64,000 nt of DNA from positions 124,001-188,000 of the forward strand of contig NZ_JAAKDW010000001.1 of NCBI RefSeq assembly GCF_011038845.1, read 5' to 3'. The notes beneath the pieces were generated by a model. The model was not told where the DNA came from. It made no database searches and saw only the letters and a program-made list of their open reading frames with translations. Made by a program: the position numbers and the translations under genes. Shown one piece after another: positions 1 to 64,000 of this stretch (position 1 is the first letter of the stretch; each line of letters opens with the position of its first letter). This DNA is from Enterococcus sp. ZJ1622 (GTDB lineage Bacteria > Bacillota > Bacilli > Lactobacillales > Enterococcaceae).

Positions 1-105
1 AATCGCTATGGATTCATTTCAGTAGATCTGGATCAAAATGGGAAACGTACCATCAAAAAATCGGGCCACTGGTTCAAAGAAGTTGCTGATAACAATGGAT
101 TTTGA
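1..105 (+). CDS. C-terminal end of a GH1 family 6-phospho-beta-glucosidase (partial)
   Basis: Only the last 34 codons are in the window, open from base 1 and ending in TGA. The peptide begins NRYGFISVDLDQNGKRTIKK and continues with KSGHWFKEV, which is the usual C-terminal block of glycoside hydrolase family 1 (RxGxIYVD, then a K-rich strand and a xWYKxVI helix). Such enzymes hydrolyse PTS-imported, phosphorylated beta-glucosides in the cytoplasm. The active-site glutamates lie upstream of the window, so substrate cannot be judged. A dispersed repeat with a terminator-like hairpin follows. Confidence 0.75.
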   Translation, partial: NRYGFISVDLDQNGKRTIKKSGHWFKEVADNNGF

Positions 106-130
106 AAAATGAATGAGTGATAGAGAATAA

Positions 131-295
131 GAGGTTGTAACAAAGCTGTCCTACATCAAATAATAAGAACAGCCAAATAAAAATAGTTCTTCCTATTTTT
201 TGTTTGGTTGGGCTTATTATCGTAGATGCAAGCTTTTGAACACCGTTTATTCGGAAAAGGGAGGTATGACAAGTCTTTGGTCACACCTCCTTTTT
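131..295 (+). repeat. Dispersed modular intergenic repeat, copy A
   Basis: Starts GAGGTTGT and runs through the block CTGTCCTACATC...AATAAGAACAGCC, then GTTTGG...CTTATTATCG.AGATGC, GAACACCGTTTATTCGGAAAA and a closing hairpin with arms GGAGGTATGACA and TGGTCACACCTCC before a T-rich tract. The two inner blocks are imperfect reverse complements, so the transcript could form a long stem. The end hairpin probably terminates the upstream GH1 gene. Related copies are at 16002, 16800, 25225, 36948, 52431 and 62926. Confidence 0.8.
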
Positions 296-366
296 CCTTC
301 GAAAAAATAAAGTCCATTATTTCACTTCTTTTTTTAACTTTTTTGTCTTTCTATCCCATTTTTGTA

Positions 367-372
367 TATAAT
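367..372 (+). promoter_or_regulatory. Probable -10 element for the gene at 408
   Basis: A perfect TATAAT lies 36 bases before the ATG at 408, in a T-rich tract typical of sigma-A promoters. The -35 is not clear. Confidence 0.5.
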
Positions 373-407
373 GGAATAGTCAAAATCGAATAGGAGTGGA
401 GGAAGGC

Positions 408-1034
408 ATGAGAAAAAAGAGACCATTTCTTCTCTTTTGGTTAGCTGGATTTTTCCTGCTGCTTATTTTATCCGCGGCAGTCTCGGGGAAAATGACAGCA
501 GATCTCGCTCAAAAAAACACAGAAGAAATCGTAGCAAGTAAAGAATCAGTAGATAAATTCAAAAAAGAATTTAAGACGTATTGGTGGGAAGATTACAAAA
601 TAACAGCGAATTATGAAAAAGGCGAATTAGAAATCTACCTTCCGAAAACAAAAGAAGAAAACCAGTTCATCAATATTGATGATGTATTAAGTGCTATTTC
701 TCTCAGACAGTATCAATACAAGGACAAACGATTGACGGTGCTCGTGTTATCGAACAGCGGAGAAAAGCTGGCACGTTTGAAAAACGGTAAAGTGATCAAA
801 CGTTTTTCTGAAAAAGTAGATGCCAAAGTAGTGGCTAGCCGTTTAGCAGATTGGAAAAAAACGAACGAAAAAGTGAAGAAAAACACAGAGAAAACGCAGA
901 CTTCGAATACGGCGGGCGCAGATTCAGAAAATCTTGGTACCTCATCCTCTGATACATCTGGAGAAAGTGATCCGGTCGGGACCAATCTCAACGATTATGA
1001 TACAAGTACGCAAAACCAGGGATTTAATCCCTAA
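408..1034 (+). CDS. Hypothetical membrane-anchored extracellular protein
   Basis: 208 residues when started at the ATG at 408, which has GGAGG five bases upstream; an in-frame GTG at 396 is a weaker choice because it would overlap that site. Residues about 9-24 form one hydrophobic segment (FLLFWLAGFFLLLILSAAV) after a KKR stretch, so this is an uncleaved anchor or signal peptide. The rest is hydrophilic and charged, and the last ~55 residues are rich in S, T, N, D and G, like a disordered extracellular tail. I do not recognise the family. It stands alone between its own promoter and a terminator. Confidence 0.7.
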   Translation: MRKKRPFLLFWLAGFFLLLILSAAVSGKMTADLAQKNTEEIVASKESVDKFKKEFKTYWWEDYKITANYEKGELEIYLPKTKEENQFINIDDVLSAISLRQYQYKDKRLTVLVLSNSGEKLARLKNGKVIKRFSEKVDAKVVASRLADWKKTNEKVKKNTEKTQTSNTAGADSENLGTSSSDTSGESDPVGTNLNDYDTSTQNQGFNP

Positions 1035-1057
1035 CAATAGAAAAAGAACGAACGAAA

Positions 1058-1093
1058 GAGTAGTCCGCAAAAGAAAGCGGACTGCTCTTTTTC
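1058..1093 (+). terminator. Rho-independent terminator
   Basis: Arms AGAGTAGTCCGC and GCGGACTGCTCT with a short A-rich loop are followed by TTTTTC. It closes the gene at 408-1034. Confidence 0.85.
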
Positions 1094-1184
1094 GGTATCA
1101 AAGACATTTGCATTTAGAATAAAATCCGTTCGGAGGCTTAAAAGAGAAAGGAAGTTTGTTATAATAGTCGATGGGAGTGATTGA

Positions 1185-1604
1185 ATGAAAAAAGCATTTG
1201 AGTATCTGTTATTAATTCTTGCTATTGGGGTGTTGGGGGCTTGCAGTAGCCAAAAAAATCAATTTGATGCGCAAGCACAAGAGGCAATGGCTTCTTTTAT
1301 GGAAAAAGAAAATCAGTGCTTTCATATGTCCAGAAAAGAACGGGACACATCTTCTTTTCATGAGGATCTGAATAAAGAAAGTATAAAAGAGATCTATTAT
1401 TCAGAAAAAGATTTCAATTCGTATGTATTTGTAGTCAGAGACAAATTGTATAAAGACCCTGATCTGACAGTGTTGGAAGAAAATACCACCAGGGAATATT
1501 TGATGGAAAATGGGGATGAAAATCTGATATTTAGCGAAGGAGAATACAATCCATCCATGGTAGATAAAAAAAATAATTTTCAGCTGATTTATGAAGCGGA
1601 ATAA
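1185..1604 (+). CDS. Hypothetical lipoprotein
   Basis: 139 residues. A signal peptide (KKAFEYLLLILAIGVLGAC) ends in the lipobox LGAC at about residues 17-20, so the mature protein should be lipidated on the cysteine and held on the outer face of the membrane. The mature part is about 120 charged residues with no family I recognise. The ATG at 1185 follows GGGAGTGATTGA. The gene sits between a terminator and the ltaS promoter region, so it is probably transcribed alone. Confidence 0.75.
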   Translation: MKKAFEYLLLILAIGVLGACSSQKNQFDAQAQEAMASFMEKENQCFHMSRKERDTSSFHEDLNKESIKEIYYSEKDFNSYVFVVRDKLYKDPDLTVLEENTTREYLMENGDENLIFSEGEYNPSMVDKKNNFQLIYEAE

Positions 1605-1818
1605 AAAACGAAAAGAGTGGTATCTGCTGACTAAGGAGAGCTTGAGGTCGCTAAAAGCAGCATTAGGATCTTTCCCTCGAAATTACCGCCCTAATGATTT
1701 CTACGTAAATACAGAATCTTAATAAATAATAAAAAAATCTTAAGCTGATGTTTTTTTTATAAAAATTTCATTTTTTAGGAGCAGAATAATAAAAAATACG
1801 TAGAGAGAAGTGATAACT

Positions 1819-3894
1819 GTGACACAACTGAAAAAATTGTGCCAAAATCGTCTAACGGTCGTTTTGATCGCCGCGTTTTTCTTTTGGCTTAAAACGATCA
1901 TTGCCTATTACACAGATTTTTCTTTGGGCGTAGAAGGGAGTATCCAGTATTTTATTTTATGGATCAATCCGATTGCGACAACCTTGCTGTTTTTCGGGCT
2001 CTCATTATATATAAAGAAAGTGAGACCGGCGCTCATTTTTCTTCTGATCGTCGATATCCTTAATACACTTTTGTTATATTTGAATATTATTTTTTATCGG
2101 GAATTCACGGATTTCATCACGGTGAAATCAGCACTCGGTTTTTCAAAAGTCTCGCAAGGACTATCAGGAAGCTCCTTTTCGCTGATGAAGCCGCATGATC
2201 TGATTTACTGGCTCGATATCCTCGTATTCATAGGGATTCTTTCGTGGATGTTCATAAAGAAGATACCTTTGAAAAGCAAACCTGTCACGAAATCAATGGC
2301 TGTTGCCGTCAGCTGTCTTTCCGTCCTGATTTTTTCCGGGAATCTGGCGTTGAGTGAAGCAAATCGCCCGCAATTACTGCAACGGACATTCGATCGTTCA
2401 TATATCGTGAAGTATTTGGGAATCGATGCCTATACGATCTATGATGGGATCAAAACCGGAATGACAAGCAGTGTTCGAGCCCATGCAAGCAGTAACGGGA
2501 TCGACGATGTATTGGCTTATACGAAACAGCATTACGCTGAACCTAATCCTGAGACTTTTGGGATCGCTAAAGGAAGGAATATCATCGTTCTTCATTTAGA
2601 AAGCTTCCAGCAGTTTTTGATCAATATGAAAGTCGATGGGCAGGAAGTGACGCCTTTCTTGAACAGTCTGTTCCAAAACCAGTCAACGATCAGCTTTGAC
2701 AACTTTTTCCATGAAGTAGGACAAGGGAAGACGAGCGATGCAGAAAATATGCTGGAAACTGGCACATTCGGCTTACCGCAAGGCTCTCTCTTCACGGAAC
2801 TTGGCTCGGACAATGTCTTCCAAGCTGCACCAGCTATCTTGAGTCAAACACAAGGGTATACAAGTGCAGTTTTTCATGGGAACGTCGCTAGTTTCTGGAA
2901 CAGGGATCATGTTTATAAAAACATGGGTTATGATAACTTCTTTGACCGTTCTTATTTTAATGAATCCGATGAGACATTAGGGTATGGGATCTTGGACAAA
3001 GATTTATTCCGGGAATCTGTTCCTTATCTTGAGCATCTGCAGCAGCCGTTTTATGCGAAATTTCTTTCTGTCACGAACCATACGCCATATTATACGGATG
3101 ATCAGAATTTTGATTTTCCATCCTTGAACACAGGGAATAGTACAGTCGATAATTACGTTCGTACCGCTCATTATCTCGACCAATCTCTGGAACAGTTCTT
3201 TACGTATCTGAAAAAATCAGGTATCTATCAGCAGTCGATATTCATGATCTACGGCGATCATTTCGGTATCTCGAATACAGATAATAAAGATCTGGCGACA
3301 GCTCTTGGAAAAGATCCAGATACTTGGAATGAATTCGACAATGCACAAATGCAAAGAGTACCTCTGATGTTCCATATCCCAGGTTATACAAAAGGAGAAG
3401 TCGATCATGAATATGGCGGAGAGATCGACGTGTTGCCAACACTGCTCCATCTCGTAGGTGTGGATGATCAGAACTATATCCATTTCGGCACAGATCTGTT
3501 ATCTCCAAAACACGATCAAGTCGTAGCTTTTCGAAACGGCAATTTCGTGACACCGGATTATACGGAGCTAGGCGGTAAAACATATGCGAATAAGACCGGA
3601 AAAGTGATCGATCCAAAGAGTGCTGGAGTCGCTGAAGAGATTGCCAAAGATCAGGAACAAGTCAAGAAAGCATTGAGTCTTTCTGATAAACTGAATCAGG
3701 AAAATCTTTTGCGGTTTTATGTCCCTGACGGATTCCAGACCATTGATCCGAAACAATATGATTACCAGAATGAAGCAGAGCGAAATGCAGCGATTGAAAA
3801 ACAAAAAGGCGGCAATTCAACAAGCGTCTATTCCAAAAATGGGAATAAATCGACGCAGGATCTTTATCCGATAGATGCTTCTTCAACCAAATAA
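1819..3894 (+). CDS. ltaS: Lipoteichoic acid synthase family protein (LtaS-type)
   Basis: An LtaS-family sulfatase-fold enzyme, which transfers glycerol phosphate from phosphatidylglycerol to growing lipoteichoic acid outside the membrane. About five N-terminal membrane helices (residues ~10-190) precede the extracellular catalytic domain. Catalytic-site matches are visible: Glu in LHLESFQ (~261), the nucleophile Thr in GQGKTSDAE (~305), and Asp-His in YGDHFG (~480). The length of 691 is normal for LtaS, with an S/N/K-rich tail. GTG at 1819 is preferred because AGAGAAGTGAT lies just before it; GTG at 1810 would add three residues. Enterococci usually carry two paralogues and I cannot say which this is. 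Confidence 0.9.
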   Translation: MTQLKKLCQNRLTVVLIAAFFFWLKTIIAYYTDFSLGVEGSIQYFILWINPIATTLLFFGLSLYIKKVRPALIFLLIVDILNTLLLYLNIIFYREFTDFITVKSALGFSKVSQGLSGSSFSLMKPHDLIYWLDILVFIGILSWMFIKKIPLKSKPVTKSMAVAVSCLSVLIFSGNLALSEANRPQLLQRTFDRSYIVKYLGIDAYTIYDGIKTGMTSSVRAHASSNGIDDVLAYTKQHYAEPNPETFGIAKGRNIIVLHLESFQQFLINMKVDGQEVTPFLNSLFQNQSTISFDNFFHEVGQGKTSDAENMLETGTFGLPQGSLFTELGSDNVFQAAPAILSQTQGYTSAVFHGNVASFWNRDHVYKNMGYDNFFDRSYFNESDETLGYGILDKDLFRESVPYLEHLQQPFYAKFLSVTNHTPYYTDDQNFDFPSLNTGNSTVDNYVRTAHYLDQSLEQFFTYLKKSGIYQQSIFMIYGDHFGISNTDNKDLATALGKDPDTWNEFDNAQMQRVPLMFHIPGYTKGEVDHEYGGEIDVLPTLLHLVGVDDQNYIHFGTDLLSPKHDQVVAFRNGNFVTPDYTELGGKTYANKTGKVIDPKSAGVAEEIAKDQEQVKKALSLSDKLNQENLLRFYVPDGFQTIDPKQYDYQNEAERNAAIEKQKGGNSTSVYSKNGNKSTQDLYPIDASSTK

Positions 3895-3901
3895 AGAGTT
3901 G

Positions 3902-3947
3902 CTTCTAAAAAGTTGGGAAATCTCAACTTTTTAGAAGTTTTTTTATT
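3902..3947 (+). terminator. Terminator of the LTA synthase gene
   Basis: Arms CTTCTAAAAAGTTG and CAACTTTTTAGAAG enclose a short loop and are followed by TTTTTTT. Confidence 0.9.
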
Positions 3948-4122
3948 ATTTTTCGTAAAGTTTCTTCTTTTAGCGTATTTATTTAATGAATGCAGCAGAA
4001 TTTTTTCTATTGAGGGGTTCTAAGAGTCGGGTCCGTGAGAAAAAAAGAGTCACACTCACTCCGTTGTCTTGTTCTTCATGAAAAAATCTGCTGATAAATT
4101 CAACCCATAAAGGAGAAATACT

Positions 4123-4995
4123 ATGTACGATGGAGAATTGATCAAAAAGCTTCGAATGAACAGAAAACTGACACAATCGCAACTAGCGAAAGGGATATGT
4201 TCCAAGACCTCTTTGGTAGGTATGGAGAACCAGTCAGTCCAGAAAATATCATTTTTGACACTCAAATCATTTTTGGATCGGATGAATATGACCTTAGCTG
4301 AATATGAGTGGATCCGCAATCAAGTCGATGAACCGACAAAGGAAAAGAAAAAACGGGATCTGCTGAATAAGGTACATGAGGACAGTTTCGATCCCTACAA
4401 AGAGATCGCGGACAATCGCCGACAATTCAAAAAAACTGCAGATGTGTATTATTTGGTGCTGAATCTCCATTTATTCTGGAAAAACGGGACGCAACATGAG
4501 CTGCAGCTTGAGTTTTTGCGGTATGAGTGCCGAACGATCGAAGAATATTTTACCCGGATGCAGGAGTATGGACATTTTGAGCTGGCTATTTTAGCCGAGT
4601 TCCCTTCTATTTTCAGTGATTCGTTTATTGAGAACAATTATATGAAGATCAAAAAACGAATGCGGCAATTGGCAGATTTCAAAAGTGATGAACAGCGCTT
4701 TTTTACGTTCCTGAAAAATCTGACGCTCTATTATATCGAAAATAAGCGTTACAAAAAGGCGCGGAGTGTCAATGAGGACTTGCAGAGGAGTCTAGCTTTC
4801 AAGAAAAAATCGGAAGTTATCTATGAACGGCTGATGTCGGAATACCATCGGCGTCTGATTTCTGCAGCATTAGGCGAACCGATTCTTGCAGAAGAGATCC
4901 AGCCGCTTTTTTCAGTTATCGAGTACACTTTGGGAGAAAACCAACGTAAGGAACTAGAAGAAAAGCTGCTGGAATGTGCAAAGTCCAGCAGCTGA
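4123..4995 (+). CDS. XRE/Rgg-type transcriptional regulator
   Basis: 290 residues. An N-terminal helix-turn-helix (about residues 4-62: GELIKKLRMNRKLTQSQLAK...) is followed by a long helical C-terminal domain, the layout of Rgg/MutR and related peptide-sensing regulators. The ATG at 4123 follows AAAGGAGAAA. The N-terminus resembles the regulator in the bacteriocin-like cassette (43679-44575), which begins GELLKKLRVERGISQ. No small peptide gene was recognised beside it. It faces ndk tail to tail, with only 12 bases between the stops. Its target is unknown. Confidence 0.75.
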   Translation: MYDGELIKKLRMNRKLTQSQLAKGICSKTSLVGMENQSVQKISFLTLKSFLDRMNMTLAEYEWIRNQVDEPTKEKKKRDLLNKVHEDSFDPYKEIADNRRQFKKTADVYYLVLNLHLFWKNGTQHELQLEFLRYECRTIEEYFTRMQEYGHFELAILAEFPSIFSDSFIENNYMKIKKRMRQLADFKSDEQRFFTFLKNLTLYYIENKRYKKARSVNEDLQRSLAFKKKSEVIYERLMSEYHRRLISAALGEPILAEEIQPLFSVIEYTLGENQRKELEEKLLECAKSSS

Positions 4996-5007
4996 GTTCG
5001 ATAAAAA

Positions 5008-5460
5008 TCAGTTTGATTTTGGATGGATACTGTTTTCCAGCACCTGATCATCATAAGGCGGGAAAAAACGAGTGATTTCTTTTAGAGCAGAATCACGCGA
5101 ATCAGAAGCATGGATGATATTCTCCGTTCCGGGAAGTGCGTAATCCCCGCGGATCGTACCGGGCGCAGCATCAACTGCTTTGGTTGCACCGACCATTTTT
5201 CGAACGAGGTCGATGACGTCTTCTCCGACTAGGACTAGATAAACAACAGGACCAGATGTCATATAGTCGATCAGCTCATCGAAGAAGCTGCGTTCTGACA
5301 GATGCTGATAATGTTCCTTCGCAAGTGTCGCAGACATCGTGGCGAATTTCATCTCAGCGATCGCTAATCCTTTTTCTTCAAAGCGCTGGATGATCCTGCC
5401 GACTAGATGCCGTCTGACGCCGTCTGGTTTGATAATGACAAGTGTTCGTTCCATATCCAT
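5008..5460 (-). CDS. ndk: Nucleoside diphosphate kinase
   Basis: Transfers the gamma phosphate of ATP to nucleoside diphosphates through a phosphohistidine, in the cytoplasm. The protein of 150 residues starts MDMERTLVIIKPDGVRR, the classic Ndk opening, and has the active-site histidine in NIIHASDSRDSA, where most family members have HGSD. The ATG at 5460 has GAGGAG nine bases upstream; an upstream TTG would overlap that spacing. It is convergent with the regulator at 4123-4995. Confidence 0.95.
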   Translation of the reverse strand: MDMERTLVIIKPDGVRRHLVGRIIQRFEEKGLAIAEMKFATMSATLAKEHYQHLSERSFFDELIDYMTSGPVVYLVLVGEDVIDLVRKMVGATKAVDAAPGTIRGDYALPGTENIIHASDSRDSALKEITRFFPPYDDQVLENSIHPKSN

Positions 5461-5654
5461 ACTTTCCAACTCCTCTCAGTATAGTTCCATTATACTGGGA
5501 GAGACTCGAGGTGACAAACAAAACCGCGTATACATCAGAGGAAGAAGTTGTACCGAACGAGGCGTGTAAGTAATGGGATCGAAAAAGAAATGGAAAAATT
5601 TAAAATCGGATTTGACATCTTCTCCGATAGTTGTTATATTGACAAAGGAAAACC

Positions 5655-5886
5655 GAATAAGATTTGTTAGGTGAGGCTCCTATACAAACACAGGCTACTG
5701 CCCAAAAACGTCGAGAGACGCCAATGGGTAGAACAGGAATTGTCGAGACAAGGCTTTTCATAAGGTAGCTAAAAGCAGAGAACTGCTTTTTACGTTGTAC
5801 AGTGTCAAAACTCAACGATGAGATCATCAAAGCTTTTTTAGCATGCTTTTTCAACCTCTCGCTGAGTATTTGGCGAGAGGTTTTTT
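5655..5886 (+). promoter_or_regulatory. M-box (ykoK-type) Mg2+ riboswitch with terminator
   Basis: Conserved M-box blocks are readable in order: GTTAGGTGAGGCTCCTATAC, ACAGGCTACTGCCC, ACGTCGAGAGACGCCAATGGG, and AAGGCTTTTCATAAGGTAGC. After about 70 bases comes a terminator with arms CCTCTCGC (5855-5862) and GCGAGAGG (5873-5880), then TTTTTT. In this class Mg2+ binding favours the terminator and shuts off Mg2+ uptake genes. The gene downstream is a Mg2+ P-type ATPase, which fits. Confidence 0.93.
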
Positions 5887-6018
5887 ACATGCAATGAATC
5901 TTAAGGTCTTCCGAATACATCAAGAAGAAGGTGATTCTGTTGGGAAAATGACAAATAGACGGCAAACCGCAGGAAAAAAATCGAAAAAAAACGTACAAGT
6001 AAAGGAGATGAGAACAAA

Positions 6019-6129
6019 TGGATGACAGTCCTTCGAAGAAAAAATCGTTAGAGAAAAGGCCGGTTGAGACTATTATCTATCTGTTTTCAGCCCCTTTAGA
6101 TCAGCCTTTTTCTCTATCGATCCATTGAA
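6019..6129 (+). CDS. Possible 36-codon leader peptide of mgtA
   Basis: An ATG at 6019 with AAAGGAGATGAGAA upstream opens a 36-codon frame that starts MDDSPSKKK and contains four prolines, ending in TGA at 6127-6129. It lies between the M-box terminator and mgtA. A second hairpin, with arms AGAGAAAAGGC (6050-6060) and GCCTTTTTCTCT (6103-6114), lies inside the frame, so ribosome movement would change its folding. I recognise no homologue. The idea that it is a leader peptide comes from position and ribosome binding site only. Confidence 0.45.
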
Positions 6130-6192
6130 TAAGAAAAACATTCGAAAAACAAGCGTATCTGCTGTTTTTTGGATTCAAAGGAGAAGATCGAT

Positions 6193-8841
6193 ATGGAAAA
6201 AAAGAAAGATACACAAAAAATCTATGCTGCTTTTGCAGGCAAAAGCAAACAGGAATTATTCGCACATTTTCGTACAACGGACAAAGGATTATCCGAAAAG
6301 CAAATCGAAGTTTCCAGAGAACAATATGGGGAAAATGCGATCTCTTATGGAAAGAAGACGCCATTTATTATCGAAGTCTTAAAAGCATATATCACGCCTT
6401 TCACACTCGTACTGATCGCACTAGGTGTTATTTCATTCATCACAGAATACGTACTGGCAGCACCTGGTGACAAAGATCTATTTGGTGTCGCAATCATCTT
6501 CACGATGGTGATCGTCAGCGGAACGATGACCCTGATCCAATCTGTCCGCTCTAATCAAGCAGCTGAAAAATTGAAATCTTTAGTAAAAGTGACCGCGGCA
6601 GTGAAACGAAACGGCCGTTATACAGAAATCCCCATGGAAGAAATCGTGTGTGGAGACCTTGTACGATTATCTGCTGGAGATATGATCCCTGCAGACATGC
6701 GATTGTTATCAGCGAAGGATCTGTTCATTTCGCAAGCAGCGTTGACAGGTGAAAGTTATCCTGTAGAAAAACATGCAGCGATCTGCGACAATGCGAATCA
6801 AAGTGAAACAAGCTATGAAAATCTTGTGTTCATGGGAAGCAATGTGATCAGCGGAAGTGCGGAAGGGATCATCGTATCAGTCGGAAATGATACCTTATTC
6901 GGTCATGTAGCAGAGACCTTGTCTGAAAAACCGATCAAGTCAAACTTCGAATTGGGGATCCACAAGACGTCCTTGTTATTGATCAAATTCATGGCATTGA
7001 TGGCGCCAACTGTGATCGTTATCAACGGTTTGACAAAAGGAGACTGGTTAGAAGCGTTCCTTTTCGGTTTATCTGTCGCTGTCGGCTTGACACCTGAGAT
7101 GCTTCCGATGATTGTTACCACGAACTTGGTCAAAGGCGCAAGCGTGATGGCAAAAAAAGGAACAGTGATCAAGAATCTGAATGCGATCCAGAACTTCGGA
7201 GCAATCGACGTATTATGTACAGATAAAACAGGAACACTCACACAAGACAAGATTATTTTAGAATACCACATGGATTGTGAAGGAAATGAGGATGATCGTG
7301 TATTACGCCATGCGTATTTGAATAGTTATTATCAGACAGGACTAAAAAATCTGCTGGATGTCGCGATTATCGATGAAGCATCAGAAACGTTGGATACAGA
7401 CAAGATCAACTATCAAAAAGTCGATGAGATCCCATTTGATTTCGAACGTCGGCGTATGAGTGTCGTCGTAGAAGATTCAGCCGGAAAAACACAGATGATT
7501 ACCAAAGGCGCTATCGAAGAAATGCTGGATATCTCAAGTTATATCGATATGGGCGGAAACGTGAGCCCATTGACCAAAGAACGAAAAGAAGCGGTATTGA
7601 ACAAAGTGAGAGATCTGAATGAAGATGGCTTGCGGGTCATCGGTGTCGCACAAAAAACGAATCCAAGTGTCGTAGGAGAATTTTCAGTCAAAGATGAATC
7701 CGATATGGTACTGATTGGGTATCTTGCTTTCCTTGATCCACCAAAGGAAACAACAAAGCAAGCACTACAAGCTCTGAAAAACCACGGTGTTGCTGTCAAA
7801 GTTCTGACTGGTGACAATGAATTAGTCACTCGTTCTGTTTGCCGACAAGTCGGATTAGAAATCAATGAACTGATCACAGGCGAAAAAATCTCAGAAATGG
7901 ATGACCATAAATTAGCGAAAGTAGCAGAAGAGCATGACGTATTCGTCAAATTGAACCCGCAACAAAAAGCCCGTTTGACGACAGCGCTACGTAAAAATGG
8001 ACACACAGTCGGATTCTTGGGAGACGGAATCAATGACGCACCTGCTATGAAAGTCGCTGATATCGGGATTTCCGTCGATACGGCTGTCGACATCGCCAAG
8101 GAATCAGCAGATGTCATTCTTTTGGAAAAAGACTTGATGATTTTAGAAAGAGGGCTGTTATCAGGAAGAGAAACATTCGGGAATATCATGAAGTATATCA
8201 AAGCAACTGCTAGTTCGAACTTCGGCAACATGTTTTCTGTACTGATTGCCAGCACATTCTTGCCGTTTTTACCTATGCTACCTTTGCAGATCCTGTTTTT
8301 GAATCTGATCTATGATGTTTCATGTATCTCGCTTCCTTGGGATCGGATGGACAAAGAATATCTGGACGAACCGAAAAAATGGGAAGCTTCAAGTATCGGG
8401 AAGTTCATGATTTACTTTGGACCTACAAGTTCTGTGTTTGATATCACTACGTATCTATTGATGTACTTCATCATTTGTCCTGCTGTCGTAGGCGGGAGTT
8501 TCCATACATTGACAAGTTCGCAGCAAGTTGTATTCATCGCATTGTTCCATGCAGGTTGGTTCGTGGAATCATTGTGGACGCAGACATTGGTTCTTCACGC
8601 ATTGCGTACGCCAAAGCTTCCATTTATCCAAAGCAATGCGACATTTGCGATGATCATCATCACGACTTTAGGGATTTTAGTCGGTTCGCTTCTGCCGTTT
8701 ACAGGTTTTGGGGCAGAACTTGGGTTGCTGCCATTACCAGGAACTTACTGGATCTGGCTATTTGTCACAGTACTTGCTTATTTAGCATTAGTCACATTCG
8801 TCAAAAAATTCTATATCCGAAAATTCGGTGAATTGTTATAA
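6193..8841 (+). CDS. mgtA: Mg2+-importing P-type ATPase (MgtA/MgtB type)
   Basis: 882 residues, a full-length P3B-type ATPase that brings Mg2+ into the cell using ATP. Visible parts are a membrane pair near residues 55-110, the actuator motif LTGESYPVEKH, the phosphorylation site CTDKTGTLTQD, the hinge VGFLGDGINDAPA, and six helices in the C-terminal third. ATG at 6193 is chosen because AAAGGAGA lies at the right distance; an upstream TTG at 6169 lacks a binding site. Expression should rise at low Mg2+ through the M-box. No co-transcribed partner is seen. Confidence 0.95.
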   Translation: MEKKKDTQKIYAAFAGKSKQELFAHFRTTDKGLSEKQIEVSREQYGENAISYGKKTPFIIEVLKAYITPFTLVLIALGVISFITEYVLAAPGDKDLFGVAIIFTMVIVSGTMTLIQSVRSNQAAEKLKSLVKVTAAVKRNGRYTEIPMEEIVCGDLVRLSAGDMIPADMRLLSAKDLFISQAALTGESYPVEKHAAICDNANQSETSYENLVFMGSNVISGSAEGIIVSVGNDTLFGHVAETLSEKPIKSNFELGIHKTSLLLIKFMALMAPTVIVINGLTKGDWLEAFLFGLSVAVGLTPEMLPMIVTTNLVKGASVMAKKGTVIKNLNAIQNFGAIDVLCTDKTGTLTQDKIILEYHMDCEGNEDDRVLRHAYLNSYYQTGLKNLLDVAIIDEASETLDTDKINYQKVDEIPFDFERRRMSVVVEDSAGKTQMITKGAIEEMLDISSYIDMGGNVSPLTKERKEAVLNKVRDLNEDGLRVIGVAQKTNPSVVGEFSVKDESDMVLIGYLAFLDPPKETTKQALQALKNHGVAVKVLTGDNELVTRSVCRQVGLEINELITGEKISEMDDHKLAKVAEEHDVFVKLNPQQKARLTTALRKNGHTVGFLGDGINDAPAMKVADIGISVDTAVDIAKESADVILLEKDLMILERGLLSGRETFGNIMKYIKATASSNFGNMFSVLIASTFLPFLPMLPLQILFLNLIYDVSCISLPWDRMDKEYLDEPKKWEASSIGKFMIYFGPTSSVFDITTYLLMYFIICPAVVGGSFHTLTSSQQVVFIALFHAGWFVESLWTQTLVLHALRTPKLPFIQSNATFAMIIITTLGILVGSLLPFTGFGAELGLLPLPGTYWIWLFVTVLAYLALVTFVKKFYIRKFGELL

Positions 8842-8919
8842 GAAAACCGGCTAATCTGTTTTTTCTGTGCCAATCATGATAAACTGAATGTAACGTTTTC
8901 TGAAAGGATTAGTGAAAGT

Positions 8920-9591
8920 ATGAAAGGCGCAATATTTGATTTAGACGGGTTACTAGTAGACACAGAAAAAACATATCGTGACGGCTGGCTTTGGGGATTC
9001 GAACAATTCGATATCGAGATCCCTAAAGAAATCGTCGATGCGTGGGGTGGAAAAAATTGGAAGCAAAGCTTTGATATCTTAGTCCAGGCAGCTGGAAGTC
9101 CTGAAAAAGTACAAGAAGTTCGAGCAAAACGCGAAGAATATTTTTATGAACAGCTTCGCCATGGAGAAATCCAATTGAAACCTTACGCAAAAGATATTCT
9201 GATAGAATTAAAAAAACGTGAATTGAAAATCGGATTGGCAACGACTACTGTTACGAAAAGAGCCACAGACATTTTGGATCAATTTGGACTGAAACCTTTT
9301 TTCGATACATTTACCTTCGGAGATGAGGTGGCGGAGAACAAACCTTCTCCAATCCCTTACCTGACCGCTTTGGAACGAACGGATCTCCTTGCTCCTGAAG
9401 CATTTGCAGTAGAAGATTCATTAGTCGGAGCAACTTCTGCTTCTAGAGCAGGGCTTGGTGTGGTGCTGATTCCCGATTCAAGCTTTGAACGGAATTACTC
9501 GAAAGAAGAGAAAGAAAAATTGAACCTTCTGACGGAAGGAAATGATCTACGAGTTGTTATTGATCTATTGGATAAAAAAACAAACAATTGA
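8920..9591 (+). CDS. HAD superfamily phosphatase / beta-phosphoglucomutase-like
   Basis: 223 residues, cytoplasmic. Motif I is FDLDGLLVDTE near residue 6, with the nucleophile Asp and acid/base Asp two residues apart. Later motifs are ATTTVTKRA (motif II Thr region) and AVEDSLVGATSA (motif IV). The helical cap between motifs I and II is of the beta-phosphoglucomutase type. Family members dephosphorylate or isomerise small sugar phosphates; the substrate is not readable. It stands alone and ends in a terminator hairpin that overlaps its last codons. Confidence 0.8.
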   Translation: MKGAIFDLDGLLVDTEKTYRDGWLWGFEQFDIEIPKEIVDAWGGKNWKQSFDILVQAAGSPEKVQEVRAKREEYFYEQLRHGEIQLKPYAKDILIELKKRELKIGLATTTVTKRATDILDQFGLKPFFDTFTFGDEVAENKPSPIPYLTALERTDLLAPEAFAVEDSLVGATSASRAGLGVVLIPDSSFERNYSKEEKEKLNLLTEGNDLRVVIDLLDKKTNN

Positions 9592-9617
9592 TGTTTTGGA
9601 CACTTTATCCAATTTTT
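9568..9617 (+). terminator. Terminator overlapping the end of the HAD gene
   Basis: TTGGATAAA (9568-9576) pairs with TTTATCCAA (9604-9612), followed by TTTTT. The left arm is inside the coding sequence. Confidence 0.6.
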
Positions 9618-9678
9618 ATGCTTGACTTTTTATTTTCACTCATGTAGGTTGATTCCAACAACAGAATAATCATTTCGT

Positions 9679-9950
9679 TGATGAGGAAAGTAAGCTTGGA
9701 AGACTTTACAGAGAGACTCTGGTAGGTGGAAAGAGTCAGGTGTGAAAAGTTGAAAATGGCCTTGGAGAATAATTTGTCGATAAGTAGGCAAATTCGGAAA
9801 AAACACGTTCGACCGTTAAAACGAACACCAATCTCTCGAATAGCGAGACGTTGGACTGAGGGAAGGAAACTTCCGAAAAAAGGTGGTACCACGACATGTC
9901 GTCCTTTTACCAGCATATCTTGTGCTGGTAAAAGGACTTTTTTATTTGAA
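9679..9950 (+). promoter_or_regulatory. T-box leader 1, methionine specifier
   Basis: Stem I begins GATGAGGAAAGTA with the AGAGAG bulge region near 9709. The specifier loop reads GAA-A-ATG-G with ATG at 9756-9758. The T-box block AAGGTGGTACCACG is at 9880-9893. A strong terminator follows, with arms GTCCTTTTACCAGCA and TGCTGGTAAAAGGAC, then TTTTTT. Uncharged tRNA-Met should stabilise the antiterminator and allow transcription towards metNIQ. A second T-box follows at once. Confidence 0.9.
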
Positions 9951-9960
9951 TCATTTTTCG

Positions 9961-10230
9961 CGATGAGGTAGTAAGTACAGCAGAACATCCTTTGACAGAG
10001 AGCTTCGGCAGCTGAAAAGAAGCAAGGACTTATGCTGGAAAATGGCTATTGAGCGATTCACCCCGAGCAGATCTGTAAGGCGGTGACGGCTGCGACCGAT
10101 ATCTTGCTAGAGTATGTTTGTACTTGAAGAGGAGCTGTGCGCGAGTGCAGCTTGAACTGAGGTGGTAACACGCAAAAAGGCGTCCTCAAGAAAATGACTT
10201 TGTTCGTTTTTTTGAGGACGTCTTTTTCAT
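9961..10230 (+). promoter_or_regulatory. T-box leader 2, methionine specifier, in tandem
   Basis: Begins GATGAGGTAGTAAG, with AGAGAGC near 9998. The specifier loop again reads GAA-A-ATG-G, with ATG at 10042-10044. The T-box block is TGAGGTGGTAACACG (10158-10172), with AACA where ACCG is usual. The terminator has arms CGTCCTCAA (10181-10189) and TTGAGGACG (10212-10220), then TCTTTTT. It lies between leader 1 and the metN start, so both must be read through. Confidence 0.88.
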
Positions 10231-10254
10231 TTTATCTAAAAAAGGAGGAAAAAA

Positions 10255-11328
10255 ATGATCGAATTACGAAATGTCTCTGTTTCTTTCCAGCAAAAAGGAA
10301 AAGAAATAAGAGCAGTAGAAGCAGTGGATATAAACATTGAAAAAGGGGATATCTACGGCATCGTCGGGTATTCCGGAGCAGGGAAAAGTACATTGGTGCG
10401 TGTCATGAACTTACTTCAGAAGCCCACAGAAGGGGAAGTGATCATCAACCGTACCAATCTAGGCGAACTTTCGCCAAAAGCGCTTCGGAAAGAACGAAAA
10501 ACGATCGGGATGATTTTTCAGCATTTTAATCTGATGGAAAGCCGTACGATCTTTGACAACGTTGATTTTTCGCTCAAATATACAGGGAAATCAAAACAGG
10601 AACGTTGTCAGAAAGTAAACGAACTGCTTGAACTAGTCGGACTAGCAGACAAAGCCAATGCCTATCCTAAACAGCTATCTGGAGGACAAAAACAGCGAGT
10701 CGCGATCGCTCGTGCTCTAGCAAATGAACCAAAAGTACTGTTATGTGACGAAGCGACCAGTGCCCTTGATCCTAAAACGACCCAACAGATCTTGACATTA
10801 CTCAAAAAACTGAATCGCACGCTTGGTTTGACGATCGTTTTGATTACCCATGAGATGCAAGTCGTCAAAGAAATATGTAACAAAGTCGCAGTCATGGAAA
10901 AAGGAAAAATCATCGAAAAAGGCAGCAGTATCCAAATTTTCAGTGATCCAAAAGAAGAACTGACGAAAGATTTCATACGCACAGCGACACATATCGACCA
11001 AGCACTTGAAAGAATCCAAGAGCATTCGGCATTTGCGCATCAGCTGGAAAATAAGTGGTTAGTAGAATTAAGCTATGTGGGGAATCGGACCAATGAGCCG
11101 CTGATCGCACATTTATACAGCAAATATCAAGTGACAGCTAACATTCTTTATGGAAATGTGGAATTTCTTCAAGAAACGCCTTTAGGAAGTCTAGTCGTTA
11201 CCTTGTCCGGTGAAACCCATCAACGGCAAAAAGCCCTTGATTATCTGATCGGTCAAGGAGTGATCGTGCATATCCTGAAAAAAGATGAAAAAAACAGCCA
11301 GATACGAGTGATCGAAGGAGGAAAGTAG
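10255..11328 (+). CDS. metN: Methionine ABC transporter ATP-binding protein
   Basis: 357 residues. The ATPase domain has Walker [10 protein letters not shown] (~40), the signature LSGGQKQR, Walker [13 protein letters not shown], and the switch His in LITHEM. The C-terminal ~90 residues form the NIL/C2 regulatory domain typical of MetN, which in this family binds cytoplasmic methionine and inhibits transport. With MetI and MetQ it imports methionine. The ATG at 10255 follows AAAGGAGGAAAAA. First gene after two methionine T-boxes, which supports the substrate. Confidence 0.93.
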
Positions 11329-11329
11329 T

Positions 11330-12010
11330 ATGACAAATTTTCTAGAGACTTATTTGCCGAATGCGTACACGATACCAGATGAATTTATCGAAGCAACGAA
11401 AGAAACGTTATATATGTCATTTTGGACAGCACTGGTCGCAGGTGTGATCGGGATAGTTTTAGGTGTGACATTAGTCGTGACACGTCCTAAAGGGTTATTA
11501 GCCAATCGTTTGTTATTCGAGTTCCTAGATAAACTGATCAATGTCGTACGCTCGATCCCTTTTATCATTTTACTGTCTCTTTTAGCATTGACTACTCGAT
11601 TTCTGGTAGGCACAACGATCGGTGCAAAAGCCGCTTTAGTTCCGCTAGTTTTCGGCGTCGTGCCGTTCTTCGCTCGGCAAATAGAAAATGCTTTGCTAGA
11701 AGTTGATCCTGGCGTGATCGAAGCAGCAGAAGCGATGGGGACAAGTCCGATCGGGATCATTTTACGTGTCTATCTGATCGAAGGACTGCCTAGGATCATC
11801 CGGGCATCTGCACTGACGTTCATCAATGTGATCGGATTGACGACGATGGCTGGGGCGGTTGGCGCAGGCGGTTTAGGGAATCTAGCTATTTCACGAGGAT
11901 ATAATCGTTTCCAGACTGATGTGACGCTTGTTGCGACGTTATTGATTCTAGTTTTAGTTTTTCTAAGTCAATTTATCAGTAATCTATTGATCAAAAAAAT
12001 AAGCCATTAA
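11330..12010 (+). CDS. metI: Methionine ABC transporter permease
   Basis: 226 residues with five predicted membrane helices and the EAA loop (EAAEAMGTSPIGIILRV) that contacts the ATPase, as in MetI. The ATG at 11330 is one base after the metN stop and has GGAGGAAAGTAGT upstream, so the genes are translationally close. It forms the membrane channel of the MetNIQ importer. Confidence 0.93.
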   Translation: MTNFLETYLPNAYTIPDEFIEATKETLYMSFWTALVAGVIGIVLGVTLVVTRPKGLLANRLLFEFLDKLINVVRSIPFIILLSLLALTTRFLVGTTIGAKAALVPLVFGVVPFFARQIENALLEVDPGVIEAAEAMGTSPIGIILRVYLIEGLPRIIRASALTFINVIGLTTMAGAVGAGGLGNLAISRGYNRFQTDVTLVATLLILVLVFLSQFISNLLIKKISH

Positions 12011-12027
12011 ACAAGGAGGAACCACAC

Positions 12028-12870
12028 ATGAAAAAGGGTATTCGTTTTGCAGTACTTACGCTAGCAGCAGTGATCTGGTTAGCAGGGTGCAGTCAAGGAA
12101 AGGCAGCAACGACAAGCGACAAGAAAGAGACGACAGTGAAATTGGGGATCATCGGCGAAGATACGGATGTATGGGATGATGTGAAAACGCGTTTGGAAAA
12201 AGAAGGTATCCATCTGGACTATGTAAAATTCACTGATTACAATCAGCCAAATGCAGCATTAGCTGATGGATCTATTGATCTCAATGCTTTTCAGCATCAG
12301 TTCTTCTTGGATAACTACAACAAAGAACATGGCACGGATCTTGTGTCGATCGGGAATACAGTGAACGCACCATTGGGAATCTACTCTGATAAAATCAAGA
12401 AAATCGAGGAGATCGAAGAAGGGGCGAAAGTAGCTATCCCGAATGATGTGACCAATGGCGGAAGAGCGCTGCTTTTACTGCAAACAGCTGGGCTGATCAA
12501 AGTGGATGAATCCAAAGGTCAGACCCCGACTGTCTCGGATATCACTGAGAATAAGAAAAAATTAATTATTTCTGAATTGGATGCTTCACAAACGGCACGT
12601 GCACTATCAGATGTCGATGTCTCAGTGATCAACAGTGGCGTAGCAGTCGATGCTGGATTCAATCCAACCTCAGATGCGATTTTCTTGGAACCGGTAGATA
12701 AACACGCTCGTCCATATGTAAATATCATCGTTGCAAGAAAAGAAGATGAGGATAACAAAACATATCAGAAAATCGTCGACGCATACCAGACCGAAGAAAC
12801 AGCGAAAGTGATCGAAGAGACATCCAAAGGCTCTAGTGTTCCGGCTTGGGAAACCTTTGGACGAAAATAA
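12028..12870 (+). CDS. metQ: Methionine-binding lipoprotein
   Basis: 280 residues of the NlpA/MetQ family. The signal peptide ends in the lipobox LAGC (Cys ~21), so the mature protein is tethered outside the membrane and delivers substrate to MetI. Body motifs such as VKLGIIGEDTDVWDDV, DGSIDLNAFQHQFFLD and AIPNDVTNGGRALLLLQ are characteristic. The ATG at 12028 follows AAGGAGGAACCACAC, 17 bases after metI. Confidence 0.93.
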   Translation: MKKGIRFAVLTLAAVIWLAGCSQGKAATTSDKKETTVKLGIIGEDTDVWDDVKTRLEKEGIHLDYVKFTDYNQPNAALADGSIDLNAFQHQFFLDNYNKEHGTDLVSIGNTVNAPLGIYSDKIKKIEEIEEGAKVAIPNDVTNGGRALLLLQTAGLIKVDESKGQTPTVSDITENKKKLIISELDASQTARALSDVDVSVINSGVAVDAGFNPTSDAIFLEPVDKHARPYVNIIVARKEDEDNKTYQKIVDAYQTEETAKVIEETSKGSSVPAWETFGRK

Positions 12871-12902
12871 AAAATAAAAACATATTCAAGGAGGAATTTT
12901 TT

Positions 12903-14129
12903 ATGACTATATCAACGAGTGTGAACGACCAATTGAAGGATTATATCAATGAACGCCTGTCAGAATACCAGGCACTGGCCTTAGATATTCACGAACACCC
13001 AGAAGTCAGCAATTATGAATTTTACTCTTCAGATGCACTGATCCAACAACTGGAAAAAGAAGGTTTCCAAGTAGAAAAAAATGTCGCTGGGCACCGTACT
13101 GGCTTCGATGCCCGCTATCTCTCAGAAAAAGACGGGCCTACGATCGCTTTTTTAGCGGAATATGATGCGCTGCCAGGGATCGGGCATGCATGCGGACACA
13201 ATTTATTCGGAACCTATTCTGTATTAGCGGCAAGTGCCGTCAAGCAAGTGATCGATGACATCGGCGGAGAGATCCGAGTTTACGGGACTCCAGGAGAAGA
13301 AGGCGGGGAAAATGGCTCGGCAAAAGGAAGCTTTGTTCGAGAAGGATTTTTCGATGATGTGGATGCAGCATTATGTGTTCATCCGGCTTACCGTTATGGA
13401 AAAACGACTGAATCATTGGCAAATGATCCAGTAGACATCAAATTTTATGGTGTGGCTTCACATGCGGCAGCTGCTCCTGAAAAAGGTGTGAATGCGCTAG
13501 AAGCGCTGATCCAAGTATTCAATGGTATCAACGCATTACGTTTGCAGTTGCCAAAAGATGTCAATATCCATGGGATCATTACGGACGGCGGTGTAGCAGC
13601 CAATGTTATCCCAGAATACGCTGCAGGACGTTTTTATTTACGCGCTGCTAATCGTCAAACATTAGATAGCGTCTACGAGAAAGTCGAGAATATCGTAAAA
13701 GGCGCTGCGCTCAGTACAGGTACGACCTATGAATTCGGATTATTCCAAAACGCTGTCGATGACGTCATCGTGACACCTTCGTTTGATGATATCTTTTTCC
13801 AGCATGCTGAAGCAGTCGGCGTGCCTTTAGATGAGATCGAAGAGCAGCAGCGAACGAGCTTAGGCTCTTCAGACGTCGGCAATGTCAGTCAGGTCATTCC
13901 CACGATCCAGCCGACAGTAGCTATCTCAGATGAATACATCGCCGGTCATACGGAAGAATTTAAAGCAGCCGCAAAAAGCGAAAAGGGATTGGCTTCCATC
14001 GCTATCGCAGCTGAACTATTAGCACGAACAGCACTTGACCTCTTGAAGGAACCAGCATTGCTAGAAAAAATCAGAACGGAACATCAAGTGATATTGACTA
14101 AGAAAAAAACAGAAAGTTCTACATTCTAG
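12903..14129 (+). CDS. M20 family metallopeptidase / amidohydrolase
   Basis: 408 residues, cytoplasmic, of the M20D group (AbgB-, amino-acylase- and hippurate-hydrolase-like). Zinc-site motifs are visible: GHACGHNLFG, then GEEGGENGSAKG with the catalytic Glu, and CVHPAYRYG. The central dimerisation domain lies at ~190-310. The ATG at 12903 follows AAGGAGGAATTTTTT; longer frames upstream lie inside metQ. As last gene of the methionine T-box unit it may release methionine or another amino acid from an imported N-acyl or peptide form. This role is inferred from position. Confidence 0.85.
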   Translation: MTISTSVNDQLKDYINERLSEYQALALDIHEHPEVSNYEFYSSDALIQQLEKEGFQVEKNVAGHRTGFDARYLSEKDGPTIAFLAEYDALPGIGHACGHNLFGTYSVLAASAVKQVIDDIGGEIRVYGTPGEEGGENGSAKGSFVREGFFDDVDAALCVHPAYRYGKTTESLANDPVDIKFYGVASHAAAAPEKGVNALEALIQVFNGINALRLQLPKDVNIHGIITDGGVAANVIPEYAAGRFYLRAANRQTLDSVYEKVENIVKGAALSTGTTYEFGLFQNAVDDVIVTPSFDDIFFQHAEAVGVPLDEIEEQQRTSLGSSDVGNVSQVIPTIQPTVAISDEYIAGHTEEFKAAAKSEKGLASIAIAAELLARTALDLLKEPALLEKIRTEHQVILTKKKTESSTF

Positions 14130-14224
14130 AAAAAGCAGAAGGAACAGATAATTCCTGAAAACTACAAGTGTTATATTTAAAGAATATTCTCTTTTTTCAG
14201 AAAAATCTAAATTAATTTACACTT

Positions 14225-14470
14225 TCTAGTTGACAAATGATCGATTCAAAGGTAAACTTCATGAAAGTCATCTTTTCACACAGTAGCAGATAGGTGTTTT
14301 GTTCAGAAAGTCGGTGGTTGCTGCGAACCGATCAAGCCTAGCTGACGAATTACATGGAAAGTTTTTAAAATTAAATATGTTATTTAAAGTGAAAAACAGA
14401 TCTGTTTTTAATTAAGGTGGTACCGCGGAGCAATTCGTCCTTAGTTGAAGACAGGTCTTTTTATTTTATC
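14225..14470 (+). promoter_or_regulatory. T-box leader 3, tyrosine-type specifier
   Basis: The T-box block AAGGTGGTACCGCGG (14414-14428) is canonical. Upstream, TGCTGCGAACCG and CCTAGCTGA fit stem I, and the specifier loop reads GAA-T-TAC-A with TAC at 14351-14353. This has the same GAA-N-codon layout as the two Met leaders and as tyrS leaders. The terminator is less obvious: a short AAGAC/GTCTT hairpin before TTTTTA. It should control the transporter at 14561. Overlapping readings CAT (His) or ATG (Met) are possible but fit the loop less well. Confidence 0.8.
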
Positions 14471-14560
14471 AAGAGGGGGAAACGTGATGAATTGTGGCGG
14501 AGTGATTCGATATTTATTCTTTTTTAGGACATCAGATTAACTAAAAAAGGAGAAATTATC

Positions 14561-15973
14561 ATGGAGAAAAAAGGAAATCCAAGTTTTTTAGAAGCAACAC
14601 TCGTATTGACACTTATTGTTTTAGGGATCGCAGCAGGGGTCGTAGGCTTGAAGATCTCGCCGAATATTACGATTTTAGCAGCCATCGGATTGATCATGCT
14701 TTACTCGGTCATTAAAAAATACCCATCTGAATGGCTCCATGAAGGAATCATCAATGGGATCAAACCAGGAATCATCCCGATCTTTATTTTTATTTTAGTT
14801 GGCTCATTGATTGCTGTATGGATACAAGCAGGGATCATCCCGACGTTGATGGTTGTTGGCTTCAAACTGATCAGTGTCCAGTGGTTCGTGCCATCTGTAT
14901 TCGTTGTCTGTGCCATCGTAGGTAGCGCGGTAGGTAGTGCATTTACTGTCATGTCAACGATCGGGATCGCATTTTTTGGGATCGGGACGACTTTAGGACT
15001 GAATCCGGCATTAGTTGTCGGCGCCATTGTCTCAGGTGCGGTATTTGGGGATAAAATGTCGCCGTTATCTGAATCAACGAACCTTGCAGCTGCGATTGTC
15101 GATGCAGATCTATTCAAGCATATCAAGCACATGATGTGGTCCACTGTACCGGCATTTGTTGTTTCATTCTTTTTGTTCATGATCTTAGGTCATACGAATC
15201 AGGCAGCTAGCCTTTCATCGATTCGTGAAGTAACCGATATTCTTGAAGCGAACTTTACGATTTCATTCTGGTCATTGATTCCATTGTTCTTGATGCTGTT
15301 ATGTGCATGGAAAAAAGTGCCAGCGATCTTAACTATTTTATTGAACATCGCCGTAGCAGTCGGAATGATCTTCATTCAAAATCCGCAGACATCTTTGACG
15401 AAACTAGCAGGAGTGATCGAATCGGGATTCGTTTCGAACACAGGCAATCAGCAAATCGATTCTCTGCTGAGTCGTGGAGGGATCGAAAGTATGATGCCGA
15501 CTGTCTCATTGATCATTTTGACCTTGTCTCTTGGCGGATTGCTGATCGAATTTGGTTTGATTTCCACAGTGATGGAACGTGTATCAAGAAAAATGACAAA
15601 TACACCGAAGCTGATTTTTACGACATTGATGACAAGTATCGGAGTGAATTTATTTATCGGTGAACAATTCTTATCAGTGATCCTTCCAGGAAATGCGTTT
15701 AAAGAAACTTACGAAAAAGCGGGATACGATCCGACTGTTTTAGGAAGAACGTTAGAAGATGGAGGAACAGTCATCAATTACTTAGTGCCTTGGGGAATTG
15801 CTGGAAGTTTCGTTGCAAGCACTTTTGGCATCCCGACTCTTACGTACTTGCCATTTGTCTTCTTTAGTCTTTTGTCACCAGTATTCTCAATGGTCAGTGC
15901 CTTCACAGGGTTAGGCGTTTCTAAAAGAGAGAATGAAGAAGTCATCGATAGCAAATCTGCACAGTTCGAATAA
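14561..15973 (+). CDS. NhaC-family transporter, probably for tyrosine
   Basis: 470 residues with about 11-12 membrane helices. Motifs such as GDKMSPLSESTNLAAA and the late LVPWGIAGSF block belong to the NhaC Na+/H+ antiporter family. T-box-controlled NhaC-like proteins in Firmicutes have been proposed as amino-acid rather than Na+/H+ carriers. The upstream T-box carries a TAC specifier, so tyrosine is the likely substrate here (inference). The ATG at 14561 follows AAAAGGAGAAATTATC. It forms its own unit. Confidence 0.82.
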   Translation: MEKKGNPSFLEATLVLTLIVLGIAAGVVGLKISPNITILAAIGLIMLYSVIKKYPSEWLHEGIINGIKPGIIPIFIFILVGSLIAVWIQAGIIPTLMVVGFKLISVQWFVPSVFVVCAIVGSAVGSAFTVMSTIGIAFFGIGTTLGLNPALVVGAIVSGAVFGDKMSPLSESTNLAAAIVDADLFKHIKHMMWSTVPAFVVSFFLFMILGHTNQAASLSSIREVTDILEANFTISFWSLIPLFLMLLCAWKKVPAILTILLNIAVAVGMIFIQNPQTSLTKLAGVIESGFVSNTGNQQIDSLLSRGGIESMMPTVSLIILTLSLGGLLIEFGLISTVMERVSRKMTNTPKLIFTTLMTSIGVNLFIGEQFLSVILPGNAFKETYEKAGYDPTVLGRTLEDGGTVINYLVPWGIAGSFVASTFGIPTLTYLPFVFFSLLSPVFSMVSAFTGLGVSKRENEEVIDSKSAQFE

Positions 15974-16001
15974 AGGCAGATTCAGCTAATCGGGTTTTAC
16001 G

Positions 16002-16075
16002 GGCGGAGATACAAGCTTTTGTACAGCGTTTACCAAAAAATAGGTTGTGACAAGATGTTGTCACAACCTATTTTT
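16002..16075 (+). repeat. Dispersed repeat, copy G (right end only) with terminator hairpin
   Basis: Contains GGAGATACAAGCTTTTGTACAGCGTTTACC, a diverged version of the right end of the repeat unit, then a hairpin with arms ATAGGTTGTGACA and TGTCACAACCTAT and a T tract. It lies between the NhaC-type gene and the DUF305 gene, which converge, and may terminate both. Confidence 0.7.
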
Positions 16076-16094
16076 GTATGGAATTCATGAAAAA

Positions 16095-16538
16095 TCATTC
16101 CAATTCTTCGATCAGTTTTTTCATTTCATCGATTTCTTTTTCTTGTGCTTGAATGATTTCTTCTGCAAGTTTTTTGACCTCTGGATCTTTCAAATCTGCA
16201 CGTTTACTTGTCAAGATCGCGATCGAATGATGCGGGATCATTGCCTTCATCCACGCAGTATCATTAACGGTTGCTTGACTTCGTACCATGAATAGAGAAC
16301 CTGCGAACACAATGACACTTGCTCCGAGAATAAAGGCATTCATTTTTTTGTTCTCATACATCTTCCACATAAACAGCAACATGATCACCGCCATCACAGC
16401 GCCCATCATCAAAGCCATGAATACACGAGTGCGACTAAAGAAAATATGGTCAAGTTCATAGACATTGAGATACATCATCCCGAACATCACAACCGTCGAC
16501 ACCGCAATCATCAATAAAAATTTCCAGTACTGTTTCAT
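16095..16538 (-). CDS. DUF305 family membrane-anchored protein
   Basis: 147 residues when started at 16538, where AAGGAG lies nine bases upstream; a longer frame to 16619 has no such site. Three hydrophobic segments (about residues 6-24, 36-54 and 64-84) precede a short outward domain carrying MIPHHSIAILTSKRA and a charged helix with EEIIQAQEKEIDEM. HH followed by a Q/E-rich helix is the DUF305 pattern, often linked with copper or other metal handling. No metal gene is adjacent, so the role is open. Confidence 0.75.
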   Translation of the reverse strand: MKQYWKFLLMIAVSTVVMFGMMYLNVYELDHIFFSRTRVFMALMMGAVMAVIMLLFMWKMYENKKMNAFILGASVIVFAGSLFMVRSQATVNDTAWMKAMIPHHSIAILTSKRADLKDPEVKKLAEEIIQAQEKEIDEMKKLIEELE

Positions 16539-16678
16539 TAGATCAAGCTCCTTTTCATTTAAATAACTCCCAATACAATGATGGCATGGGAAAAGAAAAC
16601 AGGCAATTAATCTGCACATAAAAATAGTTCCTCAGCAGAAAATCTGCAAAAAAAAAAAGACTTTTTCAATACTACAGC

Positions 16679-16960
16679 GAGGATGTGAGCCTGCCGCTTA
16701 ACTCTGAGGCACAAGGAACAATTTCAAAAAACAGCTTCTCATGTTTGGTGAATATTGTGACGTGTGCCCGAGGAGTTGGTAGGAGAGCAACGTGAATCAG
16801 AGGTTGTGAAAAGCTGTCCTGCATCAAGTAATAAGAACAGCCAAACAAAAATAGCTCTTCATATTTTTCGTTTGGTGGAGCTTATTACCGCAGATGCAAG
16901 CTTTTGAACACCGTTTATCCGGAACAAGGAGCTGTGACAAGATTTTTGTCACAGCTCCAC
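16679..16960 (+). repeat. Dispersed modular repeat, copy B
   Basis: The complete unit runs from GAGGTTGTG at 16800 through the long imperfect palindrome (CTGCATCAAGTAATAAG...CTTATTACCGCAGATGCA) to GAACACCGTTTATCCGG, then a hairpin with arms GGAGCTGTGACA and TGTCACAGCTCC. About 120 bases before it, GAGGATGTGAGCC...CAAGGAACA (16679-16723) looks like a second, shorter and diverged unit. The whole gap 16539-17005 has no gene. The two flanking genes are both on the minus strand. Confidence 0.75.
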
Positions 16961-17005
16961 TATCCAAGCAAAAGTCTTTTTAATCAGAAAATCAGTTGAT
17001 CAGTA

Positions 17006-18346
17006 CTAATCTTGAGAAAGAACGAAGGAATCATTCTTTCTTTGATAACTGAAGAAAATGATGAGGTAAAGGATACCTGTTAGGATCGTCACACCAATCG
17101 AATTGGTGAATAAGATCCCAATAAAGATCAGACCTAAGACAATCAAGGCAAAAAAGCTGAGCCCTTTGTCGAATAAAGTGCCTTTCTTAAGTGCAAGGAT
17201 AAATGAAGCTGCACTGATCATGATCCAAATCAGCAAGACAGTATAAGAAAGCGAGCCTGCAAGATAACCAAATAATCTATCCCCGACAAAATAAGAAAGC
17301 ACTACTCCTAGATACAAGACACTGGTACAAAACAAGACAGAACGTTGAGGAACCTGATGTTTATTCAAAACAGCCAACTTGTTCACAGCACTTTTCCGAT
17401 CCTTCAAACGGAAGAATAAGATACGAGAAGAGGCATAGACGCCCGAATTGATCGACGAGAACAAGGCAAGGACAATCACAAAGTTAACGATATCCGCTGC
17501 AAATGGGATCTTCATCTGTTCGAAAACCATGACGAACGGACTAGCACTAGTTCCGGCTAAAGTATTCCATGGGAAGATGATCAAAAGCAAGAACAAAGGA
17601 ATAATATAGAAGGAAACGATTCGCCCCATCACTCCTTTGATTGCTTTAGGGATCGCAGTTCTCGGGTCATCCGCTTCACTCACTGTGATAGCAATCAATT
17701 CAGAACCGCCGTAGGAATAGATGACGACCAGCAAAGAGCTAATGATCCCTTTCATTCCGTGAGGAGCAAACCCGCCATGATCCGTAAGTTGCTTCAGCGT
17801 AGGGAAAACTCCTGTTCCAAGCATCTGCTGGCCAACGAGATAGACAGCGAAGATGATCAATAGGATGATCACACTGATCTTAGCAAAAGCTAACCAATAT
17901 TCGGTCTCGGCGAATAATCGTACAGAATACAAGTTGATCACCGTTGTTAGGACAGCTAAAAGGAAAACGAACACCCACGCCGGCACATGTGGAAACCATA
18001 ATTGCAAAAAGGAGGCAGCAGCCACAGCTTCAGCGATGATATTGATGATCCACATCGACCAGTAGACCCAATCGGTGAAATCAGCTGAATGATTCCCAAG
18101 ATACGGACGGATCAAGCCAGATAATCCGTGTTGCGTGTCACCGCCACTCAAGACGATTTTACCTAAGCCATTCATAACGATAAATAAAACGATACCGCCA
18201 ATCAAAAAAGCAATCAACACAGAAGGACCAGCTATCCCGATCGCTTCGCCACTACCTTTGAATAAACCAGCACCGATCGCTCCGCCTAAAGCTAGCATCG
18301 TGATATGCCGGGAACTTAGTTGTTTTTTTAATTTTTTGTTTTCCAT
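17006..18346 (-). CDS. APC superfamily amino acid permease
   Basis: 446 residues with about 12 membrane helices. The N-terminal signature TMLALGGAIGAGLFKGSGEAI is that of the amino acid transporter (AAT) family, and EAVAAASFLQLW and SYGGSELIAITVSEADDPRTAIPKA are further family motifs. It is a proton-coupled amino-acid or GABA-type importer; the substrate cannot be read. The ATG at 18346 has AGAGGTTAGTT upstream on the minus strand. It is transcribed alone, with a ~280-base divergent region to the next gene. Confidence 0.88.
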   Translation of the reverse strand: MENKKLKKQLSSRHITMLALGGAIGAGLFKGSGEAIGIAGPSVLIAFLIGGIVLFIVMNGLGKIVLSGGDTQHGLSGLIRPYLGNHSADFTDWVYWSMWIINIIAEAVAAASFLQLWFPHVPAWVFVFLLAVLTTVINLYSVRLFAETEYWLAFAKISVIILLIIFAVYLVGQQMLGTGVFPTLKQLTDHGGFAPHGMKGIISSLLVVIYSYGGSELIAITVSEADDPRTAIPKAIKGVMGRIVSFYIIPLFLLLIIFPWNTLAGTSASPFVMVFEQMKIPFAADIVNFVIVLALFSSINSGVYASSRILFFRLKDRKSAVNKLAVLNKHQVPQRSVLFCTSVLYLGVVLSYFVGDRLFGYLAGSLSYTVLLIWIMISAASFILALKKGTLFDKGLSFFALIVLGLIFIGILFTNSIGVTILTGILYLIIFFSYQRKNDSFVLSQD

Positions 18347-18628
18347 AACTAACCTCTTTTCTTTTTATGTTCAATCAAGCTATTTGAATTAATTTTGAAT
18401 AACCAACTTTGTCTAATAATAACAAATTATCTGACAATTGCAACTATTCAGAAAACTTTTCAGTGATTTTTAATCATACCATCATCAGATTCCTAAAGTC
18501 TTGAGATGGATCACAAAGAGTTATCTAAGTTATCTCATTCTTTCCATCAACGGGAAGCGTTTTACTGGATTTTTGTTCTTTAAAAAAGCTATGATAAGTC
18601 AAAGCTATAAGAAAGTGAGGCGATTGGA

Positions 18629-19534
18629 ATGCCTGAAAAAGAAATTTTATTAGTAGCGAAGGACAAAAAGTTGTATTTTCTCCCATCGATTGAATCGTTG
18701 GATGTATGTTCAGGAAAAGAGCTGCTGCAACCGGAATTTATCGAAGCGATCCGTCCTCAGCTGGCTCGTTATCAACTGATTGTTTTTTTGGATTATGGAT
18801 TTGATCTGGAAATGGCGAGACGCATCCGACCATTTACGAAGGCCAAGATCATCCTGTTCTTCTGGAATCATTTCAGATTGGAACATGAACAATTGGCGGA
18901 GCAAGCAAAACAAGAGCCCGCGATTGATGACTTGTACCATTTCGATATGTTGGAAGCAAAAGAACTTGGTCTAAAACATAACAGTTCATTCTACTCGAAA
19001 AGGATGGAACTACCCGACGCAGAAATCCAATATGATCTGTTTTTTGGTGCGACAGATAACGGAAGAAAAGAACGAGCAGACAAGTATAAGCAGGAGTTTA
19101 TCAAACGAGGATTGAATCCGTATTATTTTATATTGCCGCACCGAGGCAACGAACAAGCAGGTTACCTTACTTACAGCGAATATCTGGCGCAAACAGGAAA
19201 ATCCCGAGGAATCTTAGAGCTATTGCGAGAAGGACAGCAAGGAGTCACTTTGCGGACCTTCGAATCGATCTATTTCCAGAAAAAATTAGTGACAGACAAC
19301 AAGGCGGTTGCTCATTATCGATTTTATCATCCAGATAATATATTTTTGCTGCAGGAACGATCATTGGATGAATTGCCTGAATTTTTGCGTACGCCTTATC
19401 ATCCGGTCGATCCGGAAATATTATCTTTTTTTGATGTGGAAAGCTGGGCGAAACGATTTCTTCATGCAGATCCTGAGATTTTCGAAAAATATGAATATGA
19501 TCCGTTATCAGTGAAAGAAAAAGAGGACGACTGA
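18629..19534 (+). CDS. Hypothetical protein, glycosyltransferase-like
   Basis: 301 residues, apparently cytoplasmic. The second half has YLTYSEYLAQTGKSRGILEL, then REGQQGVTLRTFESIYFQKKLVTDN, which matches the C-terminal nucleotide-sugar lobe pattern of CgeB-like and lipopolysaccharide-core-like glycosyltransferases (glycine-rich turn, then TLR.FE...KKL.T.N). The N-terminal half resembles a Rossmann lobe. The ATG at 18629 follows AAAGTGAGGCGATTGGA. No polysaccharide genes are next to it, so the acceptor is unknown. Confidence 0.55.
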   Translation: MPEKEILLVAKDKKLYFLPSIESLDVCSGKELLQPEFIEAIRPQLARYQLIVFLDYGFDLEMARRIRPFTKAKIILFFWNHFRLEHEQLAEQAKQEPAIDDLYHFDMLEAKELGLKHNSSFYSKRMELPDAEIQYDLFFGATDNGRKERADKYKQEFIKRGLNPYYFILPHRGNEQAGYLTYSEYLAQTGKSRGILELLREGQQGVTLRTFESIYFQKKLVTDNKAVAHYRFYHPDNIFLLQERSLDELPEFLRTPYHPVDPEILSFFDVESWAKRFLHADPEIFEKYEYDPLSVKEKEDD

Positions 19535-19655
19535 GCCTCACATTGATTGAACTGGATTTTAAGTAAACGATTGGATAAGAAGAGATTTTCTGATTTTTCA
19601 TAGCGGCAATCAAAATGAAAAAACAGGCTTCTCTTTTTTTCCTCATTCTATTTGC

Positions 19656-19661
19656 TATAAT
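19656..19661 (+). promoter_or_regulatory. -10 element before folC
   Basis: A perfect TATAAT after TTTGC. It places transcription start near 19668, which is too close to the ATG at 19670 for a ribosome site and favours the later start at 19685. Confidence 0.55.
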
Positions 19662-19684
19662 AAAGAGGAATGGGGGAATTGTTG

Positions 19685-20998
19685 ATGACGATTGAAGAAG
19701 CGATTGCTTGGATTCATAGCCGATTGCCATTTGGCTCACGTCCAGGTCTTGATCGAATAAATGCTTTATTAGAAGTAGTAGGTCACCCGGAACAGAAAGT
19801 GAAAACGATCCATATTGCCGGCACGAATGGGAAAGGTTCGACGGTTGCCTATTTGAGGACATTGCTGGAAGAAGCTGGATTGACCGTTGGCACCTTCACT
19901 TCTCCATATATCGAATCATTTAACGAACGAATCTCGATCAATGGACAAGGGATACCCGATCAGGACTTGATCCAGCTAGTCAAGAAATATCAGCCGCTCG
20001 TGGGACATCTGGATCAGTTTGAAGCAGTGGCAGGTATCACTGAATTTGAAACATTGACCGTGATGGCCTTTGATTATTTCTTAGCGAAAGAAGTCGATGT
20101 CGCGATTATCGAAGTCGGCTTAGGCGGATTGCTAGATTCGACCAATGTGGCTGTGCCGATGCTTACAGGGATCACTACGATCGGTTTGGACCATACAGAA
20201 ATCTTAGGGGAAACGATCGAAGAGATTGCTGCACAAAAAGCAGGCATCTTAAAACAAGGAATCCCTGTCGTGACTGGCAATATCGAGCAAGCAGCGCTAG
20301 AAGTGATCAAAAATACAGCAAAAGGTAAAAATGCCCGCATGTATGCATATGGAGAAGCATACCACGTGAATTATTTACATCCAGCCGAAAATTGGGGCGA
20401 AGTGTTTGAATTCAGCAATGAAGCCGGGAAAATCCCGCAAATCACGACACCTCTTTTAGGGCAGCACCAGACAGAAAACGCTGGAGTAGCCATCCAACTT
20501 TACTTTGTCTATTGTCAGCTGGAAAAACTTCCTTTTCGGGAAAAAGATGTATTGAATGGCTTGAAAAAGTCGTTTTGGCCTGGCAGAATGGAGCGGTTGC
20601 GCCGAGAACCATTAGTGATCTTAGATGGCGCACACAATACCCATGCGGTCAAACGACTGGCACAAAACTTGAAAAAAGAATTTAAAGACTATCATATCAA
20701 TATCTTGTTTTCGTCCTTACGAACCAAAAACGCCGAAAGCATGCTTAAGGAGCTTCAGAAAGTCCCTGATGTCCATATTTATCTAACGACTTTTGAGCAT
20801 CCTAAAGCAATCGAATTGAGCAATGTCTCGAACCTTGCAAATGATAAAGTATCGATTGTCTCGTTATGGCAATTCGGATTAGCCGATATTCTGGAAAAAA
20901 TGACTAGCGAAGATGCACTAGTAGTCACGGGATCCCTTTATTTCATTTCTGAGGTGCGAAATCTGCTTTTACAATTAGGAGGAACCGATGAAGTATAA
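19685..20998 (+). CDS. folC: Folylpolyglutamate synthase / dihydrofolate synthase family
   Basis: 437 residues, cytoplasmic. It adds glutamate to folates using ATP. Mur-ligase fold motifs are clear: the P-loop IAGTNGKGSTVAYL near residue 48, TSPYIESFNERISING, EVGLGGLLDSTNV, GLDHTEILG, and LDGAHNTHA. The ATG at 19685 has GGGGGAA at good spacing; an in-frame ATG at 19670 lies at the expected transcription start. The next gene overlaps by 11 bases, so they form one unit. Confidence 0.92.
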   Translation: MTIEEAIAWIHSRLPFGSRPGLDRINALLEVVGHPEQKVKTIHIAGTNGKGSTVAYLRTLLEEAGLTVGTFTSPYIESFNERISINGQGIPDQDLIQLVKKYQPLVGHLDQFEAVAGITEFETLTVMAFDYFLAKEVDVAIIEVGLGGLLDSTNVAVPMLTGITTIGLDHTEILGETIEEIAAQKAGILKQGIPVVTGNIEQAALEVIKNTAKGKNARMYAYGEAYHVNYLHPAENWGEVFEFSNEAGKIPQITTPLLGQHQTENAGVAIQLYFVYCQLEKLPFREKDVLNGLKKSFWPGRMERLRREPLVILDGAHNTHAVKRLAQNLKKEFKDYHINILFSSLRTKNAESMLKELQKVPDVHIYLTTFEHPKAIELSNVSNLANDKVSIVSLWQFGLADILEKMTSEDALVVTGSLYFISEVRNLLLQLGGTDEV

Positions 20999-21641
20999 CG
21001 CAGTAATTTTTGATATGGACGGGTTATTGTTTGATACAGAACTTGTCTATTATGAAGCATCACAAGTGGTAGCAGATAAGATGGGACTGCCTTATGACAA
21101 AGAGCTTTATCTAAGATTCCTAGGTGTGTCAGATGAAGAAGTGTGGGCGAACTATCACCGGATTTTTGCTGATTTTGGGAAACAGAACGTCCAACGATTC
21201 ATCAAGGATTCCTATCAGGAAACACTCGATCGATTTTCCAGAGGCGCAGTACAAATGAAGCCAGGCGTATTGGAGCTTCTTTCATTTTTAGAAGACCATC
21301 AGATCCCCAAAGTCGTAGCTTCCAGCAATCAAAGAAAAGTGATCGAGCTGCTCTTGTCCAAAAATAATCTGCTGGATCGGTTTCAAGAGATCGTGTCAGC
21401 AGAAAACGTCCAACGGGCAAAGCCTGATCCGGAAATCTTTTTGTTGGCCCAGGAAAAGCTTGGGATACCTAAACCAGAAACGCTGATCTTAGAAGACTCA
21501 CAAAATGGGATCTTAGCCGCTTCAGCAGCACAGATTCCAGTTGTGATGGTTCCTGATCTTTTGGCACCTTCACCGGAACTCATCCGCAAAACAGCAGGTG
21601 TCGTTTCATCTTTGCATGAAATCCCTGCATTGATAAAATAA
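20988..21641 (+). CDS. HAD superfamily hydrolase (beta-phosphoglucomutase-like)
   Basis: 217 residues. Motif I FDMDGLLFDTE, motif II VVASSNQRK, Lys in RAKPDPEIF and motif IV LILEDSQNGILAA define a class IA HAD phosphatase. It is distinct in sequence from the HAD gene at 8920. The start ATG lies inside the end of folC with GGAGG before it, so translation is probably coupled. The substrate is unknown. Confidence 0.85.
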   Translation: MKYNAVIFDMDGLLFDTELVYYEASQVVADKMGLPYDKELYLRFLGVSDEEVWANYHRIFADFGKQNVQRFIKDSYQETLDRFSRGAVQMKPGVLELLSFLEDHQIPKVVASSNQRKVIELLLSKNNLLDRFQEIVSAENVQRAKPDPEIFLLAQEKLGIPKPETLILEDSQNGILAASAAQIPVVMVPDLLAPSPELIRKTAGVVSSLHEIPALIK

Positions 21642-21704
21642 AAAAATAAAAAACGGCTCTCTTTTCGTATCTTAATTATGACAAGGCGGAAAGGGGGTTT
21701 TTTT

Positions 21705-22397
21705 ATGGAAAAACGTTTGATCAAGGAAGTACCATCTAGTTCACTGCCAAGAGAGCGGATGGAGATCTACGGAGTAAATGCCTTATCAGATCAGGAACTG
21801 TTGGCAATCTTATTGCGTACTGGGCACCATCCATACAATGTCATGGACATTGCCGGGCATGTATTGAAAAAATTCGGCGGCTTAGCACTTTTGCGGCAAA
21901 CGACACTGCATGAACTGGAGTCTATTCGAGGAATCGGGCGGGTAAAGGCACTTGAGATCAAAGCCTTGATCGAGCTGGGGAAAAGGATACAAGAAGATCA
22001 AATCCACGCCAATCCAGTAGTTAACGCGAGCTATGAACTAGCACAGCAACTGATTTTAGAGCTGAAAGATCATAAGCAAGAACACCTGCTTTGTATCTAT
22101 TTGGACGCGAAAAACCAAGTGATACTGAAAAAGACACTTTTCATTGGCTCGCTGAACCAATCGCTGGCTCATCCAAGAGAGATTTTTCATTATGCTGTGC
22201 GGTATTCGGCGGCGCGGATCATTCTAGTGCACAATCATCCATCCGGCAATGTCATTCCGTCCCAGCAAGATCTGAAGCTGACGAAACGTATCCAGAAATG
22301 CGGAGTGATGATGGGCATCGAAGTGATGGACCATCTGATCATCGGGCGCAAAAGGTATTTCAGTTTAAGAGAAGAAGGTTTGATGGAAGAAGTATAA
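21705..22397 (+). CDS. radC: RadC family JAB/MPN-domain protein
   Basis: 230 residues. An N-terminal helix-hairpin-helix region (GIGRVKALEIKA near residue 73) is followed by the RadC MPN domain with the metal motif VHNHPSGNVIPSQQD. Despite its name, RadC function in repair is not established. The ATG at 21705 follows AAAGGGGG; an upstream ATG at 21678 has no ribosome site. The gene follows the HAD gene by about 60 bases. Confidence 0.9.
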   Translation: MEKRLIKEVPSSSLPRERMEIYGVNALSDQELLAILLRTGHHPYNVMDIAGHVLKKFGGLALLRQTTLHELESIRGIGRVKALEIKALIELGKRIQEDQIHANPVVNASYELAQQLILELKDHKQEHLLCIYLDAKNQVILKKTLFIGSLNQSLAHPREIFHYAVRYSAARIILVHNHPSGNVIPSQQDLKLTKRIQKCGVMMGIEVMDHLIIGRKRYFSLREEGLMEEV

Positions 22398-22554
22398 TTT
22401 CGTAAGTTGCTTTCTTGCAAAAAAAAAGAAGCAAGTGTACAATTATATTGTAATTTTGTTTGGGAATAGAAGTTGAAACATCTGTTGCACCTCTATCGTA
22501 CACGAGCAATGTTACAATCAAAATAAGTGCTTTGGCACGAGGAGGGTATTATTA

Positions 22555-22755
22555 ATGGAACACGGAACAGTAAAATGGTTCAACGCAGAAAAAGGATTTG
22601 GTTTTATCTCACGTGAAGACGGAAGCGACGTATTCGTTCACTTCTCAGCAATTCAAGGTGAAGGATTCAAAACATTAGAAGAAGGTCAAGCAGTGACTTT
22701 CGACGTTGAAGAATCAGACCGCGGCCCACAAGCTGCAAATGTTGAAAAAGCTTAA
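22555..22755 (+). CDS. csp: Cold shock protein (CspA/CspB family)
   Basis: 66 residues, a single cold-shock domain that binds single-stranded RNA and DNA. The RNP motifs [10 protein letters not shown] and DVFVHFSAI are intact. The ATG at 22555 follows GAGGAGGGTATTATTA. The transcript probably starts near 22515, after TTGCAC and TTACAAT boxes. A strong terminator follows, so the gene is monocistronic. Confidence 0.95.
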
Positions 22756-22819
22756 TTATATCAGTAGATGAAACTGATTTGTTGATAGTTTTTTATCAGA
22801 GAACCAAATAAAGAAAAAA

Positions 22820-22864
22820 TACCTGCGGCAAAAGGAGAAGTTCTTTTGCCGCAGGTGTTTTTTT
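22820..22864 (+). terminator. Terminator of the cold shock gene
   Basis: ACCTGCGGCAAAAG pairs with CTTTTGCCGCAGGT across a short loop, followed by GTTTTTTTT. Confidence 0.92.
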
Positions 22865-22900
22865 GTAAAAAGCAGGCGAAACGGGCGTGCAGATACTTTT

Positions 22901-22947
22901 AAAAAAACGAAAGCCACAAAAATGAACAAGCATTTTCGTGGCTTTCG
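22901..22947 (-). terminator. Terminator of rpoY-rnjA
   Basis: CGAAAGCCAC (22908-22917) and GTGGCTTTCG (22938-22947) form a stem; on the minus strand it is followed by TTTTTTT. Confidence 0.85.
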
Positions 22948-22989
22948 GCTGTAGTGATCGCGCTTGGAGACTTATCCTGGGCGCGTTGA

Positions 22990-24669
22990 CTATTCTTCGT
23001 CCGGTGTCATGATCATCGGTAAGATCATCGGATGTCTTTCTGTTCGTTCGAATAAGAAAGGCTGGAGCGCGCCGGACATAGCTTCTTTCAATTTGTACTC
23101 AGAACAGTCAGGACCATTCAAGCATTCTCTTAAAGCATGGAAGAGGATGCGTTGTGCTTCGTTGATCATTTCACCAGATTCGCGCATATAGACGAATCCG
23201 CGTGACAAGATATCTGGGCCGGCCAGAATTTCTTTTTTCTTGATATCGACTGTCGCAACAGCTAAAACAAGACCTTCTTCAGAAAGCAGGTGGCGATCGC
23301 GCAGGACTACGCTACCAATATCGCCGACACCACTACCATCGATGTAAACATCGCCAGCAGCAAAGTGACCGGCAGGACGAGCTGTTTCACTTGTTAAAGC
23401 TAAGACATCACCATTTTCCATGATAAAGCAATTCTCAGCGGGCACACCGACATCTTGTGCTAAGGAAGCATGGATCTTCAACATCCGGAACTCTCCGTGG
23501 ACGGGAACAAAATATTTAGGTTTCAATAAACGAAGCATCAATTTTTGTTCTTCTTGACCACCGTGTCCAGAGGTATGGATATTGTTGATTTTCCCATGGA
23601 TCACTTCCGCTCCAGCTTCAGATAACAAGTTGATCAAATGATTGACACTTGTTGTATTACCTGGGATCGGTGAGCTAGAGAAAATCACTGTATCATCTGG
23701 CTGGATCTGGATCTGGCGATGTGTGCCATTTGCGATCCTGCTCAATGCAGCCATCGGTTCCCCTTGAGAACCTGTACATAAGATCATCGTTTCATTCGCT
23801 GGTAGTCGATTGATTTCATGGGCGTCGACAAAAGTTCCGTCTGGCACTTTGATATAGCCTAGACGTTGACCATTGACGATCGCATTTTCCATGCTTCGAC
23901 CAAAGACAGCGATTTTTCGGCCAGTAGCTACCGCAGCATCAGCCGCCTGTTGCAGCCGAAAAATGTTCGATGCGAAACTGGCAAAGATGATACGGCCTTC
24001 GATTTTTTCAAAAATTTTCAAAATAGAAAGACCGATCGTTTTTTCAGACTTAGTGAATGTAGGGATTTCGGCATTCGTACTGTCTGACAACAAACAAAGA
24101 ACGCCTTCTTCTCCGATTCTGGCCATTTTGTGCAAATTAGCCGGTTCGCCTACTGGAGTGAAATCAAATTTGAAGTCACCGGTAGCAACGATGTTTCCAG
24201 ATGGCGTCTTCACGACGACACCTAATGCATCAGGGATACTGTGCGTGGTTCTGAAAAAGCTGACAGAGGTTTTTCTGAAGCGGATCACTGTGTCTTCATG
24301 GATCTCATGAAGTTCAGCATCTCTGAGCAGCCCGTGTTCATCTAATTTGTTCGTGATCAGAGCTAAGGCAAGTGGCCCAGCGTAAACGGGGATGTTTGCC
24401 TGCTTCAGTAAATAAGGGATCCCGCCAATATGGTCTTCGTGTCCATGTGTGATCACAAGTGCTTTTACTTTGTGTAAATTTTGAATGATGTAGTTGTAGT
24501 CAGGAATGACGTAGTCAATACCAAGCAATTCATCTTCAGGGAATTTGATCCCTGCATCAATGATGATGATTTCGTCTTGGAATTGTACCCCATACGTGTT
24601 TTTCCCGATTTCACCTAATCCACCAATAGCAAAGACGCCCGTCTCGTTATTTTTGATGGAAAGTTTCAT
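22990..24669 (-). CDS. rnjA: Ribonuclease J1
   Basis: 559 residues. A metallo-beta-lactamase/beta-CASP nuclease with 5' exonuclease and endonuclease activity in mRNA decay. The N-terminus ([19 protein letters not shown]) and the intact metal motif [10 protein letters not shown] near residue 75 match RNase J1, whereas J2 proteins usually lack some of these residues. [11 protein letters not shown] and [16 protein letters not shown] are further family blocks. It follows rpoY by one base, the same order as in Bacillus. Confidence 0.95.
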
Positions 24670-24670
24670 C

Positions 24671-24883
24671 TTAAAACTCCACTAATGAAAATTGTGCATT
24701 TTCTTTTTCGTATTCTAGATGGTTTCCTTCTAGAAGCTGCACGAATTCAATATTGTATGGGGTATTTTCTTCCACGCGCTGGCGTGCTTCCACGTCACTA
24801 TTTGCCTCAATATAAAGGGCTTGAGTTTCTTCCCGTTTAGGGTTGCGGACTTTTGTTTCTTGATAATAAACTTTGTAGATCAT
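24671..24883 (-). CDS. rpoY: RNA polymerase epsilon subunit
   Basis: 70 residues. The sequence [20 protein letters not shown] matches RpoY (formerly YkzG), a small subunit of Firmicute RNA polymerase. It lies directly upstream of rnjA, the conserved arrangement. The ATG at 24883 follows AAAGGAGACAAAAAA on the minus strand. A long structured leader lies upstream. Confidence 0.93.
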
Positions 24884-24945
24884 TTTTTTGTCTCCTTTAT
24901 CTGCATAAAGCAGTGATTTAGCTAGTTGATTTTTTAAGACAACAC

Positions 24946-25031
24946 AAAACGAGGGGACAAGCCACCTGTTTTTTCATATGCTTTGATCGGAATACTTGAT
25001 TCAAATCAAAGAGACAAGCCTCGTTTTTGCT
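24946..25031 (-). ncRNA. Structured leader or small RNA upstream of rpoY
   Basis: Nested inverted repeats: outer AAAACGAGG (24946-24954) with CCTCGTTTT (25019-25027), inner CTTTGAT (24981-24987) with ATCAAAG (25005-25011). The octamer GACAAGCC occurs twice, at 24956 and 25013. It would fold on either strand. In the rpoY direction it lies in the 5' leader; on the plus strand the last arm runs into TTTTT like a terminator. I recognise no known RNA family. Confidence 0.4.
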
Positions 25032-25224
25032 TATCTGTTCGGAATTTTCTTCAACCGTACCTTCTGTATAAAAATCATACAATAATTAATTGTTATTCTA
25101 GCACAAAATGGCTGATAAGTATAGAAATCAACAATGAGTAAAGAAAAAAACTAGCTTTATCTTTTGATCGTGTCCAAAAACGGACGAAAACAAAAATATG
25201 TACGTTGTGTACGCGGGTAAAAGA

Positions 25225-25380
25225 GAGGTCGTGAAAAAGCTGCCCTGCATCAAGCAGTAAGAACAAACAGAAAAAAACAGCTCTTCATATTTTGTATTTT
25301 TCTAAACGAATGCCAAAGATCAGCAGCTTGAAGACCATGTATTCAAAAAAAGGGCATGACAAGATATTTGTCACACCCCC
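25225..25380 (+). repeat. Dispersed modular repeat, copy C (diverged)
   Basis: Starts GAGGTCGTGAAAAAGCTGCCCTGCATCAAG and ends GAAGACCATGTATTCAAAAAAAGG, then a hairpin GGCATGACA...TGTCACACCCC. The middle no longer forms the long palindrome seen in copies A, B and E. It lies downstream of the isochorismatase-like gene on the minus strand and upstream of the rpoY leader. Confidence 0.7.
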
Positions 25381-25405
25381 GCCAAACAATAAACTACATC
25401 TATAA

Positions 25406-26023
25406 TCAACGTAAATTGGAAAAAGCGCCAAATTCCGTCAGTAAAGCATCAAATCCTGGAACCGTTTCAGAACGGTCCCAATCGCGCTGCCATTCGCAAG
25501 CCAACTGTGGGATCGTAGTCAGTTGGGCACCAGCTTGTTGGACACGCTGCAAAGCAGTTTGATGAGCAAGTGGAGAAGTCCCTCCAATAGCATCGACGAC
25601 AGGGTAAATCTCATATCCTTCACTTAACATGTCCAATGTCGGAAATGTCAGGCAAGCCTCGGTCCAGATCGCTAGCATGATGATTTTTTTTCGTCCTGTA
25701 GCTTTTATCGCTGCTTGATATTCAGCATCTTCCCACGCATTGATAGAACTACGGTCATAAGATGGTGTAGTTTGTCCGACGGCTTTTTTCAGTACAGGGA
25801 TCGTATCAGTGTTCCATCCTTTTTCGACATTGACCGTAGACAAAACGATGGGGACATGGTAAAGATTCGCCAATTTGATCACGATCTCGGTATTTCGGAT
25901 AAGCTCGGATCGATTCATCGAATTAATGGAATTGATTTGTGTTGGCTGGTAGTCGATGATCGTCAGCACACTGTTTTCCGGGGTCAATAAATGGTCTTCT
26001 GTTCTTTTTGCAAAACTAGTCAT
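25406..26023 (-). CDS. Isochorismatase-family cysteine hydrolase
   Basis: 205 residues, cytoplasmic. The fold is recognised from the Asp-containing strand LTIIDYQPTQIN near residue 20 and the nucleophile region IWTEACLTFPTLDM, the pattern of YcaC-like hydrolases. The substrate is not known for this group; many act on amides or imides. The ATG at 26023 follows AAGGAGTGAACATT. It is transcribed alone, towards repeat copy C. Confidence 0.82.
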   Translation of the reverse strand: MTSFAKRTEDHLLTPENSVLTIIDYQPTQINSINSMNRSELIRNTEIVIKLANLYHVPIVLSTVNVEKGWNTDTIPVLKKAVGQTTPSYDRSSINAWEDAEYQAAIKATGRKKIIMLAIWTEACLTFPTLDMLSEGYEIYPVVDAIGGTSPLAHQTALQRVQQAGAQLTTIPQLACEWQRDWDRSETVPGFDALLTEFGAFSNLR

Positions 26024-26262
26024 AATGTTCACTCCTTAATCGGTAAAGCGGTTTCAAAAATCTGGTTATTGAAATTATACAAAAAAAGATCTATTTTTGG
26101 AATCATTTCGTCTCGTATGCCAGTGTTGGATCATTCCTTTTGAAAACTGATCCAAGAAAAAGTATTTTCTCATTTATGTATCGAGGTGTTCTCTTAAAGA
26201 AGGGAATGTGCTATCATTTTTAGTAATGGCAAAATGAGTATTGATTAAAAGGAGATGAGAAA

Positions 26263-27993
26263 GTGAAACTAATGTGGCATTACACGATGCGCTATAAAAA
26301 ATATTTAGTGCTCAATTTTATTTGCGTTTTCGGGTTTATCCTGATTGAATTAGGGCTACCTACGATCTTAGCACGCATGATCGATGTCGGGATACGAAAT
26401 GACGATTTTGATTTCGTCAAGCAGCAGGGGATCTTTATGATCGTTATCACTGTGATAGGGATCGTGATGAATATTTTATTGGGGTATTTCGGTTCGAGAA
26501 TCACGACGAACATCGTTGCAGATATCCGTGATGATCTGTTCCAAAAGATCCAAAGTTATTCGCATCAAGAATATGAGGATCTAGGTGTAGCGTCTTTGAT
26601 CACTCGAACGACGAATGACGCGTATCAGATCATGCTTTTTCTACAGAATATTTTGCGGATCGGTTTTATGGCACCTATGATGTTCGTGGTCAGTTTGTAC
26701 ATGGTGATGCGAACAAGCGTGTCGCTGAGTCTTTATGTGGTCGGTGCCTTGCCTTTTCTGTTGATGGCAGTCGTTGCGATCGCTAAGATTTCTGAACCAT
26801 TATCCAAAAAACAACAAAAAAATCTGGACAAGATCAATAGCATTCTACGTGAGAACTTGTCAGGCTTGCGCGTGATCCGTGCATTTGTCAATGAAAAATT
26901 CGAAGAAAAAAGGTTTGCGAAAGTCAATGAGAATTATGCTTCGAGCTCAAAAAGTCTATTTCGTCTGATGGCGGTCGCTCAACCTGGTTTTTATTTCCTA
27001 TTTAATATCGTGATGGTTTTGATCATTTGGAGCGGTGCAGTGCAAATCGATGCTGGCGCCTTGCGAGTAGGTGATTTGATTGCATTCATCGAATATATTT
27101 TCCATGCGCTGTTTTCGTTCATGCTCTTTGCGAGTGTCTTCATGATGTATCCGAGAGCTGCTGTTTCGGCTGGGCGTATCCAAGAAGCGTTAGATGCAAG
27201 TCCGTCGATCGTTGAGGATCCGAATGGTGTGTCTGAAACAAAAACAAAAGGATATATCGAATTCAAAAACGTTACTTTTGCGTACCCAGGGCATTCACAA
27301 GAACCTGTGATCCGAAATGTCAGTTTCACTGCTTCTCCTGGCGAAACCGTTGCGTTCATTGGAAGCACAGGCAGCGGTAAATCTACACTGATCCAGTTGA
27401 TCCCTCGTTTTTATGATGTCAGTGAAGGGGAGATCCTGATTGATGGTGTAGACGTACGCGATTATCAATTGAGTAAATTAAGAAATAAAATCGGATTTAT
27501 TCCGCAAAAAGCACTTTTGTTCACTGGAACGATTGCTGAGAACCTGCGTTATGGGAAAGAGGATGCCACGCAAGAAGAAATGGAACGTGCAGCAGAGATC
27601 GCTCAGGCTGCAGAATTTATTTCGAGAAAAGCAGATGGCTATGATGAACATCTGTCAGAAGGAGGAGCAAACTTCTCTGGTGGACAAAAGCAGCGGCTTG
27701 CCATTGCCCGAGCGATCATCCGTCGTCCAGAGATCTATATCTTCGACGACAGCTTCTCTGCCCTTGATTACCAGACAGATGCGAAGCTTCGTGCTCGCTT
27801 GAAGAAAGAAACGACAGAATCCACTGTTCTGATCGTGGCGCAGCGTGTCGGAACGATCATGCATGCGGATAAAATCATTGTGTTGAATGAAGGAGAAGTA
27901 GTTGGTATAGGCACACACCGAGAATTACTCGAAACTTGTCCTATCTATTACGATATTGCCGCTTCACAATTGTCGAAGGAGGAATTAGCATGA
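26263..27993 (+). CDS. ABC exporter half-transporter, first subunit (EfrA/LmrC-like)
   Basis: 576 residues: six membrane helices (~15-300), then an ATPase domain with Walker A GSTGSGKST and signature FSGGQKQR. Walker B ends FDDSFSALD, with Asp where the catalytic Glu is usual. This is the hallmark of the subunit that forms the degenerate site in heterodimeric multidrug exporters such as EfrAB and LmrCD. ATG or GTG near 26263 follows AAAAGGAGATGAGAAA. The partner starts four bases before its stop. Drug export is inferred from family. Confidence 0.85.
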   Translation: MKLMWHYTMRYKKYLVLNFICVFGFILIELGLPTILARMIDVGIRNDDFDFVKQQGIFMIVITVIGIVMNILLGYFGSRITTNIVADIRDDLFQKIQSYSHQEYEDLGVASLITRTTNDAYQIMLFLQNILRIGFMAPMMFVVSLYMVMRTSVSLSLYVVGALPFLLMAVVAIAKISEPLSKKQQKNLDKINSILRENLSGLRVIRAFVNEKFEEKRFAKVNENYASSSKSLFRLMAVAQPGFYFLFNIVMVLIIWSGAVQIDAGALRVGDLIAFIEYIFHALFSFMLFASVFMMYPRAAVSAGRIQEALDASPSIVEDPNGVSETKTKGYIEFKNVTFAYPGHSQEPVIRNVSFTASPGETVAFIGSTGSGKSTLIQLIPRFYDVSEGEILIDGVDVRDYQLSKLRNKIGFIPQKALLFTGTIAENLRYGKEDATQEEMERAAEIAQAAEFISRKADGYDEHLSEGGANFSGGQKQRLAIARAIIRRPEIYIFDDSFSALDYQTDAKLRARLKKETTESTVLIVAQRVGTIMHADKIIVLNEGEVVGIGTHRELLETCPIYYDIAASQLSKEELA

Positions 27994-29753
27994 AAAAGAC
28001 CTTTTCTTCCTTGAAACGTTTAGCTCGTTACATCAAACCCTACAAGATGACCTTTCTTTTAGTGATCCTGTTTACAGTCCTGACTGTAGCATTCAATGCG
28101 GCGCTGCCTTATGTTACAGGATTGCCGACGACTGAGATCAGCAGGAATATCGCCAATAACGAGTCGATCAACTTTTCCTACGTATTCAAATGTTTGATAT
28201 GGATCACGGTAGTGGGGATCGGATATTGCATTTCACAATTATTGTCAGGTGTATTGATGACTAATGTGGTGCAAAGTGCGATGCAGGATCTTCGAAGAGA
28301 TATCGAAGAAAAAATCAACCGTTTGCCTGTCTCTTATTTCGACAAAAACCAGCAGGGAAATATTTTGTCTCGTGTCACCAATGATGTGGATGCTGTGAGT
28401 GGTGCGCTGCAGCAAGCGTTTATCGGAATCGTGAATGCGATTTTGGGTATCGCGATGGCTGCGGCGATGATGTTTTATATCCAGCCACTGATGGCCTTGA
28501 TCTCTATGATCATGATCCCTGCTTCCATTTGGATATCGAAACGAGTCATCAATGCTTCTCAGAAATATTTCCAGAGCATGCAGAATTCTCTTGGTGAATT
28601 GAATGGATATGTGCAGGAAAACATGACTGGATTCAGTGTTTTGAAGGTATATGGACGGGAAAAAGAGACGTTCGAAGGATTCAAAAAAGTGAATCACAGT
28701 TTGAAATATTACGGTTTCAGAGCAGCTTTCATCTCAGGACTCATGATGCCACTCGTTCAATTGACGGCGTATGCGACTTATATCGGTATGGCCGTTCTGG
28801 GGAGCTTTTACGTGATTACAGGAGTGATCGTGGTAGGACAACTGCAAGCATTCATCCAGTATATCTGGCAGATCAGCCAGCCGATGGGGAATGTGACACA
28901 GCTTTCTTCTGTCTTGCAAAGTGCGTCAGCAGCGACAAAACGCGTATTTGAGATCTTGGATGAACCAGAAGAAAAAGAAAACAAAGTAGATGTCACTTTG
29001 CCTGAAACGATCTCAGGTGCAGTTACATTTGAACATGTCGATTTCGCTTATGATCCGAAGAAACCGCTGATCCAGGACTTGAACTTTGAAGTCAAAGCTG
29101 GTCAGACAGTTGCTGTCGTAGGACCGACTGGAGCTGGGAAAACGACCTTGATCAATTTACTGATGCGTTTTTATGAGGTGGATCGAGGCGCCATTCGGAT
29201 TGACGGGATCGATACGAAATCCATGAGCCGAAGTGATGTCCGTTCGTTGTTCGGAATGGTACTGCAAGATGCGTGGTTGTATGAAGGAACGATTGCTGAC
29301 AATATCCGTTTCGGAAAATTGGATGCGACAGACTACGAGGTCGTTGATGCAGCAAAAACAGCAAATGTCGATCACTTTATCCGGACGATGCCAGATGGTT
29401 ATGAAATGGCGATCAATTCAGAAGGTGAGAACGTCTCGCTAGGACAGAAGCAGCTGCTGACCATTGCCAGAGCAGTGGTTTCAGATCCGAAAATTCTGAT
29501 TTTGGATGAAGCGACAAGTTCGGTGGATACTCGCTTAGAAGCTTTGATCCAAAAAGCGATGGATCGCGTGATGGAAGGACGGACTAGTTTTGTGATTGCC
29601 CATCGTTTGTCAACGATTCGTGATGCTGACCTGATATTAGTGATGGATCAAGGGCAGATCATCGAAAAAGGGACACATGAGAGCTTGCTCGCGCAAGGCG
29701 GTTTCTATGAAAAATTGTATAACAGCCAGTTTGCTGAAGAAATCGAGGAGTAA
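27990..29753 (+). CDS. ABC exporter half-transporter, second subunit (EfrB/LmrD-like)
   Basis: 587 residues: six membrane helices, then Walker A GPTGAGKTT, Walker B ILILDEATSSVD with the catalytic Glu, and a deviating signature VSLGQKQL. Paired with the first subunit it gives one good and one degenerate ATP site. ATG at 27990 follows AAGGAGGAATTAGC and overlaps the previous stop by four bases, so the subunits are translated together. An upstream in-frame start at 27936 lies wholly within the first gene. Confidence 0.85.
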   Translation: MKKTFSSLKRLARYIKPYKMTFLLVILFTVLTVAFNAALPYVTGLPTTEISRNIANNESINFSYVFKCLIWITVVGIGYCISQLLSGVLMTNVVQSAMQDLRRDIEEKINRLPVSYFDKNQQGNILSRVTNDVDAVSGALQQAFIGIVNAILGIAMAAAMMFYIQPLMALISMIMIPASIWISKRVINASQKYFQSMQNSLGELNGYVQENMTGFSVLKVYGREKETFEGFKKVNHSLKYYGFRAAFISGLMMPLVQLTAYATYIGMAVLGSFYVITGVIVVGQLQAFIQYIWQISQPMGNVTQLSSVLQSASAATKRVFEILDEPEEKENKVDVTLPETISGAVTFEHVDFAYDPKKPLIQDLNFEVKAGQTVAVVGPTGAGKTTLINLLMRFYEVDRGAIRIDGIDTKSMSRSDVRSLFGMVLQDAWLYEGTIADNIRFGKLDATDYEVVDAAKTANVDHFIRTMPDGYEMAINSEGENVSLGQKQLLTIARAVVSDPKILILDEATSSVDTRLEALIQKAMDRVMEGRTSFVIAHRLSTIRDADLILVMDQGQIIEKGTHESLLAQGGFYEKLYNSQFAEEIEE

Positions 29754-29822
29754 TCTTATTTTTTGTTCTCTTTTCTTGATAATGGTAAAGTAAATGTATC
29801 AAGAAAAGCGAGGACGCAAAAG

Positions 29823-30017
29823 ATGGAACAATTTTTGAAAGAAAAAATCGTTGAGACCAAAAGAGAAATCGATCGTCTAACGAATGTCTGTCAAACAAAG
29901 CCAGTGGAATCTGCTGATTTTTTCGAAAATGAATTTCAGATCGAGCGTTTGGCAGCACAAATCGAAATCTATGAACAAATCTTGAAAAAAGTACAAGAAG
30001 AGCAGATAATGAAATAA
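29823..30017 (+). CDS. Small coiled-coil hypothetical protein
   Basis: 64 residues, highly charged, probably one helical hairpin (residues ~3-25 and ~38-62, rich in E, K, I and L). The ATG at 29823 follows GAGGACGCAAAAG. A -10-like GGTAAAGT precedes it. I recognise no family. It lies just after the ABC exporter but has its own upstream hairpin-like TTCTTGATAA...ATCAAGAA, so it may be separate. Confidence 0.6.
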   Translation: MEQFLKEKIVETKREIDRLTNVCQTKPVESADFFENEFQIERLAAQIEIYEQILKKVQEEQIMK

Positions 30018-30159
30018 ATCGATAGAGAAAAGCAGGCAGAAATTAATCCTTTCTTGCCTGTTTTTTCTATACGCTGTGCAAAAATAAATGTATAGTAATA
30101 TAAAACGGATACTTGGTGTGGAAATAAGACATACAAGTAAACACAAGGAGGAGAAACCG

Positions 30160-30645
30160 ATGGAACGATTCATTGCACCGAATGCGACAGTGATCGGCGA
30201 TGTCACATTAGCAAAAGAGGTGTCGATCTGGTATCAGGCAGTATTGCGAGGAGATAGCAACTGGATCAAAATAGGGCGAGGGACCAATATCCAAGACGGA
30301 ACGATCGTCCATGTCGATCATGATGCACCTGTTGAGATCGCTGAACAAGTGACTGTGGGCCATCAATGTATGATACATGGCTGTAAAATCGAAAAAGGCG
30401 CATTGATCGGGATGGGCTCGACGATTTTGAACCATGCTGTCATTGGCGAGAACAGTTTGATCGGCGCAGGTTCTCTAGTGACAGAAGGAAAAGTCATTCC
30501 GCCAAACGTTTTGGCTTTTGGCCGTCCGGCGAAAGTCATTCGTCCTTTGACCGAAGAAGAAATCCAAAAAAACAAAGAAAATATCCAGCATTACATCGAC
30601 ATTGCCCAGCAGCACGCAAGAGGGGAATTCAAAGAGCAGAAATAA
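30160..30645 (+). CDS. Gamma-carbonic-anhydrase-like hexapeptide repeat protein
   Basis: 161 residues. Left-handed beta-helix repeats (IGDVTLAKEVSIW, IQDGTIVHVDHD, IGMGSTILNHAVIG, IGAGSLVTEGKVI) and histidines in VHVDHD, GHQCMIHG match the YrdA/PaaY/YtoA branch of gamma carbonic anhydrases. The zinc histidines appear present, so CO2 hydration is possible but unproven. The ATG at 30160 follows AAGGAGGAGAAACCG. A bidirectional terminator separates it from clpP. Confidence 0.85.
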   Translation: MERFIAPNATVIGDVTLAKEVSIWYQAVLRGDSNWIKIGRGTNIQDGTIVHVDHDAPVEIAEQVTVGHQCMIHGCKIEKGALIGMGSTILNHAVIGENSLIGAGSLVTEGKVIPPNVLAFGRPAKVIRPLTEEEIQKNKENIQHYIDIAQQHARGEFKEQK

Positions 30646-30678
30646 AAAATGCCCGCCATAAACGGCGGACATTTTTTG
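30646..30678. terminator. Bidirectional terminator between the carbonic-anhydrase-like gene and clpP
   Basis: AAATGCCCGCC and GGCGGACATTT form a stem with a T tract on the plus strand and an A tract (T on minus) on the other side. Confidence 0.85.
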
Positions 30679-30685
30679 TTTATTT

Positions 30686-31279
30686 TTAGTTCAATGAAGA
30701 ACTGTTTTCCATGACTTCATCGATCAAGCCGTATGCTTTGGCTTGTTCTGCTGTCATGTAGTTGTCACGATCTGTATCTTTTTCGATCACTTCAAGCGGT
30801 TGTCCTGTGCGTTCTGCTAAGATTTTATTCAAGCGTTCGCGTGTTTGCAGGATGTGGCGAGCAGCGATTTCGATTTCTGTCGCTTGTCCTTGCGCTCCGC
30901 CAAGTGGTTGGTGGATCATGATCTCAGCGTTTGGCAAAGCAAAACGTTTCCCTTTAGTACCAGCTGTCAGCAAGAAGCTGCCCATCGATGCAGCCATCCC
31001 CATAACGATCGTTTGAACATCTGCTTTGACAAAGTTCATTGTATCGTAGATGGCCATTCCGGCTGTTACTGAACCACCAGGAGAGTTGATGTACAAATAG
31101 ATATCTTTTTCAGAATCTTGTGCGTCCAAGAAAAGCAATTGGGCGATGATTGAGTTTGCTAGATCATCTGTCACTTGTCCACTCAACATGATGATGCGGT
31201 CTTTCAATAGACGTGAGTAAATATCGTAGGCTCTTTCGCCTCTAGATGATTGTTCGATGACTGTAGGAATTAAATTCAT
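30686..31279 (-). CDS. clpP: ATP-dependent Clp protease proteolytic subunit
   Basis: 197 residues, the usual length. A serine peptidase that forms tetradecamers with Clp ATPases in the cytoplasm. The catalytic Ser lies in [10 protein letters not shown] (~98) and the His in [11 protein letters not shown] (~123). The ATG at 31279 follows AAGGAGG on the minus strand. A CtsR operator overlaps the promoter, so it belongs to the heat and protein-stress regulon. Confidence 0.97.
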
Positions 31280-31347
31280 AATAGATTTCCTCCTTAAATT
31301 TCTTTCAGAAATAGTGTAACATAAGTTGGTTTCGAATACCTAAAAAG

Positions 31348-31378
31348 TAGTATACATTTTTGGTCAAAAAAGGTCAAA
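31348..31378 (-). promoter_or_regulatory. clpP promoter overlapped by a CtsR operator
   Basis: On the plus strand GGTCAAA-AAA-GGTCAAA (31362-31378) is a full CtsR heptad repeat. Read on the minus strand, TTGACC at the right heptad forms the -35, and TATACT follows after 17 bases as -10. CtsR binding would therefore block RNA polymerase directly. Confidence 0.92.
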
Positions 31379-31458
31379 TAAAAAACTTTTGCAAAATAGT
31401 CGGAGAAAGTGGCTTTATGGTATGATAAACGGAGAATCGAAACAAGGAGGAACAATAA

Positions 31459-31986
31459 TTGATAGTTGCTATCACAGGTTTTATCGGCGTACTATTAGGA
31501 GCTGTTTTAGTCTATGCTGGAATGGCACTCCAAATGCGTCACTTAGAAAACAAAGAACAGAGGCGACGCGAGCTGGAATTAAAGGTCAAAGAAATCGAGA
31601 CATTGAATCAGCTCAATAAAAAAATCAATGAAATCTTACAAAAAAGAGCGACCATGCTAGACGAATACGTCAGCTTCGATGCCTTTGACGATTGTTATAT
31701 CACGATCGATGATTTTGCTTATCTGCAATCATTCTCAGCTCAAAACAGCTTTTATCTGCCGAACTATATCTTGGATGAGCTATTCAAGAATATCTCCCAC
31801 CGAAAAGTCGTCCTGTCGCCAGACGAGACAATGAAAATCGGCGGATATGCCTACAAAGGCGGACGGGTGATCTTGGAAAACTTCACGGATAACTTGACAG
31901 AGATGATCAATGAAAAAAAATCACAACTAAAAAATATGACGCGCCAACCGATCGGCTTCTTTTCAAAGGACGATGTTTGGAGCTGA
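31459..31986 (+). CDS. Hypothetical membrane-anchored coiled-coil protein
   Basis: 175 residues from a TTG at 31459, which has AAGGAGGAACAATAA upstream. One N-terminal membrane helix (residues ~2-22) is followed by a charged coiled coil (~28-68, EQRRRELELKVKEIETLNQL) and a globular end with no family I recognise. The topology suggests an inner-face cytoplasmic domain. It stands between clpP (divergent) and glpQ. Confidence 0.65.
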   Translation: MIVAITGFIGVLLGAVLVYAGMALQMRHLENKEQRRRELELKVKEIETLNQLNKKINEILQKRATMLDEYVSFDAFDDCYITIDDFAYLQSFSAQNSFYLPNYILDELFKNISHRKVVLSPDETMKIGGYAYKGGRVILENFTDNLTEMINEKKSQLKNMTRQPIGFFSKDDVWS

Positions 31987-32079
31987 GGCTAAATCCAGCC
32001 GCCGCTACTTGAAAAGTCTGTGGCGGTGCTTTCTTTTTTCTTGTGATACAATAAAAGAAGAACGGAAGTGTGAAATATA

Positions 32080-32814
32080 ATGGTACAAATCTATGCTCAT
32101 CGAGGAAGTAGCGGTACACATCCTGAGAACACGCTTCCAGCTTTTTCAGAAGCGATACGTGCAGGGGCAGACGGAATCGAATTAGATGTGCATTTGAGTA
32201 AAGATGGTCATCTGATCGTGATGCATGATGAGGAAGTGGACCGGACGACGAACGGCAAAGGGCTGATCCGGGAAAAAACACTTGAGGAAATCAAGAAACT
32301 CCACGCTGGCAGCTGGTTCGACAAAGAATTCGCTGCAACAAAAGTACCGGAGTTAAAAGAAGTGCTTGCATTGCTTCTTCAGAAAAATTATCGTGGTATG
32401 CTGATGATCGAAATCAAAACAGATCAGTACGAGTACCTGGGGATCGAAGAAAAACTAGCTAATTTGCTGACAAGCAGAGAGTGGCCGTTTCAACACGGCT
32501 ACTGCAGTTTCAATCTCCATTCATTAGAACGGATCGCTGTTCTGGAACCAGATGCCCAGTTGGATCTGCTTCTAAGTACTTCTGAGAAAAAAATAGAATT
32601 AGCAGCAGAAGCAGGATATATCGAAGGAATCCATCCGAAGATCACCTGGCTGCTCGAGCATCCACATGACGCTGAGGCCTTTCCGAAAGCTATTCGGCCA
32701 TGGACGATCAACACAGAAGAAGAGATGGAAAAGTGCATCCAACAGAATGTGAACGGAATCATTACGGACTTTCCCGAAAAGGCAGTGCGATGGAAGCAAT
32801 CAATGAAAAAGTAG
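32080..32814 (+). CDS. glpQ: Glycerophosphodiester phosphodiesterase
   Basis: 244 residues, no signal peptide, so a cytoplasmic (YqiK/UgpQ-like) member. The TIM-barrel motifs IYAHRGSSGTHPENT, GADGIELDVHLSKDG and VMHDEEVDRTTNG carry the His and Glu/Asp active-site residues. It cleaves glycerophosphodiesters from lipid or teichoic acid turnover to glycerol 3-phosphate and an alcohol. It precedes miaA by seven bases and is probably cotranscribed. Confidence 0.92.
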   Translation: MVQIYAHRGSSGTHPENTLPAFSEAIRAGADGIELDVHLSKDGHLIVMHDEEVDRTTNGKGLIREKTLEEIKKLHAGSWFDKEFAATKVPELKEVLALLLQKNYRGMLMIEIKTDQYEYLGIEEKLANLLTSREWPFQHGYCSFNLHSLERIAVLEPDAQLDLLLSTSEKKIELAAEAGYIEGIHPKITWLLEHPHDAEAFPKAIRPWTINTEEEMEKCIQQNVNGIITDFPEKAVRWKQSMKK

Positions 32815-32821
32815 GAGAACG

Positions 32822-33745
32822 ATGGAAAAAGTATTAGTGATCGTCGGTCCCACAGCAGTAGGAAAAACAGCTCTTAGTGTGGAACTGGCAAAAAAATTCA
32901 ACGGAGAAATCATCAGTGGTGATTCGCTACAGATCTACCAGAAACTGGATATCGGTACAGCCAAAATCAAACTGAAAGAAATGGAAGGAGTCCCGCATCA
33001 TCTTATTGACGTGATCGCGCCTACTCAAAATTATTCCGCAGCTGATTTTCAGCAGACGGGCCGTCAGTTGATCGCCGACATAACCAGTCGAGGTCGCTTG
33101 CCGATCGTTGCCGGAGGTACAGGACTATATATCCAGTCATTGCTTTACGATTATCAGTTAGGCGCAAAAGAAGATGAAGCAGGAGCGGCTGTCAGAAGAA
33201 AATATGAGGAACTCGCCGAAAAAATCGGTAAACAAGCACTGTGGGAACAGCTGAACGAAAAAGATCCCGCAGCTGCGGAAAAAATCCACTGGAACAATCA
33301 GCGAAAAGTCATACGTGCATTGGAAGTCTTTGAGACCACTGGCTACAGCATCACCGCACCTAAAGAAGCACCGAAACGGTTGTATGATTACTGTATGATC
33401 GGTTTGGATACAGAACGTGAGCTGCTTTATCAGCGGATCAATCAGCGAGTGGATCAAATGCTTGCGGAAGGATTAGTGTCTGAAGCACGATTTGTCTACA
33501 GCCTTGGAAAAATCCAAGCAAGTCAAGGGATCGGTTACAAAGAACTTTTTCCATACTTTGAAGGAAAAGAAACATTAGAAGAAGCAGTAGGCCAGATTAA
33601 GCAGAATTCTAGACGTTATGCCAAACGACAGCTCACGTGGTTTCGGAACCGCTTGAACGCACGATGGTTCGATCTTGTGCAGCATCCCGAAGAGAACAGA
33701 CGAATCGAACAAACAATCAGTGAATGGCTGGAGGCGAAAGAATAA
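32822..33745 (+). CDS. miaA: tRNA dimethylallyltransferase
   Basis: 307 residues. It transfers a dimethylallyl group to A37 of tRNAs that read U-starting codons. The P-loop GPTAVGKT (~8-15), SGDSLQIYQKLDIGTAK, DYQLGAKEDEA and GYKELFPYFEG are family signatures. The ATG at 32822 follows GGAGAACG. The next gene, hflX, overlaps the stop, matching the conserved miaA-hflX-glnR-glnA order of Firmicutes. Confidence 0.95.
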   Translation: MEKVLVIVGPTAVGKTALSVELAKKFNGEIISGDSLQIYQKLDIGTAKIKLKEMEGVPHHLIDVIAPTQNYSAADFQQTGRQLIADITSRGRLPIVAGGTGLYIQSLLYDYQLGAKEDEAGAAVRRKYEELAEKIGKQALWEQLNEKDPAAAEKIHWNNQRKVIRALEVFETTGYSITAPKEAPKRLYDYCMIGLDTERELLYQRINQRVDQMLAEGLVSEARFVYSLGKIQASQGIGYKELFPYFEGKETLEEAVGQIKQNSRRYAKRQLTWFRNRLNARWFDLVQHPEENRRIEQTISEWLEAKE

Positions 33746-34980
33746 TGGAAGAAAAAGAAAAAGTGATCATCGTAGGTGTAGAAACAGAACAAAATCAGCG
33801 ATACTTTGCAGAATCCATGAAAGAATTGATCCAGCTCACCAATACAGCATCTGGCGAGGTCGTTTTTTCGGTGATGCAAAAACGTCCGCAAGTAGACCGT
33901 CAAACGATCATCGGTAAAGGCAAGTTGCAGGAATTGGTTCAGCAGGCGGACGCACATGAAGCAGACCTGATTATTTTCAATCATGAACTGACACCTAGAC
34001 AAAGTCAATTGATCGCGGATGCAGTCGGATTGCCGGTCATTGATCGCGTCCAGCTGATCTTGGATATCTTTGCTATGAGAGCCCGCTCAAGAGAAGGGAA
34101 ACTCCAAGTCGAGCTAGCACAGCTGGAATATCTTCTGCCTCGTTTAGCTGGACAAGGGAAATCGTTGTCTCGACTTGGCGGAGGGATCGGTACGAGAGGC
34201 CCTGGGGAAACCAAACTCGAAACAGACCGCCGACATATCAGAAATAAGATATTCGGTGTGAAGAAAGAATTGAAAGAAGTCGAAGCACATCGAGAACGGA
34301 ATCGACAAAAAAGAAAAAACAGTGAAGTATTCCAAATCGGCTTGATCGGCTATACCAACGCAGGGAAATCAACGATCTTGAATCTGCTGACAGAAGCAGA
34401 TACGTATTCAAAGGATCAATTATTTGCAACACTAGATCCTTTGACGAAAAAATGGCGATTTGCGGAAGGCTTTGAAATCACGATAACAGATACCGTTGGA
34501 TTTATCCAAGACTTGCCAACGCAACTGGTCGATGCGTTCCATTCGACATTAGAAGAAAGCCAGAACATGGATCTTTTGCTCCATGTAGTCGATGCAAGCT
34601 CGCCTGATCGTATCTTGCAGGAACAGACGGTCTTGAAACTGATGGATGAGTTGGAGATGAAGGATATGCCGATTTTGACAGTTTATAATAAAGCAGATCA
34701 AATCGACCCGTCGATGTTCACACCGACATTGTTTCCAAATGTGCTGATCTCTGCCAGAAGCGAGGAAGGAAAACGTTCTTTGATAGAAGCAGTCAAACGT
34801 CAATTGATGGAGCTTCTGACACCGTATACGTTAGTCGTTCCAAGTGACAAAGGACAGACGCTCAGTGAATTAAGAAGGCAGACATTGGTTTTGGATGAAC
34901 ATTTCATAGAAGAAGACAATACCTATGAAGTGCGAGGTTTTGCAAAACCTTCTTCGAAATGGCTAAGAAAAAACCGGTAA
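33745..34980 (+). CDS. hflX: GTPase HflX
   Basis: 411 residues. A ribosome-associated GTPase that splits stalled ribosomes. The N-terminal HflX domain ends in the glycine-rich block SRLGGGIGTRGPGETKLETDRR, followed by G1 GYTNAGKST, G3 DTVGFIQDLP and G4 NKAD. The ATG at 33745 overlaps the miaA stop (TAATG) and has GGAGGCGAAAG upstream; a longer frame from 33724 is inside miaA. Confidence 0.95.
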   Translation: MEEKEKVIIVGVETEQNQRYFAESMKELIQLTNTASGEVVFSVMQKRPQVDRQTIIGKGKLQELVQQADAHEADLIIFNHELTPRQSQLIADAVGLPVIDRVQLILDIFAMRARSREGKLQVELAQLEYLLPRLAGQGKSLSRLGGGIGTRGPGETKLETDRRHIRNKIFGVKKELKEVEAHRERNRQKRKNSEVFQIGLIGYTNAGKSTILNLLTEADTYSKDQLFATLDPLTKKWRFAEGFEITITDTVGFIQDLPTQLVDAFHSTLEESQNMDLLLHVVDASSPDRILQEQTVLKLMDELEMKDMPILTVYNKADQIDPSMFTPTLFPNVLISARSEEGKRSLIEAVKRQLMELLTPYTLVVPSDKGQTLSELRRQTLVLDEHFIEEDNTYEVRGFAKPSSKWLRKNR

Positions 34981-35019
34981 ACCAAACATTTTTCTTTTAG
35001 CAAGAGGATGAAATAGAGA

Positions 35020-35063
35020 AAGATAAGGCGATATCATCACGATATGGAGCCTTATCTTTTTTT
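35020..35063 (+). terminator. Terminator after hflX
   Basis: AGATAAGGC and GCCTTATCT arms followed by TTTTTTTG. Confidence 0.85.
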
Positions 35064-35096
35064 GTTTTGCTTTTTTATAAAAAAAATTTAGCTTCA

Positions 35097-35149
35097 TGTT
35101 AGAAAACCTCACATAGGTAGTTGACAAGCTTTTTTTAAATTGGTACACT
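35097..35149 (+). promoter_or_regulatory. glnR-glnA promoter with GlnR operator
   Basis: TGTTA-N7-TCACA (35097-35113) matches the GlnR/TnrA site TGTNAN7TNACA exactly. It lies just upstream of TTGACA (35121-35126), which is 17 bases from TACACT (35144-35149). This predicts autorepression of glnRA by GlnR when glutamine is plentiful. Confidence 0.88.
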
Positions 35150-35182
35150 TGACCCAACTTATGAAACGAAGGAGGACGTCTG

Positions 35183-35575
35183 ATGGGAGAAAAGGAATTG
35201 CGCCGCTCGATGTCTGTGTTTCCGATTGGTACAGTGATGAAGCTGACTGATTTATCTGCACGGCAAATCCGTTATTATGAAGAACAAGAACTTGTTCATC
35301 CCGAGCGAAGCGAAGGAAACCGCCGCATGTATTCGTTGAATGATATCGATACATTGCTGGAGATAAAGGATTATCTTTCTGATGGGCTGAATATGGCAGG
35401 GATCAAACGCGTGTACGAAATGGCACAAGCGAAAAAAGAAGAAGCAAAAAGTAAAAAGCCGCTCACAGATCATGACGTTCGGCAAATCTTTCGTGATGAG
35501 ATACTGGCGCAAGGCGGTCTAAGCAAAACAGGGCATTATCAGTCACAGGGACTGCAAAGACAATTCTTTGACTGA
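35183..35575 (+). CDS. glnR: MerR-family nitrogen regulator GlnR
   Basis: 130 residues. The N-terminal MerR winged helix ([20 protein letters not shown] at ~15-34) is followed by the C-terminal tail that in GlnR senses feedback-inhibited glutamine synthetase. ATG at 35183 follows GAAGGAGGACGTCTG. It lies directly upstream of glnA, with a GlnR box at its own promoter. Confidence 0.95.
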
Positions 35576-35603
35576 ATTAATTAAAAAAAGAAAGAGGGAT
35601 ACC

Positions 35604-36944
35604 ATGGTAAAGAAACAGATTACTGGCGAAGAAATCAAACGAATCATCGAGGAAGAGAACGTCCGGTTTTTGCGATTGATGTTTACGGATATTTTAGGGA
35701 CAATCAAAAATGTTGAAGTACCAGTCAGTCAGATTGACAAAGTATTAGAAAACAAAATGATGTTTGACGGATCTTCTATCGAAGGTTTCGTACGAATCGA
35801 AGAAAGTGATATGTACCTGTATCCGGATCTTTCTACTTGGATGATCTTCCCATGGGAAAGCGACCACGGAAAAGTTGCCCGCTTGATCTGCGATATCTAT
35901 AATCCAGATGGCACACCTTTTGCAGGAGACCCTCGCGGTAACTTGAAACGTGCGCTGAAGGATATGCGGGAGCTTGGTTTCTCCTCTTTCAATTTAGGAC
36001 CAGAACCGGAATTTTTCTTATTTAAATTAGATGAAGATGGCGGAATCACGACCAACCTGAATGACAAAGGCGGGTATTTTGATTTTGCACCGACCGATTT
36101 AGGTGAAAACTGCCGTCGGGATATCGTGCTGGAATTGGAGAGCTTAGGATTCGAAGTCGAAGCTTCCCACCATGAAGTGGCACCAGGTCAGCATGAGATT
36201 GACTTTAAATACGCGGATGTCGTCGATGCATGCGACAATATCCAAACCTTCAAACTAGTCGTTAAAACGATCGCACGCAAACATGGTCTCCATGCGACAT
36301 TCATGCCGAAACCATTGTTCGGGATCAATGGTTCAGGGATGCACTGCAACATGTCTTTGTTCAATGAGGAAGGGAATGTCTTCTATGATAAAGACGGCGA
36401 ATTGGAATTAAGTGAAACAGCCTATCATTTCTTAGGCGGATTATTGAAACATGCGCGTGCCTACACAGCAGTCTGCAACCCGACAGTCAACTCTTACAAA
36501 CGATTAGTGCCTGGCTATGAAGCACCTGTATATGTGGCATGGAGCGGACGCAACCGTTCGCCATTAGTCCGCGTGCCAGAATCTCGCGGTCTATCTACAC
36601 GGCTGGAATTGCGTTCAGTAGATCCATCTGCTAATCCATATTTGGCGATGGCAGTCTTGCTGCAAGCTGGCTTAGATGGCATCCGTCATCAAATCACACC
36701 TCCAGCAGCAGTTGACCGCAATATTTATGTGATGAATGAAGAAGAAAGAGAAGCAGCGCATATCCAAGACTTGCCTTCGACGATCCACAACGCTATCAAA
36801 GAATTGCGCAAAGACAAAGTGATGATCGATGCGTTAGGTCAGCACATCTTCTCGAATTTTGTCGAAGCGAAACGTCTGGAATGGGCCGCATTCCGACAAA
36901 CCGTTTCCGAATGGGAAAGAGAGCAGTATCTAGAACTTTATTAA
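35604..36944 (+). CDS. glnA: Glutamine synthetase type I
   Basis: 446 residues, GSI-alpha size without the adenylylation insert. It makes glutamine from glutamate, ammonia and ATP. Signature blocks are [56 protein letters not shown] and [16 protein letters not shown] at 35604 follows AAAGAGGGATACC; a TTG at 35568 lies inside glnR. Regulated with glnR. Confidence 0.97.
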
Positions 36945-36947
36945 ACA

Positions 36948-37007
36948 GGACACCGTTTATTCGGGAAAAGGGGGCTGTGACAGTAATTCTGTCACAACCT
37001 CTTTTTT
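36948..37007 (+). repeat. Dispersed repeat, copy D (right end only) acting as glnA terminator
   Basis: Contains only GGACACCGTTTATTCGGGAAAAGGG and the hairpin CTGTGACAG...CTGTCACAACCTC, then TTTTTT. It begins four bases after the glnA stop and presumably terminates glnA. The end ACAACCTC is the reverse complement of the unit start GAGGTTGT. Confidence 0.75.
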
Positions 37008-37170
37008 GACAAAAAATAAAGTTTATAGACAATCTTGCGCATAAATGAGTTGAAAAAGGTTAGTTTTGAAAAAAATCGTACCCAAAGCGATGATATGGTA
37101 GTGTTGAATAGAACAAAAAGATACAAAATCGTTAAGTTTCACCCATTTTATCATCAGGAGGCGTTCGCCA

Positions 37171-37497
37171 TTGAAAGAAAAGGAGCTAGAGAAGCAGTTG
37201 GATCATACGTATAAACGGTTATTACTGATAGCAAAACAATTGATGTTGGTAGGTGGAATGGCATCTGTCATCCTCCTGTCTTTGTTTGCTTTTGTGTTGT
37301 TTCATGCTAGGCTTTTTAGCAAAGATTTCATGATTGGATTGTTCCTAGCGGGGACGATGCTGGCTTGTCTTATCCTGTTCCTTCTGTTTTATCAAAGCAT
37401 CAACAAAAGCCTCAAGAAAGAGTTTCCAGAAGATGATCTGCAAAAAAAGCTGGGAAAGGCAGATATCAATAAGAAGAAAAACGACCGATCTACTTGA
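37171..37497 (+). CDS. Hypothetical membrane protein
   Basis: 108 residues from a TTG at 37171 with AGGAGGCGTTCGCCA upstream. A charged N-terminus is followed by two membrane helices (~20-48 and ~55-77) and a long charged, lysine-rich cytoplasmic tail. I do not recognise the family. In many relatives rpoE (delta subunit) lies just before pyrG; this gene is not rpoE. Confidence 0.65.
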   Translation: MKEKELEKQLDHTYKRLLLIAKQLMLVGGMASVILLSLFAFVLFHARLFSKDFMIGLFLAGTMLACLILFLLFYQSINKSLKKEFPEDDLQKKLGKADINKKKNDRST

Positions 37498-37539
37498 TAT
37501 AAAAACAAAATTGAAAGCGGATAGTATTGATTTGAGGGC

Positions 37540-39313
<1,774 letters not shown>

Positions 39314-39329
39314 GCGATCCGGATGCCAA

Positions 39330-39388
39330 AAGAGAAAAACATCGAGAAAGCAGGTCAAGCTGTTTTCTTGACGTTTTTCTTTTTTTCT
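39330..39388 (+). terminator. Terminator of pyrG
   Basis: AGAAAAACATCGAGAAAGCAG pairs imperfectly with CTGTTTTCTTGACGTTTTTCT, then TTTTTTTCTG. Confidence 0.75.
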
Positions 39389-39600
39389 GTTGTTATTGTT
39401 ACGAGAACAGAAGTTAGAAAAATCCAGACTTTTTTTACAAATCACCTACTTTTCGGTTTTATTTTTTACAAAAAACTTCTTGAAAATTTTCATTTTCACT
39501 GATTTTAGTAGAAAACTATCGGAATGTTTGGTAAAATAGGTTCGTTGGTTAAGAATTGTCTTAACAAATTTAGTTTTACAAAACTTAGGAGGAATTTATT

Positions 39601-40476
39601 ATGCCAGTAGTATCAGGAGCTGAATTTTTAAAAGCTGCTCGTAAAGGCGGTTACGCTGTCGGCGGGTTCAACACAAACAACTTAGAATGGACTCAAGCTA
39701 TCCTTGAAGCAGCTGAAGCAAAACAAGCACCAGTACTTATCCAAACATCAATGGGTGCAGCTAAATACATGGGTGGTTACAAAATCTGTAAAGATTTAAT
39801 CACTGATTTAGTTGAAGCAATGAACATCACTGTTCCAGTTGCTATTCACTTAGACCACGGAGACTACGAAGCAGCTCTAGAATGTATCGAACTAGGCTAC
39901 ACTTCAGTTATGTTCGACGGCTCACACTTGCCATTTGAAGAAAACTTGAAATTAGCAAAAGACGTTGTTGAAAAAGCTCATGCTAAAGGTATCTCTGTAG
40001 AATGTGAAGTTGGTTCAATCGGCGGTGAAGAAGACGGAATCATCGGTAACGGCGAATTAGCTGACATCGAAGAATGCAAACAAATGGTTGCTACAGGTAT
40101 CGACTACCTAGCTTGCGGTATCGGTAACATCCATGGTCAATACCCAGAAAACTGGAACGGTCTAGCATTTGACCACTTACAAGCAATTGCTGATGCTGTA
40201 GGTCCAGATATGCCTTTAGTATTACATGGCGGATCAGGTATTCCTCAAGATCAAATCGAAAAAGCAATCTCAATGGGTATCTCAAAAGTAAATGTTAACA
40301 CTGAATTCCAATTATCATTTGCTGCAGCTACTCGCAAATATATCGAAGCTGGTAAAGATAAAGAAGGTAAAGGATTCGACCCTCGTAAATTATTAGCTCC
40401 AGGTAAAGCAGCGATCGTTGAAGATGCAAAAGCTCATATCGACTGGTTCGGTTCAGCAAACAAAGCGAACGCTTAA
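39601..40476 (+). CDS. fba: Class II fructose-bisphosphate aldolase
   Basis: 291 residues, the glycolytic enzyme cleaving fructose 1,6-bisphosphate. Zinc and catalytic motifs: VAIHLDHGDYEAAL, FDGSHLPFEENL, ECEVGSIGGEEDG, NIHGQYP and VLHGGSGIPQDQI. Codon use is strongly biased, as in highly expressed genes. The ATG at 39601 follows AGGAGGAATTTATT. It has its own promoter region and terminator. A second aldolase at 51560 is clearly different. Confidence 0.95.
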   Translation: MPVVSGAEFLKAARKGGYAVGGFNTNNLEWTQAILEAAEAKQAPVLIQTSMGAAKYMGGYKICKDLITDLVEAMNITVPVAIHLDHGDYEAALECIELGYTSVMFDGSHLPFEENLKLAKDVVEKAHAKGISVECEVGSIGGEEDGIIGNGELADIEECKQMVATGIDYLACGIGNIHGQYPENWNGLAFDHLQAIADAVGPDMPLVLHGGSGIPQDQIEKAISMGISKVNVNTEFQLSFAAATRKYIEAGKDKEGKGFDPRKLLAPGKAAIVEDAKAHIDWFGSANKANA

Positions 40477-40524
40477 TTTCAATTGAAATCCGTTCTTTGT
40501 GTTCGTTGAAACACAGTCCGAAGA

Positions 40525-40568
40525 GAATGGCTACACAGCTTGTCAAGCTGTGTGCCGTTCTTTTTTTG
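40525..40568 (+). terminator. Terminator of fba
   Basis: TACACAGCTTGTCAAGCTGTGTG hairpin, extended by GAATGG/CCGTTC, followed by TTTTTTT. Confidence 0.9.
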
Positions 40569-40661
40569 TGTAAAAGAAAAGTCGATACTCGTTTCTTTTT
40601 TTTATCTATGATAAAATACAGACATATGTAAGAAATACGATATCAAACAAGGTGGAAACAG

Positions 40662-41933
40662 ATGAAAAAAATCGTAATCAAAGGAAACCGGCCGCTAACA
40701 GGTGAAGTAACGATCAGTGGCGCTAAAAACAGCGCAGTTGCATTGATACCAGCGGCGATCTTAGCTGATTCGCCTGTAGTATTAGAAGGCGTTCCGGATA
40801 TTCAGGATGTCCATTCATTGATTGAAATTTTAGAGATCATGGGCGCAAAAGTCTGTTTTTCAGACAATGTTTTAGAAATCGATCCTCGAGGTGTCGTGTC
40901 TGTTCCGATGCCAAATGGGAAGATCAATAGTTTACGTGCCTCTTATTATTTCATGGGAACATTACTGGGCAAATTCGGCGAAGCCGTCGTAGGACTCCCA
41001 GGCGGCTGTTACTTAGGACCTCGTCCCATCGATCTGCATGTCAAAGGCTTCGAAGCATTAGGTGCTTCTGTCAATAATGAACATGGAGCAATGTATCTGC
41101 GCACTGAAAAGGATGGTCTGAGAGGCAACCGGATTTTCATGGATGTGATTTCAGTAGGTGCAACGATCAACGTGATGCTTGCGGCAGTGAAAGCAAAAGG
41201 GCAGACAGTGATTGAAAACGCTGCACGAGAACCTGAAATCATCGACGTCGCTACGCTGCTCAACAATATGGGAGCGAAAGTACGCGGAGCAGGCACGGAT
41301 GTCATTCGAATCGAAGGCGTAGACAAACTCCACGGATGCCGTCATTTCATGATCCCCGATCGGATCGAAGCCGGGACCTATCTGTCGTTAGCGGCAGCAG
41401 CAGGAAACGGGATCAAAGTCAAAAATGTGATTTTCGAACACTTAGAAAGCTTCATCGCTAAACTGCAGGAGATCGGTGTCAACATGAAAATCAGCGAAGA
41501 CGAAATCGAAGTCTACCCATCGAAAAATCTGACGATGGCAAATGTCATGACGTATCCTTACCCAGGATTTGCCACAGATCTGCAGCAGCCACTTACTCCT
41601 TTACTGCTGATGGCTTCAGGCACAGGCGAGATCACAGATACCATCTATTCTAAACGCAACAATCATGTGCCAGAACTTGCTCGAATGGGTGCAGACATCA
41701 CAGTAGAAGGAAACATGATCATCGTGAACGGACCGAATAAGTTGCACGGAGCAGAAGTCGTTGCTTCAGATCTTCGGGCTGGCGCATGCTTGGTGATCGC
41801 CGGACTTCTCGCAGAAGGAACAACAACGATCTATAATGTCGACTATATCTTGCGCGGCTATGATCATATTATTGAAAAATTAACAGCCTTAGGGGCATCG
41901 ATCGAAATGGTGGAGGAAGTGGGAGCCGAATGA
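40662..41933 (+). CDS. murA: UDP-N-acetylglucosamine 1-carboxyvinyltransferase
   Basis: 423 residues. The first committed step of peptidoglycan synthesis, and the fosfomycin target. The active-site cysteine is present in [16 protein letters not shown], with [21 protein letters not shown] at the N-terminus and [16 protein letters not shown] later. Low-GC Gram-positives usually have two MurA paralogues; the position next to rho suggests the MurAB/MurZ copy. ATG at 40662 follows AAGGTGGAAACAG. The rho start overlaps its stop by four bases. Confidence 0.93.
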
Positions 41934-43225
41934 GTGATTATTTGACAATGGCGGAGCTGGAAAACAAGACATTGAAGGAAGTTTACAGTTACGCAAAAGA
42001 ATTTAAAATCCCTTATTACAGCAAAATGAACAAAAAAGAACTGTCATTAGCTGTGATTCGGGCGCAAGCTGAAAAACAGGGATTCTACTACATGGAAGGG
42101 ATCTTAGATATCGTTGGGCAAGACGGTTATGGCTTTTTACGACCGATCAACTATGGACCAAGTGTAGAAGATATCTACATCTCAGCCTCTCAGATCAGAC
42201 GTTTCAGTTTGAGAAACGGGGACAAAGTAGCAGGGAAAGCACGTCCGCCGAAAGAATCAGAGCGTTATTATGGATTGATGCACGTTGAAAGCGTCAATGG
42301 AAAAGACCCGGAAGAAGCGAAAGAACGTCCGCATTTTCCGGCGTTGACACCTCTTTATCCGCAAGAACAGCTTCAATTAGAAACAACATCGCAACGATTA
42401 TCTACACGAATGATCGACATCTTCTCACCTGTCGGATTCGGACAGCGAGGACTGATCGTCGCTCCGCCTAAAGCAGGTAAGACATCTGTATTGAAAGAAA
42501 TTGCTAACGGGATCACCGAGAACTATCCTGATGTGGAACTCATCGTCCTTTTGATCGATGAGCGCCCCGAAGAAGTAACAGACCTTGAACGCAGTGTGAA
42601 AGGTGATGTCGTATCTTCTACCTTTGATTTGCAGCCGCAAAACCATACCCGTGTGTCAGAACTGGTATTAGAACGTGCGATGCGTTTGGTAGAGGACAAA
42701 CGAGACGTCGTTATTTTGATGGATAGCATCACGAGACTTGCACGAGCATACAATCTGGTAGTGCCGCCAAGTGGACGCACACTAAGCGGAGGGATCGATC
42801 CTGCAGCACTCTACAAACCCAAGAAATTTTTCGGTGCGGCCAGAAATATCGAAGAAGGCGGCAGTTTGACGATCTTAGCGACTGCGTTAGTCGATACGGG
42901 AAGCCGAATGGACGATGTCATTTATGAAGAGTTCAAAGGGACCGGAAATCTAGAGCTTCAGCTGTCACGTGAATTATCTGAACGGCGGATCTTCCCAGCC
43001 ATCGATATCAAGAAATCTGGTACTCGTAAAGAAGAACTGCTCATGCCAAGCGAACAATTAGAAGAAATCTGGAAGCTTCGCAAAAATATGACCGGCGATT
43101 CGCTAGATTATACGGAACAACTGATCCGCTTCCTGCGCAAAACCAAAAACAACCAGCAATTCTTCAAAGAATTCCAAGATGTCTCCTTCAGTAAAAAAAA
43201 TCAGACAAGAAATCTGAAAAGATAA
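41930..43225 (+). CDS. rho: Transcription termination factor Rho
   Basis: 431 residues. A hexameric RNA-dependent ATPase. It has the N-terminal helical domain, cold-shock-like RNA-binding domain ([16 protein letters not shown]), Walker [11 protein letters not shown], Walker [14 protein letters not shown] and [13 protein letters not shown] with the R/Q loops after it. ATGA overlap with murA suggests translational coupling. The rpmE2 promoter follows at once. Confidence 0.97.
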
Positions 43226-43254
43226 TTGCAACCTTGATAGAAACATGTTAAGAT
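43226..43254 (+). promoter_or_regulatory. rpmE2 promoter
   Basis: TTGCAA (43226-43231), 17 bases, TAAGAT (43249-43254), starting directly after the rho stop codon. Confidence 0.7.
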
Positions 43255-43323
43255 GTTACTGTTGTAAATTGACAAATCAACTCTGGTTCAGCAAATGGAG
43301 CAGGGCAAAGGAGCGAAAAAATT

Positions 43324-43587
43324 ATGAAAGAAAATATCCATCCAGATTACCATCCAGTAGTGTTCATGGATTCAACAACTGGTTTTAAATTCTTGTCAGG
43401 TTCAACAAAAACTTCACAAGAAACAGTTGAATGGGAAGACGGTAATACATACCCAGTCATCCGTGTCGAAGTAACTTCTGACTCACATCCATTCTATACT
43501 GGACGTCAAAAATTCACACAAGCAGACGGACGTGTGGACCGTTTCAACAAAAAATACGGTCTCAAAGACGCAAACGCTGCGGAATAA
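43324..43587 (+). CDS. rpmE2: 50S ribosomal protein L31 type B
   Basis: 87 residues. It starts [20 protein letters not shown] and lacks the zinc cysteines, which is the type B (zinc-free) L31. ATG at 43324 follows AAAGGAGCGAAAAAATT. The last 36 bases around the stop (43553-43588) recur exactly at 46634-46669, on the far side of the bacteriocin-like cassette, so this 3' end seems to be an insertion target. The gene itself is intact. Confidence 0.95.
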
Positions 43588-43588
43588 T
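43553..43588 (+). repeat. Left direct repeat of the accessory cassette (attachment-site-like)
   Basis: 36 bases covering the last codons, stop and two following bases of rpmE2. An exact second copy lies 3081 bases downstream at 46634-46669. The bases just outside the match differ in both directions. Confidence 0.9.
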
Positions 43589-43646
43589 AAAAACGCTGAT
43601 AACTCAACGTTTAGCAGACTATCTGATAGGGATAGTCTGCTTTTTT
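43589..43646 (+). terminator. rpmE2 terminator next to the left repeat
   Basis: A small imperfect hairpin AAACGCTGA...TCAACGTTT is followed by a strong one, GCAGACTATC (43614-43623) with GATAGTCTGC (43631-43640), and TTTTTT. The same two-hairpin layout with other sequence follows the right repeat. Confidence 0.88.
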
Positions 43647-43678
43647 GCGTTTTGACCATAATGAATAGATGGATATCG

Positions 43679-44575
43679 TTACTCAAAAATGGGTGGGATA
43701 CAGTAAATTTTTTCGAATTTTATTAAATCAAATTTAAATTCATTGATTAAACTATCCATCTCTAATAATTCTAGCCCTTGTAAAATTTTCATTATTCGTT
43801 TTCGTCCTTTGATGCTATCTCCTTCTATATGACAGATTAATGCCTTATAAAATTGAATGGATATCTGAGTATCTTTTGCAAATAATAATCTATGATGAGT
43901 AGCTTCAAATTTTTGTAAGTATTGTTTAGAAAAGTGAATATTTTTGCGTTCTAACATTAAAAGAAAAGCATTATTATAAAGACTAGATAATATCGGATGA
44001 AAAATTTCAAAATCGTTGTATTTTTCAATTTTGCGTTCGATTTCTGTAAGCCTTTGGGATATATAGTTTGTATCAAAAAGAAATAGTAATGAGCTAAAAC
44101 TGATCATTTCAAATCTTCCCCACTCATTTACTTTTTCTAAATAGTTGGCAAAGTGATCTAAGTGTTCTTTATCGTTTTTATTCAGCTTACGTTTTTCTAC
44201 GGGCAGAGTATACCAATCAAAAGTTTTTATGATTAAATAGTTGCGAATATCAACAATGTCTCGTGTAGTATTTGCTTTTTTTTGAATGATTTCTAAAGTA
44301 TACTTCCGTGATCCTCTATTCTCTCTAGTAGCTTTAATAAAATCTTTTATCTTTTTATTTTTCTCTCGTATGCTATCAAGTTCTAGATATAAGACAAATT
44401 CATCCATGGTTATATTCAATTTATCAATAAATTCCAATAAAATAACAAAAGGAATGCTATTTTTTCCAGTTTCATATTTAGATAATGTATTTCTTGTTGT
44501 TATATTTTTAGCTAAATTTTTTTGAGAGATACCTCTTTCTACACGCAATTTTTTAAGTAATTCCCCGCTATCCAT
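43679..44575 (-). CDS. XRE/Rgg-like regulator of the bacteriocin-like cassette
   Basis: 298 residues when started at 44575, which has GGAGCGGTGAT directly upstream; a longer frame to 44650 lacks support. An N-terminal helix-turn-helix (GELLKKLRVERGISQKNLAK) precedes a long all-helical C-terminal domain, the layout of Rgg/MutR-type peptide-responsive regulators. It is divergent from the precursor gene, with a 258-base intergenic region, so it probably controls that gene. The sequence is AT-rich compared with rho and rpmE2. Its start resembles the regulator at 4123. Confidence 0.75.
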   Translation of the reverse strand: MDSGELLKKLRVERGISQKNLAKNITTRNTLSKYETGKNSIPFVILLEFIDKLNITMDEFVLYLELDSIREKNKKIKDFIKATRENRGSRKYTLEIIQKKANTTRDIVDIRNYLIIKTFDWYTLPVEKRKLNKNDKEHLDHFANYLEKVNEWGRFEMISFSSLLFLFDTNYISQRLTEIERKIEKYNDFEIFHPILSSLYNNAFLLMLERKNIHFSKQYLQKFEATHHRLLFAKDTQISIQFYKALICHIEGDSIKGRKRIMKILQGLELLEMDSLINEFKFDLIKFEKIYCIPPIFE

Positions 44576-44697
44576 ATCACCGCTCCGTTCTTTTATAATT
44601 GTTATGCGCAAATTAATCACAAAATGAAAATAATACGTATTTTTAATCATAATAACATAGTAGATAAAATAAAAATACGGGAGGTGTGTATTTAATA

Positions 44698-44784
44698 TTG
44701 AAAATCGGGGATAGGCTGTTACTTGGGTGGTGGATAGATTGTCGATTGATTATTTTTTCTAAAGGAGAAAGGGGATGGGAATAG
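44698..44784 (+). CDS. Possible small ORF in the divergent control region
   Basis: TTG at 44698 opens 28 codons (MKIGDRLLLGWWIDCRL...) with GGGAGGTG about 13 bases upstream, which is a long spacing. It lies between the regulator and the precursor, where Rgg systems often keep a short pheromone gene, but it lacks a clearly hydrophobic export end. It could equally be a chance frame in a leader. Low confidence. Confidence 0.2.
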   Translation: MKIGDRLLLGWWIDCRLIIFSKGERGWE

Positions 44785-44833
44785 AGTAATACTAAATGAA
44801 AAGAAGCTTACAAAAGATAAAGGAGGAATTTGG

Positions 44834-45655
44834 ATGTCATATCTAATAAAAATTTTATGTAAGATAAGTATGGTAAAAGTTGGAACAATTTTTGCTTTAT
44901 CACTAATATTAGTTAGCTCATTTATCCCAATTTTAAATGTTTCTGCAGGTGAAGCAGTTTTTTCTGTGACAACGAATGAAAAAATGATTTCAGATTTTAC
45001 GGATGAAGAATTAGATACATTTGGGAAAATGTCTGATATTATGGAAACTACAAAGTTAGTAAGTAAAACAGAAACTAATGACATGAAGTCAAGATTTCAA
45101 AATGAATTACGCAATAGAAACATTATTATTCATGTACCAGAAAGCTCATTAGATTTAACAAATGTGAAAGTTCTGCAAGTTACACAAAATTCAGAGGATT
45201 TTTATACGATCACAGTGCCTATAGTAGGCGAAGGCTATAATTTATTTAGTAATTTGACGGTTACTTATAGTCAGAATGGGGAAAATGAAGGATATCAAGA
45301 AACTATTATTAGTCAAGGATTGAACAATAAAACTCAGATTGAATCTTACGTAAACGGTAAATTGACGAAATCTGATTTACTTAATGAAGAGTTTTTATCT
45401 AACGAGCAAATTAAGAAGGACATGCAAAATGTACAAAAACAAGGAGCTTTGTTACCTCAGAGTAGAGGTGTTGCTGCTAAAATTGCTTGTATTGTTGTTG
45501 TTCTTGGTATTAGTAAATACGTTGCGACTATAATTGCAGGAGCTTGTGTTGGTTCATGCCCAGCTATACCGGTAATTTGTGCTGCTTGTATTGGGGGGGT
45601 TGTAGCTTTAGGCACTGGTACGATGAGTTCTGTAGTAGCTTGTTTTAAACTTTGA
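44834..45655 (+). CDS. Secreted precursor with cysteine-rich hydrophobic C-terminal peptide (bacteriocin-like)
   Basis: 273 residues. A Sec-type signal peptide (hydrophobic ~15-32, ending near VSAG at 36-39) is followed by a ~170-residue hydrophilic region without cysteine. The last ~62 residues after QSR (209-211) are hydrophobic and glycine/alanine-rich and hold six cysteines at 219, 238, 242, 249, 252 and 270. This is the arrangement of halocin C8-like precursors, where a long propeptide is cut from a disulfide-rich hydrophobic toxin. A thioredoxin-like gene follows. Bacteriocin activity is inferred; no family match was run. ATG at 44834 follows AAAGGAGGAATTTGG. Confidence 0.7.
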   Translation: MSYLIKILCKISMVKVGTIFALSLILVSSFIPILNVSAGEAVFSVTTNEKMISDFTDEELDTFGKMSDIMETTKLVSKTETNDMKSRFQNELRNRNIIIHVPESSLDLTNVKVLQVTQNSEDFYTITVPIVGEGYNLFSNLTVTYSQNGENEGYQETIISQGLNNKTQIESYVNGKLTKSDLLNEEFLSNEQIKKDMQNVQKQGALLPQSRGVAAKIACIVVVLGISKYVATIIAGACVGSCPAIPVICAACIGGVVALGTGTMSSVVACFKL

Positions 45656-45670
45656 ATGGACTGATAAGAT

Positions 45671-46132
45671 GTGAAAAAGTCGATTAAAACTAGCAGAATA
45701 ATTGTATCGTTTCTATGTCTCTTTGTGGTAGTATTCTCGTTGATTTTTTTTCAAACAAACAGACTTGGTATGAGTAATATTCTACCTGAAATCAAAACAG
45801 AGATGTTAAAATCAAAGCTTGAAGGTTCGGATACTTTCTTGTTATATGTGGGTAGACCAACCTGTATTCAATGCCAAGAAATCGAACCTACACTTCGAAA
45901 CTTATTAAAAAATGCGGGAATAAAAGTCAATTATTATAGAACTGATATAGCTCGAAACGAAGATGAAAAGAGCTTAGAGGCAGTAGCTGAAAAGCTTGAT
46001 TTAACTGTAGTACCCTCATTATTAATGATTTCTAACGGTGTTCTGATTGATAGATTAGATGGTGTTTACACTGAAAAAGCTATTTCTGAATTTTTAGAAA
46101 ATAATAAAAAATTTTTAAAGGAGGATGCATAG
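45671..46132 (+). CDS. Membrane-anchored thioredoxin-like protein
   Basis: 153 residues from a GTG at 45671, 15 bases after the precursor stop; the ribosome site is weak, so translation may be coupled. One N-terminal membrane helix (~9-28) precedes a thioredoxin fold facing outward, with the redox motif PTCIQC (Cys 65 and 68), YYRTDIARNE, the cis-Pro region VVPSLLM and a C-terminal helix. It resembles the disulfide-forming accessory proteins found beside disulfide-containing bacteriocins (PedC/BdbB type). Most likely it oxidises the six-cysteine peptide. Confidence 0.75.
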   Translation: MKKSIKTSRIIVSFLCLFVVVFSLIFFQTNRLGMSNILPEIKTEMLKSKLEGSDTFLLYVGRPTCIQCQEIEPTLRNLLKNAGIKVNYYRTDIARNEDEKSLEAVAEKLDLTVVPSLLMISNGVLIDRLDGVYTEKAISEFLENNKKFLKEDA

Positions 46133-46297
46133 TTGTTTGTCCCTATATATAGCATGATACTTCTAGGCTTATTTTTAGTATTTTGTCTTTACGCGCTGAA
46201 AATACTTCAAAAAAATAATGATGATACGCAACGTCAAATAGCACAATTAAGAAAAGATATTGAGTTGATCTTGGAAAAAATTAGGGAAAATAATTAA
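46133..46297 (+). CDS. 54-residue membrane protein, possible immunity protein
   Basis: TTG at 46133 directly after the thioredoxin-like stop, with AAAGGAGG eight bases upstream. One membrane helix (~8-25, MILLGLFLVFCLYALKIL) is followed by a charged helix (DTQRQIAQLRKDIELILEKI). The layout resembles DUF4083-like small proteins. As third gene of the operon it may protect the producer or help secretion; this is inferred from position and topology. Confidence 0.55.
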   Translation: MFVPIYSMILLGLFLVFCLYALKILQKNNDDTQRQIAQLRKDIELILEKIRENN

Positions 46298-46633
46298 AAA
46301 TGGTGTATGTATGTTACCTAGTGGATGGATTTCCTGAGAAAAGGATCTGACATAAGTCAAACTAAAATTACTAACAACAAAAATTATTTTAGATTTACAA
46401 TGAAAAATATTGTCAATATGAATTTGTCGAAAAAAATTAGAAAAATACTTGACTGTTAGTGATAAGAGGACAGTGCATTAAATTCAATAGTAATCAGCAT
46501 AAAATCCCCCTAGCTAATATCTAAATACATTGACTTAGCAAATGTATATAGTGTTGAAGCAGAACAACTTAGGGCATCCATTATCTAAGTTTTTCTCTGC
46601 TTATCAGAAGCATTAGAAAGCAATCTAGCTCTC
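46298..46633. other. Non-coding right end of the cassette
   Basis: 336 bases, very AT-rich, with no convincing ORF. An inverted repeat ATACATT (46525-46531)/AATGTAT (46541-46547) is present, and no T-run terminator is obvious. If the cassette is mobile, recombinase or end-binding sites would be expected here. Confidence 0.5.
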
Positions 46634-46669
46634 AATACGGTCTCAAAGACGCAAACGCTGCGGAATAAT
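46634..46669 (+). repeat. Right direct repeat of the accessory cassette (duplicated rpmE2 3' end)
   Basis: Exact 36-base copy of 43553-43588, including the rpmE2 stop codon, but without the rest of rpmE2 upstream. It is followed by its own two-hairpin terminator. Confidence 0.9.
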
Positions 46670-46727
46670 CAAAATATTGAGGTATCAATATTTGACGGGA
46701 TTCTCTTTAAGAGGATCCCGTTTTTTT
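46670..46727 (+). terminator. rpmE2-type terminator next to the right repeat
   Basis: AAATATTGAGGTATCAATATTT forms a small hairpin, then CGGGATTCTC (46696-46705) pairs with GAGGATCCCG (46711-46720), followed by TTTTTTT. Same layout as at 43589-43646, with different sequence. Confidence 0.88.
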
Positions 46728-46910
46728 GTGTACTATACTTATAGGAATCAGGTGCGATCAATCTACTGATCGAAAGGTATAATGATCACTTTGCTTTTTT
46801 TTACAGTAGAAAGGTATTTTATTACATAGAGCTTAAACGCCGTTTTAAATATGATAAAATGAAAATGAAGGAAATTTTGTATAGAAGATAAACGAAAAAA
46901 GGAGAAAAAG

Positions 46911-47606
46911 ATGTTTAAAATTGCTATTTGTAATGATGCGGAAGAAATAAATTCGCAAATTGAAGCATTTATTCATGCATATAGTCTCAATTCGTATAAA
47001 GTAGATGTCTTTCCTGATTCTCATTCACTGATTCAATCACTAAAAAATAATGATCATATGTTATATTTTCTCAATATTGAGAAGGATAACCAAGGAGTAG
47101 AGGTAGCCAAAACGGTGAGAAAATATAATCTCAATGCTTTTATTGTATTTCTCGCAAATCATAAGAAATATATGAGTGAAATATTTGAAATACGTACATT
47201 TGATTATGTGTTAAAACCTATTACTAAAGAAAGGGTTTTTAGAATCATGGATGATATTTCCCGTCTGCTGAATTTAAGCAAAAAGCAATTTGTTTTTTCA
47301 GTTAATAATATGAATAATTATATTTCTTTTGGAGAAATTATATATTTTGAAAAACATAAAAGACAAACAATGCTTCATCATGTATCTGGTATGAGTAAAG
47401 TTTTTTATATGAATACGGATCAGATATTAGAACAATTAGATGCCTGTTTTACACAGATACATACTTCTTTCATTATCAATATAAATTTTGTTAGACAAGC
47501 AAGTAGAACGAAAGTTATCTTAAATAATCATCGAGAAATAGAATTACCGATCAGTAGAAAATATAGAGAGAATGTATCCAATAAATTCATTCATTTACAA
47601 AAATGA
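46911..47606 (+). CDS. LytTR-family response regulator with degenerate receiver
   Basis: 231 residues: receiver-like domain (~1-120) and LytTR DNA-binding domain (~130-230: YISFGEIIYFEKHKRQTMLH, then FTQIHTSFIININFV). The position of the phosphate-accepting Asp is occupied by Asn55 in LYFLNIEKD, so normal phosphorylation is unlikely. No histidine kinase gene is next to it. AgrA/ComE-type LytTR proteins often control peptide or bacteriocin genes. ATG at 46911 follows AAAAGGAGAAAAAG. The likely target is the next gene. Confidence 0.82.
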   Translation: MFKIAICNDAEEINSQIEAFIHAYSLNSYKVDVFPDSHSLIQSLKNNDHMLYFLNIEKDNQGVEVAKTVRKYNLNAFIVFLANHKKYMSEIFEIRTFDYVLKPITKERVFRIMDDISRLLNLSKKQFVFSVNNMNNYISFGEIIYFEKHKRQTMLHHVSGMSKVFYMNTDQILEQLDACFTQIHTSFIININFVRQASRTKVILNNHREIELPISRKYRENVSNKFIHLQK

Positions 47607-47830
47607 TTTGATGTAAAAAATATATATTAGCTAACTTTTCCTTGGATAAATAAGCATACATCAAAAAAGTTAAAACTAAAGTACAGAGGAAGCAAAAAAG
47701 ATTATTCGTCAAATAAGTAACGTGTTTGTTGATATGTATTGAATACCGAAAAATGAGAACGTTTTATAAAGGCGTATGATAAACGAAAAACTTAATAGAA
47801 AAAATACATAAAAGAAAGGGGGCGAAAATA

Positions 47831-48409
47831 GTGAAAAAAGCAATTGGTTTTATGCAATATAGGAAAAAAATAGGGGAAATTTCGTTGATTCATATTGTAT
47901 ACCCGGTTTTTAATCAAAATAGTAAACGAATGTCTACTGTGCCAATTGCAAGAGGGATAATTGCAATCGGACCGATTTCAATTGGGTTAGTTTCTTTTGG
48001 AATCATGGGATTGGGACTTTTCACCTTTGGATTATCTAGTTCTGGGATTTTAAGTGCGGGGATTGTTCCATTAGGAATCATTGCTGTGGGAACTATTCCT
48101 ATCGGCTACTTAGCGTTAGGGAATATCGCGTTTGGTTTTCAATCTTTTGGAAATATTGTGTTTGGAAAATGGGCGTTAGGAAATATTGCATACGGAGAAA
48201 ATACCATAAGCTTAGGGAATCGTCCTCAATTTTCTCAAGTAAAAGAGGCTATAGTAGAGATGGATGGAATAGTAAATAATAAGATAAATATGTTTAATGT
48301 AATGGATGGCATCATTGAATCCCTTGAATGGTTTTGGGTAATAATTGCTATAAGTTTCTTAGTTGTATGTTTAATGTGCAGAGGTAATATATTTTCGTTG
48401 AAGATATAA
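47831..48409 (+). CDS. Membrane protein with glycine pentad repeats
   Basis: 192 residues from a GTG at 47831 that follows AAAGGGGGCGAAAATA. Gly recurs at every fifth residue from 42 to 122 (17 times), with hydrophobic or small residues between, for example IIAIG PISIG LVSFG. A membrane helix lies near 168-186. Regular five-residue turns suggest a beta-solenoid-like or membrane-embedded fold, akin to but not the same as A(D/N)LXX pentapeptide proteins. I recognise no function. It follows the LytTR gene by 224 AT-rich bases. Confidence 0.7.
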   Translation: MKKAIGFMQYRKKIGEISLIHIVYPVFNQNSKRMSTVPIARGIIAIGPISIGLVSFGIMGLGLFTFGLSSSGILSAGIVPLGIIAVGTIPIGYLALGNIAFGFQSFGNIVFGKWALGNIAYGENTISLGNRPQFSQVKEAIVEMDGIVNNKINMFNVMDGIIESLEWFWVIIAISFLVVCLMCRGNIFSLKI

Positions 48410-48518
48410 TCTACTGGACCCTTCCAGTCATTTGATTAGTACTCATGGAGTGGTATTCAAACAAGATTCAGGGTTATTTTCTTGGCGTTATTTATAAATA
48501 GCACTAGGAGTGTTAGAA

Positions 48519-48921
48519 GTGAAGTATAAAAAAATTTATTCTCTTATTCTAGTAACAATATTATTATGTACGGCTTGTTCATCTCCCGCTGATCAACCGA
48601 AGAAAAAAAACTAGAATTATCAAAGGCGGAATGGGAGAAGTTAACTTTTTTTGTGGAGAATGGGTATATACGGAAGATGAATCGATATGGACAATCAATA
48701 TTGATAAGTATTCAATAGGTATTTCATATGATAAACACCAGTTTAACGGTTTTTTCACAGGTATAAAAGTAGATGATGAATTAACGATATATTGTGAAGA
48801 CCATCAATGGTCCTACATATTGGATAAGAGAGATGAAGAGCGTATATTCGTTATACGCAGTAAATTAGGTTCTGGAACGACTTCAAATGTAATGGGAATA
48901 GAGTTAATTAAAATAAAGTGA
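48519..48921 (+). pseudogene. Lipoprotein gene broken by a frameshift at a poly-A run
   Basis: GTG at 48519 with AGGAG upstream opens a lipoprotein signal (LILVTILLCTACSS, lipobox CTAC) that stops at TAG directly after an eight-A run (48603-48610). Removing one A joins the frame to the one at 48631-48921, which reads on from GGMGEVNFFCGEWVYTEDES to the end. The joined product would be about 133 residues. Family unknown. It may be a real mutation, a phase-variable tract or a sequencing error. Confidence 0.6.
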
Positions 48922-48937
48922 GGTAACTAGGATAATT

Positions 48938-49229
48938 ACAACAAAGGAGAGCAAATAAAGAAATTTAATTTTGTGTTGATTATTTTTAAGTTGTGCTGAT
49001 ATTTGGTTTTACAAATCGATTAGATTATGCGGTGCCAGTGGAAGGCGTTGTTCGATCCAATATTGTGAGTTATACTGGAAATCTTTTTGAGCGAATCATG
49101 TGGGGAAATGAAGAGTTAATAATTAATACACCAGAATTGCTATTCTATGATATTACTATTTCAGATGGCTCTATAGGAGCACCAATCATTCAGAATTCTG
49201 CTCTTGTAGGCATAACTACTACTTAAAAA
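48938..49229 (+). pseudogene. Remnant of a secreted trypsin-like protease gene
   Basis: A frame from GTG at 48993 encodes 77 residues ending YDITISDGSIGAPIIQNSALVGITTT, which resembles the C-terminal end of V8-like or trypsin-like peptidases (GNSGSP...VGI). The catalytic Ser position appears to be Ile. Just upstream AAAGGAGAGCAAATAAAG lies before a signal-like KKFNFVLIIFKLC in another frame that lacks an ATG. The catalytic His and Asp parts are missing. Family assignment is weak. Confidence 0.35.
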
Positions 49230-49635
49230 AAACAAGGAACAATGAACCAAGCTCTTGCTTTAAGACAAGAACTTTTTATTTTTTTCGCATCATAATGCAG
49301 AAATTAATAGAAAAAGTAGTAGATAGTTTTTCATTATCAATTTGATTTGATAAAAACACCCTTGTATTAACGAAATGAAGAGTGATTATTTCAAAGTACA
49401 AAAAACAATTTACCTAAAAATAGAAACCAAGCTTTCCTTTCGAGGAAGGCTTTTTGTTTTGCTAGGAACGCACGATTGCTTGTGAGCTAAATCGTTCATT
49501 TTGATGACTGAAACACTCGGATGATGGGTATTTTCCCTCTGTTCGCTCATTATATTGAACGGTACAGCTAGCGATGCTATACTGACCTCAGTTCTAAGAA
49601 AACGGTAACATTTTTTTGTGGGGGAGAGGATTTTA
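49227..49635. other. Intergenic region with two terminator-like hairpins and a promoter
   Basis: No gene. AGCTCTTGC...GACAAGAACTTTTT (49248-49276) is a weak hairpin. AGCTTTCCTTTCGAGGAAGGCTTTTT (49431-49456) is a good terminator. TTGAAC (49555-49560) and TATACT (49578-49583), 17 bases apart, form the promoter of the next PTS operon. This gap is the right edge of the AT-rich accessory region. Confidence 0.7.
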
Positions 49636-50085
49636 ATGAGCTTTGATCAATTGATCGCAGAAGAACTGGTTGTTTTCGATCCATCGATAGATTCAAAAGG
49701 ATCATTGTTTGAGCGGATAGGTGATGTACTGGAAAAAACGAACAGGATAAGAAGTGCTAGAAAAGTCGTCAAGGCACTATTCAAACGAGAAGAGGAGATT
49801 TCTACAGGGATAGAAGAGGGTTTTGGGATTCCACACGCGAAAAGCAAATATGTGACAAAACCAGCACTGTGTTTTTTCCATACGGCTAAATTAACGGATT
49901 ACAGCGGGATAGACGGAGTACCGATCGAATATGTTTTTGCCATCGTAGTTCCTGAAAAATCAGCAGATATGCACCTGGAGATCCTCAGCACACTCTCCAG
50001 ACGGTTGGTGGATGCAGATTTCAGAAAGGAAATAAAGGAAGCTACTACGCCAGCAGACATCATCAGACGGATCAACCAAGCATAA
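49636..50085 (+). CDS. PTS fructose-type EIIA
   Basis: 149 residues, cytoplasmic. The mannitol/fructose EIIA fold carries the phospho-accepting His in GFGIPHAKSKYV (~64) and helical blocks HLEILSTLSRRLVD. It receives phosphate from HPr and passes it to EIIB. ATG at 49636 follows GGGGGAGAGGATTTTA; a GTG at 49618 is less well placed. First gene of a IIA-IIBC-aldolase operon. Confidence 0.88.
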   Translation: MSFDQLIAEELVVFDPSIDSKGSLFERIGDVLEKTNRIRSARKVVKALFKREEEISTGIEEGFGIPHAKSKYVTKPALCFFHTAKLTDYSGIDGVPIEYVFAIVVPEKSADMHLEILSTLSRRLVDADFRKEIKEATTPADIIRRINQA

Positions 50086-50141
50086 AAAATAGTGTAGCCA
50101 TGTCCGAGTATCGATAGTGAAGAAAAAGGAGGAAAATGACC

Positions 50142-51560
50142 ATGAAAATCGTTGGCGTAACTGCTTGTCCAACTGGAATTGCTCATACGTATATGTCGGC
50201 AGAAAAATTAGCAGTAACAGCAAGAAACCTGAATCATCAAGCAACATTCGAAACGCAAGGTGTAAAAACAGAAAATCGGTTATCTGCAAAAGAAATCGAA
50301 GAGGCAGATGCGATCATTCTTGCGGTGGATAAGGATATCGAATTGGACCGGTTTGCCGGGAAAAAGGTGAAGCGTGTCTCTACAAGCAGAGCGATCAAGG
50401 AACCACAAGTAGTGATAGAAGAAGCACTGAATGACGTTGATGTATTCGTTGTGTCTAATGAAAAGGAACAAGTTGCAAGTGAGAAAAAGCCGACGCTCTA
50501 TAACCATTTCATGAATGGCGTGAATTACATGCTTCCATTTGTGATCGCAGGTGGGATCATCATCGCATTGAGTTTTGCCTTCGGGATTACAGCGTCTGAT
50601 CCTGACTCAGCAGACTACAATGTGCTAGCAGCTGCATTTTCAAGGATCGGAGGGGATACAGCATTTGCGATGATGGTCCCTGCGCTAGGTGCTGGGATTG
50701 CTACATCGATTGCCGGAAAAGCAGGATTTGCTCCAGGAATCGTTGCTGGATTACTGGCATCCACAGGCGGCTCGGGGTTTCTTGGCGGAATGATCGGCGG
50801 CGTGCTGGCAGGATATATCTGTGATTTTCTGGCAAATAAAATCAGTATAAAAAAAGAGCTTGCCGCGATCTATCAATTGATTGTCGTACCGCTGTTATCG
50901 ATTTTAATGATTGGGCTATTGATGGTCTTTGTGATCGAACAACCGATCACATGGGTATTGGATGCTTTGACGAATTGGCTGAATAGCTTAGGGAATACAT
51001 CTGGTCTCTTATTCGGATTACTTATCGGTATCATGATGGCAGCTGATATGGGCGGACCGATCAATAAATCGATTTCGACTTTCTCAATCGGTTTGATGTC
51101 AGCAGGCGTGAATGCGCCGATTGCTGCTTGTATGGCAGCAGGAATGACGCCTCCCTTGGGAATTGCACTTGCTACTCTATTATTCAAACACAAATTTACC
51201 AAAGAAGAACGGACTTCGGGACAATCATGCTGGATTTTAGGAGCTTCATACATTACAGAGGGTGCTATCCCGTTTGCAGTATCTGATCCGATCCGCGTGA
51301 TCCCTAGTTTGATGGCTGGTTCGGCAGTCGCTGCAGGGATTTCCATGGCAGCAGGAGTGACTTCGATGGCCCCTCATGGTGGGATTTGGGTGATGCTGAT
51401 CCCGAATGTCATGAATGATCTGCCTATGTATGTTTTGGCAATTGCTGCTGGTACAGTCACCACAGCCTTTATGCTTGGACTATTGAAAAAATCAGTGGGA
51501 GAGAAAAAACAAGACAAGTTGACGAAAAATGAAAATCTAACAAATGAGGTGGAAGCATAA
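50142..51560 (+). CDS. PTS fructose-type EIIBC
   Basis: 472 residues. EIIB (~1-95) has the phospho-Cys motif TACPTGIAHTYMSAE, and EIIC (~115-460) has about nine membrane helices with the family block GADMGGPINKS-like (AADMGGPINKSIS). It imports and phosphorylates a ketose or related sugar. ATG at 50142 is nine bases after AGGAGG; the ATG at 50136 is too close. The next gene, an aldolase, suggests the product is split after phosphorylation. Confidence 0.9.
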   Translation: MKIVGVTACPTGIAHTYMSAEKLAVTARNLNHQATFETQGVKTENRLSAKEIEEADAIILAVDKDIELDRFAGKKVKRVSTSRAIKEPQVVIEEALNDVDVFVVSNEKEQVASEKKPTLYNHFMNGVNYMLPFVIAGGIIIALSFAFGITASDPDSADYNVLAAAFSRIGGDTAFAMMVPALGAGIATSIAGKAGFAPGIVAGLLASTGGSGFLGGMIGGVLAGYICDFLANKISIKKELAAIYQLIVVPLLSILMIGLLMVFVIEQPITWVLDALTNWLNSLGNTSGLLFGLLIGIMMAADMGGPINKSISTFSIGLMSAGVNAPIAACMAAGMTPPLGIALATLLFKHKFTKEERTSGQSCWILGASYITEGAIPFAVSDPIRVIPSLMAGSAVAAGISMAAGVTSMAPHGGIWVMLIPNVMNDLPMYVLAIAAGTVTTAFMLGLLKKSVGEKKQDKLTKNENLTNEVEA

Positions 51561-52420
51561 TGTTATATACAATGAAAGATTTATTGAAAGTAGCCAAAGA
51601 GAACCAATTTGCAGTCCCAGCCTTTAATATTTGCAGCTATGATATGATGAAAGCAATCATCGAAGAAGCAGAACGGTTAGAAGCACCCGTGATCTTAGAA
51701 ATACATCCTGATGAGATCGCCTATTTGAACGATGAATTCGTTGCAGCAGTGAGAGCATATGCCTATGCCAGCAAACTGCCAATCGCTATCCATCTGGATC
51801 ATGGTGGTACGATAGAAGATGTCTTGCGAGCGATCCGAAACGGCTATTCTTCCGTGATGATCGATGCTTCTCTGAAATCATTTGAGGACAATGTGCAAAT
51901 CACGAAAAAAGTGGTAGCGTTAGCTCATGCGGTAAATGTCTCAGTTGAAGCAGAGCTTGGAACGATCGGAAATAATGGATCTGCTGAAGGAGGCGCTGAA
52001 ACGATCATATATACGGATACTGATCAAGCGGAGATTTTTGTGAAAGAAACAGGGATCGATACACTTGCTGTAGCGATCGGAACAGCGCATGGCTTGTATC
52101 CGAAAAACAGAACACCAAAATTGAATATCGACTTACTAAAAGAATTGAACCGGCGAATCGATCTTCCATTTGTTTTGCATGGGGGATCAGGTAATCCCGA
52201 TGCAGAAGTCAGTGAAGCTGTAAAATACGGTGTTGCCAAAGTGAATTTGAGTTCAGATCTTAAAAGCGTCTTTTTCGATGCCTTGCGGGAGATATTGAGT
52301 GATAATCCGGAGATGTACGAGCCGAATGCGATTTATCCGGCAGCAAATAAAAAAGTGCAGGAAGTAGTCAAACATAAAATGGGGATTTTGAATACGATCG
52401 GCAAGGCCGGCTTATACTAA
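51560..52420 (+). CDS. Class II ketose-bisphosphate aldolase (GatY/KbaY/Fba-like)
   Basis: 286 residues. Zinc and catalytic motifs: IAIHLDHGGTIEDV, MIDASLKSFEDN, VEAELGTIGNN, AIGTAHGLYP and VLHGGSGNPDAEV. It differs from the glycolytic Fba at 39601, notably with ASLKSFED in place of GSHLPFEE. The start overlaps the EIIBC stop by one base. Likely substrates are tagatose or fructose bisphosphate derivatives made from the PTS sugar; which one is not readable. Confidence 0.85.
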   Translation: MLYTMKDLLKVAKENQFAVPAFNICSYDMMKAIIEEAERLEAPVILEIHPDEIAYLNDEFVAAVRAYAYASKLPIAIHLDHGGTIEDVLRAIRNGYSSVMIDASLKSFEDNVQITKKVVALAHAVNVSVEAELGTIGNNGSAEGGAETIIYTDTDQAEIFVKETGIDTLAVAIGTAHGLYPKNRTPKLNIDLLKELNRRIDLPFVLHGGSGNPDAEVSEAVKYGVAKVNLSSDLKSVFFDALREILSDNPEMYEPNAIYPAANKKVQEVVKHKMGILNTIGKAGLY

Positions 52421-52430
52421 GGGGATCAAG

Positions 52431-52720
52431 TAGGGTATGACAAAATTTCTGTCATACCCTTTTTCGAATAAATGGTGTTCCAGAGACAGCCTATCGGCAA
52501 TAAGGCTGAACATCTCTGACACAACCTCTCCACTAAACGGTGTTCAAAAGCTTGCATCTGCGGTAATAAGCCCAACCAAACGAAAAATATGAAGAGCTAT
52601 TTTTTGTTTGGCTGTTCTTATTACGTGATGCAGGACAGCTTTTTCACGACCTCTGATTCACGGTGTTCCATCTGCTGACCTTCGATAGTCGCTCAGGTAA
52701 AACTCTGCTGTCGTAACCTC
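52431..52720 (-). repeat. Dispersed modular repeat, copy E: compound array of three units
   Basis: On the minus strand three units follow each other. Unit one starts GAGGTTACGACAG and ends GGAACACCGTGAATCA. Unit two is the full palindromic unit (GAGGTCGTGAAAAAGC...GAACACCGTTTA). Unit three is short (GAGGTTGTGTCAG...GGAACACCATTTATTCG). A hairpin GGGTATGACA...TGTCATACCC closes the array. The array fills the gap 52421-52760 between the aldolase and the DeoR gene, and on the plus strand its hairpin can terminate the aldolase transcript. Confidence 0.85.
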
Positions 52721-52760
52721 TTTTTTCCTGTTACTATATAAATCAAATGGGGGGATTTTT

Positions 52761-53534
52761 ATGTTGAATGAAGTAGAGAATCGGCAGCAAGAGATTGTGA
52801 ACTATCTGAAAAACAACCAGTTTGCAAGAGTCGCCGATCTGATCGAGTTAGTGAATTATAGTGAAGCCACGATCAAACGTGACCTTGTCTTTCTAGAAAA
52901 AAGCGGATTGATCCGCAGAGTTCGCGGTGGCGCGATGCTTGTCGACAATCGAAAGATCGATGTGCCTTACCTGATGAAGATCACGAAATTAGAAGAAGAA
53001 ACAGAAAAACGCAAGATCGCAGATATAGCTTCTTCCTTGATCCGAGATGATATGGTCCTATTTTTGGACTCCAGTACGACTTCTTTGCATTTGGTGAGAA
53101 ACTTAGCAAGATTCGATGGTCTGCAGATCATTACGAATGGCATCGTCACAGCTGCTATGTTGAGTGAATACACAACGGCGAAAGTATCTGTATTGGGAGG
53201 ATCGATCGTGCCGAAACGAGCAACGATCAACGGTTCGAAAGCCTATAATGATGCATTGTCCTATTACGCAGATCTAGCAGTGATCAGTTGTCGCGGGCTA
53301 GATTTCAGCCAGGGAGTGACAGAAACCCATGAAGGAGAGGCAATGGTCAAAAAAGCTTTTCGCAAACAAGCAGATCGGCTCGTCGTCTTAGCTACACAGC
53401 AAAAAATCGCGCATAAATTCATGCATCAAGCCATTGCTTTCCATGAAATCGATTATCTGGTGACAAGCAAAGAGCTGACAAGAAAACAGTATGCGAAAGC
53501 AAAAGAGCATCATATCGAATGTCTGTATGGGTGA
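52761..53534 (+). CDS. DeoR-family transcriptional regulator
   Basis: 257 residues. N-terminal DeoR helix-turn-helix (ENRQQEIVNYLKNNQFARVADLIE, then SEATIKRDLVFLEKSGLIRRVRGGA), and a C-terminal sugar-phosphate sensor domain (LDSSTTSLHLVRNL, ITNGIVTAAML, VLGGSIVPKR). It lies downstream of the fructose-type PTS-aldolase operon and is the probable controller of it. ATG at 52761 follows GGGGGGATTTTT. Confidence 0.88.
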   Translation: MLNEVENRQQEIVNYLKNNQFARVADLIELVNYSEATIKRDLVFLEKSGLIRRVRGGAMLVDNRKIDVPYLMKITKLEEETEKRKIADIASSLIRDDMVLFLDSSTTSLHLVRNLARFDGLQIITNGIVTAAMLSEYTTAKVSVLGGSIVPKRATINGSKAYNDALSYYADLAVISCRGLDFSQGVTETHEGEAMVKKAFRKQADRLVVLATQQKIAHKFMHQAIAFHEIDYLVTSKELTRKQYAKAKEHHIECLYG

Positions 53535-53628
53535 ATTGTTGCATGATCGTCTTAAGATGCTTCCCCGTGGATAAAAAACGTGATAAATTAGAGATGCTGA
53601 ATGTTTTTTAGAGGAAGGAGAGATAAAT

Positions 53629-54639
53629 ATGGTCACGATCAAAGAAGTTGCCAAAGAAGCGGGGGTTTCTATTGGGACAGTTTCTCGTTATTTGAACGGT
53701 TATCAGCTGAAACAAAACAATATGAAAAAGATTCAACAGGCAATCGATAAGTTAGGCTATGAAGGAAACATCATCGCCAAAGGACTCAAAAGCAATCGAA
53801 GTATGTCTATCGGGGTATTGGTCAATTCATTAACAGATGTGTTTGCAACTTCAATTGTCTCTAGTTTGGAAAATTATCTGGAGGAAAACAACTATAGCCT
53901 CATCTTATGTGACTATCAAAACGACAATCAACGATTGGAACGTAAATTAGAATTTCTGAAATCGCGTTTAGTTGATGGAATCGTTGTATTTCATATGGAA
54001 AATAATCTGCCGATCTTAAAAAAACTACGAGATGCGGGAATCTTTATTGTTGCTGTGGATTCTCCTATCAAGGGATTCAAGACAGATACTGTGTTAGTCG
54101 ACAATTATCAAGCTTCCTATCAAGTAGTCGATCAGTTATATAAGATGGGGCATGAAAAAATCGGTGTGATCGCAGGAGATACAAATCGATACATCGGTGC
54201 CGAACGATTGAATGGCTTTGCAGATAGTATGAAGGAAAAGGGCATCTATTCAGAAGACTTGGTTGTCATGGGAGATTATACAAAAGAAGCGGGATATAAA
54301 GGGGCACAGGAACTTTTGAAGAAAGAGGGCATCACCGCGCTCTATTCGACGAATTACTATATGACACTCGGTGCAGTCCAGGCCATCTTTGAAATGAAGA
54401 AGAAGATCCCAGAAGATATCTCTATTGTTGGATTTGACCACTTTGAATTGAGCGATATCATCCAGCCGAAACTGACAGTCGTTGAGCAGCCTATCCAACA
54501 GATGGGGGAGATGATCGGCGAACTGATTCTGGACTCGATCAAAGGAAAAAATAAGGACCGTCACACTTCAGTCGAGTTGGCGACGAATCTTTTATGGCGC
54601 GATTCAGTAAAAAAAATAAAAAAAGGACTTGCTAATTAA
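53629..54639 (+). CDS. LacI-family transcriptional regulator
   Basis: 336 residues. The LacI helix-turn-helix is at the N-terminus (TIKEVAKEAGVSIGTVSRYLNG), with a periplasmic-binding-like sensor domain after it (GVLVNSLTDVFATSIVSSLE, DGIVVFHMEN, SIVGFDHFELS). It lies upstream of the cellobiose-type PTS operon, whose first two genes each have a near-identical AT-rich CG-centred motif in front; these are its probable operators. ATG at 53629 follows AGGAAGGAGAGATAAAT. Confidence 0.9.
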   Translation: MVTIKEVAKEAGVSIGTVSRYLNGYQLKQNNMKKIQQAIDKLGYEGNIIAKGLKSNRSMSIGVLVNSLTDVFATSIVSSLENYLEENNYSLILCDYQNDNQRLERKLEFLKSRLVDGIVVFHMENNLPILKKLRDAGIFIVAVDSPIKGFKTDTVLVDNYQASYQVVDQLYKMGHEKIGVIAGDTNRYIGAERLNGFADSMKEKGIYSEDLVVMGDYTKEAGYKGAQELLKKEGITALYSTNYYMTLGAVQAIFEMKKKIPEDISIVGFDHFELSDIIQPKLTVVEQPIQQMGEMIGELILDSIKGKNKDRHTSVELATNLLWRDSVKKIKKGLAN

Positions 54640-54666
54640 CCGTTTTCATCATATACTTTCGTTGTA

Positions 54667-54686
54667 AATTAAAACGATTCAAAAAT
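54667..54686 (+). promoter_or_regulatory. Probable LacI-family operator 1
   Basis: AATTAAAACGATTCAAAAAT, 12 bases before the EIIB start and just downstream of a promoter with TTGCTA and TATACT 17 bases apart. Nearly identical to 55041-55060. Confidence 0.6.
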
Positions 54687-54698
54687 GGAGGGGACATC

Positions 54699-55013
54699 AT
54701 GAAAGTTTTATTAGCTTGTGGCGGTGGAATGAGTTCTTCGATTTTAGCTGAGAACCTGATTGCAGAAGCACAGAAACAAGGTGATCATGATTTTCAAATC
54801 GAAGCAACGGGGACAGAGGAAGTATCGTTGAAGATGCAACAAGACAAGTGGGATGCTCTTTTGCTGGCTCCACAAGTCAGTTTCAGGAAAGAATATCTGC
54901 AAAAAGAGGCGGACGCCTATCATATTCCTTTGGTCCCGATAGAGGGAATCTTGTATACGCCGATGGGGCTCCCTGATTTATATCGGTTGATTCAAGAAAA
55001 GGTCAGTGAATAA
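54699..55013 (+). CDS. PTS lactose/cellobiose-type EIIB
   Basis: 104 residues, cytoplasmic. The phosphocysteine loop LLACGGGMSSS at the N-terminus is that of the lactose/cellobiose family. ATG at 54699 follows GGAGGGGACATC. With EIIC (55074) and EIIA (59546) it makes a complete transporter, although EIIA is separated from it by two catabolic genes. Confidence 0.92.
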   Translation: MKVLLACGGGMSSSILAENLIAEAQKQGDHDFQIEATGTEEVSLKMQQDKWDALLLAPQVSFRKEYLQKEADAYHIPLVPIEGILYTPMGLPDLYRLIQEKVSE

Positions 55014-55040
55014 AAGAAGTTTCTTCTTTTATTGCAACAA

Positions 55041-55060
55041 AATTAAAACGTTTCAAAAAT
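55041..55060 (+). promoter_or_regulatory. Probable LacI-family operator 2
   Basis: AATTAAAACGTTTCAAAAAT, one base different from 54667-54686, and placed just before the ribosome site of the EIIC gene. The centre AACGTT is palindromic, as in LacI-family operators. It does not fit the catabolite (cre) consensus. Confidence 0.6.
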
Positions 55061-55073
55061 AAGGAGGAGGAAC

Positions 55074-56372
55074 ATGGAGAAAAGAAAAACTGTTGATTTC
55101 AACAAGGTTGTCCGAATAATGGGGACAATTGCCAACAACCGTTATTTGACAGCTGTACGAAACGGGATGAGCGTCATTATCCCGGTAACGATTATCGGCT
55201 CGATTTTTATCATTCTTTTGAATCTGCCGATTGATGCTTGGAAAGATTTGATCGCACCATATGCAGAAAAGCTCACGATCCCAATGAATTTTACGATGGA
55301 TTTTATGTCAGTGTATGTATGTGTGGGGATTGCTTCCAGTTTGTGTGAAGATTATAAATTAGACAAAGTATCTACTAGTGTTTTAGCTGTTCTGGCTTTT
55401 CTGATTGCCGCAATTACACCAGCTGTGATTGACGCAAAGGCTGCAGAACAAGCAGGACTGACGATTAGTGGTACCGTGTTGCCATTAGGGAATTTTGGCG
55501 CTGGTGGACTGTTTACAGCTATTATCATTTCGATTTTTACAGTTGAAGTTGTCCGTTTTTGTGTCAAGCGCAATATGGTTATCAAGATGCCTCAAGGTGT
55601 TCCGACTTCGGTGATCAATTCTTTTGCAGCACTGATTCCAGGAGCGATCGTGATCGTTACTGCATGGGTGATCAAAGTAGCATTGAATTTTGACATCAAC
55701 CAGACGCTACAGTGGGTTTTCTCGCCTATCCGCTATTTTGCAGGAGATACGATTTTATCTGTCATTATTCCTATTCTTTTAATCACGATTGTATGGATCT
55801 TCGGGATTCATGGGATGATCATCGCCACACCGATCTTATACCCATTCTGGTACGAGAACTTGAATGCCAATATCAATGCAGCAGCGGCAAATGAAGCCAT
55901 CCCACATTTTATGACTGAGCAGTTTTTTCAATGGTTTGTCTGGATTGGCGGTGCTGGAGCAACGTTGTCTTTGACTTTTCTGATGGCGTTTTTCGGGAAA
56001 TCTGAATTCAGCAGGAAAATGGGCAGGTTTACGTTGATCCCTGGTATCTTCAATATCAATGAGCCGCTGATTTTCGGCGTACCGATCGTCATGAATCCGT
56101 TCTTTGCTATCCCATTTATTTTGGCACCGCTTACGATGGGGGTCATCACCTATTTAGCGATGGGCGTCTTCCATCTAGTAAACAGTCCGATCGCAATCGC
56201 GCCATGGACATTGCCTGCTCCGCTTGGGGCAATGATGGCGACAGGATTAGACTTTCGAGCAGGGATTTTAGCGCTAGTGAATATCGTGGTCGCTGGGCTT
56301 ATCTATTATCCGTTTTTCAAAGCTTTTGATAAAAATATGGCAGAAAAAGAACGTGAAGCAGCGCAAGAATAA
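55074..56372 (+). CDS. PTS lactose/cellobiose-type EIIC
   Basis: 432 residues, about ten membrane helices. Family blocks are LPLGNFGAGGLFTAIIIS, WIFGIHGMIIATPI, FVWIGGAGATLSL and FNINEPLIFGVPIVMNP. It is the sugar channel of the system encoded around it. ATG at 55074 follows AAGGAGGAGGAAC. A second, similar EIIC is at the right end of the window. Confidence 0.93.
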   Translation: MEKRKTVDFNKVVRIMGTIANNRYLTAVRNGMSVIIPVTIIGSIFIILLNLPIDAWKDLIAPYAEKLTIPMNFTMDFMSVYVCVGIASSLCEDYKLDKVSTSVLAVLAFLIAAITPAVIDAKAAEQAGLTISGTVLPLGNFGAGGLFTAIIISIFTVEVVRFCVKRNMVIKMPQGVPTSVINSFAALIPGAIVIVTAWVIKVALNFDINQTLQWVFSPIRYFAGDTILSVIIPILLITIVWIFGIHGMIIATPILYPFWYENLNANINAAAANEAIPHFMTEQFFQWFVWIGGAGATLSLTFLMAFFGKSEFSRKMGRFTLIPGIFNINEPLIFGVPIVMNPFFAIPFILAPLTMGVITYLAMGVFHLVNSPIAIAPWTLPAPLGAMMATGLDFRAGILALVNIVVAGLIYYPFFKAFDKNMAEKEREAAQE

Positions 56373-56420
56373 AGAGATGAAAAATCAATGACTATAAAAC
56401 ACATAGGAAGGTGAAGAAAC

Positions 56421-57524
56421 TTGTTCGGAATTGCTGTCTATCCGTATAAAGAAGTGCAAGAAGAAACAGTAGATTATATCAAGACTGCGGCAAAATATGG
56501 GTTTGAGCGTGTATTTACGAATTTATTGATGATCGAGCCAGGGGAAGAAAAACAGGTGATTGAACGTTTGGAAACGATAATAAAAGAAGCAAGAAAGTGT
56601 CGAATGGAAGTGATTTTGGATGTGAATCCCGCAGTTTTTGAACAATTGGGCATCAGTCATCACGATCTTACCTTTTTCAAAAAAATGGGCGCAACAGGTA
56701 TACGATTGGATTCCTCATTCGATGGGCTGGTTGAGTCACTTCTGACCTTTGATGAAACAGGATTGGATCTGGAAATCAATATCAGCAACGATACCTATTA
56801 TTTAGAAAATATTTTATCCTATCAGCCAAATGCAAAACGTCTTATTGGCTGTCATAATTTTTATCCGCAACGCTTCACAGGACTAGATTATGAGTATTTT
56901 ATGAAATGCTCGGCGAAATATAAAAAATTGGGCCTTCGTACGGCTGCTTTTATCAATTCACAGACAGCTGATCATGGACCGCATTGTTACACAGATGGGC
57001 TTTGTACACTGGAGCAGCATCGCGATTTGCCAATCGAACTTCAAGCTAAACACTTGGTTGCGACCAATCTGATCGATGATATCATCATTGCTAACGCATT
57101 TGCCAGTGAGGAGGAGTTAGCAGCGCTAAGTGCTTTATGCACAGACCAAATCGTATTGGATGTAGAATTCTCTTCGAATACGACAGGATTGGAAAAAGAA
57201 ATCCTATTAGATAATCAGCATTTCAATCGAGGAGATATCAATCGTTTCAGTATCCGTTCGACGTTTGTCAAATTACGCTACCAAGATCAAGATATTCCGG
57301 AAAACAATGCGAAAGAAAAGGTCTCATACGCGGAGATTACATTGGGGAATAATTCCTTTGGGCAATACAAAGGAGAAATCAATATCGTGAAACAAGGGAT
57401 GCCGAATGAACGTCGCGAAAAAAATGTTATTGGAAAAATCACCAAAAGCGATCAATTCCTGATTGATTATATCCAGCCATGGACGAAATTCAGATTTAGA
57501 GAGGTCAAAAAAGTCAATGAATAA
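56421..57524 (+). CDS. DUF871 / MupG-family TIM-barrel protein
   Basis: 367 residues. The opening MFGIAVYPYKEVQEETVDYI and the blocks IGCHNFYPQRFTGLDYEYF and DHGPHCYTDGLCTLEQHR are those of the DUF871 family, which includes the 6-phospho-N-acetylmuramidase MupG. A C-terminal cyclophilin-like domain (~245-365) completes the family layout. It would act on a phosphorylated disaccharide delivered by the neighbouring PTS. There is no murQ nearby, so a muropeptide sugar is not certain. TTG at 56421 follows AGGAAGGTGAAGAAAC. Confidence 0.82.
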   Translation: MFGIAVYPYKEVQEETVDYIKTAAKYGFERVFTNLLMIEPGEEKQVIERLETIIKEARKCRMEVILDVNPAVFEQLGISHHDLTFFKKMGATGIRLDSSFDGLVESLLTFDETGLDLEINISNDTYYLENILSYQPNAKRLIGCHNFYPQRFTGLDYEYFMKCSAKYKKLGLRTAAFINSQTADHGPHCYTDGLCTLEQHRDLPIELQAKHLVATNLIDDIIIANAFASEEELAALSALCTDQIVLDVEFSSNTTGLEKEILLDNQHFNRGDINRFSIRSTFVKLRYQDQDIPENNAKEKVSYAEITLGNNSFGQYKGEINIVKQGMPNERREKNVIGKITKSDQFLIDYIQPWTKFRFREVKKVNE

Positions 57525-59529
57525 ATTGCCATATCGACAAGTCCACTTAGATTTCCATACGCCGGAGCTTCCTTACGCGCTAGGACAGCATTTCGACAAA
57601 TCAGTTTTCCAGCAAACGTTAAAGGATGCGTGTGTGAATGCAGTGACTCTTACCGGGCGATGCCACCATGGTCACATTTATTATGATACCAAGCTTCCTG
57701 CTAGACATCCACAGATGACGAATGATTTTTTGATGCAACAGGTAGATGCCTGCCACGAAATCGGGATCAATGCGCCGATCTATCTGACAGTAGGCTGGGA
57801 TGCCTATGCAGCTGACCATCATCCAGAATGGCTGGAACGTAAAACAGATGGGAGTTACTATGGCTTTCAAGATTATGGACAGCTAGCACCAGGATGGAAA
57901 ACACTCTGTTTCAATACACCTTATCTAGACTATTTGAAAGAACAGATTATTGATACGATGTGTCATTTTAAAGAAAAACTTGATGGCTTGTTCTTCGACA
58001 TCGTATGGCAGGATCCGTGTTGCTGCGGGGACTGTGTGGCAAAAATGAGACTGAATCAACTTGATCCGCAAAATGAACATGATCGAATGCTCTTTGCCAA
58101 ACAAACAGAACAGTATTTGAAAGATGAGATTTACCAGATCGTCCATCAGCAAGAGTCGGATTGTCCGATTTTCTTCAACGAAGGGAATATTTTACCAAGT
58201 ATACGGCCCAATTTATCTGAATACAGCCACTTGGAGATCGAGTCTTTACCAAGTGGAGAATGGGGCTATCAACATTTTCCTACCGTTGTCCGTTATGCGA
58301 AGAATCTGGGAAAAGAATATGTAGGTATGACGGGGAAATTCCATAAAGTATGGTCAGATTTCGGTAGCTATAAAAACCAAGCAGCATTAGAATATGAAAC
58401 CTTTTTAGCGTTAGCTCATGGTGCGAAGTGTTCGATTGGTGATCAGATGTATCCGGATGGCACATTGCAGCCGGCAACTTATGAATTGATTGGTTCAGTC
58501 TATCAGCAAGTCCAGCAACTGGAAGGCTATAATGATCGAAGCCAAGCATTGACGGAAATCGCCATCCTTCATCCGGGTGTTATAGTTGAGAGTAAAGAGA
58601 AAGTAGATCTTTCATTAGCAGGAGCAGTAAATATGCTGAATGAAAGCCAGTATCAATTTGATATCGTTGATTTGGCAATGGATTGGAAAAAATATAAGGT
58701 GATTATCCTACCTGACAAAATCACAACAAATCAGGCAATCCAAGAAAAAACCAACGAATATCTGCAATTCACCACTGGGAAGATTATAGCGACTTATCAA
58801 AGCGGTTTAGATGAGAGAAATCGATTTTTACCAGGATGGGGTATCGATTATGTAGGAAATAATGAATTTATTCCGACTTACGGTAAATATGGCTTGTTAT
58901 TCACAGATATCCTGCCCGATGGTGAACTGGTCTTGCATGGGCCTGGATTATTAGTGAAACCCCATGTAGCGGAAAGTATCGGTAATGAATATCGTCCAAT
59001 GTACCAGCGCAGCTACCTGCATTATTACTCTCATTTTCAAGCACCTGTTGCAGAAGCTTCTGGTTATCCGGTTATTACGCAAAGCAGTCGAGTATATTAT
59101 CTCAGTCATCCGATTTTTGAAATGTACAAAAGACACGGTGTTTTACAATATAAACAGATCATCCAACGGATCATCGAGAATATCTTAGGTGATCCTGTAA
59201 TAAAAACATCAATGCCTGCAACTGGGGACGTCATTTTGAATCATAATGAAGAACGCCAAGAATTGATCATCAACTTCTTGCATTATCTTCCGCAAAGAAA
59301 ATCACTTGAAATAGATACCATTGAATCAGTCATCCCGATATACGAGGTACAAACAGTGATCAACCTTGCACGAGTAAGCGAACTATGTAATAAAGCGATC
59401 ACAAGAATTATGAGGGTATCTGATGTCCGGAATCAGCAAGAAATCAGCTATGATGTCTCTGAAACAAAAGTGAGATTTACGGTGCCGATGATCAAAGGAT
59501 ATCAGCTAGTCGTTGTAAAATATGAATAA
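57517..59529 (+). CDS. GHL6-type glycoside hydrolase (possibly GH151-like)
   Basis: 670 residues, no signal peptide. The N-terminal barrel starts QVHLDFHTPELPYALGQHF and has GRCHHGHIYYDTK, GLFFDIVWQDPCCCGDC and NEGN motifs, the layout of the hypothetical glycosyl hydrolase 6 group, some of which are alpha-L-fucosidases (GH151). A middle beta-galactosidase-trimerisation-like domain (~360-530) and a C-terminal beta domain follow. Start ATG at 57517 overlaps the MupG-like stop. It is cytoplasmic, so it works on an imported sugar or glycan. Family is fairly clear; the substrate is not. Confidence 0.7.
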   Translation: MNKLPYRQVHLDFHTPELPYALGQHFDKSVFQQTLKDACVNAVTLTGRCHHGHIYYDTKLPARHPQMTNDFLMQQVDACHEIGINAPIYLTVGWDAYAADHHPEWLERKTDGSYYGFQDYGQLAPGWKTLCFNTPYLDYLKEQIIDTMCHFKEKLDGLFFDIVWQDPCCCGDCVAKMRLNQLDPQNEHDRMLFAKQTEQYLKDEIYQIVHQQESDCPIFFNEGNILPSIRPNLSEYSHLEIESLPSGEWGYQHFPTVVRYAKNLGKEYVGMTGKFHKVWSDFGSYKNQAALEYETFLALAHGAKCSIGDQMYPDGTLQPATYELIGSVYQQVQQLEGYNDRSQALTEIAILHPGVIVESKEKVDLSLAGAVNMLNESQYQFDIVDLAMDWKKYKVIILPDKITTNQAIQEKTNEYLQFTTGKIIATYQSGLDERNRFLPGWGIDYVGNNEFIPTYGKYGLLFTDILPDGELVLHGPGLLVKPHVAESIGNEYRPMYQRSYLHYYSHFQAPVAEASGYPVITQSSRVYYLSHPIFEMYKRHGVLQYKQIIQRIIENILGDPVIKTSMPATGDVILNHNEERQELIINFLHYLPQRKSLEIDTIESVIPIYEVQTVINLARVSELCNKAITRIMRVSDVRNQQEISYDVSETKVRFTVPMIKGYQLVVVKYE

Positions 59530-59545
59530 AGAAAAAGGTGAAGAG

Positions 59546-59905
59546 ATGGAAGGACTAGAATTGATTTCATTCGACATTATCAGACAAGTAGGAACAGCAA
59601 AATCAAAGGTAATGGAAAGTATGCAAAAATCACGAAAAGGCGAATTTGAGGAGGCAAAACAACTGATTCAAGAAGCAAATAAGCATTTGCTAGAAGGCGA
59701 AAAAACGCATTTTCAAGTGATCACGAAAGAGGCAAAAGAGGGAACGAAAGCAAAAGGTAAAAACATTGAATTGACGATCCTTTTTATACATGCAGAAGAT
59801 CAGCTGATGTCCGCTGTGACATTGAGGGATCTGGCACAGGAACTTTTAGAAAGTTATCGAATGATGTTTGACTTGAAACAAATGATCACAGAGATCCGTT
59901 CCTAA
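59546..59905 (+). CDS. PTS lactose/cellobiose-type EIIA
   Basis: 119 residues, an all-helical trimeric EIIA. The phospho-His is in ILFIHAEDQLMSA (~81), after the helix AKQLIQEANKHLLEGEKTHFQ. ATG at 59546 has AAAAGGTGAAGAG upstream; an ATG at 59522 overlaps the previous gene. Last gene of the LacI-controlled PTS operon. Confidence 0.9.
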   Translation: MEGLELISFDIIRQVGTAKSKVMESMQKSRKGEFEEAKQLIQEANKHLLEGEKTHFQVITKEAKEGTKAKGKNIELTILFIHAEDQLMSAVTLRDLAQELLESYRMMFDLKQMITEIRS

Positions 59906-60075
59906 GTATCTCGTCCCTTTTCACGTTTGCTATTTCCTCATTTTCTCCAGACTTTTTTCACTTTCTTAAATAGGACCTTATTTTTGATTGCTTCTCGTAG
60001 CAGATGGTATAATCATGAAAAGGTTATCTTGAACGATGATCTTTTCTTTTTATCTAGGAGAAAGGAGTGAAGAAA

Positions 60076-60441
60076 ATGAAACATGTGAAAGCGTTGGTAG
60101 TGAAGGCGATTATGATCTGGGCGATTTTATGGATTGTTTTGACAGGTCTCTATGGGGTAAGGTTCATGGACTCGACGATTGTTGGGGCGATCATCGTGGT
60201 AATGATTTATGTTTTAGGAGATCTTCTTATCTTAAGAAAAGTAGGGAATATTGCTGCAACGATTGCAGACGCCGGTTCAGCTGCGGTCATTTTATGGCTG
60301 TATCTTTACTTCATGAACGATATGAGCAATATCTGGATGAAAGTATTGGTACCAGCATTATTGATCGGTGTAGCAGAATGGTTCTTCCACAAATGGCTGC
60401 TTAGCCAAGGGATCGTACCGGATGAACGAAAAATGGAATAA
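60076..60441 (+). CDS. DUF2512-family membrane protein
   Basis: 121 residues with four membrane helices (~8-28, 33-55, 60-80 and 85-105) and a short charged end with WLLSQGIVPDERK. The pattern matches small YndM/DUF2512 proteins of Firmicutes, whose role is unknown. ATG at 60076 is eight bases after AAAGGAG; a GTG at 60067 overlaps that site. It is followed by a bidirectional terminator. Confidence 0.75.
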   Translation: MKHVKALVVKAIMIWAILWIVLTGLYGVRFMDSTIVGAIIVVMIYVLGDLLILRKVGNIAATIADAGSAAVILWLYLYFMNDMSNIWMKVLVPALLIGVAEWFFHKWLLSQGIVPDERKME

Positions 60442-60463
60442 AAACAATGCGTGACAAAATAAA

Positions 60464-60512
60464 AGAAACTCCCTTGGCTGTTCGTTTTTATCGAATACCC
60501 GAGGGAGTTTTC
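60464..60512. terminator. Bidirectional terminator between the DUF2512 gene and the MFS gene
   Basis: GAAACTCCC and GGGAGTTTTC form the ends of an imperfect stem, with CTTGG/CCGAG-type pairs inside. It separates two convergent genes. Confidence 0.7.
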
Positions 60513-60557
60513 AAATGATTTCTTATTAGCTGAAAATCATCTCATTTTTTCTGGTTT

Positions 60558-61742
60558 TCAATTCATACCCATCTGTACTGTCTGTCTTTTTCTTCGATTG
60601 AACAAGTAAAGTACCGTACAGATCAAAGGAATCACACCAGCAACCAGATACAGCCCTCTGAATGAAGTCAAGGATTTCAGCATCCCCATCAAATAAGGAC
60701 CGACACCCAATCCCAGATCTAGACCAATGAAGTAAGTAGATAAAGCGATACTGATCCGGTGTTCTTTTACGATCTTCAAGCAGACAGCTTGTCCGTTTGA
60801 CATGAATGTCCCATAACCTAGACCGACAAGTGCGCCAGAAACCAGAAGTGTGACGCTATTGGTCGTGACACTAAGCAGGAACAAACCGGCAGTCAAGAAA
60901 AGATAGCTTGGATACATCACATATTGTTCACCTTTGACATCAAAGATACGACCAGTCAATGGACGGGTGAATGTGATGACCAGTGCATAGACAACAAAGA
61001 AGAATGATCCAGCAGAAACTAGATGAATGATTTTAGTATAAGACGACAGGAAAGACAAAACACTTGAATAAGAAAGTCCCATCAAAAAGGCGATCCCTGT
61101 GATGAACAATGCTTTTTTTTCGATGAAACTATCGATATTCCATGAACGAAGCGATGTTTTCTGTGCGTCTGTCAAAGCGATATTCTTGACTGGGAAGAAT
61201 AAGCAGGCAATCGTTACTAATAGGACTAAAATGATGGAGAACCAGATAATGAAATGGAAATCCGCCATGTTCAGCAAGATCATTCCTAAAAATGGTCCGA
61301 CAGCAGCAGCTAAACTCGTACTTAGCCCATAGTAATTGATGCCTTCGCCTTTTTTTGATTCAGGGATATAGGCGGTCACGATCGCGTTCGTTGCGGTCGA
61401 AACAGTCCCATAGCCGAATCCGTTCAAAAAACGGACCAAGTACAAGATCCCGATCGTCGGCATATAGAGATAAGCTAAAGTGGTGAGTAGATAGAAGACA
61501 GCGCCACCGCGCAAAGTGATTTTCCGTCCGATCAATTCTAGTTGTTTCCCCATGAATAGCCGAGCTAATAAGGTACCAATAATATAGATCCCAGAAGCAA
61601 AACCAGCTTGGCTCAAGCTAGCATGCAGAGAATCTTGTGCAATAACAGCGATGATCACCATAAGTAGATAATAAATCAAATAAACGATAAAATTGATCAG
61701 TGTAACTCCGATAAAGTATTTATTGAATAATTTCTTTTCCAT
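60558..61742 (-). CDS. Major facilitator superfamily transporter
   Basis: 394 residues, 12 membrane helices. The A motif-like GKQLELIGRKITLRGG after helix 2 and GFGYGTVSTATNAIVTAYIPESKKGEGINYYG after helix 4 mark a drug:H+ antiporter-like (DHA1) protein. Substrate unknown. ATG at 61742 follows AAGGGGAAAACAC, 18 bases after the small gene upstream, so the two form an operon. Confidence 0.85.
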   Translation of the reverse strand: MEKKLFNKYFIGVTLINFIVYLIYYLLMVIIAVIAQDSLHASLSQAGFASGIYIIGTLLARLFMGKQLELIGRKITLRGGAVFYLLTTLAYLYMPTIGILYLVRFLNGFGYGTVSTATNAIVTAYIPESKKGEGINYYGLSTSLAAAVGPFLGMILLNMADFHFIIWFSIILVLLVTIACLFFPVKNIALTDAQKTSLRSWNIDSFIEKKALFITGIAFLMGLSYSSVLSFLSSYTKIIHLVSAGSFFFVVYALVITFTRPLTGRIFDVKGEQYVMYPSYLFLTAGLFLLSVTTNSVTLLVSGALVGLGYGTFMSNGQAVCLKIVKEHRISIALSTYFIGLDLGLGVGPYLMGMLKSLTSFRGLYLVAGVIPLICTVLYLFNRRKRQTVQMGMN

Positions 61743-61760
61743 GTGTTCTGTGTTTTCCCC

Positions 61761-62039
61761 TTAATCTGAATAAGCTTTTAATTTTTGTATTTGTACTTCG
61801 ACATCGTGATAATTCGACGGGTAGCGATCAACGAGCTGACGAATAAATAAATCGCGTGTCGTCATAAATAAGTTCAAGAATTCTTGACATTCATTTGACG
61901 GATTCTCATCGACAGATTTGATCAATTCAATTGAGTTCTGATAAGCGTCATTTAAGAAGACCAATGAAGCTTTCATGTCAAATCTTGTTTGATAAGCCGT
62001 TTCTAGTCGATCAATGATTGTGTTCATCCAATATTTCAT
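61761..62039 (-). CDS. Small hypothetical cytoplasmic protein
   Basis: 92 residues, no signal or membrane helix, predicted mostly helical (YWMNTIIDRLETAYQTRFD at the start). The ATG at 62039 follows AGAGGGAAAAAAC on the minus strand. It is the first gene of a two-gene unit with the MFS transporter. I do not recognise the family. Confidence 0.65.
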   Translation of the reverse strand: MKYWMNTIIDRLETAYQTRFDMKASLVFLNDAYQNSIELIKSVDENPSNECQEFLNLFMTTRDLFIRQLVDRYPSNYHDVEVQIQKLKAYSD

Positions 62040-62231
62040 GTTTTTTCCCTCTATTCTTAAAAGATTTTACTTCCGCAGTATAACGAAAAGAAAAAGGAAG
62101 GAAAATCACACTGGTAGTAACAAATAGTACTTAACAAATGTTAATATCATTAGTAAAATACCTATGGACTTTAAAAAGTCTAAAAGTCTTGTATGATTTT
62201 TTTAGATGAAAGTTTGGATGGGGGAGCATCA

Positions 62232-62888
62232 TTGGATAGTACAGTATTAAAGGAATACTTGGAAAAGAATGATTTTCCAATCATACGGAAAGGGTATCGC
62301 AAATATTTGACATTCGAAGGGATGGAAGATTCGCATACGTATATCCTGAAAGAAGGAACGGTAAAAGCTAGTGTCATCTCGAATGACGGGAGAGAATTCA
62401 ATCTTCGGTACATCAAAGACCTCGAGATCGTCTCTCTTTTAAAAGATGAATATTCACAATTCATCGATTCACCGTATAATATCCGGGTAGAATCGGAATA
62501 TGCAGAATTTTATCGGATCAATCGTGTCAGATTTTGGCAAAATATCAATGAGGATCCCAAATTACAGCATTATGTAAAAGAGTATTATCGTTATCGCTTG
62601 CTGTATTCGATGAAAAAAATGCAGCAGATGCTATTGAACGGGAAGCTTGGCGCTGTATGTACTCAGTTATATGAACTATATGATTTATTCGGCGTACGAA
62701 CTGATGAGGGGCTGCTGATTGATTTCGTGATCACCAACGAAGAAATCGCGAAATTCTGCGGGATCTCAACAGCAAGCAGTGTCAGCCGGATTTTGAAACA
62801 ATTGAAAAAAAGCGGGATCATCAAGGTAAAAGATCACCACATCATTATCACGAATATGGATCTCTTAGAAGACAATATTATTTTTTGA
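62232..62888 (+). CDS. Crp/Fnr-family regulator, PrfA/Ers-like
   Basis: 218 residues from TTG at 62232, which has GGGGGAG five bases upstream; an ATG at 62193 lacks a ribosome site. The N-terminal cyclic-nucleotide-like beta roll (GYRKYLTFEGMEDSHTYILKEG) is followed by a long helix and a C-terminal winged helix (TNEEIAKFCGISTASSVSRIL). It lacks the Fnr cysteine cluster and resembles the enterococcal Ers and listerial PrfA group. It is divergent from the small gene and MFS unit, which it may control. Confidence 0.8.
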   Translation: MDSTVLKEYLEKNDFPIIRKGYRKYLTFEGMEDSHTYILKEGTVKASVISNDGREFNLRYIKDLEIVSLLKDEYSQFIDSPYNIRVESEYAEFYRINRVRFWQNINEDPKLQHYVKEYYRYRLLYSMKKMQQMLLNGKLGAVCTQLYELYDLFGVRTDEGLLIDFVITNEEIAKFCGISTASSVSRILKQLKKSGIIKVKDHHIIITNMDLLEDNIIF

Positions 62889-62925
62889 TATTTTTTATGA
62901 AATAAGGATATGAATTATAGAACAA

Positions 62926-63047
62926 AAGGGTACACGGCAAGACTTGACGTAACAAAAGTCCTGTCGTGTATCCTTTTTCTAATACATAGTGTTCGAGTAA
63001 CTGACCCTTGGCATTAGTTCAGAACGAAGGGCTCCTTTCACAACCTC
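62926..63047 (-). repeat. Dispersed modular repeat, copy F
   Basis: On the minus strand it starts GAGGTTGTGAAAGGAGCC, ends CGAACACTATGTATTAGAAAAAGG and is followed by a hairpin with arms GGATACACGACAGGACTT and AAGTCTTGCCGTGTACCC. It lies between the Crp-like gene and the EIIC gene, which converge. The middle sequence is unrelated to the long palindrome. Confidence 0.65.
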
Positions 63048-63066
63048 ATTCTTGCCATGGTTTTTT

Positions 63067-64000
63067 TTAGACAGCCGATTCTGTTTGTTCTGATACGACG
63101 GTTTGATCAAAGGTTTGTTTTTCGATATCTGCTGCGTGTTCTTTTGCCAATTCGTTTTTATCATAGATTTTTACGAATGGATAATACATGAAAACAGATA
63201 AAATAATCAGCAAGACATTCAATACAGCCGCCCGCCAGTCACCGCCAGTGGCAAGATATGCGCCGATCGGTCCCGGCAATGTCCAAGGTGCCGTGATCGT
63301 CACTGCACTGACTAATCCTAATTTTGTTGCAAACCAAGCAATCGTTGCACAGACCATCGGAGCAAAGATAAATGGGATGATCAATGTCGGATTCAAGACG
63401 ATCGGTACACCGAAAATCACTGGTTCATTGATATTGAAAATCGAAGGCGTGATGATCGCTTTCCCAAGTTTCGAAGCATATTTTGATTTTGCGGTAAAAG
63501 CAAGTAGAATAGCTAGACCAATCGTACAGCCAGCGCCACCGATCCAAACAAACCATTGATAAAAAGGCTCAGCAGCGATATTCGGCAATGCTTCGCCTGC
63601 AGCGGCCGCAGTTGTATTTGATTCCAGGATCTGTAACCACAAAGGACGCGCTAATGAACCAATGATCGAAACGCCATGGATTCCGAAAGCCCAGAAAAAA
63701 GTGATCATGAAAATCAAAAGCAAGACACTAGGTAATGTATCCGTCGCGCTGATCAGGGGACTCACGATCTTTGAGACAGCTGTATGCCAATCAAAGCCGA
63801 TATAATAGCTGATAGTAGCCATAACTAAAATTACGATCAGCGTCGGGGTAAGGGATTCAAATGAACGAGCGACAGCCGGCGGAACTTGTTCTGGCATAGT
63901 GATCTTGAATCTTGACTTGTCGGTCATGCGATAGACCTCGACGGCAAAGATCGAAGTGATGATCCCAACAAACATCCCGCCGCCTCCTAGATTCGCCATG
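63067..64000 (-). CDS. PTS lactose/cellobiose-type EIIC (partial, N-terminus outside window)
   Basis: The frame is open to the right edge, so the first ~100 or more residues are missing. The ~311 visible residues have GGMFVGIITSIFAVEVYR, FFWAFGIHGVSIIGS, YQWFVWIGGAGCTIGL and FNINEPVIFGVPIVLNP, all EIIC motifs, with a charged C-terminal tail of about 35 residues. It is a paralogue of the EIIC at 55074. Its partner genes lie outside the window. Confidence 0.9.
   Translation of the reverse strand, partial: MANLGGGGMFVGIITSIFAVEVYRMTDKSRFKITMPEQVPPAVARSFESLTPTLIVILVMATISYYIGFDWHTAVSKIVSPLISATDTLPSVLLLIFMITFFWAFGIHGVSIIGSLARPLWLQILESNTTAAAAGEALPNIAAEPFYQWFVWIGGAGCTIGLAILLAFTAKSKYASKLGKAIITPSIFNINEPVIFGVPIVLNPTLIIPFIFAPMVCATIAWFATKLGLVSAVTITAPWTLPGPIGAYLATGGDWRAAVLNVLLIILSVFMYYPFVKIYDKNELAKEHAADIEKQTFDQTVVSEQTESAV

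Follow-up and report, generated by a model that had tools for sequence, protein, structure and literature searches.

A cassette between repeats of the rpmE2 3' end in Enterococcus sp. ZJ1622 is very probably an integrase-less derivative of a tyrosine-integrase element

Results

An AT-rich cassette lies between exact repeats of the rpmE2 3' end

The window analyzed here is a stretch of 64,000 nt from Enterococcus sp. ZJ1622 (NZ_JAAKDW010000001.1, positions 124,001 to 188,000, forward strand). It contains a cassette of 3.08 kb (43553–46669) that starts at the end of rpmE2 and carries four open reading frames (Table 1). The cassette is AT-rich, with a GC content of 30% compared with 41% for the window, and the 3-kb segment is probably foreign DNA. 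A DNA match to rpmE2 is present in 15 of 15 genomes of the genus, and the gene is 94–98% identical in all 14 of the others.

The cassette is bounded by two 36-mers that are identical at 36 of 36 positions, as described in the original prediction, and that lie 3081 nt apart from start to start. There is no further copy with three or fewer mismatches in the window (expected number 0, from 100 shuffles), and a whole-genome search with the 36-bp core gave matches at these two places only. The left copy falls within the end of the rpmE2 reading frame, so that the repeat does span the last codons and the stop, as had been claimed. The further claim that the bases on either side of the repeats differ holds for the upstream flanks, which are unrelated (7/30 identical), but not fully for the downstream flanks. 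These are partly similar, with 16 of 30 and then 14 of the next 30 bases identical, because an rpmE2-type terminator is present on both sides; the repeat therefore has no sharp boundary on its right. Although the right core is non-coding, it has not diverged from the left core at any position, and the repeat is best read as the duplication of an attachment site.

Table 1. Features of the cassette and its borders (window coordinates)
Feature	Position	Strand	Evidence or remark
rpmE2 (ribosomal protein L31 type B; name from the first reading), target gene	43324..43587	+	87-aa ORF, frame intact
Left attachment core, end of rpmE2	43553..43588	+	exact 36-bp repeat
Hairpin and intrinsic-terminator sequence behind rpmE2, left end	43589..43648	+	same type in, e.g., G001, G012, G037-G039, G042-G045
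Single left arm-type repeat, TTTTGACCATA	43650..43660	+	at +62 after the core
Rgg-family regulator, 323 aa	43679..44650	-	Pfam Rgg_C 7.7e-15, HTH_3 2.8e-10; TIGR01716 45.5 bits (above cut-off)
Secreted-type pre-protein, 273 aa	44834..45655	+	C-terminal hydrophobic domain, six conserved Cys (alignment)
Thioredoxin-like protein, 153 aa	45671..46132	+	Pfam Thioredoxin 1.5e-6; N-terminal hydrophobic stretch
Small membrane-type protein, 54 aa	46133..46297	+	ORF; 97.6% identical DNA in G006
Element right end, abutting the right core	46575..46633	+	nhmmer E 1.5e-5
Right attachment core	46634..46669	+	exact 36-bp repeat
Right-hand terminator	46670..46727	+	fold

Integrase-bearing elements occupy the same site in related genomes

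In related Enterococcaceae genomes, a tyrosine integrase gene is located directly behind rpmE2, and the same core is found again 8–75 kb further on. All 15 of the closest integrase homologues fetched (62–100% identical) sit directly behind rpmE2. A full-length integrase match is present at 15 of the 71 rpmE2 loci examined, and integrase fragments at 4 of them. The second core was located on the same contig at a distance of 16.6 kb in G001, 17.9 kb in G037, 8.3 kb in G039, 10.0 kb in G042, 15.4 kb in G043, 74.8 kb in G044, 9.5 kb in G045, 40.6 kb in G048, 24.4 kb in G093 and 32 kb in G030, and all of these loci follow an rpmE2 with an integrase. Most of the integrase-bearing elements have fixed termini: TTTTGACC occurs as a pair of repeats on the inner side of the left core, and the right core is directly preceded by a conserved right end. 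The rpmE2 locus of G010 looks like the unoccupied counterpart of the G001 site, and by analogy with this pair the right-hand terminator of the cassette is probably the displaced host rpmE2 terminator.

Below 62% identity, one integrase homologue (G047:C23, 60%) is located behind tandem cores, and for G228 (57%) and G047:C44 (55%) no rpmE2 was found in the stretch examined. Further remnants at rpmE2 occur in G058 (3.8 kb, with a 142-aa integrase fragment), G068 (6.0 kb) and G094 (0.8 kb). The two cores of G021, 9.2 kb apart, were left off this list because the locus has neither arm repeats nor a right-end match.

Other vehicles were considered. The serine recombinase domain PF07508 is found in 7 of the 15 genus genomes, none beside rpmE2 among the matches listed, and a serine recombinase was rejected as the agent. 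Of 72,556 plasmid records, 114 match the segment, none with 80% of it in one place, and the best 20 of the 114 cover 5%. Only 2 of 50,697 phage records match, both of them wastewater contigs that represent a piece of bacterial chromosome with rpmE2 and without the element. The one viral contig (L117) that matched the right-end/core pattern was discarded, as it contains no full core (at up to 10 mismatches) and no match to the right-end model.

The cassette retains the termini of these elements but no integrase

The left arm repeats of the relatives are situated at +62/63 and +74/75 after the core, and 13 of the 15 integrase-bearing loci have two of them, 12 bp apart; the cassette has one, at +62. 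The terminator type of the left end is shared with integrase-bearing elements (Table 1), but it also occurs in G004 and L071/L072, loci that show no element there, and therefore need not belong to the element.

At the other border, an nhmmer model built from the right ends of 11 relatives matches the cassette with E = 1.5e-5, and the runner-up in the window has an E value of 1.2. The match stops at the last base before the right core, and 46 of its 59 positions are identical to G037. In an ungapped comparison of the last 40 nt, 25 match the consensus of the relatives; the score of 20.8 compares with 43–60 in the relatives and 9.8 at the next best place in the window. No homology to the relatives was found beyond 60 nt from the right core, and neither right arm repeats nor a second left arm repeat were found in the cassette.

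The presence of this right end makes it extremely improbable that the right copy is the leftover of a tandem rpmE2 duplication. Such a duplication is in keeping with the rpmE2-type terminators behind both cores, but the sequence upstream of the right core is not that of rpmE2. Instead it is the right end of the integrase-bearing elements, in the same layout as beside the integrase genes of the relatives. The longer ancestral rpmE2 duplication, named in the original prediction as one case against its reading, is thus rejected. The central proposal of that prediction, that the 3' end of rpmE2 serves a site-specific element, is supported by the integrases and second cores of the relatives and by the termini kept in the cassette.

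The four cassette proteins match no recombinase family, in line with the earlier claim, and the 4.4 kb that follow the left core contain no match to the integrase. Profiles from Pfam and NCBIfam detected no conjugation or mobilization genes among the four reading frames. A cognate integrase was not found in the cassette-bearing genome, where the best homologue is 44% identical. A search of 21 loci, some of them covering only part of an element, found no integrase-bearing element with the cassette cargo and only two weak Rgg matches.

A mini-element that is still mobile, although non-autonomous, could be excised in trans by an rpmE2-type integrase. The identity of the cores despite the non-coding nature of the right one, the preserved right end and the frequency of rpmE2-type integrases at rpmE2 loci are consistent with this, but the lack of a close integrase in the same genome, the missing right arm repeats and the halved left pair make it unlikely. 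Of the options offered earlier (an enzyme in trans, a remnant or recombination), the remnant fits best.

The cargo is predicted to encode a bacteriocin-like peptide

Matches to the 273-aa pre-protein were found in 15 of 395 genomes of the order, including its own, and a fragment in G001 (G001:C29) is without one of the conserved cysteines. The pre-protein belongs to no Pfam family and has no NCBIfam match near the cut-off; it is a predicted bacteriocin-like precursor. The thioredoxin-like protein scores 35.9 bits against TIGR01295 (PedC/BrcD), for which the cut-off is 120. Its matches to TraF and TrbB, also of thioredoxin fold, are weak and all below the curated cut-offs. A homologue of this protein is encoded near the pre-protein gene in 11 of 12 homologous loci. 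The 54-aa protein has no Pfam or NCBIfam family over the cut-off, and an immunity role for it is only a guess. Between rgg and the pre-protein gene, a 32-codon frame that contains a Trp-Trp motif was considered as a peptide pheromone and rejected, having no counterpart in three relatives.

In PedC/BrcD-assisted bacteriocins and in halocin C8, a secreted precursor with a Cys-rich C-terminal part is accompanied by a gene for a thiol-disulfide helper. The cassette resembles them in combining a Cys-rich secreted precursor with a predicted thiol-disulfide helper, but differs in that no family model covers its pre-protein. The cargo is predicted to form an operon, linked to Rgg, whose product would be a bacteriocin-like peptide that is secreted and rich in cysteine.

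A sister species carries the same cargo

The sister species G006 carries the cargo at the same rpmE2 site. In this comparison, with one genome per species, the identity is 97.5% for rgg, 91% for the pre-protein gene, 90% for the thioredoxin-like gene and 97.6% for the small gene, versus 84% for rho and 80% for murA. Windows of 200 bp from 43400 to 44755 are 95.5–99.5% identical. The ORF adjoining murA (39601–40476) is also mostly 91–98% identical, and high identity by itself is therefore no proof of transfer. G006 has no right core; a sequence nearly identical to the right-hand terminator lies there behind a truncated PTS gene.

The contrast between the 43400 to 44755 region and rho or murA, together with the uneven identity inside the cassette, would fit a decayed element that reached this genome from a sister species by homologous recombination spanning rpmE2 and the adjacent flank, rather than through an integrase. 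This is a tentative possibility, somewhat less than an even chance. The high identity of rpmE2 is no sign of recombination, since the gene is conserved throughout the genus, and because the G006 genome lacks the right core, it did not supply both borders. Arrival by homologous recombination is compatible with the origin of the cassette favored below, and recombination may also have been a later route of spread.

Discussion

The segment 43553–46669 is very probably a cis-mobilizable element (CIME) that derives from an rpmE2-specific tyrosine-integrase element and has lost the integrase. An element of this family would have entered the rpmE2 3' end, its core rebuilding the last codons and the stop, with the terminator behind them either brought in or kept. 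Later losses would have removed the integrase, the genes for replication or mobilization, one of the left arm repeats and those of the right side, while both cores and the short termini stayed with the Rgg-linked operon as cargo. Renewed movement would come about only through a related element integrating at a core, a related integrase acting on the cores, or homologous recombination. With the right arm repeats absent and one left repeat only, "mobilizable" is nominal. The cassette has kept the ends of a mobile element without the enzyme that moves it, and is therefore a genuine decayed mobile element of a fairly ordinary kind.

Both CIMEs and rpmE-targeting elements are already in print, and the cassette adds one more member. 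Work related to ICESt1 in S. thermophilus reportedly provides a CIME-linked precedent.

CIMEs are described as decayed ICEs or IMEs that keep attL, attR and cargo but have lost the integrase and transfer genes, and the classical ones of S. salivarius measure 1.2–13 kb (PMC5704250, PMC7563491). The cassette is similar in all of these respects, its 3.1 kb falling within that range. Its 36-bp cores are common to the integrase-bearing elements, whose right end and one of whose left arm repeats it also keeps, though not the right arm repeats. Unlike those CIMEs, it stands alone with no adjoining ICE or IME, in another host family and with rpmE2 as the target. Streptococcal IMEs that target rpmE, such as IME_Sga2069_rpmE, are described with an integrase of family Tyr_4 (PMC5704250, PMC5357655). 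The tyrosine integrases of the enterococcal relatives likewise use the 3' end of an L31 gene, a likeness of target and not an assignment to Tyr_4. The cassette shares the L31 3'-end insertion with these IMEs but, in contrast to them, has no tyrosine integrase of its own. Mobile elements at rpmE in Enterococcus cecorum are named in a list (PMC10117131), and share the target gene and bacterial family with the cassette, a likeness by list mention and not by sequence. Some literature searches on integration at rpmE2, rpmE or L31 in Enterococcus found no paper, and others listed the E. cecorum one.

A wider reading is that in Enterococcaceae the 3' end of rpmE2 acts as a docking site common to many elements, at which cassettes without an integrase, reduced to the cores and one arm repeat, are still circulating on the integrases of other residents, this one spreading an undescribed class of Rgg-controlled six-cysteine peptide bacteriocins; we regard this as quite unlikely.

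The borders of the Enterococcaceae rpmE2 element family are now given as core, arm repeats and right end, so that lone integrase-less remnants can be recognized by sequence. The search method used for S. salivarius could not identify single CIMEs (PMC7563491). The scattered family of Cys-rich pre-proteins with a thioredoxin-like helper, which lies outside Pfam and NCBIfam, is a candidate bacteriocin.

Repeat and borders of the segment

The two 36-bp copies (cores) that bound the segment are exactly alike, with the right copy beginning 3081 bp past the left, and the left copy forms the 3' end of rpmE2, both as stated in the original prediction. Neither the window nor the remainder of the genome contains another copy, and chance expectation fails to account for an exact match of this length. 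The neighboring bases had also been said to differ. This holds upstream, where the flanks of the two copies are unrelated (7 of 30 identical), but not downstream, where 16 of 30 and then 14 of the next 30 bases agree, a weak likeness that arises because both flanks are rpmE2-type terminators. The GC content is 30% for the segment compared with 41% for the window, and 31% for the sequence behind the right core. The latter is a second AT-rich block, encoding a LytTR response regulator and a GLTT-repeat protein, that is placed between the right core and the fructose PTS operon; it is absent in genome G004 and partial in the sister species G006. The window also contains tandem T-box leaders and an M-box (Mg) riboswitch.

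Coordinates of features in the window and in compared loci
Feature	Sequence	Position
M-box (Mg) riboswitch	window	5656-5830
T-box leader, first	window	9669-9909
T-box leader, second	window	9954-10190
ORF on the far side of murA	window	39601-40476
Left core (rpmE2 3' end)	window	43553-43588
First left arm repeat	window	43650
Frame of 32 codons	window	44686-44784
Right-end profile match	window	46575-46633
Right core	window	46634-46669
Second AT-rich block	window	46670-49288
Large genes, HNH-endonuclease and pentapeptide-repeat proteins	L022 (G001)	10124-16877
Terminator near copy	L028 (G006), minus strand	~9409-9459
Core in megaplasmid	L069/L070	about 6003

Related elements at rpmE2

Integrase homologues were sought in 105 family genomes, and in all 15 of the loci fetched (L039-L053; 62-100% identity), rpmE2 and the core directly adjoin the integrase gene, which supports the proposal of an element using the rpmE2 site. 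Where such a locus has a second core on the same contig, the spacing from core to core is 8.3 to 74.8 kb, although these stretches are not necessarily single elements. In G001 the cores enclose 16.6 kb. A tyrosine integrase of 407 residues adjoins rpmE2 (Pfam Phage_integrase, 2e-31; arm DNA-binding domain, 3.2e-12), and next to it come a possible excisionase of 97 residues that matches no Pfam family, a replication-type protein (PF23343, 6.8e-24), and an Rgg-like regulator with other cargo. Large genes without a Pfam match and genes for an HNH-endonuclease protein and a pentapeptide-repeat protein are also present and are possibly defense cargo.

DNA searches found rpmE2 in 15 of 15 genus genomes and a second core in four (G000, G001, G002, and G012). 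The region behind rpmE2 is a hotspot, because its content up to the conserved genes beyond varies among the genus loci compared. A pattern search detected the core in 73 of the 105 family genomes, and 71 of these loci were examined (two were unfetched). A full-length integrase match is present at 15, the G012 copy having one internal stop, and fragments of 52-142 residues at four (G050, G056, G058, and G061); 52 have no match in the stretch scanned, which was short for two. The comparison with empty sites that had been called for points to G010, which resembles an unoccupied site in that its flank is similar to the one that follows the right core of G001. A terminator of the left type is also present behind rpmE2 where there is no element, in G004 and two wastewater contigs, and the element may therefore have captured a host terminator.

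Termini and remnants

Left TTTTGACC repeats lie at +62/63 and +74/75 past the core in 13 of the 15 loci where the integrase match is full-length; in G093 they are at +73/85, and G048 has none behind the core. A pair at -127/128 and -115/116 relative to the right core occurs in 10 relatives (G001, G012, G037, G038, G039, G042, G043, G044, G045, and G058), the remaining relatives having one right repeat or none. The window keeps the first left repeat; the second is absent, and there are no arm repeats in the 400 nt upstream of the right core.

A right-end profile was built with the window left out, from 11 relatives: nine genomes whose rpmE2 locus gives a full-length integrase match, G058 (fragment), and another contig of G030. 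It matches the window with an E value of 1.5e-5 (next match, 1.2), and the match runs right up to the core. The closest right end is that of G037 (46 of 59 identical), scoring 63 compared with at best 25 among 394 control pieces of the same AT-rich region; that of G012 shows hardly any resemblance (a short local match, 13 of 16). Ungapped against the consensus, the window agrees at 25 of its last 40 and 18 of its last 20 nucleotides. The right-end/core pattern was also found in eight stretches, some of which may come from genomes coded here, from Enterococcus diestrammenae, canintestini, songbeiensis, italicus, dispar, pseudoavium, sp. MSG2901, and sp. MJM12.

No rpmE2-type integrase is present in the source genome, and none of 21 loci, some partial, holds an integrase-bearing element with the window's cargo. 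The segment fits with a series of remnants that have a second core: 3.8 kb in G058, which retains a fragment of the integrase; 6.0 kb in G068, whose initial 4.5 kb lack an integrase; and 0.8 kb in G094, whose second core agrees at 28 of 36 positions. Tandem accretion is indicated in G043 by an internal right end with a ruined core behind it. In G057, G047, and G030 (L104, L105, and L106), cores in tandem are spaced 217 bp apart, with single arm-type repeats around them; these are apparently scars of accretion.

Cargo and its sharing with a sister species

The segment encodes an Rgg regulator and a pre-protein of 273 residues that is matched in 15 of the 395 genomes of the order, among them its own. 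The surroundings were read in 12 of these (all except G000, G006, and G111): in 11 there is a thioredoxin-like match no more than about 0.9 kb away, and in six an Rgg-like match. The aligned C-terminal parts have six cysteines in common, one of them absent in the fragment on contig C29 of G001, preceded by an invariant arginine that often has a glycine next to it. We infer a bacteriocin-type operon. The frame of 32 codons between rgg and the pre-protein gene has a Trp-Trp motif, and no counterpart was seen in three relatives.

The same cargo sits behind rpmE2 in G006, with 97.5% identity to the window for rgg, 90% for trx, 97.6% for the small gene, and 91% over 736 of 822 bases for the pre-protein gene, compared with 84% for rho and 80% for murA. 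Because the ORF beyond murA is also mostly 91-98% identical, values of this size can occur in conserved host genes; we nevertheless consider it unlikely that rgg is merely one of them. In G006 the pre-protein gene is interrupted and the right core is absent. A PTS IIA gene there is truncated after its first 80 bases, and directly behind it lies a close copy (90% over 51 bases) of the right-hand terminator of the window.

Relation to known elements and plasmids

The segment is a stand-alone new case among known types. Cis-mobilizable elements, its best reading, are treated as an established class in sections of PMC5704250 and PMC7563491; rpmE-targeting integrases and IMEs of streptococci are described in parts of PMC5357655 and PMC5704250, and elements at rpmE in E. 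cecorum are mentioned in a passage of PMC10117131.

In two conjugative E. faecium megaplasmids (L069, L070, and L172), a plasmid site is occupied by the left end of an rpmE2 element, consisting of core, terminator, arm repeats, and an integrase fragment. A variant core on contig C43 of G002 lies behind the same plasmid sequence. The segment ends are matched by 114 plasmid records, and plasmids may act as ferries of rpmE2 elements.
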